From Oxalobacteraceae bacterium OM1 (GTDB lineage Bacteria > Pseudomonadota > Gammaproteobacteria > Burkholderiales > Burkholderiaceae_D), in contig SPQI01000183.1 in NCBI GenBank assembly GCA_004570315.1, forward strand, positions 1-51,540: a DNA stretch of 51,540 nt, read 5' to 3'. The translations under genes and the position numbers were made by a program. Positions 1 through 51,540 of this stretch are shown here, piece by piece. The first letter of the stretch is position 1, and every line of letters begins with the position of its first letter. The notes under the pieces are model-generated. The model was given only the letters and a program-made list of their open reading frames with translations, was not told the origin of the DNA and made no database searches.

Positions 1-520
1 TGCTCGTGTCCTTCCACTCGCCTTCGCCGATGTTGAAGGCCAGCCGCTTGATCGGCAGCGTGCCTTCGAAAACTTGCGTCGCGCCTTCCTTCTTCACCGT
101 CATCGGGAAGGCGACGTCCGCGGTCTTGCCCTTGATGGTCAGCTTGCCGCTCACGTCGAGCTTGCCGCCGGCCGCCGGCTTGATCGCCGTCGACACGAAG
201 CTCGCCTTCGGAAACTGCGCGCCGTTGAACCATTCCTTCTTCTGCACTTCCTTGTTGTAGTCGGCCTCGCCCAGGTCGAAGCTCGGCACGTCGATGTCGA
301 CCGCCGCCTTCGAAGCTTCCGGCTTGGCGGCGTCGTAGTCGATGTTCGCGCTGAAGCGCTTGAACTTTGCTTCGACGGGCACGTTCATCTGCTTGAAGAC
401 GGCCGCGACGGTGCTTTTCGCGGGATCGGTTTTCAGTGCGGTGGCCAGCGCGGGAAGGGCGACGGCAACGGCGACGAAAGCGGAAGCGGCCGCTGTGCGG
501 CGCAACGTAATCGGGAACAT
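1..520 (-). CDS. YceI-family periplasmic protein (3' end outside window)
   Basis: The reading frame starts at the ATG at 520 and runs off the left edge, so only about 173 codons are visible. It opens with a hydrophobic, alanine-rich leader ending near ALA-TAL, a typical Sec signal peptide, so the product is probably periplasmic. The mature part carries the YceI lipocalin-like pattern: a segment around SANIDYDAAKPEAS, then VDIDVPSFDLG, then the KASFVSTAIKP strand. YceI proteins bind isoprenoid-type lipids. The gene lies 14 bases downstream of the cytochrome b561 gene on the same strand, so the two are probably one operon; this pairing is common in proteobacteria. Family assignment is firm; the ligand is unknown. 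Confidence 0.88.
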   Translation of the reverse strand, partial: MFPITLRRTAAASAFVAVAVALPALATALKTDPAKSTVAAVFKQMNVPVEAKFKRFSANIDYDAAKPEASKAAVDIDVPSFDLGEADYNKEVQKKEWFNGAQFPKASFVSTAIKPAAGGKLDVSGKLTIKGKTADVAFPMTVKKEGATQVFEGTLPIKRLAFNIGEGEWKDTS

Positions 521-534
521 CGGAGACTCCGTGA

Positions 535-1059
535 TTAGGGCAGCATGCGTTTCAGCACGCCGTCCCGGTCGATGAAATGGTGCTTGAGCGCCGCCGCGAC
601 GTGCAGCACGACGCAGGCGAGCAGGGTCATGTCCAGCCAGTAGTGCACTTCCCGCAGCACCGGCTTGAGTTGGGCATCGGCTTCGATCAGGACCGGCAGC
701 GGCAGGATGCCGAGGTAGACCACCGGCACGCCGGCGGCCAAGGTATAGAAATAGCCGGAGACCGGCACGGCGAAGATCAGCAGGTAAAGCAATCCGTGCA
801 GCGCGTGCGCCGCCTGCAACTGCCAGGCGGGCATGGGCTCGGCGTAGGGCGGCGTGCGATGCGTCAGCTTCCACAGCAGCCGTACGCAGGCCAGGCCGAG
901 CACCGTCACCCCGATCCACTTGTGCCAGGAGTAGTACTTGAGCTTGGTCGGCGTAATGCCCTTGATGTCCACCATCGTCAGGCCGAGCGCAAACGCGGCA
1001 ACGATCAGCAGGGCGATCAGCCAGTGCAGCGCGATGGCGGTCGGCGAATATCGAGGCAT
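535..1059 (-). CDS. Cytochrome b561 family protein
   Basis: A 174-residue four-helix membrane protein. The N-terminus MPRYSPTAIALHWLIALLIV has the usual His at residue 12 in helix 1. Further histidines fit the di-heme ligand set: WHKW near 46, AHALHG near 86-89, and H at about 139 and 152 in HYWLDMTLLACVVLHV. Such proteins move electrons between membrane quinols and soluble acceptors. It is the first gene of an operon with the downstream YceI gene. A palindromic operator-like element lies only 13 bases upstream of the ATG. Length and histidine spacing match the family. Confidence 0.9.
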   Translation of the reverse strand: MPRYSPTAIALHWLIALLIVAAFALGLTMVDIKGITPTKLKYYSWHKWIGVTVLGLACVRLLWKLTHRTPPYAEPMPAWQLQAAHALHGLLYLLIFAVPVSGYFYTLAAGVPVVYLGILPLPVLIEADAQLKPVLREVHYWLDMTLLACVVLHVAAALKHHFIDRDGVLKRMLP

Positions 1060-1071
1060 TGCAATTGGTTA

Positions 1072-1093
1072 ATTAGTTCGAACTAGAACTAAT
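1072..1093. promoter_or_regulatory. Palindromic operator upstream of cytochrome b561/YceI operon
   Basis: Exact 8-base inverted repeat ATTAGTTC-N6-GAACTAAT. The spacer, with the flanking bases, forms a second nested palindrome TAGTTCGAACTA at 1074-1085. It sits 13 bases before the start codon in an AT-rich patch. The shape suits a MarR/ArsR-type dimeric repressor; no such regulator gene is in view, so this is inferred from symmetry and position. Confidence 0.5.
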
Positions 1094-1173
1094 ATAACAA
1101 AGAAACGGCCGCGCGGGGCGGCCGGAATGCGGCACGGAATGGATTTCAGTCGTCCATTCCTGTGACGGTCGGG

Positions 1174-2716
<1,543 letters not shown>

Positions 2717-2743
2717 CGCGCTCACTTTCCTACCTGCCCACCT

Positions 2744-3352
2744 ATGAAACTCATCGGTTCCCTCGCCAGTCCCTATGTTCGCAAGGTCCGCGTTGTCATG
2801 GCGGAAAAGAAGCTCGATTATGAGTTCGTCCTCGACAATGTCTGGGGTCCCGACACCAAGATCTTCCAGTCCAATCCGCTCGGCAAAGTGCCCTGCCTGA
2901 TCATGGAAGACGGCGGCGCGATGTTCGATTCCCGCGTCATCGTCGAATACCTCGATACCCTCACGCCGGTCGGCAAGCTCATCCCGCCGAACGGCCGCGA
3001 ACGCGCCGAAGTGAAGTGCTGGGAAGCGCTTGCCGACGGTGTGCTCGACGCGGCCGTCGCGGTGCGCCTGGAGCGCACGCAGCGTCCGGCCGAATTGCAG
3101 AGCGAAGCGTGGATCCAGCGCCAGTTCGACAAGGTGCATCACGGCCTGAAGGCGATGTCGTCCGGCCTGAACGACACGCCCTTCTGCTGCGGCAACCACT
3201 ACACGCTGGCCGATGTGGCCGTCGGCTGCGCGCTCGGCTGGCTGTCGTTCCGCTTCCCGGAAATCGACTGGCGCGGCGAGCATCCGAATCTCGCGAAGCT
3301 CTTCGACAAGCTCGCCGAGCGGCCGTCATTCAAGGACACCGTGCCGCAGTAA
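2744..3352 (+). CDS. Glutathione S-transferase
   Basis: A 202-residue cytosolic GST. The N-terminal thioredoxin-fold domain begins MKLIGSLASPYVRKVRVVM, with the serine/tyrosine region used to activate glutathione. It includes the conserved cis-proline strand GKVPCL and the glutathione-binding DSRVIVEYL (ED/DS motif near residue 65). The C-terminal helical domain contains the N-capping motif YTLADVAVGCAL. The ATG at 2744 is chosen because the GST fold starts exactly there; the frame is open further upstream but carries no GST sequence. The substrate cannot be told from sequence. A terminator follows. Confidence 0.93.
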   Translation: MKLIGSLASPYVRKVRVVMAEKKLDYEFVLDNVWGPDTKIFQSNPLGKVPCLIMEDGGAMFDSRVIVEYLDTLTPVGKLIPPNGRERAEVKCWEALADGVLDAAVAVRLERTQRPAELQSEAWIQRQFDKVHHGLKAMSSGLNDTPFCCGNHYTLADVAVGCALGWLSFRFPEIDWRGEHPNLAKLFDKLAERPSFKDTVPQ

Positions 3353-3368
3353 GGCGCAACGCGCAAAC

Positions 3369-3400
3369 AAAAAGGGCAGTCGATCGACTGCCCTTTTTTC
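3369..3400. terminator. Bidirectional rho-independent terminator
   Basis: A perfect 20-base palindrome of two 10-base arms (GGGCAGTCGA and its complement, 3374-3393) is flanked by A-rich sequence on the left and a run of T on the right. It lies between the convergent GST and bfr genes and can stop transcription from both sides. Confidence 0.9.
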
Positions 3401-3415
3401 ATTCCGGCGCAAGAA

Positions 3416-3892
3416 TCAGGACGCTTCGTCCATCTGCGTCTGCAGGTAGTTCTGCAGGCCGACCTTCGCAATGAGGTCGCGCTGCGTCTCCAGCCATTCG
3501 ATGTGTTCCTCGGTATCGTCGAGGATCTCCACGAAGATCTCGCGCGAGACGTAGTCCTTCGCGAGTTCGCAGGCGGCGATCGCATCCTTCACCGTCTGCT
3601 GCGACGCGAGTTCCAGCTTCAGGTCGCATTCGAGGATCTCCGGCGTGTCCTCCCCGATCATCAGCTTGTGCAGCGCCTGCAGGTTGGGCAGGCCGTCGAG
3701 CATGAGGATGCGGTTGATGAGCTTGTCGGCGTGCTTCATCTCGCCGATGGACTCGTCGTATTCCTTTTTGCCGAGCTTGGTGAAGCCCCAGTGGCTGTAC
3801 ATCCGCGCATGCAGGAAGTACTGGTTGATTGCGGTGAGCTCGTTGGTCAGCTGCGCGTTGAGCAGCCGGATGATGTTGAGGTCGCCTTTCAT
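3416..3892 (-). CDS. bfr: Bacterioferritin
   Basis: A 158-residue heme-containing ferritin, the exact length of E. coli Bfr. It assembles into 24-subunit shells that oxidise and store iron. Visible ligands are Glu18 (NELTAINQYFLHARMY), Glu51, the heme-ligating Met52 and His54 (GEMKHADK), Glu94 and His130. Counting against E. coli Bfr, the position of ferroxidase ligand Glu127 is a threonine here, followed by Glu128-Glu129 (DDTEEHIEWLE). I recall this DTEEH form from other beta-proteobacterial Bfr proteins, so it is probably a family variant, not damage. It is followed on the same strand by bfd and hemP, an iron-handling cluster. Confidence 0.95.
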   Translation of the reverse strand: MKGDLNIIRLLNAQLTNELTAINQYFLHARMYSHWGFTKLGKKEYDESIGEMKHADKLINRILMLDGLPNLQALHKLMIGEDTPEILECDLKLELASQQTVKDAIAACELAKDYVSREIFVEILDDTEEHIEWLETQRDLIAKVGLQNYLQTQMDEAS

Positions 3893-3973
3893 GGAGGTCC
3901 CGTTGTTGATGTTGTGGAGGTGCGGCGCACCGCCACATCATAGCGCAGCCACGGGCATGGAAAGAGCGTGCAA

Positions 3974-4189
3974 TCAGGCAGCCATTGCCGGCTGGAACAC
4001 CATCGGCTGCGCTTCGCGGGTCCCCTCTTCGAGGCATTCCCGCAGCACGGTCTTGGCGCATGAATGGCACTTGCCGCAACAGGTGCCGACGCCCAGCTGC
4101 TCGCGCAGCGCCGGCATCGTGTCGAAGCCGGCGTCGACCGCCTGGCGGATTTTGCGTTCGGAGATGTTGTGGCAGACGCAGACGATCAT
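3974..4189 (-). CDS. bfd: Bacterioferritin-associated [2Fe-2S] ferredoxin
   Basis: A 71-residue protein with the Bfd four-cysteine pattern: C4 and C6 (MIVCVCHNISE) and the CCGKCHSC cluster near residues 37-43. Bfd docks on bacterioferritin and reduces the stored ferric iron through the heme so that it can leave the shell. The C-terminal tail is a few residues longer than in E. coli. It lies between hemP (19 bases upstream) and bfr (81 bases downstream) on the same strand. This whole cluster is probably iron-regulated through the Fur-like site before hemP. Confidence 0.93.
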   Translation of the reverse strand: MIVCVCHNISERKIRQAVDAGFDTMPALREQLGVGTCCGKCHSCAKTVLRECLEEGTREAQPMVFQPAMAA

Positions 4190-4208
4190 CGTTGGCTTCC
4201 AGTGGTGT

Positions 4209-4397
4209 TCAGGCAGTGAGGATCAGTTTGTTGAGGCTGGTGAGCCGCAGGCGGTAGATCCGGCCTTGGTGCTCGATCTCCACCTCGCGCCGCTGCGCGA
4301 ACAGATCCTCGCTCTTGATCCGCATGACGGTGCCCTCGACCGCGTCGGTGGCCGAACTTGCCGTGCCGGAGACATCGATATGGCGGGTGTCAGACAT
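4209..4397 (-). CDS. hemP: Hemin uptake protein HemP
   Basis: A 62-residue protein from the ATG at 4397. The C-terminal half carries the HemP motif: SEDLFAQRREVEIEHQGRIYR followed by LRLTSLNKLILTA. HemP-family miniproteins are needed for heme uptake in several Burkholderiales and are among the most strongly Fur-controlled genes. The frame is open to 4472, but the upstream part lies over the Fur-like palindrome and is not HemP-like, so the shorter start is chosen. Confidence 0.9.
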   Translation of the reverse strand: MSDTRHIDVSGTASSATDAVEGTVMRIKSEDLFAQRREVEIEHQGRIYRLRLTSLNKLILTA

Positions 4398-4408
4398 GCG
4401 AGATTGCA

Positions 4409-4427
4409 AATGCGAATAATTCGTATT
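4409..4427 (-). promoter_or_regulatory. Fur-box-like operator before hemP
   Basis: A 19-base 9-1-9 palindrome AATGCGAAT-A-ATTCGTATT with one mismatch between arms, centred at 4418 and 12 bases upstream of the hemP ATG. The 9-1-9 geometry is that of a classical Fur box, and the downstream genes are iron genes, so Fur repression is a reasonable inference. Confidence 0.6.
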
Positions 4428-4440
4428 TAGATTATTTATG

Positions 4441-4851
4441 ATTTGCGCCGGCTTGGCAAGCGGTTTGCGCAACGCGGCGCAAATGCCACTGTCGGATTTC
4501 TTTTAACTCTGAATTTCTTTCAGCTAAGTCTGAACTGTATGCAGGGACAACATCGATTTGTCCCGTCCCATATCAGCGGGATAGCGAAGGCATGGACGCG
4601 GACTTACCATGTGCTTAGTCGGCGTGCATCATCAGTCCACAATGCTGCTACTGCGTACTACGTAGCAAGTGCAACTTTGACGCCGACTTTGGCAGCGGAT
4701 CGACCAGGCCGCTTTTCCGGGTTATTAAATACTGTATTTTTAGCCAGTGTCGCGGCAAAGCGAGCACTGGAGCGACTTACGGACGATCAAACCGCCGTGC
4801 ATAACGTCAGGCAGCCGCGCATAACGGACGATATTGTCCATTTGGTAACCA
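4441..4851. other. Intergenic junction between backbone and island
   Basis: About 410 bases with no credible gene. Visible pieces are a hairpin GGGACAA-N7-TTGTCCC at 4544-4564, a segment at 4555-4585 that recurs at 6098-6134, and a LexA-like sequence at 4732-4747. No integrase gene or recognisable integrase remnant was found here. Confidence 0.6.
4732..4747. promoter_or_regulatory. LexA-box-like sequence
   Basis: CTGT-N8-CCAG, one mismatch from the consensus CTGT-N8-ACAG, with an AT-rich spacer. It lies about 105 bases before the first cassette junction. LexA boxes control many integron integrase promoters, so this could be a relic of a lost integrase promoter. Chance occurrence is also possible. 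Confidence 0.25.
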
Positions 4852-4858
4852 GTTAGAC
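4852..4858 (+). other. Integron recombination core site (GTTRRRY) before cassette 1
   Basis: GTTAGAC fits the GTTRRRY core at which integron integrases cut. It lies 6 bases before the first cassette ATG, the spacing expected at a cassette boundary. No attC-like stem is visible upstream, so it may be an attI-type site or the edge of a degraded attC. Confidence 0.4.
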
Positions 4859-4863
4859 CTCCT

Positions 4864-5328
4864 ATGGACATCCAAGACCGTCAGGACTGCGAGCGCAACA
4901 TTCGTCGAGTCACGCAGTTGATCGACTCGGGCATCTTCAATCCCGACAACGGTGGCCATCCGCTGCAGCAATCGGCTTTCATTGATCTGATGATTTGCAT
5001 GCGTGATCTGATGCACAAAACAGAGAAGTACACCAAGCGAGTCGACTTTGTTGATGACGTGCTGACGAACAACTACGTCATACGGGACGCCTGTTGCCAC
5101 ATTGACTCCTTTAAGAAAGACTTTGACGGCAACGGAAATCGTGGCGAGTACATAGTGGCGTACGGAAAGTGCAACCTAATGAAGATGGACGACTTCGAGG
5201 CCAAGGGAGAGTACGAAGATGACGTTGCAATCTTCTACGGGCGCAACCGCGTCTACATGCGACGGCACATACTCCGCGCGTTTCACCAAGCACAGGCGCA
5301 ACTCCAGCCTCTGCTTGCTAGGCGTTAG
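4864..5328 (+). CDS. Hypothetical protein, integron cassette 1
   Basis: A 154-residue, charged, soluble protein of unknown function, with no signal peptide or membrane segment. It starts MDIQDRQDCERNIRRVTQLI and ends in a basic, glutamine-rich helix. It fills nearly the whole cassette: the ATG is 12 bases after the upstream core site and the stop codon TAG (5326-5328) abuts the attC, both typical of integron cassettes. It carries no promoter of its own that I can see, and I do not recognise the family. Confidence 0.7.
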   Translation: MDIQDRQDCERNIRRVTQLIDSGIFNPDNGGHPLQQSAFIDLMICMRDLMHKTEKYTKRVDFVDDVLTNNYVIRDACCHIDSFKKDFDGNGNRGEYIVAYGKCNLMKMDDFEAKGEYEDDVAIFYGRNRVYMRRHILRAFHQAQAQLQPLLARR

Positions 5329-5388
5329 GCCTAACCATTCGGTCACGCGGACTTGCCTACGGCAAGCCGCTTACCTCATACGTTGGGC
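5329..5388 (+). other. attC: attC recombination site of cassette 1
   Basis: A 60-base attC. The left core is GCCTAAC (5329-5335, RYYYAAC) and the right core is GTTGGGC (5382-5388, GTTRRRY). Between them is an imperfect hairpin, GCGG-A-CTTGCC / GGCAAG-CCGC, with a 3-base loop and one unpaired A. A single extrahelical base is the hallmark of folded attC sites. Confidence 0.88.
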
Positions 5389-5400
5389 AGCAAAGATCAA

Positions 5401-5757
5401 ATGTCACTATCAGCCTTGATAGATCGGCAGGGTTTGACCTTCAGTGGCCGCGACCTGAGCGTTGGAAATCGAACCCTAAAGATGCCGTACACGATATTGG
5501 ATGCCGGGCGTTTTGCGTCCGGCATCGCTGTCGTTTTCGATTACATGGAGTTCGATAAGTCCGAAAGGTGTGAGAACTTGTGGGCGATCGATCTTGAGGG
5601 CAATCGCGTATGGATCGCCGAAGCTCCCGATGTCCCTGCCAATGCATACGTGAGTCTCATAAGTACACAGCCGCTTAAGGCGTGGAATTTCGCGTGCTAT
5701 ATCTGCACGCTTGAGCCTGAATGCGGAAGGTTGATTGAGGCGGAATTCGCGAAATGA
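5401..5757 (+). CDS. Hypothetical protein, integron cassette 2
   Basis: A 118-residue soluble protein from the ATG at 5401. It contains a beta-rich, aromatic pattern (IAVVFDYMEF, LWAIDLEGNRVWIAEAP, KAWNFACYICTLEPECGRL). The C-terminal FACYICTLEPECG...EAEFAK resembles small hypothetical proteins I associate with cassette arrays, but no function is known to me. It lies 12 bases after the attC of cassette 1 and ends 6 bases before its own attC, in the same orientation as cassette 1. Confidence 0.72.
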   Translation: MSLSALIDRQGLTFSGRDLSVGNRTLKMPYTILDAGRFASGIAVVFDYMEFDKSERCENLWAIDLEGNRVWIAEAPDVPANAYVSLISTQPLKAWNFACYICTLEPECGRLIEAEFAK

Positions 5758-5763
5758 AAAGCC

Positions 5764-5824
5764 GCTCAACATTATCATGCACGCGACATGCGATAGCGCA
5801 CACGCGTGATGACGGACGTTGAAC
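5764..5824 (+). other. attC: attC recombination site of cassette 2
   Basis: A 61-base attC with left core GCTCAAC (5764-5770) and right core GTTGAAC (5818-5824). The inner stem is TCAT-G-CACGCG pairing with CGCGTGATGA, ten base pairs with one unpaired G, and a loop of about 17 bases. Core consensus, length and the single bulged base all fit. Confidence 0.88.
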
Positions 5825-6217
5825 GTCCGGTTCAGAGCAAGGTGACAGGCTGTTGTGGGCCGTTTTGCCCGGTCATTCGGGTTTTGCCAATGTCCGTTTG
5901 TTGAACGTTTTGCGTCATTGAACGCGGCGCCGGACTACTGACCATGGCGTCAAACAAATTGATCGCGAGAGGCGAAGTACCCACGATTAGAACGCGCCCC
6001 TGCCATAGATGCGGTGCAAAGTTCGGCAAGGCTGCAATCGTCGCGCCTGTCTCCGGCAGGGTAGCATCCCAGGATCGTATGATGCTAAACCACTGTGGAT
6101 TTGTACAGGTATGCTCCCATATATGGGGGATAGCCGGAGACAAGAGTCGTTCGATATGATGCGCGCGGCTGTGTCGACAGTGATACAGCGGATTTCCACT
6201 TTACGGTCCCTACATCA
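5825..6217. repeat. Gene-free stretch with direct repeats, candidate transposon end
   Basis: Nearly 400 bases with no credible gene. GTTTTGC recurs at 5862-5868, 5881-5887 and 5907-5913; the first and third copies sit in a longer shared context, CGTTTTGC with GTCATT nearby. GTTGAACG occurs at 5818-5825 and again at 5900-5907. Arrays of short, roughly 20-base-spaced sites are what TnsB-type transposases bind at Tn7-like ends, so this is a candidate left end. A matching inverted end on the other side was not found by eye. A second element at 6098-6134 repeats the 4555-4585 sequence. Confidence 0.35.
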
Positions 6218-7240
6218 ATGGCAACTGCGCGCACCAATACCATTTCTGGTCTTATCGTTCACAAGTTGGTCAAGCAGCGCCAAGGCGATGCCGAGTTTAT
6301 TCCACGTCCGAATGTCGTAGCTGTCACTGATACCGTCCAGCGATTAGTCGACCAAATTCACGCTCTGTACGCTGAGCGACAGAGCAAGGGGTACGGCAAG
6401 TTCGAAGTCGACGAGGACAACTTCCCGATGGCGAAGTATGTCCGCGAGTATTTCAGCGACAAAAGGCTTCCTTTCTATGACCTCAGTGTCGCCATGATGC
6501 GGACACTAAAGCGAACCGCTGACTCCGCGCCTCTTGCCACTGGCGGGTATGTACTCATCGCACACGTCTGTAACGGCGCAAATCATTTCCTACTGGTGGC
6601 GTTGGTCACCGACGTGCTCGGTACGGCAATTACTGAAGAACTCGAGTTCGTTGATAGTAACCACCTTGACATTACTAACGTAAGAGTGGCCGGTCGCATT
6701 GATCTAACTGGGTGGCAAGATGGTGCCGAGCGTTACGTCTCTTTCCTTAAAGGGAAAGGTGAAGTAGCAGACTATTTCAAAGAATTTCTTGGTTGCAACG
6801 ATGTTGTAGCAGCCAACAAAGAAACACAAAAGTTGCTTGTTTGCCTCAATACATTTGCAGAGCAACGGAGACTTGAGCCAAGTGCACGCGACCGCTTACT
6901 CCGTAGTGCCCATGACTGCTGCTTGGAACTTGCCAGTAACCGGCAGCCGATTGATCTAGAGACTCTCTCCAATCGTTTATGGCCGGACGATCCGGCGTTG
7001 ATGCGTGCCGCAATGGCAGACGAAGCCTTGCAACTATCAGACGGTTTCGTGCCGGACAAACGGGCATTGCGTGCATTTGTTAAATTTAGTGCGAAAAGCA
7101 ATTACTGGCGTTTGGAATTCGACCGCCAAGGTTTGCATACCGGCGATATCGATTTCGATAAGGACGCCGGCACCCTTACCCTTAAAAATCTGCCGGCGGA
7201 ACTGCTCGATCAGTTGAGATCGGAAGAGGAACATGAGTAA
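6218..7240 (+). CDS. NdpA/YejK-like nucleoid-associated protein
   Basis: A 340-residue protein, close to E. coli YejK (335). The core aligns by eye with YejK: GGYVLIAHV for the FADGGFVLFCHY strand, then NHLDITNVRVAGRIDLTGW and RYVSFLKGKGEVADYFKEFLG, the most conserved YejK stretch. YejK itself is a housekeeping nucleoid-associated protein, but this copy is on the island, far from a backbone context. Its last 8 bases overlap the next gene, so the two are translationally coupled. A probable role is recognition of DNA or of foreign nucleoid complexes, with the partner as membrane effector; that is inference. Confidence 0.82.
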   Translation: MATARTNTISGLIVHKLVKQRQGDAEFIPRPNVVAVTDTVQRLVDQIHALYAERQSKGYGKFEVDEDNFPMAKYVREYFSDKRLPFYDLSVAMMRTLKRTADSAPLATGGYVLIAHVCNGANHFLLVALVTDVLGTAITEELEFVDSNHLDITNVRVAGRIDLTGWQDGAERYVSFLKGKGEVADYFKEFLGCNDVVAANKETQKLLVCLNTFAEQRRLEPSARDRLLRSAHDCCLELASNRQPIDLETLSNRLWPDDPALMRAAMADEALQLSDGFVPDKRALRAFVKFSAKSNYWRLEFDRQGLHTGDIDFDKDAGTLTLKNLPAELLDQLRSEEEHE

Positions 7241-8438
7241 GTTGGTATTCGATCAGCTTGTTACCTTGTATCGCGCAATTGATTTTGACATTGCCGCGCG
7301 AGAGGGAACGCTGCTGCTCGAGTCGGAAGACATCCGGGGCTTACTGGAGACGGTATTAGCAGATGAGGATGGCGAATATGGGATCGCCATTGCGGAGGGC
7401 GATCCTGATCACCTCCAAGTCGGTCAAACCGTGCGGTTGTTTATCGACAGCCCACGTACTGGCCTCGGTCTTCTTGCCACTGACCTCGCTGGGTTGTTGG
7501 GCATACGTAAGGCCCGCATTGAAGAGCCCCGCCGATACTTCTTGGCCCGTGAGCGCTTTAATAAGGCCGACGCTATCGTGCCCGACAATGTCATTCGATA
7601 TCGCCGGGTATTGGCTTTCATCGGACTGCTGAAAGAGTCGGCGGCCTATCTGGACGAATCAAAGGCAGAACTGATCTACATTGCCGATGGAAAGTTCGAG
7701 ATATCGTTGACGTACTCAGTAGATGACCTAATGAAGGCTGATACTGCGTGTATTGACCGCCTAATCGCCTCAATCGAGAATGACACGCACAAGGAGCAGC
7801 GCCTTTCCATTCTTGGGACGGCTGCGGTTGAAATAGCCCAGTCATTTCCGCCAAACGAGCGCTTTCCAAATCTGCTTGCTCACTTGCCCCAGCTATATGA
7901 GCGTTTCTCAGATGGCTACCGACTTTTTGTATCGAGTTTTTCCTATGAAAAAGTGAAGGACGAGCTCGAAGCAGCCAAAGTCGAATACACAGGCAAGATT
8001 CATAAGGTCTTCACCGACATCCAAAACCAGGTATTGGGGATTCCAGTGGCCACCGTTATCGTGGCCACCCAAATGAAAGCTGCTTCACAAGTCGGGTATG
8101 AATTTTGGGTCAATACCGGCGTGCTGCTTGGCTGCTATGTCTTTGCGGTGTTGATGGGACTGCTCATTTACAATCAAATCAATACGTTGGTCGTACTCGA
8201 ACAAGAGATTGCACGTCAAAAGAATCAGTTCGAAAAAGACCATAAAGACATACTGCAGCGGCTTTCCAGTGTGTTTGCTACTCTGGACAGCCGTCTTCGG
8301 TCACAAAGGTATATCCTGGTTTTTGTTGCATTTATACTTGGCACCGGATTGGCATTGTCGACCGTTGCCTACCTGTCGATAACCAAGCCTGCAAAGGACT
8401 GGGCAAACACCACATTCATACAAAATTGGCTGCCGTAA
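7233..8438 (+). CDS. Membrane protein with coiled coil, partner of the NdpA-like protein
   Basis: A 401-residue protein of no family I recognise. Residues 1-265 are soluble, mixed alpha/beta, with a central LIYIADGKFEISLTYSVDDL stretch. A short hydrophobic run at about 268-280 and a strong membrane helix at about 292-313 follow. Next comes a charged, coiled-coil-like helix (about 320-358, QINTLVVLEQEIARQKNQFE...) and then a final membrane helix at about 359-381. This layout, a cytosolic sensor domain plus membrane helices at the C-terminus, is typical of abortive-infection effectors. The ATG overlaps the end of the NdpA-like gene by 8 bases. Function is inferred only from context. Confidence 0.75.
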   Translation: MSKLVFDQLVTLYRAIDFDIAAREGTLLLESEDIRGLLETVLADEDGEYGIAIAEGDPDHLQVGQTVRLFIDSPRTGLGLLATDLAGLLGIRKARIEEPRRYFLARERFNKADAIVPDNVIRYRRVLAFIGLLKESAAYLDESKAELIYIADGKFEISLTYSVDDLMKADTACIDRLIASIENDTHKEQRLSILGTAAVEIAQSFPPNERFPNLLAHLPQLYERFSDGYRLFVSSFSYEKVKDELEAAKVEYTGKIHKVFTDIQNQVLGIPVATVIVATQMKAASQVGYEFWVNTGVLLGCYVFAVLMGLLIYNQINTLVVLEQEIARQKNQFEKDHKDILQRLSSVFATLDSRLRSQRYILVFVAFILGTGLALSTVAYLSITKPAKDWANTTFIQNWLP

Positions 8439-8600
8439 CGCGTCGTCGTCTCGGACCAACGCGTCAGGGAACGCGTACGTTTCCGACCTAAATCAATATG
8501 CCGCCATTTGACATGCCGTTGCATACCCGCGCCTTCGGTGTAGGTGAACTTACACGTAGGGCCTCCCGCCGAAACACCTGCCTCGGAAAAACCCTTGTGC

Positions 8601-11600
8601 ATGACGAAACTGGGCGCCATCAATTTTGACGACTGCATTCTCGACGCGCTGCGCGACGACCGGCTCGTAGTCTTCGCCGGTGCTGGCGTTTCAATGGGGG
8701 CGCCATCAAATCTGGCCAGTTTTTGGAAGCTGTCCTCGGACATCGCACAAGGAACCGGGCTCGTCCCCAGCGAACCGTTGGATCGATTTCTGGGGCAGCT
8801 GCATCACCGCAACGTCGCCGTTCATGAGCGTGCCTTGCAGCTCCTTTCACTGGAAGGAAGTGCCCCGAACGCCCTACATCAGAATCTGATGCGGCTTTTT
8901 CGGACGGCGGACCGTGTCAAGCTCGTAACCACCAATTTTGATCTGCACTTTGAGACCGCCGCCGATGCCTTGTTTGGTGCTGTTCCCGACGTGTATCGGG
9001 CGCCTGCTCTGCCCCTGGGCTACGACTTTTCTGGCATCGTTCACGTTCATGGAGCCCTGCCACGGCCGCGGGATCTCGTGCTAACGGACGCGGATTTCGG
9101 CCGGGCCTACCTTACCGAGGGTTGGGCACGCCGATTTCTCGTCGATGTCTTCCGCCGCTACACGGTGCTATTCGTTGGCTACAGCCACAACGATGTTGTG
9201 ATGAACTATCTGGCTCGCGCATTGCCGGCTGACAACGTCGCGGGCCGGTTTGCCTTGACGGATGAGGATGGTAGTTGGGAATTGCTAGGTATTACGCCCA
9301 TTCGCTTTGTAAAAGAAACCAGCGCGACCCCATTCAAAGAACTCTATGATGGCGTGCAGCGACTCGCCGAGCGCACCGCACGAGGAGCGCTGGACTGGCA
9401 GTCGCGTCTTGCTGAAATTGGCGGCCGCGCTCCGCCAACGGACGAAGAAGCAATTAGCGAGGTCGAACAAGCGCTGCGCGAAGTGCACACGCTCCGGTTT
9501 CTGCTCAACGTCGCCCGCGATCCGGAATGGCTCCGGTGGCTCAACGGGCGCAAGCATCTCGGTGCTCTCTTTGGCGCTGTTGACCTCGGCGAGCGGGACA
9601 CGCTACTTGCAGGGTGGCTGGCGCAGCACTTCGCGGTCGGGCACCCGAACGAAGTCTTCGAGATCGTTGCGGCGCATGGGCTACGGATGAATCCAGCACT
9701 CTGGTGGTCCATCGGGCGCGAGCTCGGCGTCATGGCGGAGAAACCGCTCGAAGTGTCTGCGCTTAAGCGCTGGATCACCATCCTGCTTGCGAGCGCACCA
9801 GTCGATGCGGATCACCACGTGTTAATGTGGTTGGCTGAGCGCTGCGCGGGCCAGCAGTGTATCGAACTGACGCTCACGATGTTCATGGCGATGAGCGAGC
9901 ATCGGCTCAGCGTCAAACCCGGCTTTGCATGGCCCGATGACGATGAGGGAAGGGGCCGCCGGCTGGACGTAGAGTGCCCACTGCGAGCTGATCACTGGTC
10001 GCTAAACGAAGTCTGGACCAGGCACCTGAAACCGCACTTGTCGCGAGTTGCGCAGCCGCTGTTGGCAGGAGTTGCGTTGCGCCTGGAGAAAATACACGGC
10101 GAATTGACCGCATGGGACAAGGCATCGCGCGAATGGGATCCAGTCAGCTACAGGCGTTCTGCCATCGAACCACATGACCAGGATCAGTATCCAGAGGCTG
10201 TTGACGTCTTGGTCGACGTCGCGCGCGATGCGCTGGAGTGGCTCGCCGCACATTCTCCGGCGCTGCTCGACGCCTGGATCGAGAGGCTGGTGAGCTCGGA
10301 TGCCTCCCTGCTGCGTCGGCTGGCCATACATTCTACAACTGTGCATCCCGAGCGATCGCCTGAAGAACGCCTGAAATGGTTGATAGATCGCTTAGGCCTT
10401 CATGGGCTTTCCGAGCATCACGAAGTCTATCGTGCTGTTGCGCTGAGTTATGGCGCCGCCGCCGAGCCGGCGCGACAGACCGTCGTTGATGCAATCTTGC
10501 GGCACACGCTGGCAGATTCCGAGAAAGTATCTGACAAGGAGCAAACTGCGCGCTCGCACTTCAACTGGCTGTCCTGGCTGCTGGAGGCGAAGCCCGATTG
10601 CGTGCTGGCAGGTGCAGCTTTGGCAGCAATCAAGGCACAGTATCCAGACTGGCGGCCGTCGGATCATCCAGACCTCACTCACTGGATGGGCTCAGTCGGT
10701 TGGGTTGGTTCAGAAAGCCCTTGGACCGTAGAGCAACTCCTCGCCCGGCAGCCTGCCGAACAGCTTGATGACTTGCTAAATTTTCAGGGTAGTCGCTTCG
10801 ATGGGCCAAGCCGCGAAGGCTTGCTGACCAACGCTCGCGAAGCTTGCAAACAGAACATCTGTTGGGCATTTTCGTTGGGGCAGGGTCTAGTCGAACGTGC
10901 ACTATGGTCATCTGACCTATGGCCAGCATTGATCCGGGGACTGCAGGAATCCGAATTGTCGGCGGGCTGGCGTGACTTGCTGACATTCGTTTCTAATCCC
11001 GCGCTGCAATCAGCGCATGCGTACGACATTGCGAATCTGCTTTACGCCTTGGTCAGGGACGGCGGCAAGCCATTTGCGCTCGATTTGCTAGAGCAAGCGA
11101 ACGCCATTGCACTGCCCGCATGGCAAGCCCTGGAAGCCGCGCAGGACGAAGACATTGATAACTGGCTGTCCCGCGCCATCAATCGCCCGGCCGGCGTCAT
11201 CGTTGAGTTTTGGATCAACGGCCTGTCACTGCTTGTGCGCGGTAAGACTGGAGCCGAACGGGTTATGCCTGAGTGCTATCGCCATTGGTTCACTCTGGTA
11301 GTGCAAGACGCGACCATAAAAGGTGGAATGGGGCGTAGTCTGCTTGCCAGTCAAACCGCGTTCCTATTCGGTTTAGACGAAGCATGGACGAGGCAGCATG
11401 TCATTCCGCTGTTCAGCGACCTGGACTGGAAAAAGTTTGCACAAGCATGGGACGGCTTCCTTGTGTGGGGACGGTTGTATCCGGCGCTTGTCGATGCCCT
11501 ATTCCCGGCATTCATTGCCGCGATGCCAAGGCTTGCTGCCGACCTGGGCGACCGTCGCCGGCGCTTCATCGAGTTCTACACTGCGCTCGCCGCATTCCAT

Positions 11601-12113
11601 GTATTGAATCCAACACAGCACTTGCTACCTACGCTTTTTCAACATGGTTCGATGGACGATCGATTGGCGTTTGCATCGCATTTCGGATACTTCCTACGCC
11701 AAATGCAACAGCCAGCCAAACAGCAACTGTGGAGCGGTTGGCTACGTCGCTATTGGCAGGATCGACTGCAGGGGGTGTTTGCTCCCCTAGACGAGGCCGA
11801 AATTCGGACGATGCTGGAGTGGTTGCCATACCTTGGCGATGCATTCCCCGATGCGGTGGCCTTGGCAGTTCGCTGCACTACGATCCGGATCAAGCACAGC
11901 CAAGTTCTACACGAATTGCGTGAGAGCGAATTGGTCACACGCTTTCCCATCGAAACCGCGAAGCTGCTAATTTATCTTGCCGGTTGTACTGTTGACTACC
12001 ATGCCAACGACTTGGCAAAAATCGAGGCGCGCCTGCCTGTGATACCTGTGCAGGTTCGTCGTAGCCTCGACGAGGCATTCGCACGTGCTGGTGTGGTGAG
12101 GAATGTGGAATAG
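8601..12113 (+). CDS. Large SIR2-domain protein, probable anti-phage NADase
   Basis: A 1170-residue protein from the ATG at 8601. The first 240 residues form a SIR2-like domain: the NAD-binding FAGAGVSMGAPS (about 25-36), TNFD (111-114), the catalytic-type His in HVHG (148-151), and FVGYSHNDVVMNYL (191-204). The remaining roughly 900 residues are helical, repeat-like and rich in Leu, Trp and Ala, as in phage-sensing SIR2 effectors of the DSR type and in SIR2-DUF4020 proteins. Such proteins deplete NAD after sensing a phage component and kill the infected cell. It is a single gene, convergent with the transposition operon, consistent with transposon cargo. The frame is also open to a GTG at 8544. 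The NADase role is by family analogy. Confidence 0.85.
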   Translation: MTKLGAINFDDCILDALRDDRLVVFAGAGVSMGAPSNLASFWKLSSDIAQGTGLVPSEPLDRFLGQLHHRNVAVHERALQLLSLEGSAPNALHQNLMRLFRTADRVKLVTTNFDLHFETAADALFGAVPDVYRAPALPLGYDFSGIVHVHGALPRPRDLVLTDADFGRAYLTEGWARRFLVDVFRRYTVLFVGYSHNDVVMNYLARALPADNVAGRFALTDEDGSWELLGITPIRFVKETSATPFKELYDGVQRLAERTARGALDWQSRLAEIGGRAPPTDEEAISEVEQALREVHTLRFLLNVARDPEWLRWLNGRKHLGALFGAVDLGERDTLLAGWLAQHFAVGHPNEVFEIVAAHGLRMNPALWWSIGRELGVMAEKPLEVSALKRWITILLASAPVDADHHVLMWLAERCAGQQCIELTLTMFMAMSEHRLSVKPGFAWPDDDEGRGRRLDVECPLRADHWSLNEVWTRHLKPHLSRVAQPLLAGVALRLEKIHGELTAWDKASREWDPVSYRRSAIEPHDQDQYPEAVDVLVDVARDALEWLAAHSPALLDAWIERLVSSDASLLRRLAIHSTTVHPERSPEERLKWLIDRLGLHGLSEHHEVYRAVALSYGAAAEPARQTVVDAILRHTLADSEKVSDKEQTARSHFNWLSWLLEAKPDCVLAGAALAAIKAQYPDWRPSDHPDLTHWMGSVGWVGSESPWTVEQLLARQPAEQLDDLLNFQGSRFDGPSREGLLTNAREACKQNICWAFSLGQGLVERALWSSDLWPALIRGLQESELSAGWRDLLTFVSNPALQSAHAYDIANLLYALVRDGGKPFALDLLEQANAIALPAWQALEAAQDEDIDNWLSRAINRPAGVIVEFWINGLSLLVRGKTGAERVMPECYRHWFTLVVQDATIKGGMGRSLLASQTAFLFGLDEAWTRQHVIPLFSDLDWKKFAQAWDGFLVWGRLYPALVDALFPAFIAAMPRLAADLGDRRRRFIEFYTALAAFHVLNPTQHLLPTLFQHGSMDDRLAFASHFGYFLRQMQQPAKQQLWSGWLRRYWQDRLQGVFAPLDEAEIRTMLEWLPYLGDAFPDAVALAVRCTTIRIKHSQVLHELRESELVTRFPIETAKLLIYLAGCTVDYHANDLAKIEARLPVIPVQVRRSLDEAFARAGVVRNVE

Positions 12114-12214
12114 ATGACAGAGAGATGGGGCGCATGGCGCATATTTATTCGCGCCGTGCTTGACTTGGATATGTGAGTCATGTCCGAACACGCCCGCTTC
12201 CGGTACTCAGGTAT

Positions 12215-13087
12215 TCAATCGAACTTCTCTCTCCACGCTTCAAAGTATTTCCTAGCCAACTCCTTCGACTTAGCTTTGCGGACCGTTGAAGACTTTTTGC
12301 ACGTAAGCGCTTTTTCGATAATCCACATTACGTGAAGACGGTCTCTCCTCCCCATTTTCTCAAGCAGCTGCTTATCTGAAGCGTCCGGTGCATCAAGTCC
12401 GATTAACCCTACCAGCGTGGCCATCTCGGACACTGAAAACCGGTGACTGAGTGGCTCAACTCTCATGTAGTCATGGACCAAAGCTGAAAGAACTGCACGC
12501 TGAAATCGAACTTTTCTTTGGAATACTTCCGCTTTTGGATAACTAAATGCGGACGCGGGAAAGTTACGTTGGTCCCCCCGGCAAACGATGCAATGGGCGA
12601 GGGAAGGAACAAGTGTATATCCGCCCCGGCCGCTCAAGATCGATCGGCTGTGATGGAGGTATCGGCCACAGGACCAGCACTTCGTAGGCATATCAATTCC
12701 ATGCGCTTCGCAGACCTCCCAGGCCTTAAAGCGCCATTCCAAACGGAGATATGGAATGCCATCCTCGGAGAAGCACAGAGGGCAGAATCTATACACTGGG
12801 TAACGCAACTCATCGCGCAGAACGAGGGATCGAATTGCTTTCCGCTCTGCGACTCTTCCCAATGTAACTCTCATCAACGAAAAGACGGACAAGTCTAGTC
12901 GCCCGGCCCGAGCAACACGCATAATGTCGGATGCGGAGAGATTCAGGTCTGGATCCGACCGTACATCGATGCCGAACGCAGCATGAAGTTGGCCGTACGA
13001 CAGGTCGTACACTTGGCACACTCTCTGGATCCAGGAGCAAGTGGATTCATGAAGGAATGGAGTGGGAAGCCCAGCAAGATATGTCAT
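12215..13087 (-). CDS. tniQ: TniQ-family transposition protein, second copy
   Basis: A 290-residue TniQ/TnsD-type protein. It opens with GLPTPFLHESTCSWIQRVCQ, the TniQ N-terminal motif in which the element's target-selector domain begins. A zinc-binding region follows: RFCPLCFSEDGIPYLR, then WEVCEAHGIDMPTKCWSCG, giving two CxxC pairs and a Cys/His pair. TniQ proteins link target recognition to the AAA+ regulator. It is the last gene of the tns operon, 8 bases after the first tniQ. It is much shorter than TnsD of Tn7 (about 508), so the C-terminal DNA-recognition part is small or absent. Confidence 0.88.
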   Translation of the reverse strand: MTYLAGLPTPFLHESTCSWIQRVCQVYDLSYGQLHAAFGIDVRSDPDLNLSASDIMRVARAGRLDLSVFSLMRVTLGRVAERKAIRSLVLRDELRYPVYRFCPLCFSEDGIPYLRLEWRFKAWEVCEAHGIDMPTKCWSCGRYLHHSRSILSGRGGYTLVPSLAHCIVCRGDQRNFPASAFSYPKAEVFQRKVRFQRAVLSALVHDYMRVEPLSHRFSVSEMATLVGLIGLDAPDASDKQLLEKMGRRDRLHVMWIIEKALTCKKSSTVRKAKSKELARKYFEAWREKFD

Positions 13088-13095
13088 TCAGGGGA

Positions 13096-14061
13096 TTAGA
13101 AAAGCTGAAGCTGCTGAGGTATGTGGTACTTCCGATGACGCGAAAGGGAAGAACTGCGGCCAAGTCTATGAAACAAAAACGAGACCCAGTAGGCGTCAGT
13201 AGCGTCCAGACTTTCCTTGGCAAGAGATAACAATGCGGGTAGGTGGACTTCTGCAGCAACAGATATGTCCGTGCATTCCTTTTGAAGCAGGCGGCCGAGC
13301 CGCTGGTGAGCGAGCTTGGATATTTTCACGGCAAGCGGCGTCCTTGGAATAGCCTTGGCCTTACTGAAGCTGGCCGCATCTCCCTCAATATCCTTAATGC
13401 CAAAAGCCCAGATAAGTTCGAACAAAGTGCTCAGGCTCACTTGTGAAAGCATCGTGGTAACAGGACACCAAGTTATCGATGAGCTTCCGCCATCAACTCC
13501 GGTCTGCGTTGCTACAAGGCCGGCAACGCTGTACTCAAAGGACCCTTCTCCAATGCTTTGAACCGCAGTATCTGCCCACGCATGTCCGCAGCTACAGGCA
13601 GAAAGCAAGGGACGAGACCAGCGTATTCGCTTCAGGCATCGCGGACAGGAATCAATGAGCGTGCAAGAATGCTGCGTGCAGGCTGTCACGAACGAGAAAT
13701 CCCAAAGAAAGTGCGAAAACCCGTTTTCTCGAATACAAAGTGGGCACAGCTGCGGACGCATGTGGCGTAAGAGGTATAGTCGGCGCAAGGTTTGGTTGCG
13801 CACCCGATAGCAAAGTTTTCCTTCATCAGCGTAGCAGGCAATAAAATGCTGCGCGAGAATTGAATCGGGTACCTGGAAAATTGCAGCCACTGTTGGAACG
13901 TCCTCAGGCAAGACCCGAAGAATGCTTTCTCTCTCAAGGGTTTTGTATAGCCACCTCAAACCACGCAGGTGGTGCATGTTGGACATGCGTAGCAGGTAAC
14001 CCATGAAGCCTTCGTCTGTATATGGAAGCCCCTTGAACGGAAGCGAAACGATGGATTTCAT
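13096..14061 (-). CDS. tniQ: TniQ-family transposition protein, first copy
   Basis: A 321-residue TniQ-like protein. The N-terminus contains GFMGYLLRMSNMHHLRGLRW, and the zinc region reads LCPLCIRENGFSHFLWDFSF, then CTQHSCTLIDSCPRC, then CSCGH. Its ATG overlaps the tnsC stop (ATGA), indicating translational coupling. It differs clearly from the downstream tniQ, so they are not a recent duplication. Two TniQ proteins in one element often mean two target pathways, or one target selector and one adaptor; which is which cannot be told from sequence alone. Confidence 0.86.
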   Translation of the reverse strand: MKSIVSLPFKGLPYTDEGFMGYLLRMSNMHHLRGLRWLYKTLERESILRVLPEDVPTVAAIFQVPDSILAQHFIACYADEGKLCYRVRNQTLRRLYLLRHMRPQLCPLCIRENGFSHFLWDFSFVTACTQHSCTLIDSCPRCLKRIRWSRPLLSACSCGHAWADTAVQSIGEGSFEYSVAGLVATQTGVDGGSSSITWCPVTTMLSQVSLSTLFELIWAFGIKDIEGDAASFSKAKAIPRTPLAVKISKLAHQRLGRLLQKECTDISVAAEVHLPALLSLAKESLDATDAYWVSFLFHRLGRSSSLSRHRKYHIPQQLQLF

Positions 14062-14915
14062 AAAGCGAAGGGGTTAGGCGAACTCGGTTTGTCACCATAG
14101 ACTCTCGCGTGGCCAATCGTAAAGCTAGCCCGGTCTATTTTCGTCTTGCCTGACTCCATCGCCGCTATCGTACTCATGACCAGAATCTGCTTCAGATGGC
14201 GGAGTACGCCATTAGATGATGCGTGAAGTGGCTTGTAGAACTCAGTTGAAATAGGGGAAAGGTCAATTGACGTCACGCCATCCGACAATCGCCTTAAAAG
14301 TCCCACCCATTCCGAATTCCGTTCAAATTCCTTCAGCGTAAAGCTGGCTGGTGCCCGTGAACCCAGTTGGTCGTTCATTTCGCAAAGCGGCTTCAGCTCG
14401 CGAGTGCCCAGCATGACGACCACGATGCCGGCCGCATCGCTAAGCTGCTTTACCCAATCCAGAATGCCGGCAGCCGATAGAGTGCGGTTCCCTCGGCACA
14501 CATGTTGAAATTCGTCCAAGAAGAGAACTTTGACGCACCTGTCACGCAGCGCCTCGATGATGATCGACGTTTGATCATAGAGCGTGGATGCTCGAATAAC
14601 AGACGGGTAGCCAAGTGCCTTGAGCAATTTGCTGACGAAATGTCCCTGTGACGCGTTTGCCTCGGCCGCGATACTGATGCTTCGAATATCGTCACCGAGT
14701 AACTCGGTGCTTGGGATCGCTCTCGAAATGGCTCTGATAAGTGCGGTCTTCCCGCATCCTGGCGGGGCCGTGACGGTGGCTCCAAACGGCATGTCAATCA
14801 TGCTGCTCGTTTCCACGATTTTCAGCACTCCGTTATAGGCCTTCTCGAACAGCGGATGCATAACGATGGTTCCTGATATTTCAGCAACGGCGCGTCTCAT
14901 CTCCTCTTGACCCAC
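14058..14915 (-). CDS. tnsC: TnsC/TniB-like AAA+ ATPase
   Basis: A 285-residue AAA+ ATPase that would bridge the target selector and the transposase. The Walker A is APPGCGKT (about 50-57) and the Walker B is VLFLDEFQH (D134-E135). A sensor-1-like VVVMLGTREL and an arginine-containing LLRRLSDG segment follow. Its size is closer to TniB than to the 555-residue TnsC of Tn7. It starts with a GTG at 14915 behind AAGGAG, 10 bases after tnsB, and overlaps the next gene by 4 bases. Confidence 0.92.
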   Translation of the reverse strand: MGQEEMRRAVAEISGTIVMHPLFEKAYNGVLKIVETSSMIDMPFGATVTAPPGCGKTALIRAISRAIPSTELLGDDIRSISIAAEANASQGHFVSKLLKALGYPSVIRASTLYDQTSIIIEALRDRCVKVLFLDEFQHVCRGNRTLSAAGILDWVKQLSDAAGIVVVMLGTRELKPLCEMNDQLGSRAPASFTLKEFERNSEWVGLLRRLSDGVTSIDLSPISTEFYKPLHASSNGVLRHLKQILVMSTIAAMESGKTKIDRASFTIGHARVYGDKPSSPNPFAL

Positions 14916-14925
14916 AATTGGCTCC

Positions 14926-16902
14926 TTAATCCAAAATAAAGCTGCTGAAGCTTGGCACGTCGTTGATCGCTACGTCGATGTCGCCCTCGGTGATCAACTC
15001 AGTAACGCGATTGGCGAGAGAGGCGCTCGGGCTTTTACTTAACAGCGATTGAGCCGAGGTTAGCGAGCCGAACTTTTTTGCGGCCTCGATGTTCTTCTTG
15101 CCGCGCTTCCCGCTCAAGAATCCATCCCAATAGTCGATCAACTCGCTTTTGCCGCGAATGAGCGTCTCGATTGCGTTACGCGTCCTTAAGCCGTCTTTTA
15201 AGTGGTTGCGTATTGCTTGATGCTGGACAATGGATAGCCGCTGGGTGTATTCCGGATTGCAGCTTTCAACCTGCAGCCAGTGGCCAGTGATCGGATCCTG
15301 GACATAGACGAACCCCAGGTTCTCCGGGTGGAATTTCACTTGGGTCTTGAAGCTGTGCTTAACCTGGCGCCGTATGCCCTGCAGCTCCCGGGAGTTGTAG
15401 CGAAGGTGATTCATTACTATCCCTTCATTCCCCACAGTAAGCGACTTGTTCAATGCGCCGACAAGATCGATATCGGACAGCGAGCTGGGGAGAAGTGGAG
15501 GAGGCATTCGTTCGAACCCCTCCCGGAAGAGTTCATACGGCTCAGTCAGCGTTCTTGTGCTCGCCTCGAATGGAATTACGTCAACAAAACACTTCAACAG
15601 ACCAAGACTCAACTGGCTGAGCGTTATGCATGCCGTCTGACGCGGATCGGGTGGAAGGTAGTTGGACTGTGGCTTGTGAACTCGCCCACTGGCAGGTAGA
15701 TACAGGCCCATATGACCAAGCACTCTCTCAACGGAAGGCTTTAACCAAGGCTGACGGACCGCGCAGTACTGAATGTCCGTATTGAGTTGCCATGCCGCTA
15801 GTTTGAACTGGCGTGAGTGGAACTCAAGTCCATTGTCGACCACGAGCAGTTCAGGCAAACCATAACCTAGCCAATCGTGGCTCAGTGTCGGGTTCGCTTC
15901 GCGATATTGGTCTTTGGGAGTGACTGCGATTTTCAGTGCGTTCAGCGTTGGTCCAACTCCGGTTCCCCAGAAGCTGATAAAGAACGACAACACATAACCC
16001 GAGTAAGCATCAATGACTACCGTGATAGTGGGCCGGCCCAGCGGAAGACCTGATTGGTCACAAATAACGACGACATCCAATAAGGTGTGATCAATCTCCA
16101 GGCGCTCCAGTACCCTCGTCGTCGTCACACCGGAGATGGAATAACGCCACTTGTTCCTTGCGTATGCCGGCCCATATCGAGCGACGTCAATGTAGTATGG
16201 GCCGACATCGTTTTTGACACGATTGACAGTCGCGAGGCTTACTTTGCAAGGTCCAATCACTTCTCCCTCTATTACCGAAGCTCGCTCTAGCGCTCGATTA
16301 ATCAATAAGTGTGAGCGTGTGAGTGGATGCCGGTCTCGAGTGAAGTATTCGCGTTTTAAGACGTCGAAAATTAAGGATTTAACTCTGGGGTGAATAGTGC
16401 TTCTACGCCGCTTCTGATAGTTAGCCGTGACCAAAGCCGAAGCCTGCATTCCAGATTGCTCGTATGCCTTCCACCAAGAAATGACGGTCGAGTCACTTGG
16501 GACCTTCTCTTTTCTCCGATCGGCAACCTTTACGACCACAGGCTTGATTAGCCGCCGCTGACCTCGAGTTACACCCGCCTTTTGAAGACAACGAATATAG
16601 TCGAGCTTACGTTCGATCTCGTCTTGGAAGCGCTGCGGCAGTGAATCAAGGCTAGGGAAAAGTTTGGGAAGGTCATGTCCAGTTACGCTGGACGGCTTCG
16701 CCGCATCAACTTCGTGCCCACGAAAAACGACTAGTTTCCCGTTATTGATGTCCGAAAAGACCTTCGATATCTTCCAGTTGTATAGCCTTCCCGAAATGGG
16801 GTCCTCGAATTGCACACTCTGATCAGGCAACTGCCGACGGAACTCAAGTAGCTGCTGGCCATTCCGCAAGACCAAGCCAATCGAGAAAGAGAATGTAGGC
16901 AT
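14926..16902 (-). CDS. tnsB: TnsB-like DDE transposase
   Basis: A 658-residue transposase of the Mu/Tn7 retroviral-integrase superfamily. The catalytic triad is visible: D271 (RLEIDHTLLD), D356 (LLVVDNGLEFHS) and E392 (KPSVERVLG). An N-terminal DNA-binding region (about 80-240) with helix-turn-helix segments precedes it, and a Mu-type C-terminal beta-barrel region follows. The ATG at 16902 is preceded by GGAG. It starts inside the end of tnsA, with a 59-base overlap. It acts with TnsA to cut and join transposon ends. Confidence 0.94.
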   Translation of the reverse strand: MPTFSFSIGLVLRNGQQLLEFRRQLPDQSVQFEDPISGRLYNWKISKVFSDINNGKLVVFRGHEVDAAKPSSVTGHDLPKLFPSLDSLPQRFQDEIERKLDYIRCLQKAGVTRGQRRLIKPVVVKVADRRKEKVPSDSTVISWWKAYEQSGMQASALVTANYQKRRRSTIHPRVKSLIFDVLKREYFTRDRHPLTRSHLLINRALERASVIEGEVIGPCKVSLATVNRVKNDVGPYYIDVARYGPAYARNKWRYSISGVTTTRVLERLEIDHTLLDVVVICDQSGLPLGRPTITVVIDAYSGYVLSFFISFWGTGVGPTLNALKIAVTPKDQYREANPTLSHDWLGYGLPELLVVDNGLEFHSRQFKLAAWQLNTDIQYCAVRQPWLKPSVERVLGHMGLYLPASGRVHKPQSNYLPPDPRQTACITLSQLSLGLLKCFVDVIPFEASTRTLTEPYELFREGFERMPPPLLPSSLSDIDLVGALNKSLTVGNEGIVMNHLRYNSRELQGIRRQVKHSFKTQVKFHPENLGFVYVQDPITGHWLQVESCNPEYTQRLSIVQHQAIRNHLKDGLRTRNAIETLIRGKSELIDYWDGFLSGKRGKKNIEAAKKFGSLTSAQSLLSKSPSASLANRVTELITEGDIDVAINDVPSFSSFILD

Positions 16903-17539
16903 GTTGCATCTCCAATTGTGGAATTGAAACGGTGACGGTCGGATTGATATCGGAAAGAGAAGGAATGGACAGCGAATGGCGACCGATGAGGTGAAGCACA
17001 TCGTTCAATGGGATGCCAGTACCTAACAAGAGCTCTGCCAGCGATGCGGATCCTCTTCGTTCTGCTAAGAATGCAACGCAGCTACCGAGCGCGGTATGCG
17101 GGATCGCACCTCTGGTATAGCGGAGGATAGTGGCGGCATTGGTCGCTATTGATTTGCCGAGCTCCTTGTCCGTACATACGGAAAAGGGGACGCCTGAACT
17201 TCCAAGAACCGTCGCCGCTGCGCTTAAGGTTGGCTGGTGCTTCGGGACAAATGCCTTCGGCTTCACCTCAATAACGACACGGCTTCCGTCGGTAAAATTG
17301 CAAATAAAGTCGGGCGTATATTGCCGCTCCTGGCCTTCATGCAAATAGCTGATTTTGAAGGGCTGGTGGATAACGCTATGCAGAAAGGGAAAGACAAGCG
17401 CGCATTGAATGAAGCGACGCTCAAGTTGCGACTCATATTCGATTCCCCAACTTTGAAGCCAGGAGCACGAAACGATCCCAACAGATCGATGTGGCGAACG
17501 CGAGACAATGCGGCGGGCCGGTTGGCCTGGATTGGGCAA
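16844..17539 (-). CDS. tnsA: TnsA-like endonuclease
   Basis: A 231-residue protein with the TnsA N-terminal nuclease fold: ESQLE (about 36-40), YTPDF with D77, and IEVKPK with E91 and K93, matching the E/D/ExK active site. TnsA cuts the 5' ends so that Tn7-like elements move by cut-and-paste and do not form cointegrates. The start is a TTG at 17539 behind a strong AAGGAGG, and the alignment with TnsA begins there. The C-terminal domain is shorter than in Tn7 TnsA (273). It is the first gene of the operon. Confidence 0.9.
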   Translation of the reverse strand: MPNPGQPARRIVSRSPHRSVGIVSCSWLQSWGIEYESQLERRFIQCALVFPFLHSVIHQPFKISYLHEGQERQYTPDFICNFTDGSRVVIEVKPKAFVPKHQPTLSAAATVLGSSGVPFSVCTDKELGKSIATNAATILRYTRGAIPHTALGSCVAFLAERRGSASLAELLLGTGIPLNDVLHLIGRHSLSIPSLSDINPTVTVSIPQLEMQHAYILFLDWLGLAEWPAAT

Positions 17540-17551
17540 AATTTCCTCCTT

Positions 17552-17586
17552 CGCAGTTGCAAACGAAGCCCGATTTGCAAATTGCG
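17552..17586. promoter_or_regulatory. Inverted repeat in the tnsA leader
   Basis: CGCAGTTGCAAA, a 10-base spacer, then TTTGCAAATTGCG: arms of 12-13 bases, matching except for one mismatch and one extra base. It sits directly upstream of the tnsA ribosome binding site. It could be an operator for the neighbouring XRE regulator, or an inner transposase-binding site. Confidence 0.45.
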
Positions 17587-17825
17587 GTCAATTGTTTTTT
17601 ATAGGCGAGTGAAGTGCAGACGCAGATGTGCCTGCGAAAGAAATCGCCTACGAAAAGACGAGCGAACGGGGTTGACGTGAGGAGAAAGGGTGGTGATACT
17701 GAGGTTTCCAGGCACTCAGTGGCGCCAGCCACTTCTCCCTACGCGCAGGCTAATGGCCTGTGTGCTAGGGGGAGCTCATTACATTGCCTTCTATATTTTT
17801 CTCCTTTAATTAATCTAGGCAGCTG

Positions 17826-18179
17826 TCAATCGGGACTCAATATGGCATTGATGGCTCTGACCTGAGTTGGCTGAAGTTGTTTTAAGCCGGTCGCTAACTT
17901 CAGTAGCATTTCCAGCTGCATAGGCGTTGCCTCGACTGCAAAAGGACCGAGCATCTCGGTAGCAGCCACGCACTGTTTTAATTGGCGCAGTTCTTCATCA
18001 GTGAGGTCGAGGTTATTCCTTAAGCTCTCGTAAAACGCTTCGTTTTGCGGCGGAGCTTTTTTACCTTGCTCAAGTGCGGAAAGATATGACGCTCCCACCC
18101 TTAGCCGAGTGGCCAGGGACTTTTGCTGGGTTCCGCGCGATTCCCGGAGTGAGCGCAGTTTGATTGAGAAAGGGGTCAT
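17826..18179 (-). CDS. XRE-family transcriptional regulator
   Basis: A 117-residue protein from the ATG at 18179. The N-terminal helix-turn-helix reads LRSLRESRGTQQKSLATRL, then VGASYLSALEQGKKAPPQN, a classic XRE/Cro fold. The C-terminal 50 residues are helical and probably dimerise. It lies 286 bases upstream of tnsA on the same strand. XRE regulators accompany many Tn7-like elements and set their activity, so control of the tns operon is a fair inference. An open frame extends 5 codons upstream to a TTG. Confidence 0.83.
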   Translation of the reverse strand: MTPFSIKLRSLRESRGTQQKSLATRLRVGASYLSALEQGKKAPPQNEAFYESLRNNLDLTDEELRQLKQCVAATEMLGPFAVEATPMQLEMLLKLATGLKQLQPTQVRAINAILSPD

Positions 18180-18194
18180 GATGTAGCTTCGCAA

Positions 18195-18559
18195 TACCCG
18201 GCAATCTATGTGAGTTTCCGTGGCTCGTCAATAAACCTTTTAAAATCATAAACTTACATTAAACAATGTGTGGTGTATGGTTTGTGGCAGCGAGCGAGCG
18301 AGTATCTACAAGATACAAAGGGCAATTGCTTTGCTCGCAACAGTGATGCGATTCTTTTAATCTAGCAGCGGGCAAGGCATTTCTACTTACTTATAACTGA
18401 AGCTTTAGCAGCAAAACCTTCCTGTGAGTAGCAGATCACTACCATGCGTAGCGTCCGTGCAGCGCATCGAGCTGTGTGGTACCACATGCATCCTGGGACT
18501 GACTAACTCCAAATGCAAAATCGCCCGACCGCCAGGCGTCTCTTTGACGTACGTCACCC
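18195..18559. other. Divergent intergenic region with inverted repeats
   Basis: About 365 bases between the XRE gene and the OmpA-like gene. It is AT-rich near the XRE start. It holds GAGC/CGAG-type iterations at 18290-18302, a perfect GTATCT-ACA-AGATAC at 18302-18316, and the 12-base palindrome TGTGGTACCACA at 18475-18486. Sites for XRE autoregulation or the transposon right end may lie here. A short stretch at about 18451-18470 resembles the dispersed repeat at 20947. Confidence 0.5.
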
Positions 18560-20023
18560 GTGAGGTTTGAATTGACATCGTCTTCTTTACCCCCCGACCG
18601 CCTTTCCGCGCTGCAGTCCAAGCTAGAACTCTTGCGCAAGGCCGCCTCTGTCGGGTTTCTGATCATGGTCAGTGTTGGTGGCAGCGTGCTGCTGACCTAT
18701 TTTGCACGCCACAGCGTCGGGTCGGGCGGCCTTTCAGTCGCCGATGCGATCGCGCTAGCGCTATTGGCGATGGCGTTCGGCTGGGTCGTCGGCGTCGCGC
18801 TCGGCTACGGGACTCTTGCTGCTTACCCTCTGGTGCGTTTGATTACGCGATGTCTGGCTCCAGTGCTTTCTAGGTGGGAGAAGTTCCGAATCAAGCGCAG
18901 GCACCAGAAGCTTGCCGCGACGTGGGAAGTGACGGCGATAGGGCCGCCGGTTCAATTGGAGTGGGATGCGGGGAATGAATTGATGTTGGTAATTGGATCC
19001 GCGGCACTGGCGTTCTTAGGCGTCATCGCGTATTACGCAGCGTGGGAAGGGCGGCTGTTGATCCTTGCTATGGTGGTGGCCGGTGGATGGCTGTCCATTT
19101 TTGCGTTTGGCACGTTGAGACCGGTTTACTGTCGTTGGCCGCGCTCGCAAACGCACGGCTGGTTCGACGTTTGGTTTGAACAGCTGCCGCGGCGCCTTCA
19201 AATTATCATCGTAAACTGTGTCGTGGTGTCCGGAATCCTATTGCTTGTAGGTGGCACGCTTGAAGACAGCGCGATGGTTGCAGCTGGCTTTCGCAAGCAC
19301 GACGTCTCGATCTATGTCGGCAAGGACGCGTTTGCCAAGTTTAATGACACGGCGCAGCGCCTGGGACTGACTGTTAACGCTTGCGAACCTATCACTTCCG
19401 ATACCGACATCATCCATCATGTTGACATTCTATGGCACCAGATAGGTACCAACGGGCTGTTGCGCTATCCGAGCCAACCGCTGCTCCGTGCGCAGGATGC
19501 CAGTCTGCCGCGTGCGCAGTTTCGCATCGAAGTGAGAAACGACCAATTGCAAGTGGTTGACGAACAAGCGACGCCATCGCGTTGCAGTGAGCTGTCGACG
19601 CTTGCTCTATTTGACGGCAAATTTAATATCCGCCCGCAAAGCGAACTTGTATTAATGCAAGAACTTGCTTGGTTAGCGCACATTCCCGCGAACCACTATG
19701 TGGAAGTCGTGGTGCATGGCGCGCCAGCCACGGCATCGCCATCCGAAGTGTCCCGCAAGACCATCCTGCAGGCGGCGGCGCTGCGAACGTGGCTAGCCAA
19801 CCGCCTTCAGATCGATTCCAAACGCATCGTGGGGACCGGTCTTGGCGATCAATTTCCAAAGCAGGCGTGTACTGCGGTGCCTCCGCTTGTCAGGCAGCGC
19901 TGTATAAACAGCTCACGGCGCGTTGAAATCCGTGTCCGACCTGAGGCTGAACGGCCCGATCAAGGCGCGTCGGATATGGCGCCAAACGATGGAGTACCAA
20001 CAAATCCCGGCGCGTTGGGTTAG
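18560..20023 (+). CDS. Inner-membrane protein with C-terminal OmpA-like domain
   Basis: A 487-residue protein starting with a GTG. Membrane helices lie at about 32-50, 62-95, 142-185 and 212-235, after which the chain is outside the membrane. The last 120 residues look OmpA/MotB-like: FDGKFNIRPQSELVLMQELA, then VEVVVHGAPATASP, AALRTWLANRLQIDSKRIVG and NSSRRVEIRVRP, which match the peptidoglycan-binding fold. This gives a membrane-anchored, wall-binding protein. It is divergent from the XRE gene and lies on the island; its role is unknown. OmpA/MotB-like proteins also occur in defence systems such as Zorya, but no ZorA-like partner is seen. Confidence 0.7.
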   Translation: MRFELTSSSLPPDRLSALQSKLELLRKAASVGFLIMVSVGGSVLLTYFARHSVGSGGLSVADAIALALLAMAFGWVVGVALGYGTLAAYPLVRLITRCLAPVLSRWEKFRIKRRHQKLAATWEVTAIGPPVQLEWDAGNELMLVIGSAALAFLGVIAYYAAWEGRLLILAMVVAGGWLSIFAFGTLRPVYCRWPRSQTHGWFDVWFEQLPRRLQIIIVNCVVVSGILLLVGGTLEDSAMVAAGFRKHDVSIYVGKDAFAKFNDTAQRLGLTVNACEPITSDTDIIHHVDILWHQIGTNGLLRYPSQPLLRAQDASLPRAQFRIEVRNDQLQVVDEQATPSRCSELSTLALFDGKFNIRPQSELVLMQELAWLAHIPANHYVEVVVHGAPATASPSEVSRKTILQAAALRTWLANRLQIDSKRIVGTGLGDQFPKQACTAVPPLVRQRCINSSRRVEIRVRPEAERPDQGASDMAPNDGVPTNPGALG

Positions 20024-20079
20024 ATCCGCCAACAGATACCGCTCTGTTTGAGAAATTTTGGAATCTTCAACAAGACAAT

Positions 20080-20376
20080 GTGAAGTGTTCACATGTCTCG
20101 GGTTCGTTCTTCGGGTTCGTATGGGGGCAGCTCAACAGCGAGGTTATTCACCAGGACGGGGACACATTTGATGTTTGGTCGATATTGCCAGTGAATCTCA
20201 GTATGGAAATCATCTCAGCCGGTTTGGAAGGGGAACAGCTAAGAAAATACACACAGAGTGTTGACGTAAATATGCAAGAATTAACTTCCTGGAGGGCATG
20301 TGCGCCTGATGCGTCATTGCAGACCGGATCGGCGGGCGTACTCGCCATAGCCTTGCTATCAGACACATCACTGTGA
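20080..20376 (+). CDS. Hypothetical protein
   Basis: A possible 98-residue protein from a GTG. It is unusually serine/leucine mixed and has no recognised domain. It lies between the OmpA-like gene and the exonuclease gene on the same strand, ending 18 bases before the latter, so it may be the middle gene of an operon. Coding status is uncertain because neither the start nor a ribosome binding site is convincing. Confidence 0.35.
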   Translation: MKCSHVSGSFFGFVWGQLNSEVIHQDGDTFDVWSILPVNLSMEIISAGLEGEQLRKYTQSVDVNMQELTSWRACAPDASLQTGSAGVLAIALLSDTSL

Positions 20377-20394
20377 AGAAGAAAGGGGAGGTAG

Positions 20395-20886
20395 ATGGCC
20401 GGCAAAGACTTCCTGAATATCTTTGTTGACACGGAATTTACTGACTTGGTGGACCCGGTGCTGATATCACTCGGGATGGTTAGTGATCGCGGTGAAGAAC
20501 TGTACATTGAGGTTCCCTACCCGAAGGAAAAGTGCAGTGCCTTCGTGCGCGAGACGGTATTGCCACTGCTTGGCCGGGAACCTCATGCCGCCATCGCACT
20601 GGATGATGCGTATCTCCATATCCATAAATGGCTTGAGATCGTTAGGCGCGGCAACGAAGACATCTTCCTTTGCACGGACTATCACGTCGACTGGGAATTG
20701 TTCTGCAAACTGATGGACAATCGTCCGCCTGCGTGGGTCCATCACAAGCCAGTTGCGCAGGACATTAACGAGTTACTGCTGTACTCGTTTCACAAACGAA
20801 CCGGCTTGCCGGAACATCACGCGCTATACGATGCGCGGGCAAACCAGTACGCATACCGGCAGCAACCTAGTCTGCCAGCTCGCTAA
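20395..20886 (+). CDS. DEDDh-type 3'-5' exonuclease
   Basis: A 163-residue single-domain exonuclease. Exo I is FVDTEF (D12, E14) followed by LISLGMV; Exo II is the CTDYHVDWELF segment; Exo III is HHALYDARANQYAY, with the general-base His and last Asp. This is the RNase T/oligoribonuclease-like fold, near the Rv2179c-type ribonucleases. It would trim 3' ends of RNA or DNA. It lies on the island downstream of the OmpA-like gene and could be part of a nucleic-acid-targeting module; that link is inference. Confidence 0.82.
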   Translation: MAGKDFLNIFVDTEFTDLVDPVLISLGMVSDRGEELYIEVPYPKEKCSAFVRETVLPLLGREPHAAIALDDAYLHIHKWLEIVRRGNEDIFLCTDYHVDWELFCKLMDNRPPAWVHHKPVAQDINELLLYSFHKRTGLPEHHALYDARANQYAYRQQPSLPAR

Positions 20887-20946
20887 AACGTACCCCCCGG
20901 AGAAGCAGTTCCGGATACAGGTAATGACGCCTCGCACACCGGAACG

Positions 20947-21010
20947 GTCAACGTCCGCTGTGCAGCGCATTGCAGATGCACAGGGGAGGGCAGAAACCGG
21001 CCAGAAGCAG
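20947..21010 (+). repeat. Dispersed intergenic repeat, copy A
   Basis: About 64 bases similar to 31270-31333. The 22 bases at 20952-20973 (from CGTCCGCTGTGCAG to the end of GCATTGC) are identical in the two copies, and the tail AAACCGGCCA also matches. It is not coding. The family is unknown; it may be a host-wide intergenic repeat. Confidence 0.7.
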
Positions 21011-21076
21011 CCGTTCACGAAGCTGTGTCTGCAGTGTCTTCCGTCACGCGTCCACGAGCAACACCAAGCAAACCGG

Positions 21077-21970
21077 CTAGCCTCGATATCTCACCGCGTC
21101 GACAAATGCGGAAAAGGCTGGGGAAGCCTGCCGCCTGTGCGGGTAGTACAAGTGAAAGCCCTGGAAGTACGGGCACCATTCGGCCAGGACTTCCTTGAGG
21201 CGGCCATCGGCGAGATAGGGCGCAGCGAACGCTTCGGGCACATAGGCTAACCCGATTCCATCCAGCGCACTGTTGAGCATGTGGACGACGCTGTTGTAGA
21301 CGAGTTGCCCTTCGCCCTTGACGGTAAAGGCTTTCCCGTCCTTCTCGAATTCCCACGCATAGATCGCGCCCGACGGCCTGTGCCGGATATTGATGCATGC
21401 GTGATTGGTCAGGTCGTAGGGGGTGGCGGGCGGAGGATGACGTTCGAAATACGCCGGGGAGCCGACTACCGCGAGGCGCCAATCAGGACTGATGCGAACG
21501 GCAATCATGTCTTTGCTGATCGCTTCGCCCAGGCGTATGCCGGCGTCGAATCGCTCTTCGACGATGTTGGTGAATCCGTAGTCGACGAAGAGCTCCAGGG
21601 TGATGTCCGGATAGCGTTTCAGGAACGACGCGAGCACCGGCCGTAAATACAACTCGATGGCATCGTCGGAGCAAGTAATCCGAATCGTTCCGGCAGGTTT
21701 CTCGCGCAGTTCTCCAAGCGCTTCCAACTCAGCGGCGATCTGGTCGAACAGCGGAGCAATGGAGCGCATCAGTCTGTCGCCGGCCTCCGTCGGCGCGACA
21801 TTCCTGGTCGTGCGTGCCAGTAGTCGCACGCCCAGCCTTTCCTCGAGTGCCCTGACCGTATGGCTCAGCGCGGACGGCGTGATGCCTAGTCTGGCTGCAG
21901 CCTTGGTAAAGCTTTGCTCCTGCGCTACAGCGAGGAAAGCTTGCAAGTCGTCTACTTTTGTCGGTGGCAT
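21077..21970 (-). CDS. LysR-family transcriptional regulator
   Basis: A 297-residue LysR protein. The N-terminal winged helix reads KVDDLQAFLAVAQEQSF, TKAAARLGITPSALSHTVRA and LEERLGVRLLARTTRNV, followed by the periplasmic-binding-protein-like effector domain (RITCSDDAIELYLRPVL, FDAGIRLGEAISKD). It belongs to the common 'LTTR with MFS/oxidoreductase' group. It is transcribed divergently from the NepI-like exporter operon, 108 bases apart, and probably controls it; the inducer is unknown. Confidence 0.93.
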   Translation of the reverse strand: MPPTKVDDLQAFLAVAQEQSFTKAAARLGITPSALSHTVRALEERLGVRLLARTTRNVAPTEAGDRLMRSIAPLFDQIAAELEALGELREKPAGTIRITCSDDAIELYLRPVLASFLKRYPDITLELFVDYGFTNIVEERFDAGIRLGEAISKDMIAVRISPDWRLAVVGSPAYFERHPPPATPYDLTNHACINIRHRPSGAIYAWEFEKDGKAFTVKGEGQLVYNSVVHMLNSALDGIGLAYVPEAFAAPYLADGRLKEVLAEWCPYFQGFHLYYPHRRQASPAFSAFVDAVRYRG

Positions 21971-22078
21971 TGCTGAATTTTTCTCACAACCTCATCAAGA
22001 TTGTACGGGTTTATCCCGGCTATGCGCGCAGGCGAGAATTTGGGCCATGACAAAAGCATCTGGCAAAGGCACAAATTC

Positions 22079-23302
22079 ATGACCGACCACGTTCTCGACG
22101 CCCGGAGAGATAGGGCCCCTGCGCATACTGGCACCGAAGATCGCCAGGCTTTCTGGAGCGGCGTCTTCTCGATGACGCTGTGCGTCTTCGCGCTTATTGC
22201 TTCGGAATTCATGCCGGTGAGCCTGCTCACTCCGCTGGCCGCCGACCTCCACGTCAGCGAGGGCCTGGCAGGCTACGGCATCGCCATCTCCGGCGCCTTC
22301 GCGGTGCTGACCAGTCTTTCCATCTCGACGCTCGCGGGTTCAATGAACCGCAAGACATTGCTGCTGTTGTTAACGGGAGTGATGTGCGTGTCGGGGCTGA
22401 TCATCGGCCTGTCCTCCAATTATGTGGTGTACATGATCGGCCGCGCCCTGATTGGTGTGGTGATTGGCGGGTTCTGGTCGATGTCGGCCGCGACAGCCAT
22501 GCGCTTGGTGCCTCCCCAAAGCGTGTCGAAGGCGCTGGCGATCTTCAACGGCGGCAACGCACTGGCGACCGTGGTAGCCGCCCCGCTCGGAAGCTATCTC
22601 GGCGGAATCATCGGTTGGCGTGGAGCCTTTCTTTGCCTGGCGCCGCTCGCGCTGATCGCCATGGCTTGGCAATGGCTCAGCCTGCCGTCCATGAAGGCCG
22701 CGCCGCGCCCGGAAGCTCCGGCCCACGTGTTCAGCCTGCTGAAACGTCCGGTGGTCGCGCTGGGCATGCTGGCGGTCGGCATTTTCTTCATGGGCCAGTT
22801 CATGCTGTTCACCTATGTGCGGCCCTTCCTGGAGACCGTCACTGGCGTGGACGTGCGCATGCTCTCGATGATTCTGTTGGTGCTCGGCGTCGCCGGCTTT
22901 GCCGGCACGGTGTTGATCGGGGGATTCCTGAAAGCGGGCTTGTACCGGACCCTGATCGTCATCCCGCTCATCATGGCCGCCATCGCAGTGGCCCTGATCG
23001 CCTTCGGCACGTCGACCTCTGCAGTCGCTGTACTACTGGGTGTCTGGGGGCTGGTGGCGACGGCCGCCCCGGTCGGATGGTGGGCCTGGCTGGCTAAATC
23101 GCTGCCCAAGGACGCGGAGGCCGGCGGCGGTCTGATGGTGGCCGCAGTCCAGCTCTCCATCGCGCTGGGTTCGACGATCGGCGGCGTGCTCTTCGACGAA
23201 AGCGGTTATCGCGCCACGTTCGCAGCCAGCGCTGCCTTGCTGCTGATGGCCGCGGCCCTGGCTTTCCTGACCGCGCGAACCGAGCAGACAAAGACCGCCT
23301 AA
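22079..23302 (+). CDS. nepI: MFS exporter, NepI-like
   Basis: A 407-residue, 12-helix major facilitator of the DHA1 type. It tracks E. coli NepI closely by eye: EFMPVSLLTPLAADLHVSEG, GGFWSMSAATAMRLVPPQSV, GQFMLFTYVRPFLE and PVGWWAWLAKSLP. NepI exports purine ribonucleosides. The ATG at 22079 is used; the frame is open for 26 more codons upstream. It heads a LysR-controlled operon with the reductase and hydrolase genes, so the real substrate here may be a toxic organic compound. Confidence 0.85.
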   Translation: MTDHVLDARRDRAPAHTGTEDRQAFWSGVFSMTLCVFALIASEFMPVSLLTPLAADLHVSEGLAGYGIAISGAFAVLTSLSISTLAGSMNRKTLLLLLTGVMCVSGLIIGLSSNYVVYMIGRALIGVVIGGFWSMSAATAMRLVPPQSVSKALAIFNGGNALATVVAAPLGSYLGGIIGWRGAFLCLAPLALIAMAWQWLSLPSMKAAPRPEAPAHVFSLLKRPVVALGMLAVGIFFMGQFMLFTYVRPFLETVTGVDVRMLSMILLVLGVAGFAGTVLIGGFLKAGLYRTLIVIPLIMAAIAVALIAFGTSTSAVAVLLGVWGLVATAAPVGWWAWLAKSLPKDAEAGGGLMVAAVQLSIALGSTIGGVLFDESGYRATFAASAALLLMAAALAFLTARTEQTKTA

Positions 23303-23331
23303 TTTTTTATCAGCCGACAGCGAGTATCTCA

Positions 23332-24381
23332 ATGACAGTCAAAGCCTACGGTGCCAACGCGGCAACCGAACCCCTGCAAGCCATGGACATCACCCGTCGT
23401 GCGCCCGGCGCCCACGACGTGCAGATCGACATCGCCTTCTGCGGCGTATGCCATTCCGACATCCATCAAGTCCGCGCCGAATGGGCCGGTACGCTCTACC
23501 CGTGCGTGCCCGGACACGAGATTGTCGGACGCGTGTCGGCGCTGGGCGCGCACGTGTCGGGCTTCAAGATCGGCGACTTGGTCGGTGTCGGTTGCATCGT
23601 CGACAGCTGCAAGCACTGCGACGACTGCGACGCCGGCCTGGAGAACTACTGCGACCATATGGTCGGCACCTACAACGGCCCCACGACGGATGCCCCCGGC
23701 CACACGCTGGGCGGTTATTCGCAACAGATCGTCGTCCACGAACGCTATGTGCTGCGCATTCGGCATCCGGAGGCGCAATTGGCCGCCGTCGCGCCGCTCC
23801 TGTGTGCCGGCATCACCACTTGGTCGCCGCTGCGCCACTGGAAGGCGGGGCCGGACCGAAAGGTAGGTGTGGTCGGTATCGGCGGACTGGGGCATATGGG
23901 CATCAAGCTTGCGCGCGCACTCGGTGCGCATGTGGTGGCGTTCACTACTTCTGAATCCAAGCGCGCGGCGGCCCTGGCGCTGGGTGCGCACGAGGTCGTC
24001 GTCTCCCGTCACGCCGAGGAAATGGCGACCCATGCCAAAAGCCTCGACCTGATCCTGAATACCGTCGCGGCCCCACATGACCTCGATGCCTTCCTTGCCT
24101 TGCTCAAGCGCGATGGCACGATGACCCTGGTGGGCGCCCCCGCGTCGCCGCATCCTTCGCCGCAGGTGTTCAACCTCATCATGAAGCGCCGCAGCCTGGC
24201 CGGCTCGATGATCGGCGGCATTCCCGAAACACAGGAAATGCTGGATTTCTGCGCCGAGCACGGCATCGTGGCTGACATCGAGCTGATCCGGGCCGACGAA
24301 ATTAACTATGCCTACCAGCGGATGTTGATGGGCAACGTCAAATACCGCTTCGTGATCGACACCGCAACCCTTGCTGCCTAA
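23332..24381 (+). CDS. Zinc-dependent alcohol dehydrogenase/aldehyde reductase, YahK-like
   Basis: A 349-residue medium-chain dehydrogenase. Catalytic-zinc ligands are the Cys in FCGVCHSDIHQ and the His in CVPGHEIVG; the structural-zinc cysteines are in CKHCDDCDAGLENYC. The Rossmann motif is VGIGGLGHMGIKLA. The pattern matches the NADPH-dependent cinnamyl-alcohol/YahK group, which reduces a broad range of aldehydes. It is 29 bases after the exporter gene and probably acts in the same detoxification operon. Confidence 0.93.
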   Translation: MTVKAYGANAATEPLQAMDITRRAPGAHDVQIDIAFCGVCHSDIHQVRAEWAGTLYPCVPGHEIVGRVSALGAHVSGFKIGDLVGVGCIVDSCKHCDDCDAGLENYCDHMVGTYNGPTTDAPGHTLGGYSQQIVVHERYVLRIRHPEAQLAAVAPLLCAGITTWSPLRHWKAGPDRKVGVVGIGGLGHMGIKLARALGAHVVAFTTSESKRAAALALGAHEVVVSRHAEEMATHAKSLDLILNTVAAPHDLDAFLALLKRDGTMTLVGAPASPHPSPQVFNLIMKRRSLAGSMIGGIPETQEMLDFCAEHGIVADIELIRADEINYAYQRMLMGNVKYRFVIDTATLAA

Positions 24382-24407
24382 AGGCAGATTTCCAGGAGAA
24401 ATTCACG

Positions 24408-25514
24408 ATGAATGAGCAGAGCGAAACCGGCAACGCTATTGCACGTCGAGAGGCGCCGGACGCCGGACGCCGCAACTTGCTGAAAATGACGGGAGCCGGC
24501 ATCGCTGCCCTTACCGTTGGGGCGATCGCCACGGAGGAAGCGTCCGCGCAGGCACGCGTACAACTTGCCGACAAATGGGATAAAACTTTCCCCAAGAGCG
24601 AGAAGGTGGACCATAAAAAAGTCAGCTTCAAGAACCGCTACGGCATAACTCTGGTTGCCGACTTGTACCAGCCGAAAAGTGTAGGCAGCAAGCTGGCAGC
24701 GCTCGTCATCAGCGGTCCGTTCGGCGCTGTAAAGGAGCAGTCATCCGGTCTTTATGCGCAGACGATGGCGGAGCGCGGATTCGTCACGCTGGCGTTCGAC
24801 CCATCCTATACCGGAGAAAGCGGTGGCGAACCGCGCAATGTCGCGTCTCCGGACATCAACACCGAGGACTTCAGCGCGGCGGTGGATTACGTCGGTTTGC
24901 TGCCATTCGTTGATCGTGAGCGCATTGGCATTATCGGCATTTGCGGCTGGGGCGGCATGGCACTGAACGCCGTCGCTGTGGACAAGCGCGTGAAGGCCGT
25001 CGCGGTAAGCACCATGTACGACATGACGCGCCTCATGTCCAAGGGTTACAACGACAGCGTGACCCCGGAACAGCGCTCGCAGACGCTGGAGCAATTGGGC
25101 CGCCAGCGTTGGCAGGATGCGAGAAAAGGAACCCCCGCCTACGGACCGGTCATGAACGAGCTGAAAGGCGGCGAAGCGCAATTCCTGGTGGACTACCACG
25201 ACTATTACAGGACGCCGCGCGGTTTCCATTCGCGGGCGGTCAACTCGAACGGCTCGTGGACGCTTACCACGCCGCTGTCGTTCATGAACATGCCGATCCT
25301 GACCTACATCGCGGAAATTTCGCCGCGTCCGATCCTGTTCATCCACGGTGAAAAAGCGCACTCGCGCTATTTCAGCGAAACCGCCTTCGCCGCCGCGGCG
25401 GAGCCAAAGGAACTCATGATTATCCCGCGGGCCAACCACACAGATCTGTACGACCGCGTTGACGTGATTCCATTCGAAAAGCTGACTGCTTTCTTCAGCG
25501 CTCACTTGGCGTAG
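24408..25514 (+). CDS. Tat-exported alpha/beta hydrolase with Cys nucleophile elbow
   Basis: A 368-residue protein. The N-terminus has a twin-arginine signal (RRNLLKM, hydrophobic run, AQA), so the enzyme is folded before export. The hydrolase domain has the nucleophile elbow GICGWGG, with Cys where most family members have Ser, as in dienelactone hydrolases. A late acid/His region includes RANHTDLYDR. It is the third gene of the LysR-linked operon, 26 bases after the reductase gene. The substrate is unknown. The fold is that of the YcjY/DLH-like group. Confidence 0.88.
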   Translation: MNEQSETGNAIARREAPDAGRRNLLKMTGAGIAALTVGAIATEEASAQARVQLADKWDKTFPKSEKVDHKKVSFKNRYGITLVADLYQPKSVGSKLAALVISGPFGAVKEQSSGLYAQTMAERGFVTLAFDPSYTGESGGEPRNVASPDINTEDFSAAVDYVGLLPFVDRERIGIIGICGWGGMALNAVAVDKRVKAVAVSTMYDMTRLMSKGYNDSVTPEQRSQTLEQLGRQRWQDARKGTPAYGPVMNELKGGEAQFLVDYHDYYRTPRGFHSRAVNSNGSWTLTTPLSFMNMPILTYIAEISPRPILFIHGEKAHSRYFSETAFAAAAEPKELMIIPRANHTDLYDRVDVIPFEKLTAFFSAHLA

Positions 25515-26090
25515 ACCGGCTGGGATAACGGCGGACAAACGCGATCAAGCCTCAAGGCGAAGAGTACAGGGAGCAGGCTATCGCACTGCCGGCCTGCCCC
25601 AGGCTCCCAGCGAAGCGCTCGTTCAAACTGACCACGTCCGTCGCTCTACTGGGTACTAATCGGTCGAGAAAGCGGGACTAACCGTCGCGAAAATTAATGT
25701 GCACACCGATGTGCAGCAATTTGGAGTATGGAAAATGAGATTGCCATTCAACTCGCTACTGGCCTATGAGCGTGCCGCGTTACTGGAGGCGCTCCGCAGG
25801 GACATGCGATCCGAGCTAGAAAAGGCAAATACCGACAGAAGGTGGGCAGCATGGCACACGAAAAACGCGCGGACAACAAAGCGGCTACTTGAAGCTCTAA
25901 ATCCGAAGCGAAATCAACCGCAGCGCGATGCCCCAATAAGAAGCTACGCGACCGAGAGGCCAGCTCGCCGTGAACGGACAAAGGAGACTGCAGCTCCCTG
26001 CTATTTAAACCTGAGCCTGCTTGCCGATACCTGTTTATTGCCAGCCAGTCGTTATATTGACACTGCAAGCGCCGGTTGCGCAGCTTCGTC
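25515..26090. other. Intergenic stretch, possible decayed small gene
   Basis: About 575 bases. A reading frame from an ATG at 25735 gives a charged, helical N-terminal 60 residues (FNSLLAYERAALLEALRRDM...), then becomes unlike protein and runs past 26090 into the start of the next MFS gene. It may be a truncated gene. Nothing else recognisable. Confidence 0.4.
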
Positions 26091-27281
26091 ATGTTAAATC
26101 GGTCTCTCGCCTCCACCGTTTCGCCCAGCACCGCGTCATTTGCGGTGTCCCTCCTGCCGATACTAGTTCTGACGTTGATTGTCTTCATGGTGACGGGCCT
26201 GGCCATGCCGGTGCTACCGCTGCATGTGCACGATGGACTTGGGATGGGTACCGTGATGGTCGGGCTTGTCACCGGCGCCCAGTTCGCCGCAGCCTTGGTG
26301 TCGCGCGTATGGTCAGGACACGTTTCAGACACGCACGGTGCCAAGCGAGCGGTCGTGATCGGCATGGTGGCCGCCGTTGCCGCTGGTTTGGTGTATTCCG
26401 TATCGCTGCGCGTCACAGCGGCCCCGGTTTTGGCAGCGTGCATCCTGCTTGCCGGCCGAGCGCTGCTGGGCGGGGCCGAGAGTTTCATTATTACCGGTAC
26501 ATTGAGCTGGGGGCTGGCATTAGCCGGGCCGAAGAATACCGGCAAGGCGATTGCCTGGATCGGCATGGCGATGTATGTCGCGTTTGCCATCGGCGCGCCG
26601 ATCGGCACGGCCTTGTATGCCCGCTTCGGCTTCGGAGCCATCGCGCTCGCGACGTCGGCGTTCCCACTGGCAGGGTTGCTGCTGGTGGTTCCGCTGCGCG
26701 CGCCCGCTCCTTCAGGGCAGGTTCGTCCGTCGTTCACCCGTATCGTCAGCGCAGTCTGGATGCCCGGCGTCGGACTGGCCCTTGCCAGTCTGGGGTTCGG
26801 CGCCATCACGACGTTCATCTCGCTCCTGTACTCGACGCGCGGCTGGGATGCCGCCTGGCTGGCGTTTTCCGGGTTCAGCGGCGCCTTCGTCATCGCGCGC
26901 TTGTTCTTCGGCCACCTTCCGGATGTCCTCGGAGGTGCACGAGTTGCGCTGGTAAGCCTGCTGCTGGAAGCCGCAGGACAAACGCTCATCTGGACCGCGC
27001 CGGGACCGGTGCTCGCGCTCACGGGCGCAGTGCTGACCGGTTTTGGCTATTCGCTGGTGTATCCCGCCTTTGGCATCGAAGCGATGCATGCGACGCCGCC
27101 GGAGAGCCGCGGGCTGGCCATGGGGGCGTATACCGCCTTCCTCGACCTTGCACTCGGCGTATCCGGTCCGGTGTTGGGCTGGATCGCCAGTGGTGCGGGA
27201 ATCGCGTCGGCGTTCCTGGCGAGCGCGCTGATGGTTCTCGGCGCAACGATGATTGCGGTCCGCCTGTCGCGAGCACGCTGA
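26091..27281 (+). CDS. MFS transporter, YhhS/YfcJ-like
   Basis: A 396-residue, 12-helix exporter. Typical segments are MPVLPLHVHDGLGMGTVMVG at the start, the RVWSGHVSDTHGAKRAV loop (motif A), and FGYSLVYPAFGIEAM plus RGLAMGAYTAFLDLALG in the C-half. The YhhS group exports small toxic compounds. It heads a run of same-strand genes (cupin, tautomerase, broken SDR, cupin, CMD, lipoprotein) that looks like one catabolic or detoxification operon. The ATG at 26091 is preferred over an upstream TTG. Confidence 0.88.
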   Translation: MLNRSLASTVSPSTASFAVSLLPILVLTLIVFMVTGLAMPVLPLHVHDGLGMGTVMVGLVTGAQFAAALVSRVWSGHVSDTHGAKRAVVIGMVAAVAAGLVYSVSLRVTAAPVLAACILLAGRALLGGAESFIITGTLSWGLALAGPKNTGKAIAWIGMAMYVAFAIGAPIGTALYARFGFGAIALATSAFPLAGLLLVVPLRAPAPSGQVRPSFTRIVSAVWMPGVGLALASLGFGAITTFISLLYSTRGWDAAWLAFSGFSGAFVIARLFFGHLPDVLGGARVALVSLLLEAAGQTLIWTAPGPVLALTGAVLTGFGYSLVYPAFGIEAMHATPPESRGLAMGAYTAFLDLALGVSGPVLGWIASGAGIASAFLASALMVLGATMIAVRLSRAR

Positions 27282-27318
27282 CCCTTACAACCTGTAATGA
27301 GCTGAAAGGAAGCAAAAC

Positions 27319-27729
27319 ATGGACATCAAACGATGCGGATCGCAACCCTCTGCCAAGGGGCCGGAGGACTGGTTCACAGGCAATGTGCGTATCGATCCGT
27401 TGTTCCAGGTGGAGGAGCCGGCACGCACGTCCGGCGCCAGTGTCACCTTCGAGCCCGGCGCCCGCACGGCCTGGCATACCCACCCGCTAGGTCAGGTATT
27501 GATCGTCACTTCCGGCTGCGGCTGGACCCAGTGCTGGGGCGAACCGGTCGTGGAGATTCGGGCCGGTGATGTGGTCCGCTGTCCTCCAGGCCACAAGCAT
27601 TGGCATGGTGCCACCCCGACGACGGCCATGACGCATATCGCAATCCAGGAAGCCCTCGACGGCAAGGCGGTCGACTGGCTGGAGAAGGTCAGCGATGAAC
27701 AATACCTGGCCGGACCACAGGGCAAATAG
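27319..27729 (+). CDS. Cupin, hydroxynitrile-lyase-like
   Basis: A 136-residue cytosolic cupin. The metal ligands are His53, His55 and Gln59 (WHTHPLGQ) and His94 (HKHWH), the same numbering I recall for the manganese-dependent cupin hydroxynitrile lyase of Granulicella. Other conserved stretches are [11 protein letters not shown] and [15 protein letters not shown]. It may act on small carbonyl or hydroxynitrile compounds. The related second copy at 28480 is exported. Confidence 0.88.
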
Positions 27730-27738
27730 GAGGACGCC

Positions 27739-27969
27739 ATGCCGCACGTCATCGTGAAGCTGTGGCCCGGGAAGTCGGAGCAGCAAAAGCAATGCCTTGC
27801 AGATGCAATCACCGAGGCCGTGACAACCGTCCTGCGATACGGTGAGGATTCGGTTTCAGTTGCTTTCGAGGAAGTCACGGCACAGGACTGGACCGAGAAG
27901 GTGTACAAGCCGGACATCCAGGCGAAGTGGGACCAGGTCTACAAGAAGCCGGGCTATGAACCGTTTTAG
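27739..27969 (+). CDS. 4-Oxalocrotonate tautomerase family protein
   Basis: A 76-residue protein beginning [17 protein letters not shown]. Removal of Met exposes the catalytic Pro1 of this family. The C-terminus [13 protein letters not shown] and the [16 protein letters not shown] helix match the small tautomerases of this kind of cluster. It is 9 bases after the first cupin gene, in the same operon. The substrate is likely an enol/keto acid, not determined. Confidence 0.9.
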
Positions 27970-28018
27970 ACGACGCAACTGCCGTTGACTGGTGGTCCGT
28001 CTGAACTGGAGTCACATC

Positions 28019-28443
28019 ATGAGCGACAACATTGAAAACAAAGTGGCCGCCATTACCGGGGCGAGCACCGGACTGGGCGAGGCCACCGCGCGTCACCCCG
28101 CAGTGCAGGGTGCCACCGTCGTGCTGGGCGCCCGCCGGGTTGAGCAGATCCGGGCCTTGGCAAAAGCCCTGACCGACAACGGGCAAGGCGCTCGCCATGG
28201 AAGCCGACGTCATTCACGCCGAGCAGCTTAGGTGGCTGGTCGACGCCGACGTGCAGGATACGGCCGCATTGGCGTGAAGATCAACAACGCCGGTCTCATG
28301 CCGCAGTCACTGCTTGAACAGATGAAGGTCGTGCTGACTCCTTCGCTTGGGCAGTCACGTTCGCGGGTAGCCAGCCCGAGGACGTGTACGTGGACGTGGA
28401 CGTGAATGAGATTTTGTTCCGTCCGACCGTCCAGATGCTGTAG
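28019..28443 (+). pseudogene. Broken short-chain dehydrogenase
   Basis: The start encodes a good SDR N-terminus with the cofactor motif TGASTGLGEATAR and the arginine-rich GARRVEQIRALA. The frame is then lost near 28190. Further on, in other frames, come RIGVKINNAGLMPQSLLEQM (the NNAG motif) and a C-terminal QPEDV...VNEILFRPTVQ piece ending at about 28443. The total length is far below a normal SDR (about 245 residues), so the gene has frameshifts and an internal deletion. Neighbouring genes remain intact. Confidence 0.88.
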
Positions 28444-28479
28444 CGCCGCTGCTTTTATGTGAACGATCAAGGAGAAATG

Positions 28480-28995
28480 ATGAAATTACTGACTACCGCA
28501 GCCGTGTCCCTAGCCGTGCTTGCTTCGAGCGTGTCTTACGCTGCGGAACCCACATTGTCGAGTCCGGCTACATCGGAGCCGACGCAAGCCGGCACATCGC
28601 AAGTCGTCATTCGGGCCGGCTCCAAGCCTTCCAGCAAGGGCGCCGCCGAAACGTTCACCGGAAATGTCCAGATCAACCCGCTGTTCCCGGCGGGTGCGCC
28701 TGCGTCATTTTCGGGCGGCGCAGTGACCTTTGAGCCAGGCGCGCGCTCGGCCTGGCATACCCACCCTGCTGGCCAGCTGCTGATTGTAACGAACGGGACT
28801 GGCTGGACGCAGCAATGGGGTGGCGCCGTCGTGGAGCTCCATCCGGGCGATGTCGTCTGGTGCCCGCCGGGCGTCAAGCACTGGCATGGCGCGACGCCCA
28901 CGAGCGCCATGACGCATGTCGCGCTGACGGGAACTGTCAATGGCAAGAACGTCGCATGGCTGGAAAAGGTCACCGACGAGCAATACCGGAAATGA
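28480..28995 (+). CDS. Exported cupin, hydroxynitrile-lyase-like
   Basis: A 171-residue protein. A signal peptide (MKLLTTAAVSLAVLASSVSY-AA) precedes a cupin that is very similar to the upstream one: [29 protein letters not shown] and [14 protein letters not shown]. All metal ligands (HxH, Q, H) are kept. The ATG at 28480 lies 5 bases after GGAG. It is a secreted paralogue of the cytosolic cupin at 27319; why both forms are needed is unclear. Confidence 0.88.
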   Translation: MKLLTTAAVSLAVLASSVSYAAEPTLSSPATSEPTQAGTSQVVIRAGSKPSSKGAAETFTGNVQINPLFPAGAPASFSGGAVTFEPGARSAWHTHPAGQLLIVTNGTGWTQQWGGAVVELHPGDVVWCPPGVKHWHGATPTSAMTHVALTGTVNGKNVAWLEKVTDEQYRK

Positions 28996-29027
28996 GTCCA
29001 GTAACGCATCGGGGAAAGAGGAACGCG

Positions 29028-29828
29028 ATGAAAGCATCCGCTGCTGTTGCAACGCTGTTGCTAGTCACGGCTGCCTCCGGGTATGGACAGCCGCTGAATT
29101 CGGGAAGAGGAGCAAGGACGATGACATCATCGAATGATGTCCGGGCAGTTGCCCCGGCATTGGAGCAGTACACGAAAGATCGCCTTCTTGGCGATGTATG
29201 GAAGCGTCCCGACTTGTCGCCGCGGGACCGCAGCATTGTCACGGTGGCGGCGCTGATCGCTCGCAACCAGACGGCCGAGATGCGATATCACCTCAGCCTA
29301 GCGCTCGACAATGGCGTCAAGCCGGGTGAAATTTCGGAAATCATTACCCATCTGGCCTTCTATTCCGGCTGGGGCAATGCGATGGCCGCGGTGGGCGCGG
29401 CCAAGGACGTTTTTGCCAGCCGCCATATCAAGGCGGACCAGCTGCCTTCTGCCTCGGAGAAGCTCCTGCCCCTGGATGAGGCCACCGAGGCAAAGCGCGC
29501 GGCGCGGGTCGAACAGGATTTCGGAGCGGTTGCTCCAGGTGTGGTTAAGTACACCGGCGAGGTCTTGTTCCGCGACCTATGGCTGCGTCCGGGCCTCGCG
29601 CCGCGTGACCGTAGCCTGGTGACCGTCAGTGCACTGGTCGCGTCCGGCCAGGTCGCACAAATCCCGTATCACCTCAACCGTGCGATGGACAACGGCCTGA
29701 CGCAGGCGCAAGCCTCGGAGGCACTTACGCAGTTGGCGTTTTACGCCGGCTGGCCAAACGTCTTCTCAGCACTGCCGGTAGCGAAAAGCGTGTTTGAACA
29801 ACGTCGCGGCCAAGCTCCGGCCAAGTAG
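29028..29828 (+). CDS. Exported double carboxymuconolactone-decarboxylase domain protein
   Basis: A 266-residue protein with a signal peptide (MKASAAVATLLLVTAASGYG). Two CMD/AhpD-fold domains occur in tandem: the first contains RPDLSPRDRSIVTVAALIA and MRYHLSLALDNGV, the second contains RPGLAPRDRSLVTVSALVA and IPYHLNRAMDNGL. Both lack the CxxC of AhpD, so they are of the decarboxylase-like type. It lies 32 bases after the exported cupin gene, suggesting joint periplasmic action. Confidence 0.9.
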   Translation: MKASAAVATLLLVTAASGYGQPLNSGRGARTMTSSNDVRAVAPALEQYTKDRLLGDVWKRPDLSPRDRSIVTVAALIARNQTAEMRYHLSLALDNGVKPGEISEIITHLAFYSGWGNAMAAVGAAKDVFASRHIKADQLPSASEKLLPLDEATEAKRAARVEQDFGAVAPGVVKYTGEVLFRDLWLRPGLAPRDRSLVTVSALVASGQVAQIPYHLNRAMDNGLTQAQASEALTQLAFYAGWPNVFSALPVAKSVFEQRRGQAPAK

Positions 29829-29914
29829 CATGTTCCGCGGGCCGGATGCGAACTGGGTACCGCGGGCATGCTTTCCGCGCTGGCCGGCGCCGCGCGAATC
29901 AAGGAGATAGCGGA

Positions 29915-30400
29915 ATGAACTGCCACTGCTCGACCCCGACACTGCGCGAACTGTGCTTGCTGCTCGGACTGTTAATGGTCGGCGCCTGCCAGGCCGCAGC
30001 GACCCCGATACCCCGTCCCGCCACGACGGCAGTCTCTGAGAAACCCAAGGAGTTACGCATGTGGATGACCATCAACGAACGTCGCTTTGCCTTCACCCTT
30101 GCCGACAACGACGCCGCGCGTGCACTCGCAGCGCAATTGCCGCTCACGCTGAACATGGAAGAGCTTAACGGCAATGAGAAGCATGCTAGGTTGCCGACAT
30201 CCCTGCCTGCCAATGCGAGCCGGCCGGGAATCATCCGTAATGGCGATCTTATGCTCTACGGCTCGGACACTCTCGTCGTCTTCTATTCGACTTTCAACTC
30301 GATGTATTCCTACACCCGCCTTGGACGAGTAGACGATGCTGCCGGCTTAGGCCAGGCACTTGGGTCGGGAAGTGCGCGAGTTACTTTTTCCGCGCAGTAG
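29915..30400 (+). CDS. Cyclophilin-like-fold lipoprotein
   Basis: A 161-residue protein with a lipobox (LLMVGAC) near residue 25, so it is a membrane-anchored lipoprotein. The domain begins MWMTINERRFAFTLADNDAA, then LPLTLNMEELNGNEKH, LYGSDTLVVFYSTFNS and YTRLGRVDD, the cyclophilin-like-fold family commonly found next to CMD and cupin genes. It lacks a proven catalytic role. It ends the run of same-strand genes that starts at 26091. The ATG at 29915 follows AAGGAG. Confidence 0.88.
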   Translation: MNCHCSTPTLRELCLLLGLLMVGACQAAATPIPRPATTAVSEKPKELRMWMTINERRFAFTLADNDAARALAAQLPLTLNMEELNGNEKHARLPTSLPANASRPGIIRNGDLMLYGSDTLVVFYSTFNSMYSYTRLGRVDDAAGLGQALGSGSARVTFSAQ

Positions 30401-30603
30401 ACGTTCGGCTACCCATTCGCATGCTTACCCTGCGAATGATTGCTTTCCGGAGTCGATTACTTCCGCTTCGGGTCGATGTGAGCCGACGGCCCAGTGTCCG
30501 GTTTAGGGCGGATTGCTGCCGGGTGCGGCATTTCTCTCTCCCCAAGCTGCCTTCCCAGCGTGTCCACAATGAAGCTCCTATCAATGAATGAGAGGAGTTC
30601 ATC

Positions 30604-31230
30604 ATGGACGCACAGTTTGGTCAAACGGTACATCACGTTCCTTGGAATAAGGGACGCCTTACAGGACAAAAGGCACCGCTGAAGCAACAGGAAATATGGG
30701 CGGTTCGTATCCGCTTGCAGCTCGCGCACCGCGTACGTGACTTGGCGATGTTCAATCTTGCTATCGACAGCAAGTTGCGCGCTTGCGATCTGGTTCGTTT
30801 GCATGTTGCCGATGTGGCGCAGGGAAGCAACGTGCTCAGGCGCGCAATGGTGCTGCAGCAAAAGACTGGCCGGCCAGTGCAGTTCGAGATTACGGAGCAG
30901 ACCCGTCAAGCCGTCACCGACTGGCTCGCACACGCGCAGCTGAAAAGCGGCGACTACTTGTTCCCCAGTCGGATATGGCGCTCGCCCCACTTATCGACAC
31001 GCCAGTACGCCCGCATTGTGGATGGCTGGATCGCCTCGATTGGTCTGGACACGGCCGCGTATGGAACCCATACCATGCGACGAACCAAGGCGACGCTGAT
31101 CTACCGGCGGACGAAGAATCTGCGGGCAGTGCAGCTGCTGCTCGGACATACGAAACTGGAAAGCACCGTGCGCTACCTCGGTATCGAGGTGGATGATGCA
31201 CTGGAGATTGCCGAGCAAACGGAAGTGTAG
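30604..31230 (+). CDS. Minimal tyrosine recombinase (catalytic domain only)
   Basis: A 208-residue integrase. Catalytic residues are visible: Arg59 (KLRACDLVRL), Lys87, His156-xx-Arg159 (THTMRR), His182 (LLGHTKLEST) and Tyr191. The usual N-terminal core-binding (SAM-like) domain is absent: only about 45 residues precede the catalytic domain. Similar short recombinases are scattered in Burkholderiales genomes, often alone. GAGGAG lies 9 bases before the ATG. It lies 40 bases from the repeat at 31270-31333, which might be a target. Confidence 0.88.
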   Translation: MDAQFGQTVHHVPWNKGRLTGQKAPLKQQEIWAVRIRLQLAHRVRDLAMFNLAIDSKLRACDLVRLHVADVAQGSNVLRRAMVLQQKTGRPVQFEITEQTRQAVTDWLAHAQLKSGDYLFPSRIWRSPHLSTRQYARIVDGWIASIGLDTAAYGTHTMRRTKATLIYRRTKNLRAVQLLLGHTKLESTVRYLGIEVDDALEIAEQTEV

Positions 31231-31269
31231 GACTCACGCCTAGACAGCGGCGCCTGGCACAGCGGTATA

Positions 31270-31333
31270 GTCAGCGTCCGCTGTGCAGCGCATTGCGGAT
31301 ATGCGGAAGCGGGCGGAAACCGGCCAAGTGCGG
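31270..31333 (+). repeat. Dispersed intergenic repeat, copy B
   Basis: About 64 bases similar to copy A at 20947-21010, with an identical 22-base core (31275-31296) and a shared AAACCGGCCA tail. It begins 39 bases after the tyrosine recombinase gene. Confidence 0.7.
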
Positions 31334-31644
31334 ACGTCGGCTGAAGCCGCCAAATTACTTATCCAAGCGACCAGCATATATTGTGGTCGACCCCACTCTT
31401 ACTGGGCTGCAACTCGCAGCGCGAACTTGTTCGGTGACGTGCGGCCATCACGAGCTGGGTACGCCATCAAACGTTCCCGGCTTATTCCGGTGCCGTGCAT
31501 ACAGCGCGGCCCGATCCGGAAAAATAGCGCTTGCTATTACTTCTTTACCGGCGCAATGTGGCACAACACGGTGCATCTATCTACCCGTCTTCGCATCGGC
31601 ATGTGACAAACCATTCAGACGGATTTCTCGTTCGAGGAGCCGTC
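31334..31644. other. Gene-free stretch
   Basis: About 310 bases with no convincing gene and no recognised element; short open frames here have no ribosome binding site or protein-like composition. Confidence 0.5.
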
Positions 31645-31917
31645 ATGAGCATTCCCTCCACCGAATATCGCGGCTACGAACTGCGCGCTTACTTCGAAAA
31701 GATTTTCCCGACGTGCCACGATCCGTACGCCCGTGGCGCGAAAGAATTCACATCGGTCGTCATGATCGACACGATTCCCCCGACGCCGGGATTGTCAAGA
31801 CGCTATGTGACCATCTTTCACGACCGTTATCCAGGGACGCCCGAGGAGGCGATTGCCATGGCCATGCAATTTGGTAAGGGCATTGTCGATGGTCACGTCA
31901 ATGCCCGTTCCCTTTAA
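31645..31917 (+). CDS. Hypothetical protein
   Basis: A 90-residue soluble protein beginning MSIPSTEYRGYELRAYFEKI. The pattern FTSVVMIDTIPP, then DRYPGTPEEAIAMAMQFGKG, resembles small conserved Burkholderiales proteins I have seen annotated only as hypothetical. It stands alone on this strand before the BON-domain gene. Confidence 0.65.
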   Translation: MSIPSTEYRGYELRAYFEKIFPTCHDPYARGAKEFTSVVMIDTIPPTPGLSRRYVTIFHDRYPGTPEEAIAMAMQFGKGIVDGHVNARSL

Positions 31918-32100
31918 GCTCGAGCCGAGTGCCGAACATGCATTCCGCCGTCTGACGATGCCTATGGATATGCCGTACGTAGGGCGCCGCGTCGAACGCA
32001 TGCGGTGACGCCCCGTGCGTTGCCCGACGTCGCTGCAATCAAGTCCATCCGAGACCTCCATTGCGGCGGCTGCATGCACCCGACGCCAAGGAGCACTGAA

Positions 32101-32886
32101 ATGCCTGAACACCGCTCGCCATGGCAAGCGAAATATCATTCGCTTCTCGCCTCCATGCATGCGTCGCTGTTGCGCGACGGCGTGATCCGGTTGTGGCGTC
32201 CCGGTCGGCAACTCACTTCACCGGATGAGACAACGGCCGACCAGCAGCTTCGTAACGACGTCAACGACGAACTGCGTTGCGACCCTGCGCTCCATACCCA
32301 TTCGGTCGTGGTGGAGGCGGACAAAGGCCTTGTCACGCTCACCGGTAGCGCCGAAGACCAGCATGAAAATGCACTGATCGAAGCCGCAGCCTGGCGTATC
32401 GCAGGTGTGACGAGCCTGTCGAATCGACTCCGTCTCGCCGAACCAAGCACCTGTGCTCCGCAGGATGAAGACATCAGGCAAGCCAGCGAAGATGTCCTTA
32501 ACACGCCTGGACTGCTATCTGGTCACGCGATCGCGGTATCGGTGTCCGCCGGATGGGTCATGTTGACCGGCAATGTCGCCCGAGGCGAGCAGCGCTCCAA
32601 AGCAGAAGAGGCGATCAGCCGGGTACCGGGCGTGCGCGGCATCAACGGTCAAATCACGGTTCGGCCCGCGGTCATGGAGGAACAGATCCGGGCAAAGATC
32701 GTTGCGGCACTGGGCGACACGCGAACGCCGCAATGGCCGCGAATACATCTCGTTGTCAGCCGGCGTCATGTGTTGGTGGCAGGATTCGTCTTTTCGCTTG
32801 GCCAGCACCGCGCTGTCATCAATGCCGTTCGGTCCTGCGAGGGCGTGCAGCAGGTCATCGACGAAATCCAATTGACGGATGCCTGA
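32101..32886 (+). CDS. BON-domain protein with three BON repeats
   Basis: A 261-residue protein. Three BON modules can be seen: one at about 45-105 (VVVEADKGLVTLTGSAEDQH), a second at about 120-185 (AIAVSVSAGWVMLTGNVARG) and a degenerate third at about 195-258. BON domains bind phospholipid surfaces or glycans and are linked to osmotic and envelope stress. There is no signal peptide, so it may be cytosolic. The ATG at 32101 follows AAGGAG. It converges on the Crp/Fnr gene, 12 bases apart. Confidence 0.87.
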   Translation: MPEHRSPWQAKYHSLLASMHASLLRDGVIRLWRPGRQLTSPDETTADQQLRNDVNDELRCDPALHTHSVVVEADKGLVTLTGSAEDQHENALIEAAAWRIAGVTSLSNRLRLAEPSTCAPQDEDIRQASEDVLNTPGLLSGHAIAVSVSAGWVMLTGNVARGEQRSKAEEAISRVPGVRGINGQITVRPAVMEEQIRAKIVAALGDTRTPQWPRIHLVVSRRHVLVAGFVFSLGQHRAVINAVRSCEGVQQVIDEIQLTDA

Positions 32887-32898
32887 CGCTGGTGCGGC

Positions 32899-33618
32899 TC
32901 ATCTGACTTTCTCGTGGGGCAAAAGCCGATCAAATTCTTGCTTCACGACCTTGTAGCACTCGCAGACCCTCGCTTCCAGGCCGGCCCGGTCGAGGACCGT
33001 GATGTGGCCACGACGGTATCGGACGAGTCCGGCCTTTTGCAGTTTTCCCGCCGCTTCTGTCACACCCTCGCGCCGGACACCGAGCATGTTCGCGATCAGC
33101 TCCTGCGTCATCACGACTTCCTGCGATGGCAGCCGATCCAGGGTCAACAAGAGCCATCGACACAACTGCTGGTCCACTGAATGGTGACGGTTGCAAACGG
33201 CCGTCTGCGCCATTTGAGTCAGCAGTGCCTGGATGTACCGCAGTAGCAAATGCAGCAGCGGACCGGCGCGATTGAACTCGTCCTTGAAGACTTGCGCCTT
33301 GAGTCGATAGCCATGTCCGGCACTTCGCACGACCGCCCGGCTCGGCGTGGTTTCGCCGCCCATAAACAGCGCAATGCCAATGATGCCGTCATTGCCGACA
33401 ACGGCGATTTCCGCGGAAGCGCCATCCTCCATCACGTACATGAGCGACACGATGCTTGTGGTCGGGAAATAGACGTACTTCAGATGGCTGCCAGACTCAT
33501 ACAAGACCTCGTCAAGCGGCATCGCCACATATTCCAGAGCGGGCTGCAAGCGCTCGAGGTCGGCAGCCGGCAGGGCGGCCAGAAGGAAGTTCTGCCGTGG
33601 TGAGTGGAAGTCCGACAC
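32899..33618 (-). CDS. Crp/Fnr-family transcriptional regulator
   Basis: A 239-residue regulator. The N-terminal cyclic-nucleotide-binding-like domain contains LPAADLERLQPALEYVAMPL and a YFPTTSIVSLMYVMEDG core. The C-terminal winged helix reads VVMTQELIANMLGVRREGVT, EAAGKLQKAGLVRYRRGHI. No cysteine cluster for an Fe-S centre is present, so it is not an FNR proper. The GTG at 33618 follows GGAG by 6 bases and is preferred to the TTG nine codons upstream. The ligand is unknown. Confidence 0.9.
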   Translation of the reverse strand: MSDFHSPRQNFLLAALPAADLERLQPALEYVAMPLDEVLYESGSHLKYVYFPTTSIVSLMYVMEDGASAEIAVVGNDGIIGIALFMGGETTPSRAVVRSAGHGYRLKAQVFKDEFNRAGPLLHLLLRYIQALLTQMAQTAVCNRHHSVDQQLCRWLLLTLDRLPSQEVVMTQELIANMLGVRREGVTEAAGKLQKAGLVRYRRGHITVLDRAGLEARVCECYKVVKQEFDRLLPHEKVR

Positions 33619-33837
33619 GTGTGACTCCAAGGCAATGCGAACCAAAAACCCGATTGCACCGAGAAGGATATATCAGGACATTCCCGGCAGACGGCTATTG
33701 GAGTGCTGGATGCGTCGGAACAGTGATGGAGCTGGACGCTTTTGTCGCGCTATGTTCGCTTGCGTACGGACGTGCGACGGACGAGCACCATACAGTGGCC
33801 TGTCCATCACGTAATAAGCCTGCGAAGGAGAGCTGCC

Positions 33838-34014
33838 ATGGAAGTTAGAAATCGCCTGACCGTGCCAAACGCACCAGGATTGCTACCGACACCGAGCATG
33901 AACGACGACAGGGCGCATCGTGAAGAGGCTTTGGACGAGGCACTCCGCTTCACGTTTCCCGCAAGTGACCCCATCGCAGTGGATTTTGTCCCCCCGGCAG
34001 AAGGCGTGCGATGA
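33838..34014 (+). CDS. Small conserved protein with FPASDP motif
   Basis: A 58-residue protein from the ATG at 33838, behind GAAGGAGAG. The segment REEALDEALRFTFPASDPIA matches a small family recurrent in Burkholderiales and other proteobacteria, with a DEAL-x5-FPASDP core and unknown function. It often accompanies stress genes, as here. Confidence 0.7.
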   Translation: MEVRNRLTVPNAPGLLPTPSMNDDRAHREEALDEALRFTFPASDPIAVDFVPPAEGVR

Positions 34015-34207
34015 CGGACGCCGCTTGCAGGCCTCTGGCGGGCGTCTCTGCTGCATGTGCGCCGGAAGCCCGCCGGCTGTTCGAACGTGACCGGCCAATG
34101 CCGCCTGTATCACCAACCGACTTGGCGGTTTGCATGGCTCGGGCATGTCAGCTGGTAGTTCGTTTGTGCCGACAGATGGGCGTAGCGAAAGACGGGGGCA
34201 AAAAATT

Positions 34208-34239
34208 GGGCTCACGCCGGCTTGAACCTTCGTGAGCCC
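34208..34239 (-). terminator. Rho-independent terminator (minus strand)
   Basis: A perfect 9-base stem GGGCTCACG / CGTGAGCCC with a 14-base loop. Read on the minus strand it is followed by AATTTTTT. It lies just after the minus-strand gene ending at 34261. Confidence 0.8.
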
Positions 34240-34260
34240 GGTATCGCTGCTTGCTCTGGA

Positions 34261-34449
34261 CTACAACGTTGTGCCTTGATGTGTCGAGTTTCCCGCTTCC
34301 GGCGAAACCGTATGACCGTAGATTCGGCCGAAGGTGACGTTCATGATGGCGACCTTAGCAGCAAAAAATACCTTCTCGCGAATGTTCATAAATCTCCAAG
34401 ATTTTCCGGTAGTCGCCGATGTCATATCTGGCTTGAATAGCGTGCGCAT
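34261..34449 (-). CDS. Small hypothetical protein
   Basis: A 62-residue basic protein starting MRTLFKPDMTSATTGKSWRF. A ribosome binding site (AAAGGAC) lies about 9 bases upstream, and a clear terminator follows the stop, so it is probably expressed. It has one hydrophobic stretch around VFFAAKVAIMNVTFG. No family recognised. Confidence 0.6.
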   Translation of the reverse strand: MRTLFKPDMTSATTGKSWRFMNIREKVFFAAKVAIMNVTFGRIYGHTVSPEAGNSTHQGTTL

Positions 34450-34780
34450 GATGAACGTCCTTTCAATAAGGGTTATCGTGCCCTTGCCCCTTTCCGAAAT
34501 CGGATCGGGGCCGAAAAGCATCCCACGCCGAGAGGGCGATGTCTGTGCGCCAGCACACGCAGAACGGTCGCAATTGCCATCCGCAAGATGCGCGGATCCG
34601 GCTCATCGCTATCGTCATCGCGGCCTGTGCCACTTGAACGGGCGCGCACTTATCCGTCATGGTCCGCCAAGCGTCAAGCGTTCAGCCGCGTGGCGCTAAC
34701 ACAGGCAAGCGCGACTGCGCCAAGTGCGTGGTTCGGGGGGCGGTGTGATAGGACCGCGACTTCGCGGCAAAGGAGGCAAC

Positions 34781-35191
34781 ATGTCATTTCACCAGTCTGT
34801 CGTTTGGGTCAGTCAAGAAAAAGCGCATGTGATGCACTTGGACCCGTCTTCGCCGACAGCAAAGACAATGGTCATCCAGTCGCAGCACCAGCTTGACCGG
34901 TTGGCGCACAAGAAGCACGCGACTGGGGGGCGACTTCATCATGAAGCGGAGCAGTTCTACGAACAGGTTTCCCTGGCGCTCTGGGGAACGTCCGAAGTCC
35001 TGGTCGTCGGTCCCGATACCGCAAAGGACGAACTCGTCGACCATATCAGGCGTTGCAATATGCCTTTGGCCGAACGGATATTGCACGTCGAGGCGCGCAC
35101 GCGGCATACCGATCAGGAACTCATGGAATTTGCGCAGGAATTCTTCCGGAACGACGATCGGGAGGTGGTTCAACAAAATGATTTCGGTTGA
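34781..35191 (+). CDS. eRF1/Dom34-domain-like protein
   Basis: A 136-residue protein from the ATG at 34781, behind AAAGGAGG. The pattern AHVMHLDPSS, then LHHEAEQFYEQVSLALWGTS, EVLVVGPDTAKDELVDHI and ILHVEARTRHTDQELMEFA resembles the second domain of eukaryotic-type release factor eRF1/Dom34, the bacterial eRF1 (baeRF) group. These are thought to act on stalled ribosomes or RNA. It lacks the other eRF1 domains, so its action is uncertain. Confidence 0.68.
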   Translation: MSFHQSVVWVSQEKAHVMHLDPSSPTAKTMVIQSQHQLDRLAHKKHATGGRLHHEAEQFYEQVSLALWGTSEVLVVGPDTAKDELVDHIRRCNMPLAERILHVEARTRHTDQELMEFAQEFFRNDDREVVQQNDFG

Positions 35192-35374
35192 GCGTTTCCT
35201 CGTGCGCACGGCGGCATGGCGTGATGCTGGCACGCAGAGCTGAAACAACGAGTCAAGCTCGATGAAGATCGGGTTTTCACGACCAGGGCAGTCATCGGGC
35301 GCCAAGTCAGCCGCATGACCGGGCTGATCCCTCCTAGCGTGGGACTACTGGCGTGTGGTGGCCGTATGGTGGTT

Positions 35375-37447
35375 CTAGTGATTTAAGAGATGCAGGAATT
35401 CGTCAGCGGGCACGGGTGAGCTAAAAAAATTGCCTTGCCCTTCCTCGCAGTTATGCGCGCTTAAAAAAGCAAATTGCTCCGGTGTCTCCACCCCTTCAGC
35501 GATAACCCTTTGTTTAAGGCTGGTGCCCATTCCAATAACCGCATTCACGATAATGCCGTTCTCCGTTCCGAGAGAGATATCCTGGACAAAGGACTTGTCG
35601 ATTTTTAGGACGTCTATCTTAAATTGGCTTAGGTAGCTCAGGCTGGAATATCCGGTGCCGAAATCGTCGACCGCAATTCGTATTCCTTCTGCCTTCAGGG
35701 CATCAAGCACCTTCCGGCTTGACTCGACATTGCGCATCAATGCAGTTTCCGTCAGCTCGAGCTCCAGGGATGCCGGGTCTAAACCGGTTTCCCGTAGCAT
35801 GTCACGCAGGAATTGGTAGAAGTCCTTGCTGCGGAACTCGATGGCCGAGATATTGACAGCGATGGAAAGCGGACGCATGCCGTTATCAAACCACGCTTTG
35901 GCTTGCGTGCAGGCTTGACGCAGCACGGACTGGCCGATTGGAACAATGAGGCCGCACTCTTCTGCAATCGGAATAAATGCGTCCGGCAATATGAGTCCCT
36001 TACTCGGGTGACGCCAGCGAATCAATGCTTCGACACCGGTAATTTCGCGGGACTTCAAATTCACCTTGGGTTGGTAATGCAGGACAAATTCGTTGCGCTC
36101 AAGGGCCAGTCGCAGGTCAGCCTCGATAGACTGCCGCTGAACGGCGCGCACATTCATTTCCTCTTTAAAGAACTGGAAGGTGGCGCGCCCTTTTTCCTTG
36201 GCGTGGTACATCGCAATGTCCGCGGATTTCACCAACGTATCCGTATCGCGTCCGTCAGCCGGATATAAACTGATGCCAATGCTCGTAGTGACGTGCAGCT
36301 CATGTCCGCCCAGATGATGTGGCTGCGCGAGCGCGCGCAAAATTTTTTCCGCTGCAGACATAGCGTCTTCCGCCTGCGTCTCTTCCAGCACCAAAATCAC
36401 AAACTCGTCACCGCCCTGGCGGCTCACCGTGTCCGAATGGCGCACCTGGGCGACCAAGCGGTCAGCAACCGATTTCAAGAGCATGTCGCCAGTCGCGTGC
36501 CCGAGCGAGTCGTTAATATGCTTAAAGTTATCCAGGTCGAGATAGAGCAGTGCGAGACTAGCGCCGTGGCGTTCGGCATAAGCGATTGCCTGATTAAGGC
36601 GGTCAGTCAACAGCAATCGGTTCGGTAGCCCGGTAAGGTAGTCGTGCTGTGCCAGATGGGCCATTTTCTGCACCATGGCGTTCATTTCGGATGTGTCGTG
36701 AAACGTCACTACCGCCCCTATCACGTTGGCACGCTGATTAAAAATAGGCGCCACCGAATCTTCAATTGGGGTCTTGTATCCGTCCTTTCGAACCAAGACG
36801 GAGTTGGCGTACAGTCCCATGGGCTTCCCTTGCTGCATCACAAGGTCGACCGGGTTGCGTGCCGGCTCCAACGTGGTTCCGTCGACGAGGTTTAATATCT
36901 CAGCCACCGGCCGACCCATTGCGTCATCGCGTACCCAGCCAGTTAAGCGCTCTGCTTCCTTGTTGAGGTACGTGACGTTCCCAGCGACATCAGTGCTCAA
37001 GACGCCGTCGCCGATGGACTCTAATGTGACACGCGCCCGCTCTCGTTCGGCAAAGAGCGCGTCTTCCACCCGTTTGCGATGGACGACATTGCGCAATGCC
37101 TGCGGTACCAGAGAAGTGCGAAAGTACCCCTTGGTCAAAAAGCCCTGTGCTCCGCGTTGTACCGCTTCAACTGCAAGTTCGTCGTCTTCCGCCGGGCTGA
37201 GAGTCACAATTGGTATCGGGGACGCCTCCTTAAATAACACGTCGAAGGTGGCAATGCCTTGGCTATCCGGTAGGAACAAATCCACCAGGATGATATCGAT
37301 TTCGCCTTGTTTGACGCGCGTGATTCCATCAGATAGTGAACGTACCCATTCAGTAGCAAACGGGCCGTCTTCTGCCGTCTCGAGCGTATTACCGATGACT
37401 TGTGCGTCCTCCGCCCCGCCTGTGATTATCAAGACCGTATTCGACAC
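35375..37447 (-). CDS. REC-PAS-GGDEF-EAL response regulator (cyclic-di-GMP)
   Basis: A 690-residue protein. An N-terminal receiver has the phospho-Asp in IDIILVDLFLPDSQG. A PAS domain follows (RVTLESIGDGVLSTDVAGNV). The GGDEF domain keeps RQGGDEFVIL and the substrate segment DLDNFKHINDSLGH. The EAL domain keeps GVEALIRW, VNISAIEF, DDFGTGYSS and KIDKSFV. Both a cyclase and a phosphodiesterase may be active; which dominates is unclear. The C-terminal GQGNFFSSPVPADEF differs slightly from the usual QGYYFSRP. The GTG at 37447 directly follows AAAGGAGG. It is unlinked to any nearby kinase on the same strand. Confidence 0.93.
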   Translation of the reverse strand: MSNTVLIITGGAEDAQVIGNTLETAEDGPFATEWVRSLSDGITRVKQGEIDIILVDLFLPDSQGIATFDVLFKEASPIPIVTLSPAEDDELAVEAVQRGAQGFLTKGYFRTSLVPQALRNVVHRKRVEDALFAERERARVTLESIGDGVLSTDVAGNVTYLNKEAERLTGWVRDDAMGRPVAEILNLVDGTTLEPARNPVDLVMQQGKPMGLYANSVLVRKDGYKTPIEDSVAPIFNQRANVIGAVVTFHDTSEMNAMVQKMAHLAQHDYLTGLPNRLLLTDRLNQAIAYAERHGASLALLYLDLDNFKHINDSLGHATGDMLLKSVADRLVAQVRHSDTVSRQGGDEFVILVLEETQAEDAMSAAEKILRALAQPHHLGGHELHVTTSIGISLYPADGRDTDTLVKSADIAMYHAKEKGRATFQFFKEEMNVRAVQRQSIEADLRLALERNEFVLHYQPKVNLKSREITGVEALIRWRHPSKGLILPDAFIPIAEECGLIVPIGQSVLRQACTQAKAWFDNGMRPLSIAVNISAIEFRSKDFYQFLRDMLRETGLDPASLELELTETALMRNVESSRKVLDALKAEGIRIAVDDFGTGYSSLSYLSQFKIDVLKIDKSFVQDISLGTENGIIVNAVIGMGTSLKQRVIAEGVETPEQFAFLSAHNCEEGQGNFFSSPVPADEFLHLLNH

Positions 37448-37462
37448 GTGTCCTCCTTTCAA

Positions 37463-37943
37463 TCAAGCAGCCGAGTCATTTCCGGTCAACACTCCACAGT
37501 TCCAAAAGGGAGGAAGCGCAGTTCGGTGTAATGAACGGAAAGAAATTCGACTCCAACAGTGTTGGTAAATTCAAATGCTCATATCAAGTTGCTTTGTGCA
37601 CGCGACGAGTCACTCAGAAGGACTGCGGGCCCTGTAGCCGGGCAAGAGGAAGGGGGCGGCTGGTAGCAGCAGAAGGTCCGCATTGTCGTCGACCAATTGC
37701 ACCCTGTGTCGGCACTCACACAGTGTCGGCGCACTTCCTGGCGCAACGGCACTAGACTACGCCGGAGGTGGCCGCGCCGTAAGGGTTATAGCAGCGCATC
37801 CTGCCACAATCGACAATCGCTCTACGCCATACGCGACCACCCACCCTGGTCGATTGGGCCGTTGCTTGATTTCCCGGGCGGTGGGTATCTCAGCGCTTCA
37901 AGGTTTGCGGGAGAACCGGCGACGTTTGCCTCATTGGGGTCAT
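37463..37943. other. Gene-free stretch
   Basis: About 480 bases between two minus-strand genes with no credible gene. Short open frames here lack a ribosome binding site and have arginine-rich, non-protein-like composition. The upstream part probably holds the promoter of the GGDEF-EAL gene. Confidence 0.5.
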
Positions 37944-38363
37944 TCAATCCCGAGTCAACATATGCCTCGGCATAAGCTCGCGTAGCAGGCATACCAGCGT
38001 GCGGAATTCATCGGGCCGCGCGATGGGGGCGTGGGCCCCGAGCGCCCGTGCCTCCGCGAACACCGGACCATCCAGTGCCGAAGAAAAGAGGACAACCGGT
38101 GTGCCAGCGAATGCGGGGAGGGTGCGCATGCGCCGCAAAACGTCCAGGCCGCTCAGGAACTGCAGCTTCATGCCGAGAAAAACGATGGAGACAGGACCCG
38201 GATTGCCTTCTGCGTTCGACGCTTCTTCAAACCACCGCACGGCTTCGGCGCCATCATTGGCGACCGCGAGGATATGGTCGATTCCGATTTCTTTAAGGGC
38301 GAGCGCTATCAGCTCGATGTCACGGGCGAATTCTTCGGCAACGAATACAACGGGTCTGGTCAT
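37944..38363 (-). CDS. Pseudo-receiver protein lacking the phospho-acceptor Asp
   Basis: A 139-residue receiver-fold protein. The acidic pocket is weak (FVAEEFARD). Where a receiver has its phospho-accepting Asp the sequence reads VSIVFLGMKLQFLSGLDVL, with Gly in place of Asp. A Ser (VVLFSSALDG) is kept at the switch position, and the conserved Lys region reads APIARPDEF with no Lys. It therefore cannot be phosphorylated in the normal way and may work as a constitutive or protein-binding module. It is divergent from the true response regulator at 38524. Confidence 0.8.
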   Translation of the reverse strand: MTRPVVFVAEEFARDIELIALALKEIGIDHILAVANDGAEAVRWFEEASNAEGNPGPVSIVFLGMKLQFLSGLDVLRRMRTLPAFAGTPVVLFSSALDGPVFAEARALGAHAPIARPDEFRTLVCLLRELMPRHMLTRD

Positions 38364-38523
38364 TCTTCAACGCGCGAAGGATTAAGACGACGGTGGATGC
38401 GTGCCCGAATTTTACCGGAGGCGAACGCGCTGGGCAGCAATGAAGGCCGCTCGCATTTGCCTCGAACCGATTGCGCAACGTGGTGTCCCTTTTGTAAGGG
38501 GCCATGCATTGCGAATTCTTATA

Positions 38524-38934
38524 ATGGCTTATTTTGAGAAACCGGTAGCAAACCTCCCTGACGGAACCGGGCCGCCAGACATAGTCCAACGCAAGGTTTT
38601 ATTAGTCGACGACAATCTTGACCTTCTCGGGCTTGCCATCGACATTCTCCAAATCCTCGGCCACGAAGTTATCGGGGCTAATAATGCGGAAGAAGCACTC
38701 GACGCGCTGCGCTTGGCACCCGACATACAGGTGCTTATCAGCGATGTAATGATGCCGGGCATGAGCGGAATTGAGCTGGGCCGGCAGGCGCGGCTGCTAT
38801 ACCCCAGACTGCTTGTGCTGTTGGTATCAGGACGTGCCGACCTGGTTGCCGCCGAGGTTAGATCCAACGACTTCGACTTCCTTCCCAAACCCTACCGTAT
38901 CGCCGACGTCGAGACGTATCTGGCGCGATCTTAG
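38524..38934 (+). CDS. Single-domain response regulator
   Basis: A 136-residue, receiver-only protein. The acidic pair is VLLVDDNLD, the phospho-Asp is in LISDVMMPGMSG, the switch residue is in LVSGRAD and the Lys is in FLPKPYR, so phosphorylation is plausible. It carries no output domain. Its stop codon overlaps the stop of the convergent kinase gene. It is strikingly like the receiver at 48733: both end with DFDFxPKPYRxxD. Confidence 0.88.
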   Translation: MAYFEKPVANLPDGTGPPDIVQRKVLLVDDNLDLLGLAIDILQILGHEVIGANNAEEALDALRLAPDIQVLISDVMMPGMSGIELGRQARLLYPRLLVLLVSGRADLVAAEVRSNDFDFLPKPYRIADVETYLARS

Positions 38935-40085
38935 CCGCCTGCGGCGCTGGCCGATGCCTTCGCCTTGCGAGGAAGCCGGACGATAAAGGTGGTCCCGTCA
39001 GCGTCGTTCGAGGTCACGGCAATCGTACCGCCATGCGCCTCGGCAATCTCGCGCGCGATGTACAGTCCCAGACCCAAGCTGGTCCGCGGGCGGACGTCCG
39101 TCTCATTGACTGGCAGCTGAATCAGCGGCGCAAAGATGCAAGCAAGGGAGGCTGCGGGAATCGCAGGTCCGTAGTTGTGGACCTTGACCACGATGTCGTC
39201 TGCCTCAGCGTGCACAGCTAATGTCACCGGCGACTCCTTTTGCCCGTACTGGCCGGCGTTACAAAGCAGGTTGTTGAGCAGTTGCTGGACCCGGACGCGG
39301 TCGAGCGTACCCGTCAATTCCGCACCAAGGTCCGTCCCGAAGCGGTGGTCCGGATGAAGGACGCTCGCTGCGTCAATCGCTGCCTGACACATATCTCTTA
39401 AGTCGATCGGTTCGCACTTGAGCGGAATGCCGCTTCCAAGATGCTTGCGCGCATAGCCGAGCAGGTTCTCCACCATCGAGCTCATGAATATCGCGCTGCG
39501 TTTGACGTTGGCACCGACTTGCGCGGCTTTCTTCTGTTCGAGGTTTGGTCGAGCGAACAGGTCTCCCGCCAAGGTGATAGTCGACAACGGCGTGCGCAGG
39601 TCATGCCCCAGGATGGCAAGAAACAAGTCACGGGTGTACTCGGTCCGGTTGGAGAACGCCACGACGGACTCGGCCAAGGCTTGGTCAACCGCTTCATTGA
39701 AGCGCATGAGTTGATTGACGGTGTTGTCGTCCATTTGCCTGACGTAAGGCAGCCAAAGACGCAAGACACTCGCTCGCAGCGCCCGATATTCCGCGGTGAG
39801 CTGTAACAGCGTGAAGTCACTGGCATGGCGGCCGGCACCGTGCTGAGACGCAGCACTCTCGGTAGCCTTAGCAGGGGACGCCATGTCCTTGGACTTGTCT
39901 TCCTGTTGCTGAGTCGACTGTGCTGTCTCGATATCCCGAGCGATGTCCTTGAGCATCAGTTCAGCGTGGTCGCGGAGGTCCTCGAGCGACATCACTTGTG
40001 CTGCCGGCGTCAAGGTCCGGGCAAAGGCTTCCCAGTCGGTCAGAATCTCTTGCATGTGCTCACGGATGAAGCGGGACAACATCAT
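38931..40085 (-). CDS. Sensor histidine kinase with N-terminal RsbRD-like domain
   Basis: A 384-residue soluble kinase. Residues 1-150 form a helical domain (LSRFIREHMQEILTDWEAFA, LRDHAELMLKDIARDI) like those of RsbR-type sensors. The phospho-acceptor motif is LGHDLRTPLSTI and the ATP-binding part keeps LLNNLLCNAGQYGQ, VHNYGPAIP and LGLGLYIAREIAEAHGG. No membrane helix is present, so it senses an internal signal. It converges with the receiver-only gene at 38524, a likely partner. The ATG at 40085 follows a GGAG. Confidence 0.9.
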   Translation of the reverse strand: MMLSRFIREHMQEILTDWEAFARTLTPAAQVMSLEDLRDHAELMLKDIARDIETAQSTQQQEDKSKDMASPAKATESAASQHGAGRHASDFTLLQLTAEYRALRASVLRLWLPYVRQMDDNTVNQLMRFNEAVDQALAESVVAFSNRTEYTRDLFLAILGHDLRTPLSTITLAGDLFARPNLEQKKAAQVGANVKRSAIFMSSMVENLLGYARKHLGSGIPLKCEPIDLRDMCQAAIDAASVLHPDHRFGTDLGAELTGTLDRVRVQQLLNNLLCNAGQYGQKESPVTLAVHAEADDIVVKVHNYGPAIPAASLACIFAPLIQLPVNETDVRPRTSLGLGLYIAREIAEAHGGTIAVTSNDADGTTFIVRLPRKAKASASAAGG

Positions 40086-40136
40086 TGCAGCACTCCAGGA
40101 AATTACGTACAGCATTGTGACAGGTCGGACAACGTC

Positions 40137-40406
40137 TCAGGAAAAGCCTGACTGTTTATCGGACCAAATCTCAATTCGACCAACCGTGGTGGTTGTACGT
40201 GCGCGAATCTCGGCTTGCTCTTCTGGCGACAGCACGGTGCGAATCGTCGACAGCTGCCGCGGCCGCCTTCGCAGCGTCCAATCGCAATAGGGACAGATTA
40301 ACTGCCCCCGCTCGGGGTAGCCGTCAAAGCCTTGGCGTACGTGATAAATGCCGCCGCAGCCAGCATTGGGGCAGGCGATGTAGTAGACATGCTCACCGTA
40401 GTCCAT
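40137..40406 (-). CDS. Zinc-ribbon miniprotein, copy 1
   Basis: An 89-residue protein from the ATG at 40406. Cysteines form two pairs: CPNAGCGG in the first 20 residues and CPYCDW near residue 38, a zinc-ribbon pattern with an acidic C-terminal helix (SPEEQAEIRART). It is similar in layout to the 72-residue protein at 48440-48658. Both sit next to kinase/receiver genes. The function is unknown. Confidence 0.72.
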   Translation of the reverse strand: MDYGEHVYYIACPNAGCGGIYHVRQGFDGYPERGQLICPYCDWTLRRRPRQLSTIRTVLSPEEQAEIRARTTTTVGRIEIWSDKQSGFS

Positions 40407-40906
40407 ACGGTCCCCGGGCCTTGAGCTTCGCTAGCAATACGCTAACAACCGCCTTGCCGGCTCGCTTGAGCAATCGCAAGGCACAGATAGCGTCCAGCCA
40501 ACCATCAGCGCAAACTGCCAGGAGGCCTCACCCAATTTATATTGGGCAATGCGGCGCGCGAGGCGTAAGTTGTTGATTCTAATAAAATTGGGCCATCAGC
40601 TTGATAACACCCTCCGCAACACAAAAGTCGACCCGTCGATCGACCCTTGGGCGTCAAAGGTAGGTCGTTCGTCTTTACGACTTAGCATGCTGCGACTGTC
40701 CGCTTTAGGACAAGTGTGTGGTCCGCTTCGGGTTGGGCTCGGAAGTGCGCGCCGCAAATTCGAACAGAAGAAAAGCGGCGCAGAGCCGCCATTGCAACTG
40801 GACAGGCATTCGGCCGGGTGCGGCCATTAACGGACCTGAATCCTAGGCAGAGAACCACCTAGAGCGCCGAGCAAGGACCCGGGACGTGCACCTCAGCGAT
40901 TTGCGC
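40407..40906. other. Gene-free stretch
   Basis: Five hundred bases without a credible gene. It includes a GTCCGCTT...GTCCGCTTCGGGTT region near 40697-40735, which looks like the short GTCCGC-type intergenic sequences seen elsewhere in the window, and a pair of GCGGC/GCCGC runs near 40770-40790. No element identified. Confidence 0.5.
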
Positions 40907-41692
40907 TCAGACGCGCTGCCGCTGTCTTTCCCAGGCCGACATCCAGACGATCGCCACGATCATGGCGGCGGCGATCGTGAGTGACGATGAAATACGTCCC
41001 AGCGCCAGCCCGCCGTCGGTCACCGGTTTGGTCAGTGTATCGCCGAGTGTTGCGCCGAGCGGGCGGGTCAACACATAAGCTGCCCAGAACAGTACGGCGG
41101 GCGGAATCCGTTTGACCCAGAAGTGGGCCGCAGCCACGACCGCAATCAACCCGGCAAACACTAGCGCACCGCGTTCGAATCCCAGGCCCGCCGTGGTGGC
41201 AACGAAGTCCCCGAGTGCCGTGCCCAAGGTGTTCGACACCAGGATGGTCAGCCAGTAGAAAACTTCTTCTTGCTTCGTCGTAATCCGTTCGAACTCAACC
41301 TTGCCGACCACACGGTGCCATGCGTACAGCACGGCTAGGACGCCGCAAAGTAAGATCGCGGATGAGTGTACATAACCCATGCCCATGGTCCGATCGAAGA
41401 AATCCGACGTCGTCGTGCCGACCGTCGTGGTGGCGACGACCACCGCCCAGTAGGAAAACGGGTGGTAGCGGTTGGTGCGCACCTGGATCGCCAGCGTGAC
41501 GGCAAAGAACGCGAGGAAGACAAGCGTGCTGACGGCGTAGCCAAGGTTCAGCGTCATCGACAGTGCATCGCCGCCGGTTTCGCCCACTGTTGTCGCGAGG
41601 ATCTTGACCGCCCAAAACCCTAGCGTGACTTGTGGCACCTTGCTCAGAAACTCTTGGCTGGGACTTCCCTGATGTACGGACTGATTTTGCAT
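40907..41692 (-). CDS. Membrane protein with four internal repeats (COG4705-like)
   Basis: A 261-residue membrane protein with about eight helices. A motif recurs four times: FWAVKILATTVGETGGDALS, YWAVVVATTTVGTTTSDFFD, YWLTILVSNTLGTALGDF and FWAAYVLTRPLGATLGDTL. Each has an aromatic-Trp start, a Thr/Gly-rich helix and an ending acidic residue. This fourfold architecture suggests a transporter with repeated ion-binding helices. Homologues I recall are annotated as COG4705 membrane-anchored proteins of unknown function. The ATG at 41692 follows GGAG. Confidence 0.82.
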   Translation of the reverse strand: MQNQSVHQGSPSQEFLSKVPQVTLGFWAVKILATTVGETGGDALSMTLNLGYAVSTLVFLAFFAVTLAIQVRTNRYHPFSYWAVVVATTTVGTTTSDFFDRTMGMGYVHSSAILLCGVLAVLYAWHRVVGKVEFERITTKQEEVFYWLTILVSNTLGTALGDFVATTAGLGFERGALVFAGLIAVVAAAHFWVKRIPPAVLFWAAYVLTRPLGATLGDTLTKPVTDGGLALGRISSSLTIAAAMIVAIVWMSAWERQRQRV

Positions 41693-41868
41693 CTCGACTT
41701 TCTCCATTGCCGATGAAGTCGCCGGCCGCGATGGCCGGCGCGCTCGACAGTGGTAAGCATGCATTGTGCCAAATGGAGTTGCCCCAGGATAAGCGTGTCG
41801 CCCGGCGTCATGGTGATGGCTAGTGCTGCCTGTGCCCTTCGTTGCTACACGAGAGGCCTTGTGGGGTG

Positions 41869-42117
41869 TCAAAGATCATTGGCGCCCCATATCTGGTCAA
41901 TCGGTGCGATCCAGTCGCGCAGGGAAACATCTTTCGGATCCACCGTGCGCAGCACTGCGGCGTAGGGCGCTTGGAATAGCTTGATGCGCACGCGCTTGGC
42001 AGTAAGGGAAATGACCACTGCCGGCACTAATTCGTGCAATTCGGATCGCCGGTCGGTTGAATAGCGCCAAATCACGCGAGCACCAGGCACCAGCCAATGC
42101 TGTACTTGCTCAACCAT
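41869..42117 (-). CDS. Small SH3-like protein, copy 1
   Basis: An 82-residue beta-rich protein: QHWLVPGARVIWRYSTDRRS, then VPAVVISLTAKRVRIKLFQ and AAVLRTVDPKDVSLRDW. It is clearly related to the 78-residue protein at 49277-49513 (WLKPGAPVIWR, VPAVVESITPKRVRIRY, VVVRTVCAYVLTERHW). The barrel-like, basic pattern suggests a nucleic-acid- or protein-binding role. The function is unknown. Confidence 0.72.
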   Translation of the reverse strand: MVEQVQHWLVPGARVIWRYSTDRRSELHELVPAVVISLTAKRVRIKLFQAPYAAVLRTVDPKDVSLRDWIAPIDQIWGANDL

Positions 42118-42132
42118 ACGAGAATGCCCCAA

Positions 42133-42475
42133 GGGTCTGTAACCAACAGTGCAGGTTAGTGATCCTGGCAGTTGAGCGGCAGGTCATTGTGCGGCGCTAC
42201 TGATTGAAATCAAGGCTGTAGCGTGCCCCACCAAGGGGCGGGCCGGGTGCGCCGACCGAATTACGCGGCAACACGGCGGTGTAGCAAGCCAACTGGCATT
42301 GTTTTGCCAGGAGAAGACCGATGCCCGGTCGCCGGCGGTGCGTATTCTTTCCCGCATTGCAGACAGATAACCAACCGCCATGTGCATGCGCAATGGATGG
42401 CATTGGGAATCGAACCGCAAACCGTAATTTTTATGTAGATCCCGGCATCTCGCGCGGCAGTGAAGCGGCAGCGAG
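42133..42475. other. Gene-free stretch
   Basis: About 340 bases between the SH3-like gene and the broken PAP2 gene. Around 42422-42470 the sequence is loosely similar to 42680-42730 within the PAP2 remnant, so a second decayed fragment is possible. No gene is supported. Confidence 0.4.
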
Positions 42476-43044
42476 TCAACGCAATTTTTTTAATCTGGCA
42501 GCTCGGTGCGCCAGGTAGGTATGAACGCTCACGAAGCAAAGAGACAGCCAGGCCAGACCCTCGGCCATGCCGGCGAGCACGTCAGTAAGGTAATGCACGC
42601 CCAGGTAAAGTCGGCTGAATGACACCAGCAGCACCATACTCATGGCGGTCAGCACGATGGCGACGCGCGGGCATGCAGCCAGTTCGCAATTTCTACATCG
42701 ACCCGGGTCAGCGGCTCGCCGGTAGCAACGTCCTCGGCCAAGCCACCAAACAGCCAGGCGGCCACGAGGACGCTGCATGCGCCGACCGTCAGTTGCAGGC
42801 CGAGATAGCTCGCCGGGGAAAAGCGCGCCTGCAGGAAGGTGAGCTGCGGCGCCAACCGGTGCCGCCACCGGCGAATCCTTGGTTGCTCGATGGCTGTCCG
42901 CCACAGCACCTTGAGCGCCGCTTCATGGCGACAGGCCGACCGGTAGAGAACGACAACCACGAGCACACACAGTGCCATGCCGCCGAAGAATAGCCCGCCC
43001 GGACCGAGCCAGTCTGCGACTGATGCTGCCTCAGCGGCCGCCAT
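42476..43044 (-). pseudogene. Broken PAP2-family phosphatase
   Basis: The first frame (43044 to about 42650) gives two membrane helices and the N-terminal PAP2 stretch ending LTRVDVEIANWLHARASP. The C-terminal part is in another frame: VAIVLTAMSMVLLVSFSRLY with LGVHYLTDVLAG, the third phosphatase motif. The two central motifs (KxxxxxxRP and PSGH) are missing. An internal deletion with a frameshift has removed the active site. An intact PAP2 gene follows upstream on the same strand. Confidence 0.85.
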
Positions 43045-43074
43045 GGCGAAGCTCCGGCTGCCATGGCGTTGCGG

Positions 43075-43680
43075 TCAGCGGCGCACCCAGCCGCTGGCGA
43101 TCGGACGCGCGAACAGGCCGCGATAGGGCCGGCACAGCGCTTCCGTCAAGCGTGCACCGAGGCGCTTCCAGAGCGGGTTGACAGCGAGCGTCACGAGTAC
43201 GACTACGCCCAGGGCGCCAACCATATCGAGCGGGAAGTGCACGCCCAGGTAGATCCGCGCCCCGGCGACGGCAACACCCAACATCACGAATGTCCATGCC
43301 AGCAGCGAGCGCGCATTGGCGCATACCAAGGTGAGCGCGATGGCTGCGAATATCGTGCCATGGTCGCTGGGGAAAGACGGATCGGCGACATGGTGGATGT
43401 AGGTATGGCCGAGGCCGATCATGAACGGGCGCGGGTGCGGCCACACCAAGCCGATGAGCAGATTGACTGCCAGCGAGATGCCGGTCACGACTGTCGCCTT
43501 GACGGTCAGCGAGCGCTGTGCGGCGTCCCCCCACAGCCAGAAAATGAGCAAAAGCAGGGGAATGGCGATGATGGTGTCGTTGGCCAGTATGGTCGCCAGG
43601 TGGAGTCTCCAGACCGGTGTATCTGGAGCGGCGTTCAGGATCAGGAACAGGGAGTGATTGAGTGCTTCAAGCGTCGTCAT
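43075..43680 (-). CDS. PAP2-family phosphatase (undecaprenyl-diphosphatase type)
   Basis: A 201-residue, six-helix protein. The three motifs are GLVWPHPRPFM, DPSFPSDHGTIFAA and GARIYLGVHFPLDMVGA, so it is probably active. Its size and topology match BcrC/YbjG enzymes, which remove a phosphate from undecaprenyl pyrophosphate outside the membrane and recycle the carrier for wall synthesis. The ATG at 43680 is used, without a clear ribosome binding site. Confidence 0.88.
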   Translation of the reverse strand: MTTLEALNHSLFLILNAAPDTPVWRLHLATILANDTIIAIPLLLLIFWLWGDAAQRSLTVKATVVTGISLAVNLLIGLVWPHPRPFMIGLGHTYIHHVADPSFPSDHGTIFAAIALTLVCANARSLLAWTFVMLGVAVAGARIYLGVHFPLDMVGALGVVVLVTLAVNPLWKRLGARLTEALCRPYRGLFARPIASGWVRR

Positions 43681-43902
43681 AAGCAAGTAGGAAGTGCCAT
43701 GGCCATGCAGCCAAGAACTGGTCGCGTCCTAGTCGGGCTAGGTGCCTCTAGGCATTAATAGTAGCGAGCAACGCGACAGCGGCGCAATGACGTATCGCCA
43801 AGACCATGTATCCGCCGAGCGCAAAGGTTTATCAATTTGTATCCATATGGAACTGACTTGCCTTTTGGCACTCTGTCATGCATGGCTACTGCAAGGAGCT
43901 TC

Positions 43903-44352
43903 ATGCGTTTTACCAATGTGCCGGCCCGCCGAACTGACATGGTTTTGTCATGCACGATCATCGTAAATCCCGATCAGCAGATACTGCTGTGCCATGCTAC
44001 GGGGCTGCATTGCTGGGACATTCCCAAAGTCGTGCGCCACGACGCCGAAACTCCGCTTGACGCGGCTCGGCGTGCGTTGCAGGAAGAGACCGGTCTGGCG
44101 TTTGACCGGCACCTCTTCGAAGATCTTGGCTGCTTCAGCTATCAACCGCAAAAGGCACTGTACCTGTTCAAATTGCGTAGCCCAGGCGCGTTTCGCAACC
44201 TGGACCACCTGCGATGCACCAGCCACTTCATGGATCGCACCACGGGCCGGCCGATGCCGGAAATGGATGGCTTTCGGTGGGCGTCACGGCGCGACATTGC
44301 AGCGCTGTGCCCGACACCACTGGCGAGGCGCCTGCTTGCCTTGGCGTGGTAG
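43903..44352 (+). CDS. NUDIX hydrolase
   Basis: A 149-residue NUDIX protein. The box reads DAETPLDAARRALQEETGL: the EE of the catalytic helix is kept, but the RE residue pair preceding it is RA, and the leading Gly is unusual. It may still hydrolyse a nucleoside-diphosphate-type substrate, or be weakened. GGAG lies just before the ATG at 43903. The substrate cannot be inferred. The N-terminus VLSCTIIVNPDQQILLCHAT is typical. Confidence 0.8.
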   Translation: MRFTNVPARRTDMVLSCTIIVNPDQQILLCHATGLHCWDIPKVVRHDAETPLDAARRALQEETGLAFDRHLFEDLGCFSYQPQKALYLFKLRSPGAFRNLDHLRCTSHFMDRTTGRPMPEMDGFRWASRRDIAALCPTPLARRLLALAW

Positions 44353-44456
44353 ACCTGGGCGCAACGACCGCCGGGACGGCTGAAGCCGGCCCCGAAGTCC
44401 GGTACACTGCCGACCACGTTCCCACCGTTGCCAGCGAACTCACGCAAAGATTGCCC

Positions 44457-47204
44457 ATGGCAAATTTATCGCCCCCAGCGACGACGCAGACATCCGACTC
44501 CACGATTGGGCACTTGCGCGACTGGTCCACGTCATCGCTGGGACATCCATCGGCGTGGCCGCCAGAGCTGCGCATGGCGGTCCAGCTTGTCATGGGTTGT
44601 CGCTTCCCGATGTTCATTGCGTGGGGACCGAATCTCGGACTGGTCTATAACAGCGCCTACGCCGAGTTCCTGTGGTGGGTGAATTAGTGTGCGATTGGTT
44701 AGTCGGCAGCGAGCGTGTGGGCGGAGATCTGGGGCACCTTGCAGCCGCTCGTCGAGCGGGTGATGGCCGGCGAAGAAATTTTTATGCGGGACATGGCGTT
44801 CACGATGTCCCGCAATGGACGGCGCGAACGCACGTGGTTCACGTTTTCGATGTCGCCAGTGCGTGACGCCACGCAGCGCATCGTTGGCATGTATGGGGCG
44901 TCAACGGAAACCACGCACCGCATGCGCGCCGAACGCCGCCAGGCGTTTCAGCTACAGGTGGCCGATACACTGCGCCGGCTTTCAAACCCCCACGACGTCA
45001 TGGCTGCCGCCAGCCGGCTCCTTGGGGAGCAATTTGGCGTGGGCCGCGTCGGCTATGCCGTCGTCGATGAGTCGAAGCGGACCGTGAGCGTGGATGCTGA
45101 CTGGACTGACGGCCAAATGGCCAGCCTTGGCGGGGTTACACGACCCATGGACAGCTTCGGCCCCGAACTCGTCCAGCAGGCCCAGCGTGGCGTAACGCTC
45201 TGCATCGACGATATCAGCCGCGACACCCAAGCCGCTGCTTACGAGGCCGGGTATGCCGCCATTGGCGTTCGCGCGATGATCATCGTGCCGCTGTTGGAAC
45301 ATGACCGTCTGGAAGCCATCCTGTATCTGCATGAAGCCAGTGCGCGCGAATGGTCCACGGAGGAGGTGGAACTGGCGGAGGACGTTGCTCGCCGGACGTG
45401 GGATGCATTCCAGCGCGCGCGTGCCGAGCAAGCCTTGTTGGCAGAAACGCGGGTCCTGGAACTCCTGCAACACACCGGGGCACGGGTGGCCTCCACCCTC
45501 GACATGCAGACCTTGCTGCAGGCGATCACTGATACCGCGACCGAACTCAGCGGTGCCCAGTTCGGCGCATTTTTTTACAACGCGCAGAATGCCGACGGTG
45601 ACGTGTACAGGCTGTACACCCTGTCGGGGGCGCCGTGGGAAGCGTTCGAGGGCTTGGGACATCCTCGAGCCACGCCGGTGTTTGGCCCGACGTTTCATGG
45701 CCAGCCGCCGATCCGCAGCGGCGACATCACCCGGGATCCGCGCTACGGCCAATGGCCGCCGCATCACGGCATGCCACCCGGGCACTTGCCCGTGCGGAGT
45801 TACTTGGCGGTGCCGGTCGTCTCGCGTTCGGGCGAAACCATCGGTGGCCTGTTCCTGGGCCACGCCGACACCGACGTCTTTACCGAACGAACCGAGCGCC
45901 TGATCGGGGGGATTGCCGCCCAGGCTGCGCTCGCCATCGACAATGCCCGGCTGTATGCGGCAGCCCAGAAGGCTGCCGAGGAACGAGAGGCCCTGCTGGT
46001 ACGGGAGCGCCTGGCGCGCGCGGAATCCGAGCGCCTGAGCAAGATGAAAGACCAGTTTCTGGCCATGCTGGCCCATGAACTGCGCAACCCCTTGGCGCCG
46101 ATTGCGACCGCGGCTGAGCTGTTGAACATTGCCGGCGGCTCGGAAGCGGTCGTGCAGCGCACCAGCGAGATCATCCTGCGGCAGACCGCGCACATGACGC
46201 GCATGGTCAATGATTTGCTCGACGTGTCACGTGTGACACGCGATCTGGTGACACTGGAAAAACGTCCGCTGAATCTGAAGGAAGTTATTGCGACGGCCGT
46301 GGACCAGGTCCGGCCGCTGTTGATCGAGAAGAAGCATCAGTTGACGTTACAACTCCCGGACGAGCCATTGGTCGTCAATGGCGACGTCATTCGGCTGGTG
46401 CAGGCGCTGGCGAACATTTTGCACAATGCCGCCAAGTACACGCCGGACGGCGGTGAGATTTGGCTGAGCGCCGAAATCGCTGCCGACAGGATCTTCCTGT
46501 CGGTCAAGGACAACGGCGTCGGCATGCCAACGGAGTTTTTACCGCAGGCGTTTGAATTGTTTTCGCAGGGAGCGCAGACGCTGGCGCGGTCGCAAGGTGG
46601 CTTGGGTCTTGGTCTTGCTTTGGTCAAGAAGCTGGTCGAGCTGCACGGCGGGGCAGTCAATGCCTTTAGCGAAGGCCCGGGCAAGGGCAGCACATTTGGC
46701 ATCGCACTTCCTCGGTTGCGCGACGCCACGGCGGCGGGCGATCAACCTGCAGCAGCTCACCAACTTCCAATTGAACAAGGAATAGCGAGCGTTGCACTAC
46801 CCATACTGGTAGTCGACGATAACCGTGATGCGGCGCTCACCCTCGCAGAGATTCTTCAGCATGAAGGCTATGCCGTGTCAGTGGCGCACTCTGCGGAAGA
46901 CGCATTACTGGAAGTTTCGAAGGAGCCACCGGCTGTCATGCTGCTCGATATCGGCTTGCCCGGCATGGACGGCTACGACTTGGCCAGGCAGATCAAAGCA
47001 ATACCCGAACTGCGCAACGCCATTCTCATTGCGACGACCGGGTATGGTCAGGGACCAGACCTAGAGGAGGCCATGGGTGCCGGCTTCCACCACCACTTCG
47101 TCAAACCGGTGGACTTGGCGCAACTATGTGTGCTGCTTGCGAGGATTGGCCGAACTTGGACGCTTCGACATTCGTCGGCGATGCCGGAGTCCAAACGTCG
47201 GTAA
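44457..47204 (+). pseudogene. PAS-GAF-GAF-kinase-receiver hybrid with two in-frame stop codons
   Basis: A 915-codon hybrid kinase if the stops are ignored. Up to about 44684 it encodes the first part of a PAS domain (PMFIAWGPNLGLVYNSAYAE). Then TAG codons occur at 44685-44687 and 44700-44702. The frame is kept, and the PAS domain resumes at once with SAASVWAEIWGT. Two GAF domains follow, then LAHELRNPLAPI, NAAKYTPDGG and LGLGLALVKKL of the kinase, and a C-terminal receiver (VVDDNRD, LLDIGLPGMDG, VKPVD). An internal restart at the GTG at 44715 could still make the rest. This is either a pseudogene or an error in the sequence. Confidence 0.85.
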
Positions 47205-47426
47205 AGCGGCAGGCAGTCAAAGCTGTCACCAACAGCAGCCGCAATAGCTCTCTTCATCCATGTCGTGAACCGCGACGGCGTTGTTGCCTCTAACCGGCAA
47301 TGCCAATTTCCCAAGCTGGCCTGACCTATCAAATCGATTCGACGCCGTACATTGCCATGACGGCTGTACGAGGCGGCGTCCGGTGCCGGTGGTTGTGTGG
47401 TCTTTGGCCGGCGTTTCGGCCGAACG

Positions 47427-48059
47427 ATGATGAGACGCATCACAAGACTCACGGCAGTATTGCCACTATGCCTTAACTTGACTATATCGGCTGTGGCCTT
47501 CGCCGGCGGCGGTCCACTTGGCATCGACCACCGGGTGAACCTGGACGAGCAAGGAATCTGGAAACGCAGCAACCAGCGTGGGCTGGAAGCGCTCGCGATT
47601 GGTGTACCCATTGCCGGGGCGCTGTGGGAAGGCAGCGACTCGCGCTTGGGCAAGACGTACTGGCAGGCGACCGATTCGCTACTGCTGGGGGGCGCTGGTT
47701 ACCTGGTGTTGAACAACACGTTTCGCCGCCTGCGGCCGAGCCAGACCGATTCACCGAACGACTGGTTCAAGAGCGGCGGCCACAGTTTCCCGAGTGGCGA
47801 GGTGACGGCCGTCAGCTCCGCCGTGACGCCCTTTGTACTCGAATACGGTAAGGATGACCACGCGGCCTACGCGCTCGAGCTCTTGCCGCTCTATGATGCG
47901 GTGGCCCGTGTGAAGTCGCAGGGGCACTGGCAATCTGACGTGTTGACTGGCTGGGTGCTCGGCACGGCGGTCGGCTACTACGCGCACACGCGCGACACGC
48001 CGTTGACCGTGCAGATCCTGCCTCGTGGCCTGACCGTTGGCTGGAGCCGGCAATTTTAA
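47427..48059 (+). CDS. Exported PAP2-family protein
   Basis: A 210-residue protein with a signal peptide. The motifs are NNTFRRLRPSQTDSP, HSFPSGEVTAVSSAV and VKSQGHWQSDVLTGW. The second is PSGE in place of PSGH, so a usual catalytic His is missing; the third retains GHxxSD. It resembles the lipid A-/undecaprenyl-type PAP2 group but has no obvious membrane helices beyond the signal and a few hydrophobic strands. A decayed copy of its 3' end lies at 49654-49760. Confidence 0.78.
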   Translation: MMRRITRLTAVLPLCLNLTISAVAFAGGGPLGIDHRVNLDEQGIWKRSNQRGLEALAIGVPIAGALWEGSDSRLGKTYWQATDSLLLGGAGYLVLNNTFRRLRPSQTDSPNDWFKSGGHSFPSGEVTAVSSAVTPFVLEYGKDDHAAYALELLPLYDAVARVKSQGHWQSDVLTGWVLGTAVGYYAHTRDTPLTVQILPRGLTVGWSRQF

Positions 48060-48439
48060 ATTGCAATGCGGCCGATCTACAAACTGCTCTACGTCCCCTT
48101 GCGCAAGATTGTCGCCAGAAGGAGCTGCCCCTCATTGCTCACGCGATGCATTAATCATTTGGGATGCGAAATAGATGCGGCTAAAGCCTTCTTTGTCCAT
48201 GATCAAGGACAGCGACACCAACTCGACTGGAATTTCGATGCGGATGTTGGCTCTTCGGCCTGACACTTCGGAAGTGGACTACTTATAACGTGTCCGCGTG
48301 CGGCGTGCCCGTCCTTTATCCTGTTACGGGACGCTGATTGCCGGGACATTAGTGCCGCCGAAGCGAGTTGCTCGAGTACCTGCTCAAGCTATGCAAGCTT
48401 GTACGGATAACCAACGCTCTAGCGCGACGTTACTGAAGG

Positions 48440-48658
48440 TTACGAGTCCGAAGCGGCGTTGCCCTTCCAGGCCGCCTCCTCATTGGCGGAGAGTGCGTAC
48501 GACAGGAAGACGAACTGCGAGGCACCGACCATAGTCAACGAGCAGTGCGGGCACTTGATGACGCCCCGTTCCCACGACTGGTCCATCAAGTCGAACTGGG
48601 TTACGTGAAACGGCCTGCCACAGTGTCCAGCTTTGCAATGCATGATGCTTGATGACAT
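48440..48658 (-). CDS. Zinc-ribbon miniprotein, copy 2
   Basis: A 72-residue protein beginning MSSSIMHCKAGHCGRPFHVT, with CPHCSL near residue 37. It shares with the protein at 40137-40406 a Cys...GCG/GHCG pair, an acidic spacer, a CPxC pair and a C-terminal helix with ANEEAAW. It overlaps no other gene and is divergent from the receiver at 48733. The function is unknown. Confidence 0.65.
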   Translation of the reverse strand: MSSSIMHCKAGHCGRPFHVTQFDLMDQSWERGVIKCPHCSLTMVGASQFVFLSYALSANEEAAWKGNAASDS

Positions 48659-48732
48659 AAGGATGCCCCAATATGGCGTGTAGAATGAGTCGCAATACGT
48701 CTCAATCCACGCCTTTCTCGAATAGTTTTGCC

Positions 48733-49191
48733 ATGCATACACCCTGGAGCGCTACTTCCGATGGTCGATCAAAGAAGGACCTGTCTGGCGCACTGGCAAT
48801 TTCCAGCATGGTATCGGATTCGCCGGCGCTACGGAGGCGGCGCGTCCTGCTGGTTGACGACAATGCCGACCTTTTAACGCTGACGGCCGACCTGTTCATC
48901 CTGCTCGGGTATGAGGTCCTGACTGCACCGACCGGGGACGAGGCGCTCGACGTCCTGCAACAGCGCAGCGACGTTGACCTGCTCTTCAGTGATGTCGTCA
49001 TGCCCGGCGTGGATGGCGTTCAGCTCGCGCAGATAGCCCGCAGACTGCATCCGGCCATGCGTATCATTCTGGTTTCGGGCTTCGTCAACGTGCCAAGTGG
49101 CACCGCTAGCGTGCACGACTTCGACTTCATTCCGAAGCCGTATCGGCTCAGCGACATCACACGCCTCCTGACCAGCGACCCGGAGCAGTAA
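48733..49191 (+). CDS. Single-domain response regulator, copy 2
   Basis: A receiver-only protein of about 152 residues; the real start could also be the ATG at 48808. The phosphorylation site is complete: VLLVDDNADL, LLFSDVVMPGVDG, LVSGFVN and FIPKPYR. It is strongly similar to the receiver at 38524 (same length of core, same DFDFxPKPYRxxD ending). It may receive phosphate from the hybrid kinase at 44457 or from another kinase; no direct partner is adjacent. Confidence 0.85.
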   Translation: MHTPWSATSDGRSKKDLSGALAISSMVSDSPALRRRRVLLVDDNADLLTLTADLFILLGYEVLTAPTGDEALDVLQQRSDVDLLFSDVVMPGVDGVQLAQIARRLHPAMRIILVSGFVNVPSGTASVHDFDFIPKPYRLSDITRLLTSDPEQ

Positions 49192-49276
49192 GGCGACAAG
49201 GGCATAAGCACCCCAAAGTTCTTTTCCTTGCAAAGGAAATGACCTGATTGCCCTGCAAACGAAGGTGCCCAGTTCA

Positions 49277-49513
49277 ATGGAAATGCCGTCCTGGCTTAAA
49301 CCTGGCGCCCCGGTGATTTGGAGGGCCCAAGTTAGCGTGCAACGCGGTGCGGTAGTCGAAGTACCGGCTGTCGTGGAATCCATTACACCGAAGCGTGTCC
49401 GCATCCGGTATATCGCCCGTGTTAGCCATGAGGACCGCGTCGTTGTCCGCACGGTGTGCGCTTACGTGCTTACAGAACGGCATTGGACTGCACCAGAACT
49501 GGACACTGTTTGA
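49277..49513 (+). CDS. Small SH3-like protein, copy 2
   Basis: A 78-residue protein starting MEMPSWLKPGAPVIWRAQVS, then VPAVVESITPKRVRIRYIAR and VVVRTVCAYVLTERHW. It is a clear relative of the protein at 41869-42117, with the same order of motifs. The start could also be the ATG at 49283. It follows the second receiver gene by 85 bases on the same strand. Confidence 0.7.
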   Translation: MEMPSWLKPGAPVIWRAQVSVQRGAVVEVPAVVESITPKRVRIRYIARVSHEDRVVVRTVCAYVLTERHWTAPELDTV

Positions 49514-49653
49514 CTTTCCCGCTTGTTGAGCCTACTTTTTCCTATCGCGACCCGGTAGAGCAATCAATGTCCAATTGCGGATAAGCGAATCACCAGAGTG
49601 GAGCGGGTCAAGACCCGCTGCAAAACGAATCGCTAGTATTTGAAAATCAACAG

Positions 49654-49760
49654 TACTGGCCGGCTGAGCGCTCGGCACTGCAGTCGGCTACTACTCTCAT
49701 ACCCGCGACACGCCATCGACTGTGCAGGTCCTGGCCCGTGGCCTTACCGTTGGATGGCGC
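49654..49760 (+). pseudogene. Decayed 3' fragment of the PAP2 gene
   Basis: Read in frame, it gives GTAVGYYSHTRDTPSTVQVL then ARGLTVGWRM, almost the same as the end of the intact PAP2 protein at 47427-48059 (GTAVGYYAHTRDTPLTVQIL, PRGLTVGW). A stop codon interrupts the upstream part. It is a remnant of a duplicated copy. Confidence 0.85.
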
Positions 49761-49966
49761 ATGATTGGAACCGAGGCGGCATGAATGTCGGCTATGGAGA
49801 AGTCTGTACTTCCGCTTCGGGTCGCCAAGCGTCTGTCGACCTCAATACCGGAGCGGGAGTATGCGCTCTTTTCCCGCCGTTCCAGAATTTTTACGCGATG
49901 CGTACTGTCGGCCAGGAGCAGACCTCGCTTCCTCAAAAAAAGGATCGTTGCGGCTGTTGTCTATCG

Positions 49967-50998
49967 TTACTCTCCTTGACGGGCACCCTTTCGATAGTCC
50001 GTCGGGCTGCTCCCAGTCCAATGTTTGAATGCGCGGCAGAAACCTGTGACGTCCGAGAAGCCGAGATCGAATGCTAGCGTTGCCACGCCCGTGTTTGAAT
50101 TTGCTAAGCGATGGACTGCAATGTCCCTTCGCAAGCCGTCTTTCACCGCCTGGAAATGCGTCCCTTCCTCTGCTAGTCGACGGTTAAGCGTCCGGACGGA
50201 GGTGTGCAACGCTTGTGCAAGATCTTGTATGGTCGCTGCATGTGCAATGTTCTGCTCAAGATATTCGCGTGTTTTCGCTGTAATGGAACCGCGATGAGAT
50301 GCGCTGAAGGTCCAGTCTTCCGGGGCGCGCTTCAAGAACGCCCATAGCTCGTGCTTCTCGCGTTTGAACGGCTCCGCACAATCTTGGTACGAGAAGTAAA
50401 TGCCCGTCATGTCAGCATTAAAGCGCACTTCGCCGGGATACAGGAAAGCGTAGTCCCCTACATGCCTGGGTCTAGCGAACGTGAAATCAACCTGGTGCAG
50501 GCTGATTTCCCTGCCAAGCAACCAGGATGCAATGCCGTGAATGAGCTTCATCATCAACTCATGCCCAAGCGGCGTGACCTGCATACGAGGCGTTCTTTCG
50601 ACAAGAGCCACCCGTACCAAATTATTTTTGGTTGAGATCTGCAGCCGGTAATCATCCAGTAGCAGATTCCAGAAGCGCACAAAACGATTTAGGGCGACCA
50701 GCACTGTCGGCGCATCCAGCAAGCTGAGCATGAGGTATTTAAGGGTGCCGGTGCGGATGGGCCGGGACCACAGTCCTAGCATCTCGTCATCGAGTGTGGC
50801 CGCCACTGTCCTGTACAGCGCGACATATTGCTGACGCGTCAGACGTGCATCAGGCTGATGGAGAAGGGGCCGAGGAATAGCGGCACTCGCCAGTACCTGT
50901 GCTGCCAGCTTTTCCCCGTGATGGGTGCGAACGGCCTGCAGCATCCCGTGCAGGAAGTGAGCCGATACAGTCAGGGGGTTTTGCAAAGATGGCCTCAT
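49967..50998 (-). CDS. AraC-family regulator with arabinose-binding-like N-domain
   Basis: A 343-residue regulator. The N-terminal part contains LTRQQYVALYRTVAATLDDE and MLGLWSRPIRTGTLKYLML, the effector domain of the OruR/ArgR-like AraC group. The C-terminal two-helix-turn-helix unit reads ATIQDLAQALHTSVRTLNRR, then VATLAFDLGFSDVTGFCRAF and KHWTGSSPTDYRKG. The ATG at 50998 is the most plausible. It is divergent from a ketosynthase gene, with repeated operator-like sites between them. Confidence 0.9.
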   Translation of the reverse strand: MRPSLQNPLTVSAHFLHGMLQAVRTHHGEKLAAQVLASAAIPRPLLHQPDARLTRQQYVALYRTVAATLDDEMLGLWSRPIRTGTLKYLMLSLLDAPTVLVALNRFVRFWNLLLDDYRLQISTKNNLVRVALVERTPRMQVTPLGHELMMKLIHGIASWLLGREISLHQVDFTFARPRHVGDYAFLYPGEVRFNADMTGIYFSYQDCAEPFKREKHELWAFLKRAPEDWTFSASHRGSITAKTREYLEQNIAHAATIQDLAQALHTSVRTLNRRLAEEGTHFQAVKDGLRRDIAVHRLANSNTGVATLAFDLGFSDVTGFCRAFKHWTGSSPTDYRKGARQGE

Positions 50999-51010
50999 GA
51001 CTCTTCGATT

Positions 51011-51024
51011 ATGGCGCATTTTGC
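51011..51024. promoter_or_regulatory. Operator-like direct repeat, copy 1
   Basis: ATGGCGCATTTTGC, identical to the copy at 51119-51132, 108 bases away, about ten helical turns. A partial third copy ATGGCGCA lies at 51032-51039. It sits 13 bases before the AraC ATG, so the regulator probably binds here and controls itself. Confidence 0.55.
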
Positions 51025-51118
51025 ATATTGAATGGCGCAACGTGGCAACCTTTTCGCCGATGTCTCCCTATACTCGCTCCTGATTCATCTGGCGTCTGCC
51101 GCGTGCGGCGGTCACCGC

Positions 51119-51132
51119 ATGGCGCATTTTGC
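51119..51132. promoter_or_regulatory. Operator-like direct repeat, copy 2
   Basis: ATGGCGCATTTTGC, identical to the copy at 51011-51024. It lies 46 bases before the start of the ketosynthase gene, which fits a site for activation of that gene by the divergent AraC-type protein. Confidence 0.55.
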
Positions 51133-51177
51133 CAATGAATACCTGCATGTCTTAATTGGTCAATCGAGGAGCATGAT

Positions 51178-51540
51178 TTGAATACAAGACGAATTGTCGT
51201 GACTGGCATGGGGGTCGTGTCGCCCTTGGGCTGCGGGGTCGAGGCCGTATGGCGTCGCCTGTTGGATGGTCAGTCAGGATTGGCTACGCTGCCCGAGGAG
51301 GTCACGGAAGGAATCGCCTCTAAGGTTGCCGGCGTGGTGCCGAGCTTGACGAATGACTGCCCATGGGGTTTCGATCCTGCCCTCGCTGTGGAAGCCAAGG
51401 ACCATAAGAAAATGGACCGGTTCAGCCTGTTTGCCCTGGCTGCGGCACAGGAAGCCTTGCACCAGGCCGGCTGGCAGCCGGACACCGACAGCGCGCGCGA
51501 CAGGACGGCAACCATTGTGGCTTCAGGCGTGGGCGGATTT
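51178..51540 (+). CDS. Beta-ketoacyl-ACP synthase, FabF-like (cut by window end)
   Basis: The N-terminal 121 residues of a ketosynthase of the FabF/FabB type. It starts with a TTG at 51178 behind GAGGAG and reads MNTRRIVVTGMGVVSPLGCG. The segment GIASKVAGVVPSLTNDCPWG is followed by DHKKMDRFSLFALAAAQEAL and the end TIVASGVGGF. These are typical FabF features; the catalytic Cys lies beyond the window. The linked AraC regulator suggests a specialised, not general, fatty-acid or secondary-metabolite role. Confidence 0.88.
   Translation, partial: MNTRRIVVTGMGVVSPLGCGVEAVWRRLLDGQSGLATLPEEVTEGIASKVAGVVPSLTNDCPWGFDPALAVEAKDHKKMDRFSLFALAAAQEALHQAGWQPDTDSARDRTATIVASGVGGF

Follow-up and report, generated by a model that had tools for sequence, protein, structure and literature searches.

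A likely integron remnant with two attC cassettes beside an attI region in Oxalobacteraceae bacterium OM1

IntegronFinder 2.0 classifies a cluster of at least two attC sites that lacks an integrase as a CALIN, and its attI detection covers class 1 integrons only, according to the part of its description used here (PMC9024848). Arrays left behind after integrase loss are described for Xanthomonas integrons with an inactivated intI, in the sections of that study drawn upon here (PMC12444791). In one survey, 10% of the Tn7-like transposons carried whole or partial integrons, according to the part of it used here (PMC8649781). Among the papers listed for Noviherbaspirillum and integrons, no title concerned a locus of the kind described below.

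The locus lies near one end of the window, which is the whole 51,540-nt stretch that was analyzed, and was very probably the attI end of a chromosomal integron that survived the loss of its integrase gene. On this reading it represents ordinary integron decay, the well-preserved ruin of a system whose kind is already known.

attC sites and cassette genes

Two attC sites were located on the forward strand: attC1 at 5329–5388 (60 nt, GCCTAAC...GTTGGGC) and attC2 at 5764–5824 (61 nt, GCTCAAC...GTTGAAC). The sequence bore out the RYYYAAC/GTTRRRY cores, the lengths of 60 and 61 nt and the common strand that had been claimed for them. Each cassette comprised one ORF, as the original prediction had it, and the two ORFs (4864–5328 and 5401–5757) stopped 0 and 6 nt before attC1 and attC2, respectively. 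The bottom strands of attC1 and attC2 were predicted to fold into single hairpins of −27.9 and −30.5 kcal/mol, and attC2 had the cleaner predicted stem. The single unpaired stem base reported for each site was a simplification, since both predicted bottom-strand folds contained two one-base bulges, to which attC1 added a mismatch and two internal loops and attC2 a 2x1 loop. In an integron, IntI recombines attC as a bottom-strand hairpin; for attC1 and attC2, such hairpins are computed predictions.

The bare core pattern occurred at 21 places in the 4.7-Mb genome vs. 37 places for a reversed control. The reversed pattern was thus the commoner one, and by itself the core pattern carries no evidential weight. 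A filtered scan demanded paired cores, a single hairpin, a length of 50–75 nt and a folding energy of −0.40 kcal/mol per base or lower, this energy limit having been chosen after attC1 and attC2 had been seen. In the window, the scan returned exactly attC1 and attC2 on the forward strand and one site on the reverse strand. In 60 sequences as long as the window, generated by a first-order Markov model, it returned one site in total, and none of them contained two.

A covariance model (R1) was built from 24 training attC sites, with the window excluded. Contigs C67 and C178 of the same genome contributed eight and one sites, and eight loci of other genomes supplied the others (three each from L059, L060, and L062; two from L087; one each from L057, L063, L064, and L086). 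As a strict core scan of the integrons of other genomes had yielded few sites, candidates were taken from a relaxed scan and the training sites were picked by eye. Overlapping alternatives were left out before the model was built, as were the last site of C178 (6806–6874), the candidates of L058, L061, L071, and L090, and extra candidates from L057 and L087. The R1 consensus contained the core pairs and a second stem with one unpaired base, and both-sided changes were found in 7 of 13 pairs. R1 is biased toward resident attC sites, which helped attC3 (below) more than attC1 and attC2, and its E-values are rough. With the filters off, R1 scored attC1 at 30.5 bits (E 3.4e-4) and attC2 at 27.7 bits (E 1.3e-3) in the window, where the best unrelated match reached 10.5 bits. 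Both sites thus stood clear of the background in the window, the point on which the original prediction had staked its claim. In the genome-wide search, which scored the best 150 of 5824 candidates, attC1 had an E-value of 0.031, and attC2 was not among the hits listed. No Rfam family matched within the window at gathering thresholds, and a tRNA search of the window found none.

Further along the same strand, at 8506–8562, R1 detected a third site, attC3, with worn cores (ATTTGAC/GTAGGGC), at 29.1 bits and E 6.7e-4 in the window and E 0.060 genome-wide. Over 47 bp, it had 83% identity with the attC that comes first in the C67 integron, itself an R1 training site. An array of one-strand cassettes ending in attC, one mark of an integron, is present with attC1, attC2, and attC3. 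That these are chance hairpins between ordinary genes draws on the commonness of the bare core pattern and is refuted, as far as sequence allows, by the R1 scores, by the filtered scan set against the Markov sequences and by the fact that attC3 is homologous to a resident attC; we regard its probability as negligible. The original prediction had passed over attC3, the attI region, the putative intI relic, and the full intI genes and attC hits of the genome.

The gene of cassette 1 (4864–5328, forward strand) encoded 154 aa. Among 398 other genomes of the order, its sole relative was found in G116 (44% identity), and a further one (36%) was found on an Acinetobacter plasmid. In G116, an attC overlapped the gene at its 3′ end, with another two attC sites behind it; in the 9.1-kb stretch, bounded by a contig end, no IntI relative was found. 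R1 detected no attC in the 3.7 kb examined at the Acinetobacter gene. This suggested that the gene occurs both in cassettes and outside integrons, and is not tied to them. R74-D-A-x-C-H79 was invariant in all three homologues in the alignment, and the window protein had nine residues fewer than the other two just ahead of R-x4-H. HEPN ribonucleases have the motif R-x4-6-H, and the cassette 1 protein contains such a motif. For a HEPN-type protein this is no more than a hint, and Pfam gave no HEPN match for it or for its two homologues. A single-sequence structure model (pLDDT 45.7) was too poor for a fold search.

The gene of cassette 2 was listed from TTG 5353; with ATG 5401 taken as its start, it encoded 118 aa (5401–5757, forward strand). 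The protein had no family match in Pfam, PADLOC, or NCBIfam. A 31% match covering 63% of it was found on a Sulfurovum plasmid. Its structure model, likewise from the single sequence, had a pLDDT of 43.8 and was too poor for a fold search. A weak match in G125 (E 2.1e-4), the only other one among 399 genomes, was taken as chance because that ORF has a glycine-cleavage-H domain and tblastn did not reproduce the match. No relative of either cassette protein was confirmed in viral contigs. The suggestion that the two proteins could be related to defense or toxins found no backing, as neither matched PADLOC or NCBIfam models and Pfam gave weak matches below the cut-off for cassette 1 and none for cassette 2. 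A better defense candidate is the pair of genes that lies between attC2 and attC3.

attI region and putative intI relic

Immediately ahead of cassette 1, positions 4705–4856 of the window were aligned by BLAST with C67:9513–9362, with 127 of 152 positions identical (84%). This C67 segment belongs to the same genome and directly precedes a full intI, and by this homology we took the window segment as an attI region on the forward strand, with the core GTTAGAC at 4850–4856. The array as originally delimited started at 4852, within this core. In the alignment, the attI regions of the window, C67, and loci L057–L060 all had AGTTA at their ends. The shared sequence extended to AGTTAG in four of the six regions, those of the window, C67, Noviherbaspirillum massiliense (L057), and N. 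aerium (L060), and only as far as AGTTA in Herbaspirillum sp. ST 5-3 (L059) and a MAG (L058). An attI site of the kind that stands beside intI, another mark of an integron, is present by homology.

In the presumed intI promoter region, a CTG-N10-CAG motif was found at 4732–4747. The motif occurred in seven of the seven intI/attI regions that were compared, those of the window, C67, C178, and L057–L060, against a background of 0.35 per kb across the window. We take this spacing to be that of a LexA box, and the role of LexA is putative.

On the reverse strand, upstream of the attI region, lay a candidate intI relic, derived from the 5′ part of the gene (4561–4706, or about 4535–4706 by gapped alignment, with frame-breaking gaps). 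In a BLAST search of six loci, 4561–4619 matched the 5′ part of the intact C67 intI with 49 of 61 positions identical (E 3e-8). The BLAST match covers 4561–4619 only, and the outer limits were set by aligning the window with C67 and four further intI/attI regions. The candidate relic had no continuous reading frame, and its best tblastn piece was 11 residues. The remainder of intI was gone, and the window lacks the full intI gene, for a tyrosine recombinase with the IntI-specific region, that marks an integron. Further left, the DNA preceding a gene that we take to be hemP-like, common to several relatives in the genus, stopped at about 4466.

The claim that no integrase is within reach held insofar as no intact IntI exceeded the cut-off on the window's contig (C1); it had missed the probable intI remains directly upstream. 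A tyrosine-recombinase ORF at 30604–31230 of the window (208 aa) was a generic Phage_integrase and scored 20.9 bits against the IntI model, whose cut-off is 265. A piece at G000:C41:7067–6846 appeared closely similar to this ORF by eye.

Neighboring genes and integron parts elsewhere

A segment of about 50 bp on the forward strand (5818–5867) began at the crossover point of attC2 and recurred at the distal ends of further arrays in the genome. It was matched by BLAST at C67:3480–3443, C178:6866–6912, and C41:7602–7558, and more weakly on C142 (L094:2436–2487). As these loci had mostly been fetched for holding integron parts, a count of GTTGAAYGTCC is the fairer measure: it occurred at five places in the genome, four of them at attC sites seen by the model (C1, C41, C142, and C178) and one, on C2, without such a site. 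In two relatives from the genus (G011 and G009), R1 found no attC ahead of the segment at E ≤ 1. A match to the segment was present in 5 of 294 family genomes, this one included, and none was found in plasmids. The segment may be an ancestral attI flank or a repeat that served as a target; a cassette start was also considered.

The span between attC2 and attC3 was no clean cassette, starting with the shared segment and with DNA matched in G004, where the 134-bp match is intergenic. It contained two genes on the forward strand. The first (6218–7240) encoded a DS1_1-like nucleoid-associated protein of the NA37/YejK type (PF04245, E 6e-78), and the second (7233–8438) encoded a protein resembling DS1_2. 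In the DS-1 of NCBIfam, too, a YejK/NA37 gene comes before the DS1_2 gene, whereas both window proteins scored far below the equivalog cut-offs (62.6 bits vs. 330 for DS1_1 and 80.6 bits vs. 315 for DS1_2). Defense genes have reportedly been found in integrons by Kieffer et al. and by Darracq et al. The YejK domain was newly validated in defense by DefensePredictor, in the part of that work used here (PMC13092281), and the system in question is probably DS-1.

Behind attC3, a forward-strand gene at 8601–12113 encoded a Dsr1-like SIR2-domain protein (SIR2_2 and DUF4020 in Pfam; Dsr1 models in PADLOC and NCBIfam, the latter below the cut-off). ATG 8601, 39 nt behind attC3, is a likelier start than GTG 8544, which would lie inside attC3. 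R1 found no attC behind this gene in the window.

Next to it, a Tn7-like module in the order tniQ, tniQ, tnsC, tnsB, and tnsA occupied 12215–17539 on the reverse strand. TniQ was recognized twice by Pfam, TniB/AAA and TnsA were over the cut-off, and PADLOC detected TnsB and TnsC; rve and Mu C-terminal matches were below the cut-off. A comparison of 4440–6230 with 17540–18560 for transposon ends gave no repeats above the shuffled level. Nine ORFs of the right flank (18560–29828) were sought beside the hemP-like gene in the stretches of five genus relatives and none was present there, so the insertion was not bounded on the right.

Searches for intI and for similar attC sites elsewhere in the genome, which the original prediction had proposed, succeeded on both counts. 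Two full-length intI genes were found, on C67 (434.5 bits) and C178 (420.4 bits; cut-off 265), and IntI fragments were found on C13, C41, C67, and C405. R1 gave at least 23 attC hits on nine contigs at E ≤ 0.05 and at least 30 on 13 contigs at E ≤ 10, both counts being lower bounds since the best 150 first-look candidates per genome were scored. Among the 30 hits, 12 were on C67 and 9 were training sites. Hits at E ≤ 0.05, many of them at scattered places, came from 11 of the 15 genus genomes, this one included. Together with the two intI genes, this indicated that the window integron is one of several in an integron-rich genus.

Two other arrays were observed along the way. Contig C11 (L023) contained another attC-like pair at 5427–5506 (23.5 bits) and 5859–5930 (by cores and fold only), and no match on C11 was among the IntI hits listed for the genome. 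In G011 (L046 2054–3607 and 3773–4540), five consecutive attC sites of 41–48 bits adjoined a tyrosine recombinase, 28% identical to IntI, at the position expected for intI.

Origin of the locus and comparison with known systems

The following course of events is proposed. An intI once stood at the left, reading leftward and probably under SOS regulation, and IntI would have placed cassettes of one gene each into the attI core (4850–4856). Most of intI would then have been deleted, with about 150 bp left, and the array would have been frozen with two canonical-attC cassettes kept beside attI. The worn attC3, about 2.7 kb further on, may belong to an older cassette or array piece with the DS-1-like gene pair. 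We infer the order of events, the loss of activity, the regulation by SOS and whatever function the cassette proteins may have. Several points weigh against the survival of an attI end: the putative intI relic depends on one 61-bp match and an alignment and has no frame, the genome-wide E-values of attC1 and attC3 were weak with attC2 missing from the hits listed, and the cores of attC3 are broken.

Three other explanations were considered. The cassettes might have been inserted off target at a secondary site, of the attG type named in the part of one report used here (PMC12901181), and never have stood beside attI or an integrase. Dispersed cassettes are plausible given the many scattered attC hits in the genus; however, the 152-bp attI region with its core at the cassette boundary, the LexA-type site and the candidate intI relic directly upstream make this origin highly improbable, and the attI homology largely refutes it. 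The platform might instead be alive, the window attI being used by an IntI supplied in trans from C67 or C178. The window and C67 attI regions share 84% identity and the core, both integrases are full length, and the cores and stems of attC1 and attC2 are intact; on the other side stand the worn attC3 and the greater stability of Xanthomonas arrays after intI loss, as stated in the sections of that study drawn upon (PMC12444791). We considered such a live platform unlikely from these sequence features. The broader proposal that several attI platforms are run by few integrases, and that integrons past decay can still serve to store cassettes through IntI in trans, was judged slightly less likely still.

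The third explanation, that the remnant was moved here as cargo of a Tn7-like transposon, is compatible with the loss of intI from a chromosomal integron. The tniQ-tniQ-tnsC-tnsB-tnsA genes are nearby, Tn7 itself also carries an integron, and the carriage rate among the Tn7-like transposons of the survey (PMC8649781) points the same way, but the flanks showed no end repeats above shuffles. Transport by the transposon is thus a real possibility that we hold somewhat doubtful. If the module is an element, its cargo would comprise defense-like genes and perhaps the integron remnant.

The decay of a chromosomal integron down to its attI end remained the preferred reading, and the locus can be compared with four known systems on this basis. 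It resembles a CALIN as defined in the part of the IntegronFinder 2.0 description used here (PMC9024848) in having at least two attC sites, by our own model and not that of IntegronFinder, and no nearby IntI, and differs from it in its attI region and putative intI relic. Of the two labels in the original prediction, CALIN is therefore formally right and hides attI, and the orphan end of an integron is the apt one, as the attI region and an apparent intI fragment remain. A finder blind to attI would label the locus a CALIN, and here the attI region and intI relic directly reveal one way in which such clusters may come about. With two intact integrases, an orphan attI 84% identical to that of C67 and many contigs with attC, this genome is a natural case for the question of service in trans.

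The partial integron near tns and defense-like genes is shared with integron-carrying Tn7-like transposons of the survey (PMC8649781), but no transposon ends were found at the window locus. As in the Xanthomonas integrons with an inactivated intI, an array was left after integrase loss. The window differs from them, as far as the sections used describe them (PMC12444791), in its neighbors, a gene taken as hemP-like and the Tn7-like module instead of ilvD, and it has two clean cassettes and one worn attC in a genome with two intact intI genes. The integron of C67 and those with the nearest intI genes, in N. massiliense, N. aerium, and Herbaspirillum sp. ST 5-3, share with the window the attI region, the LexA-type site and the attC type of attC3. 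They differ from it in that intI is at least largely intact there and that attC1 and attC2 of the window are unlike their resident attC sites.
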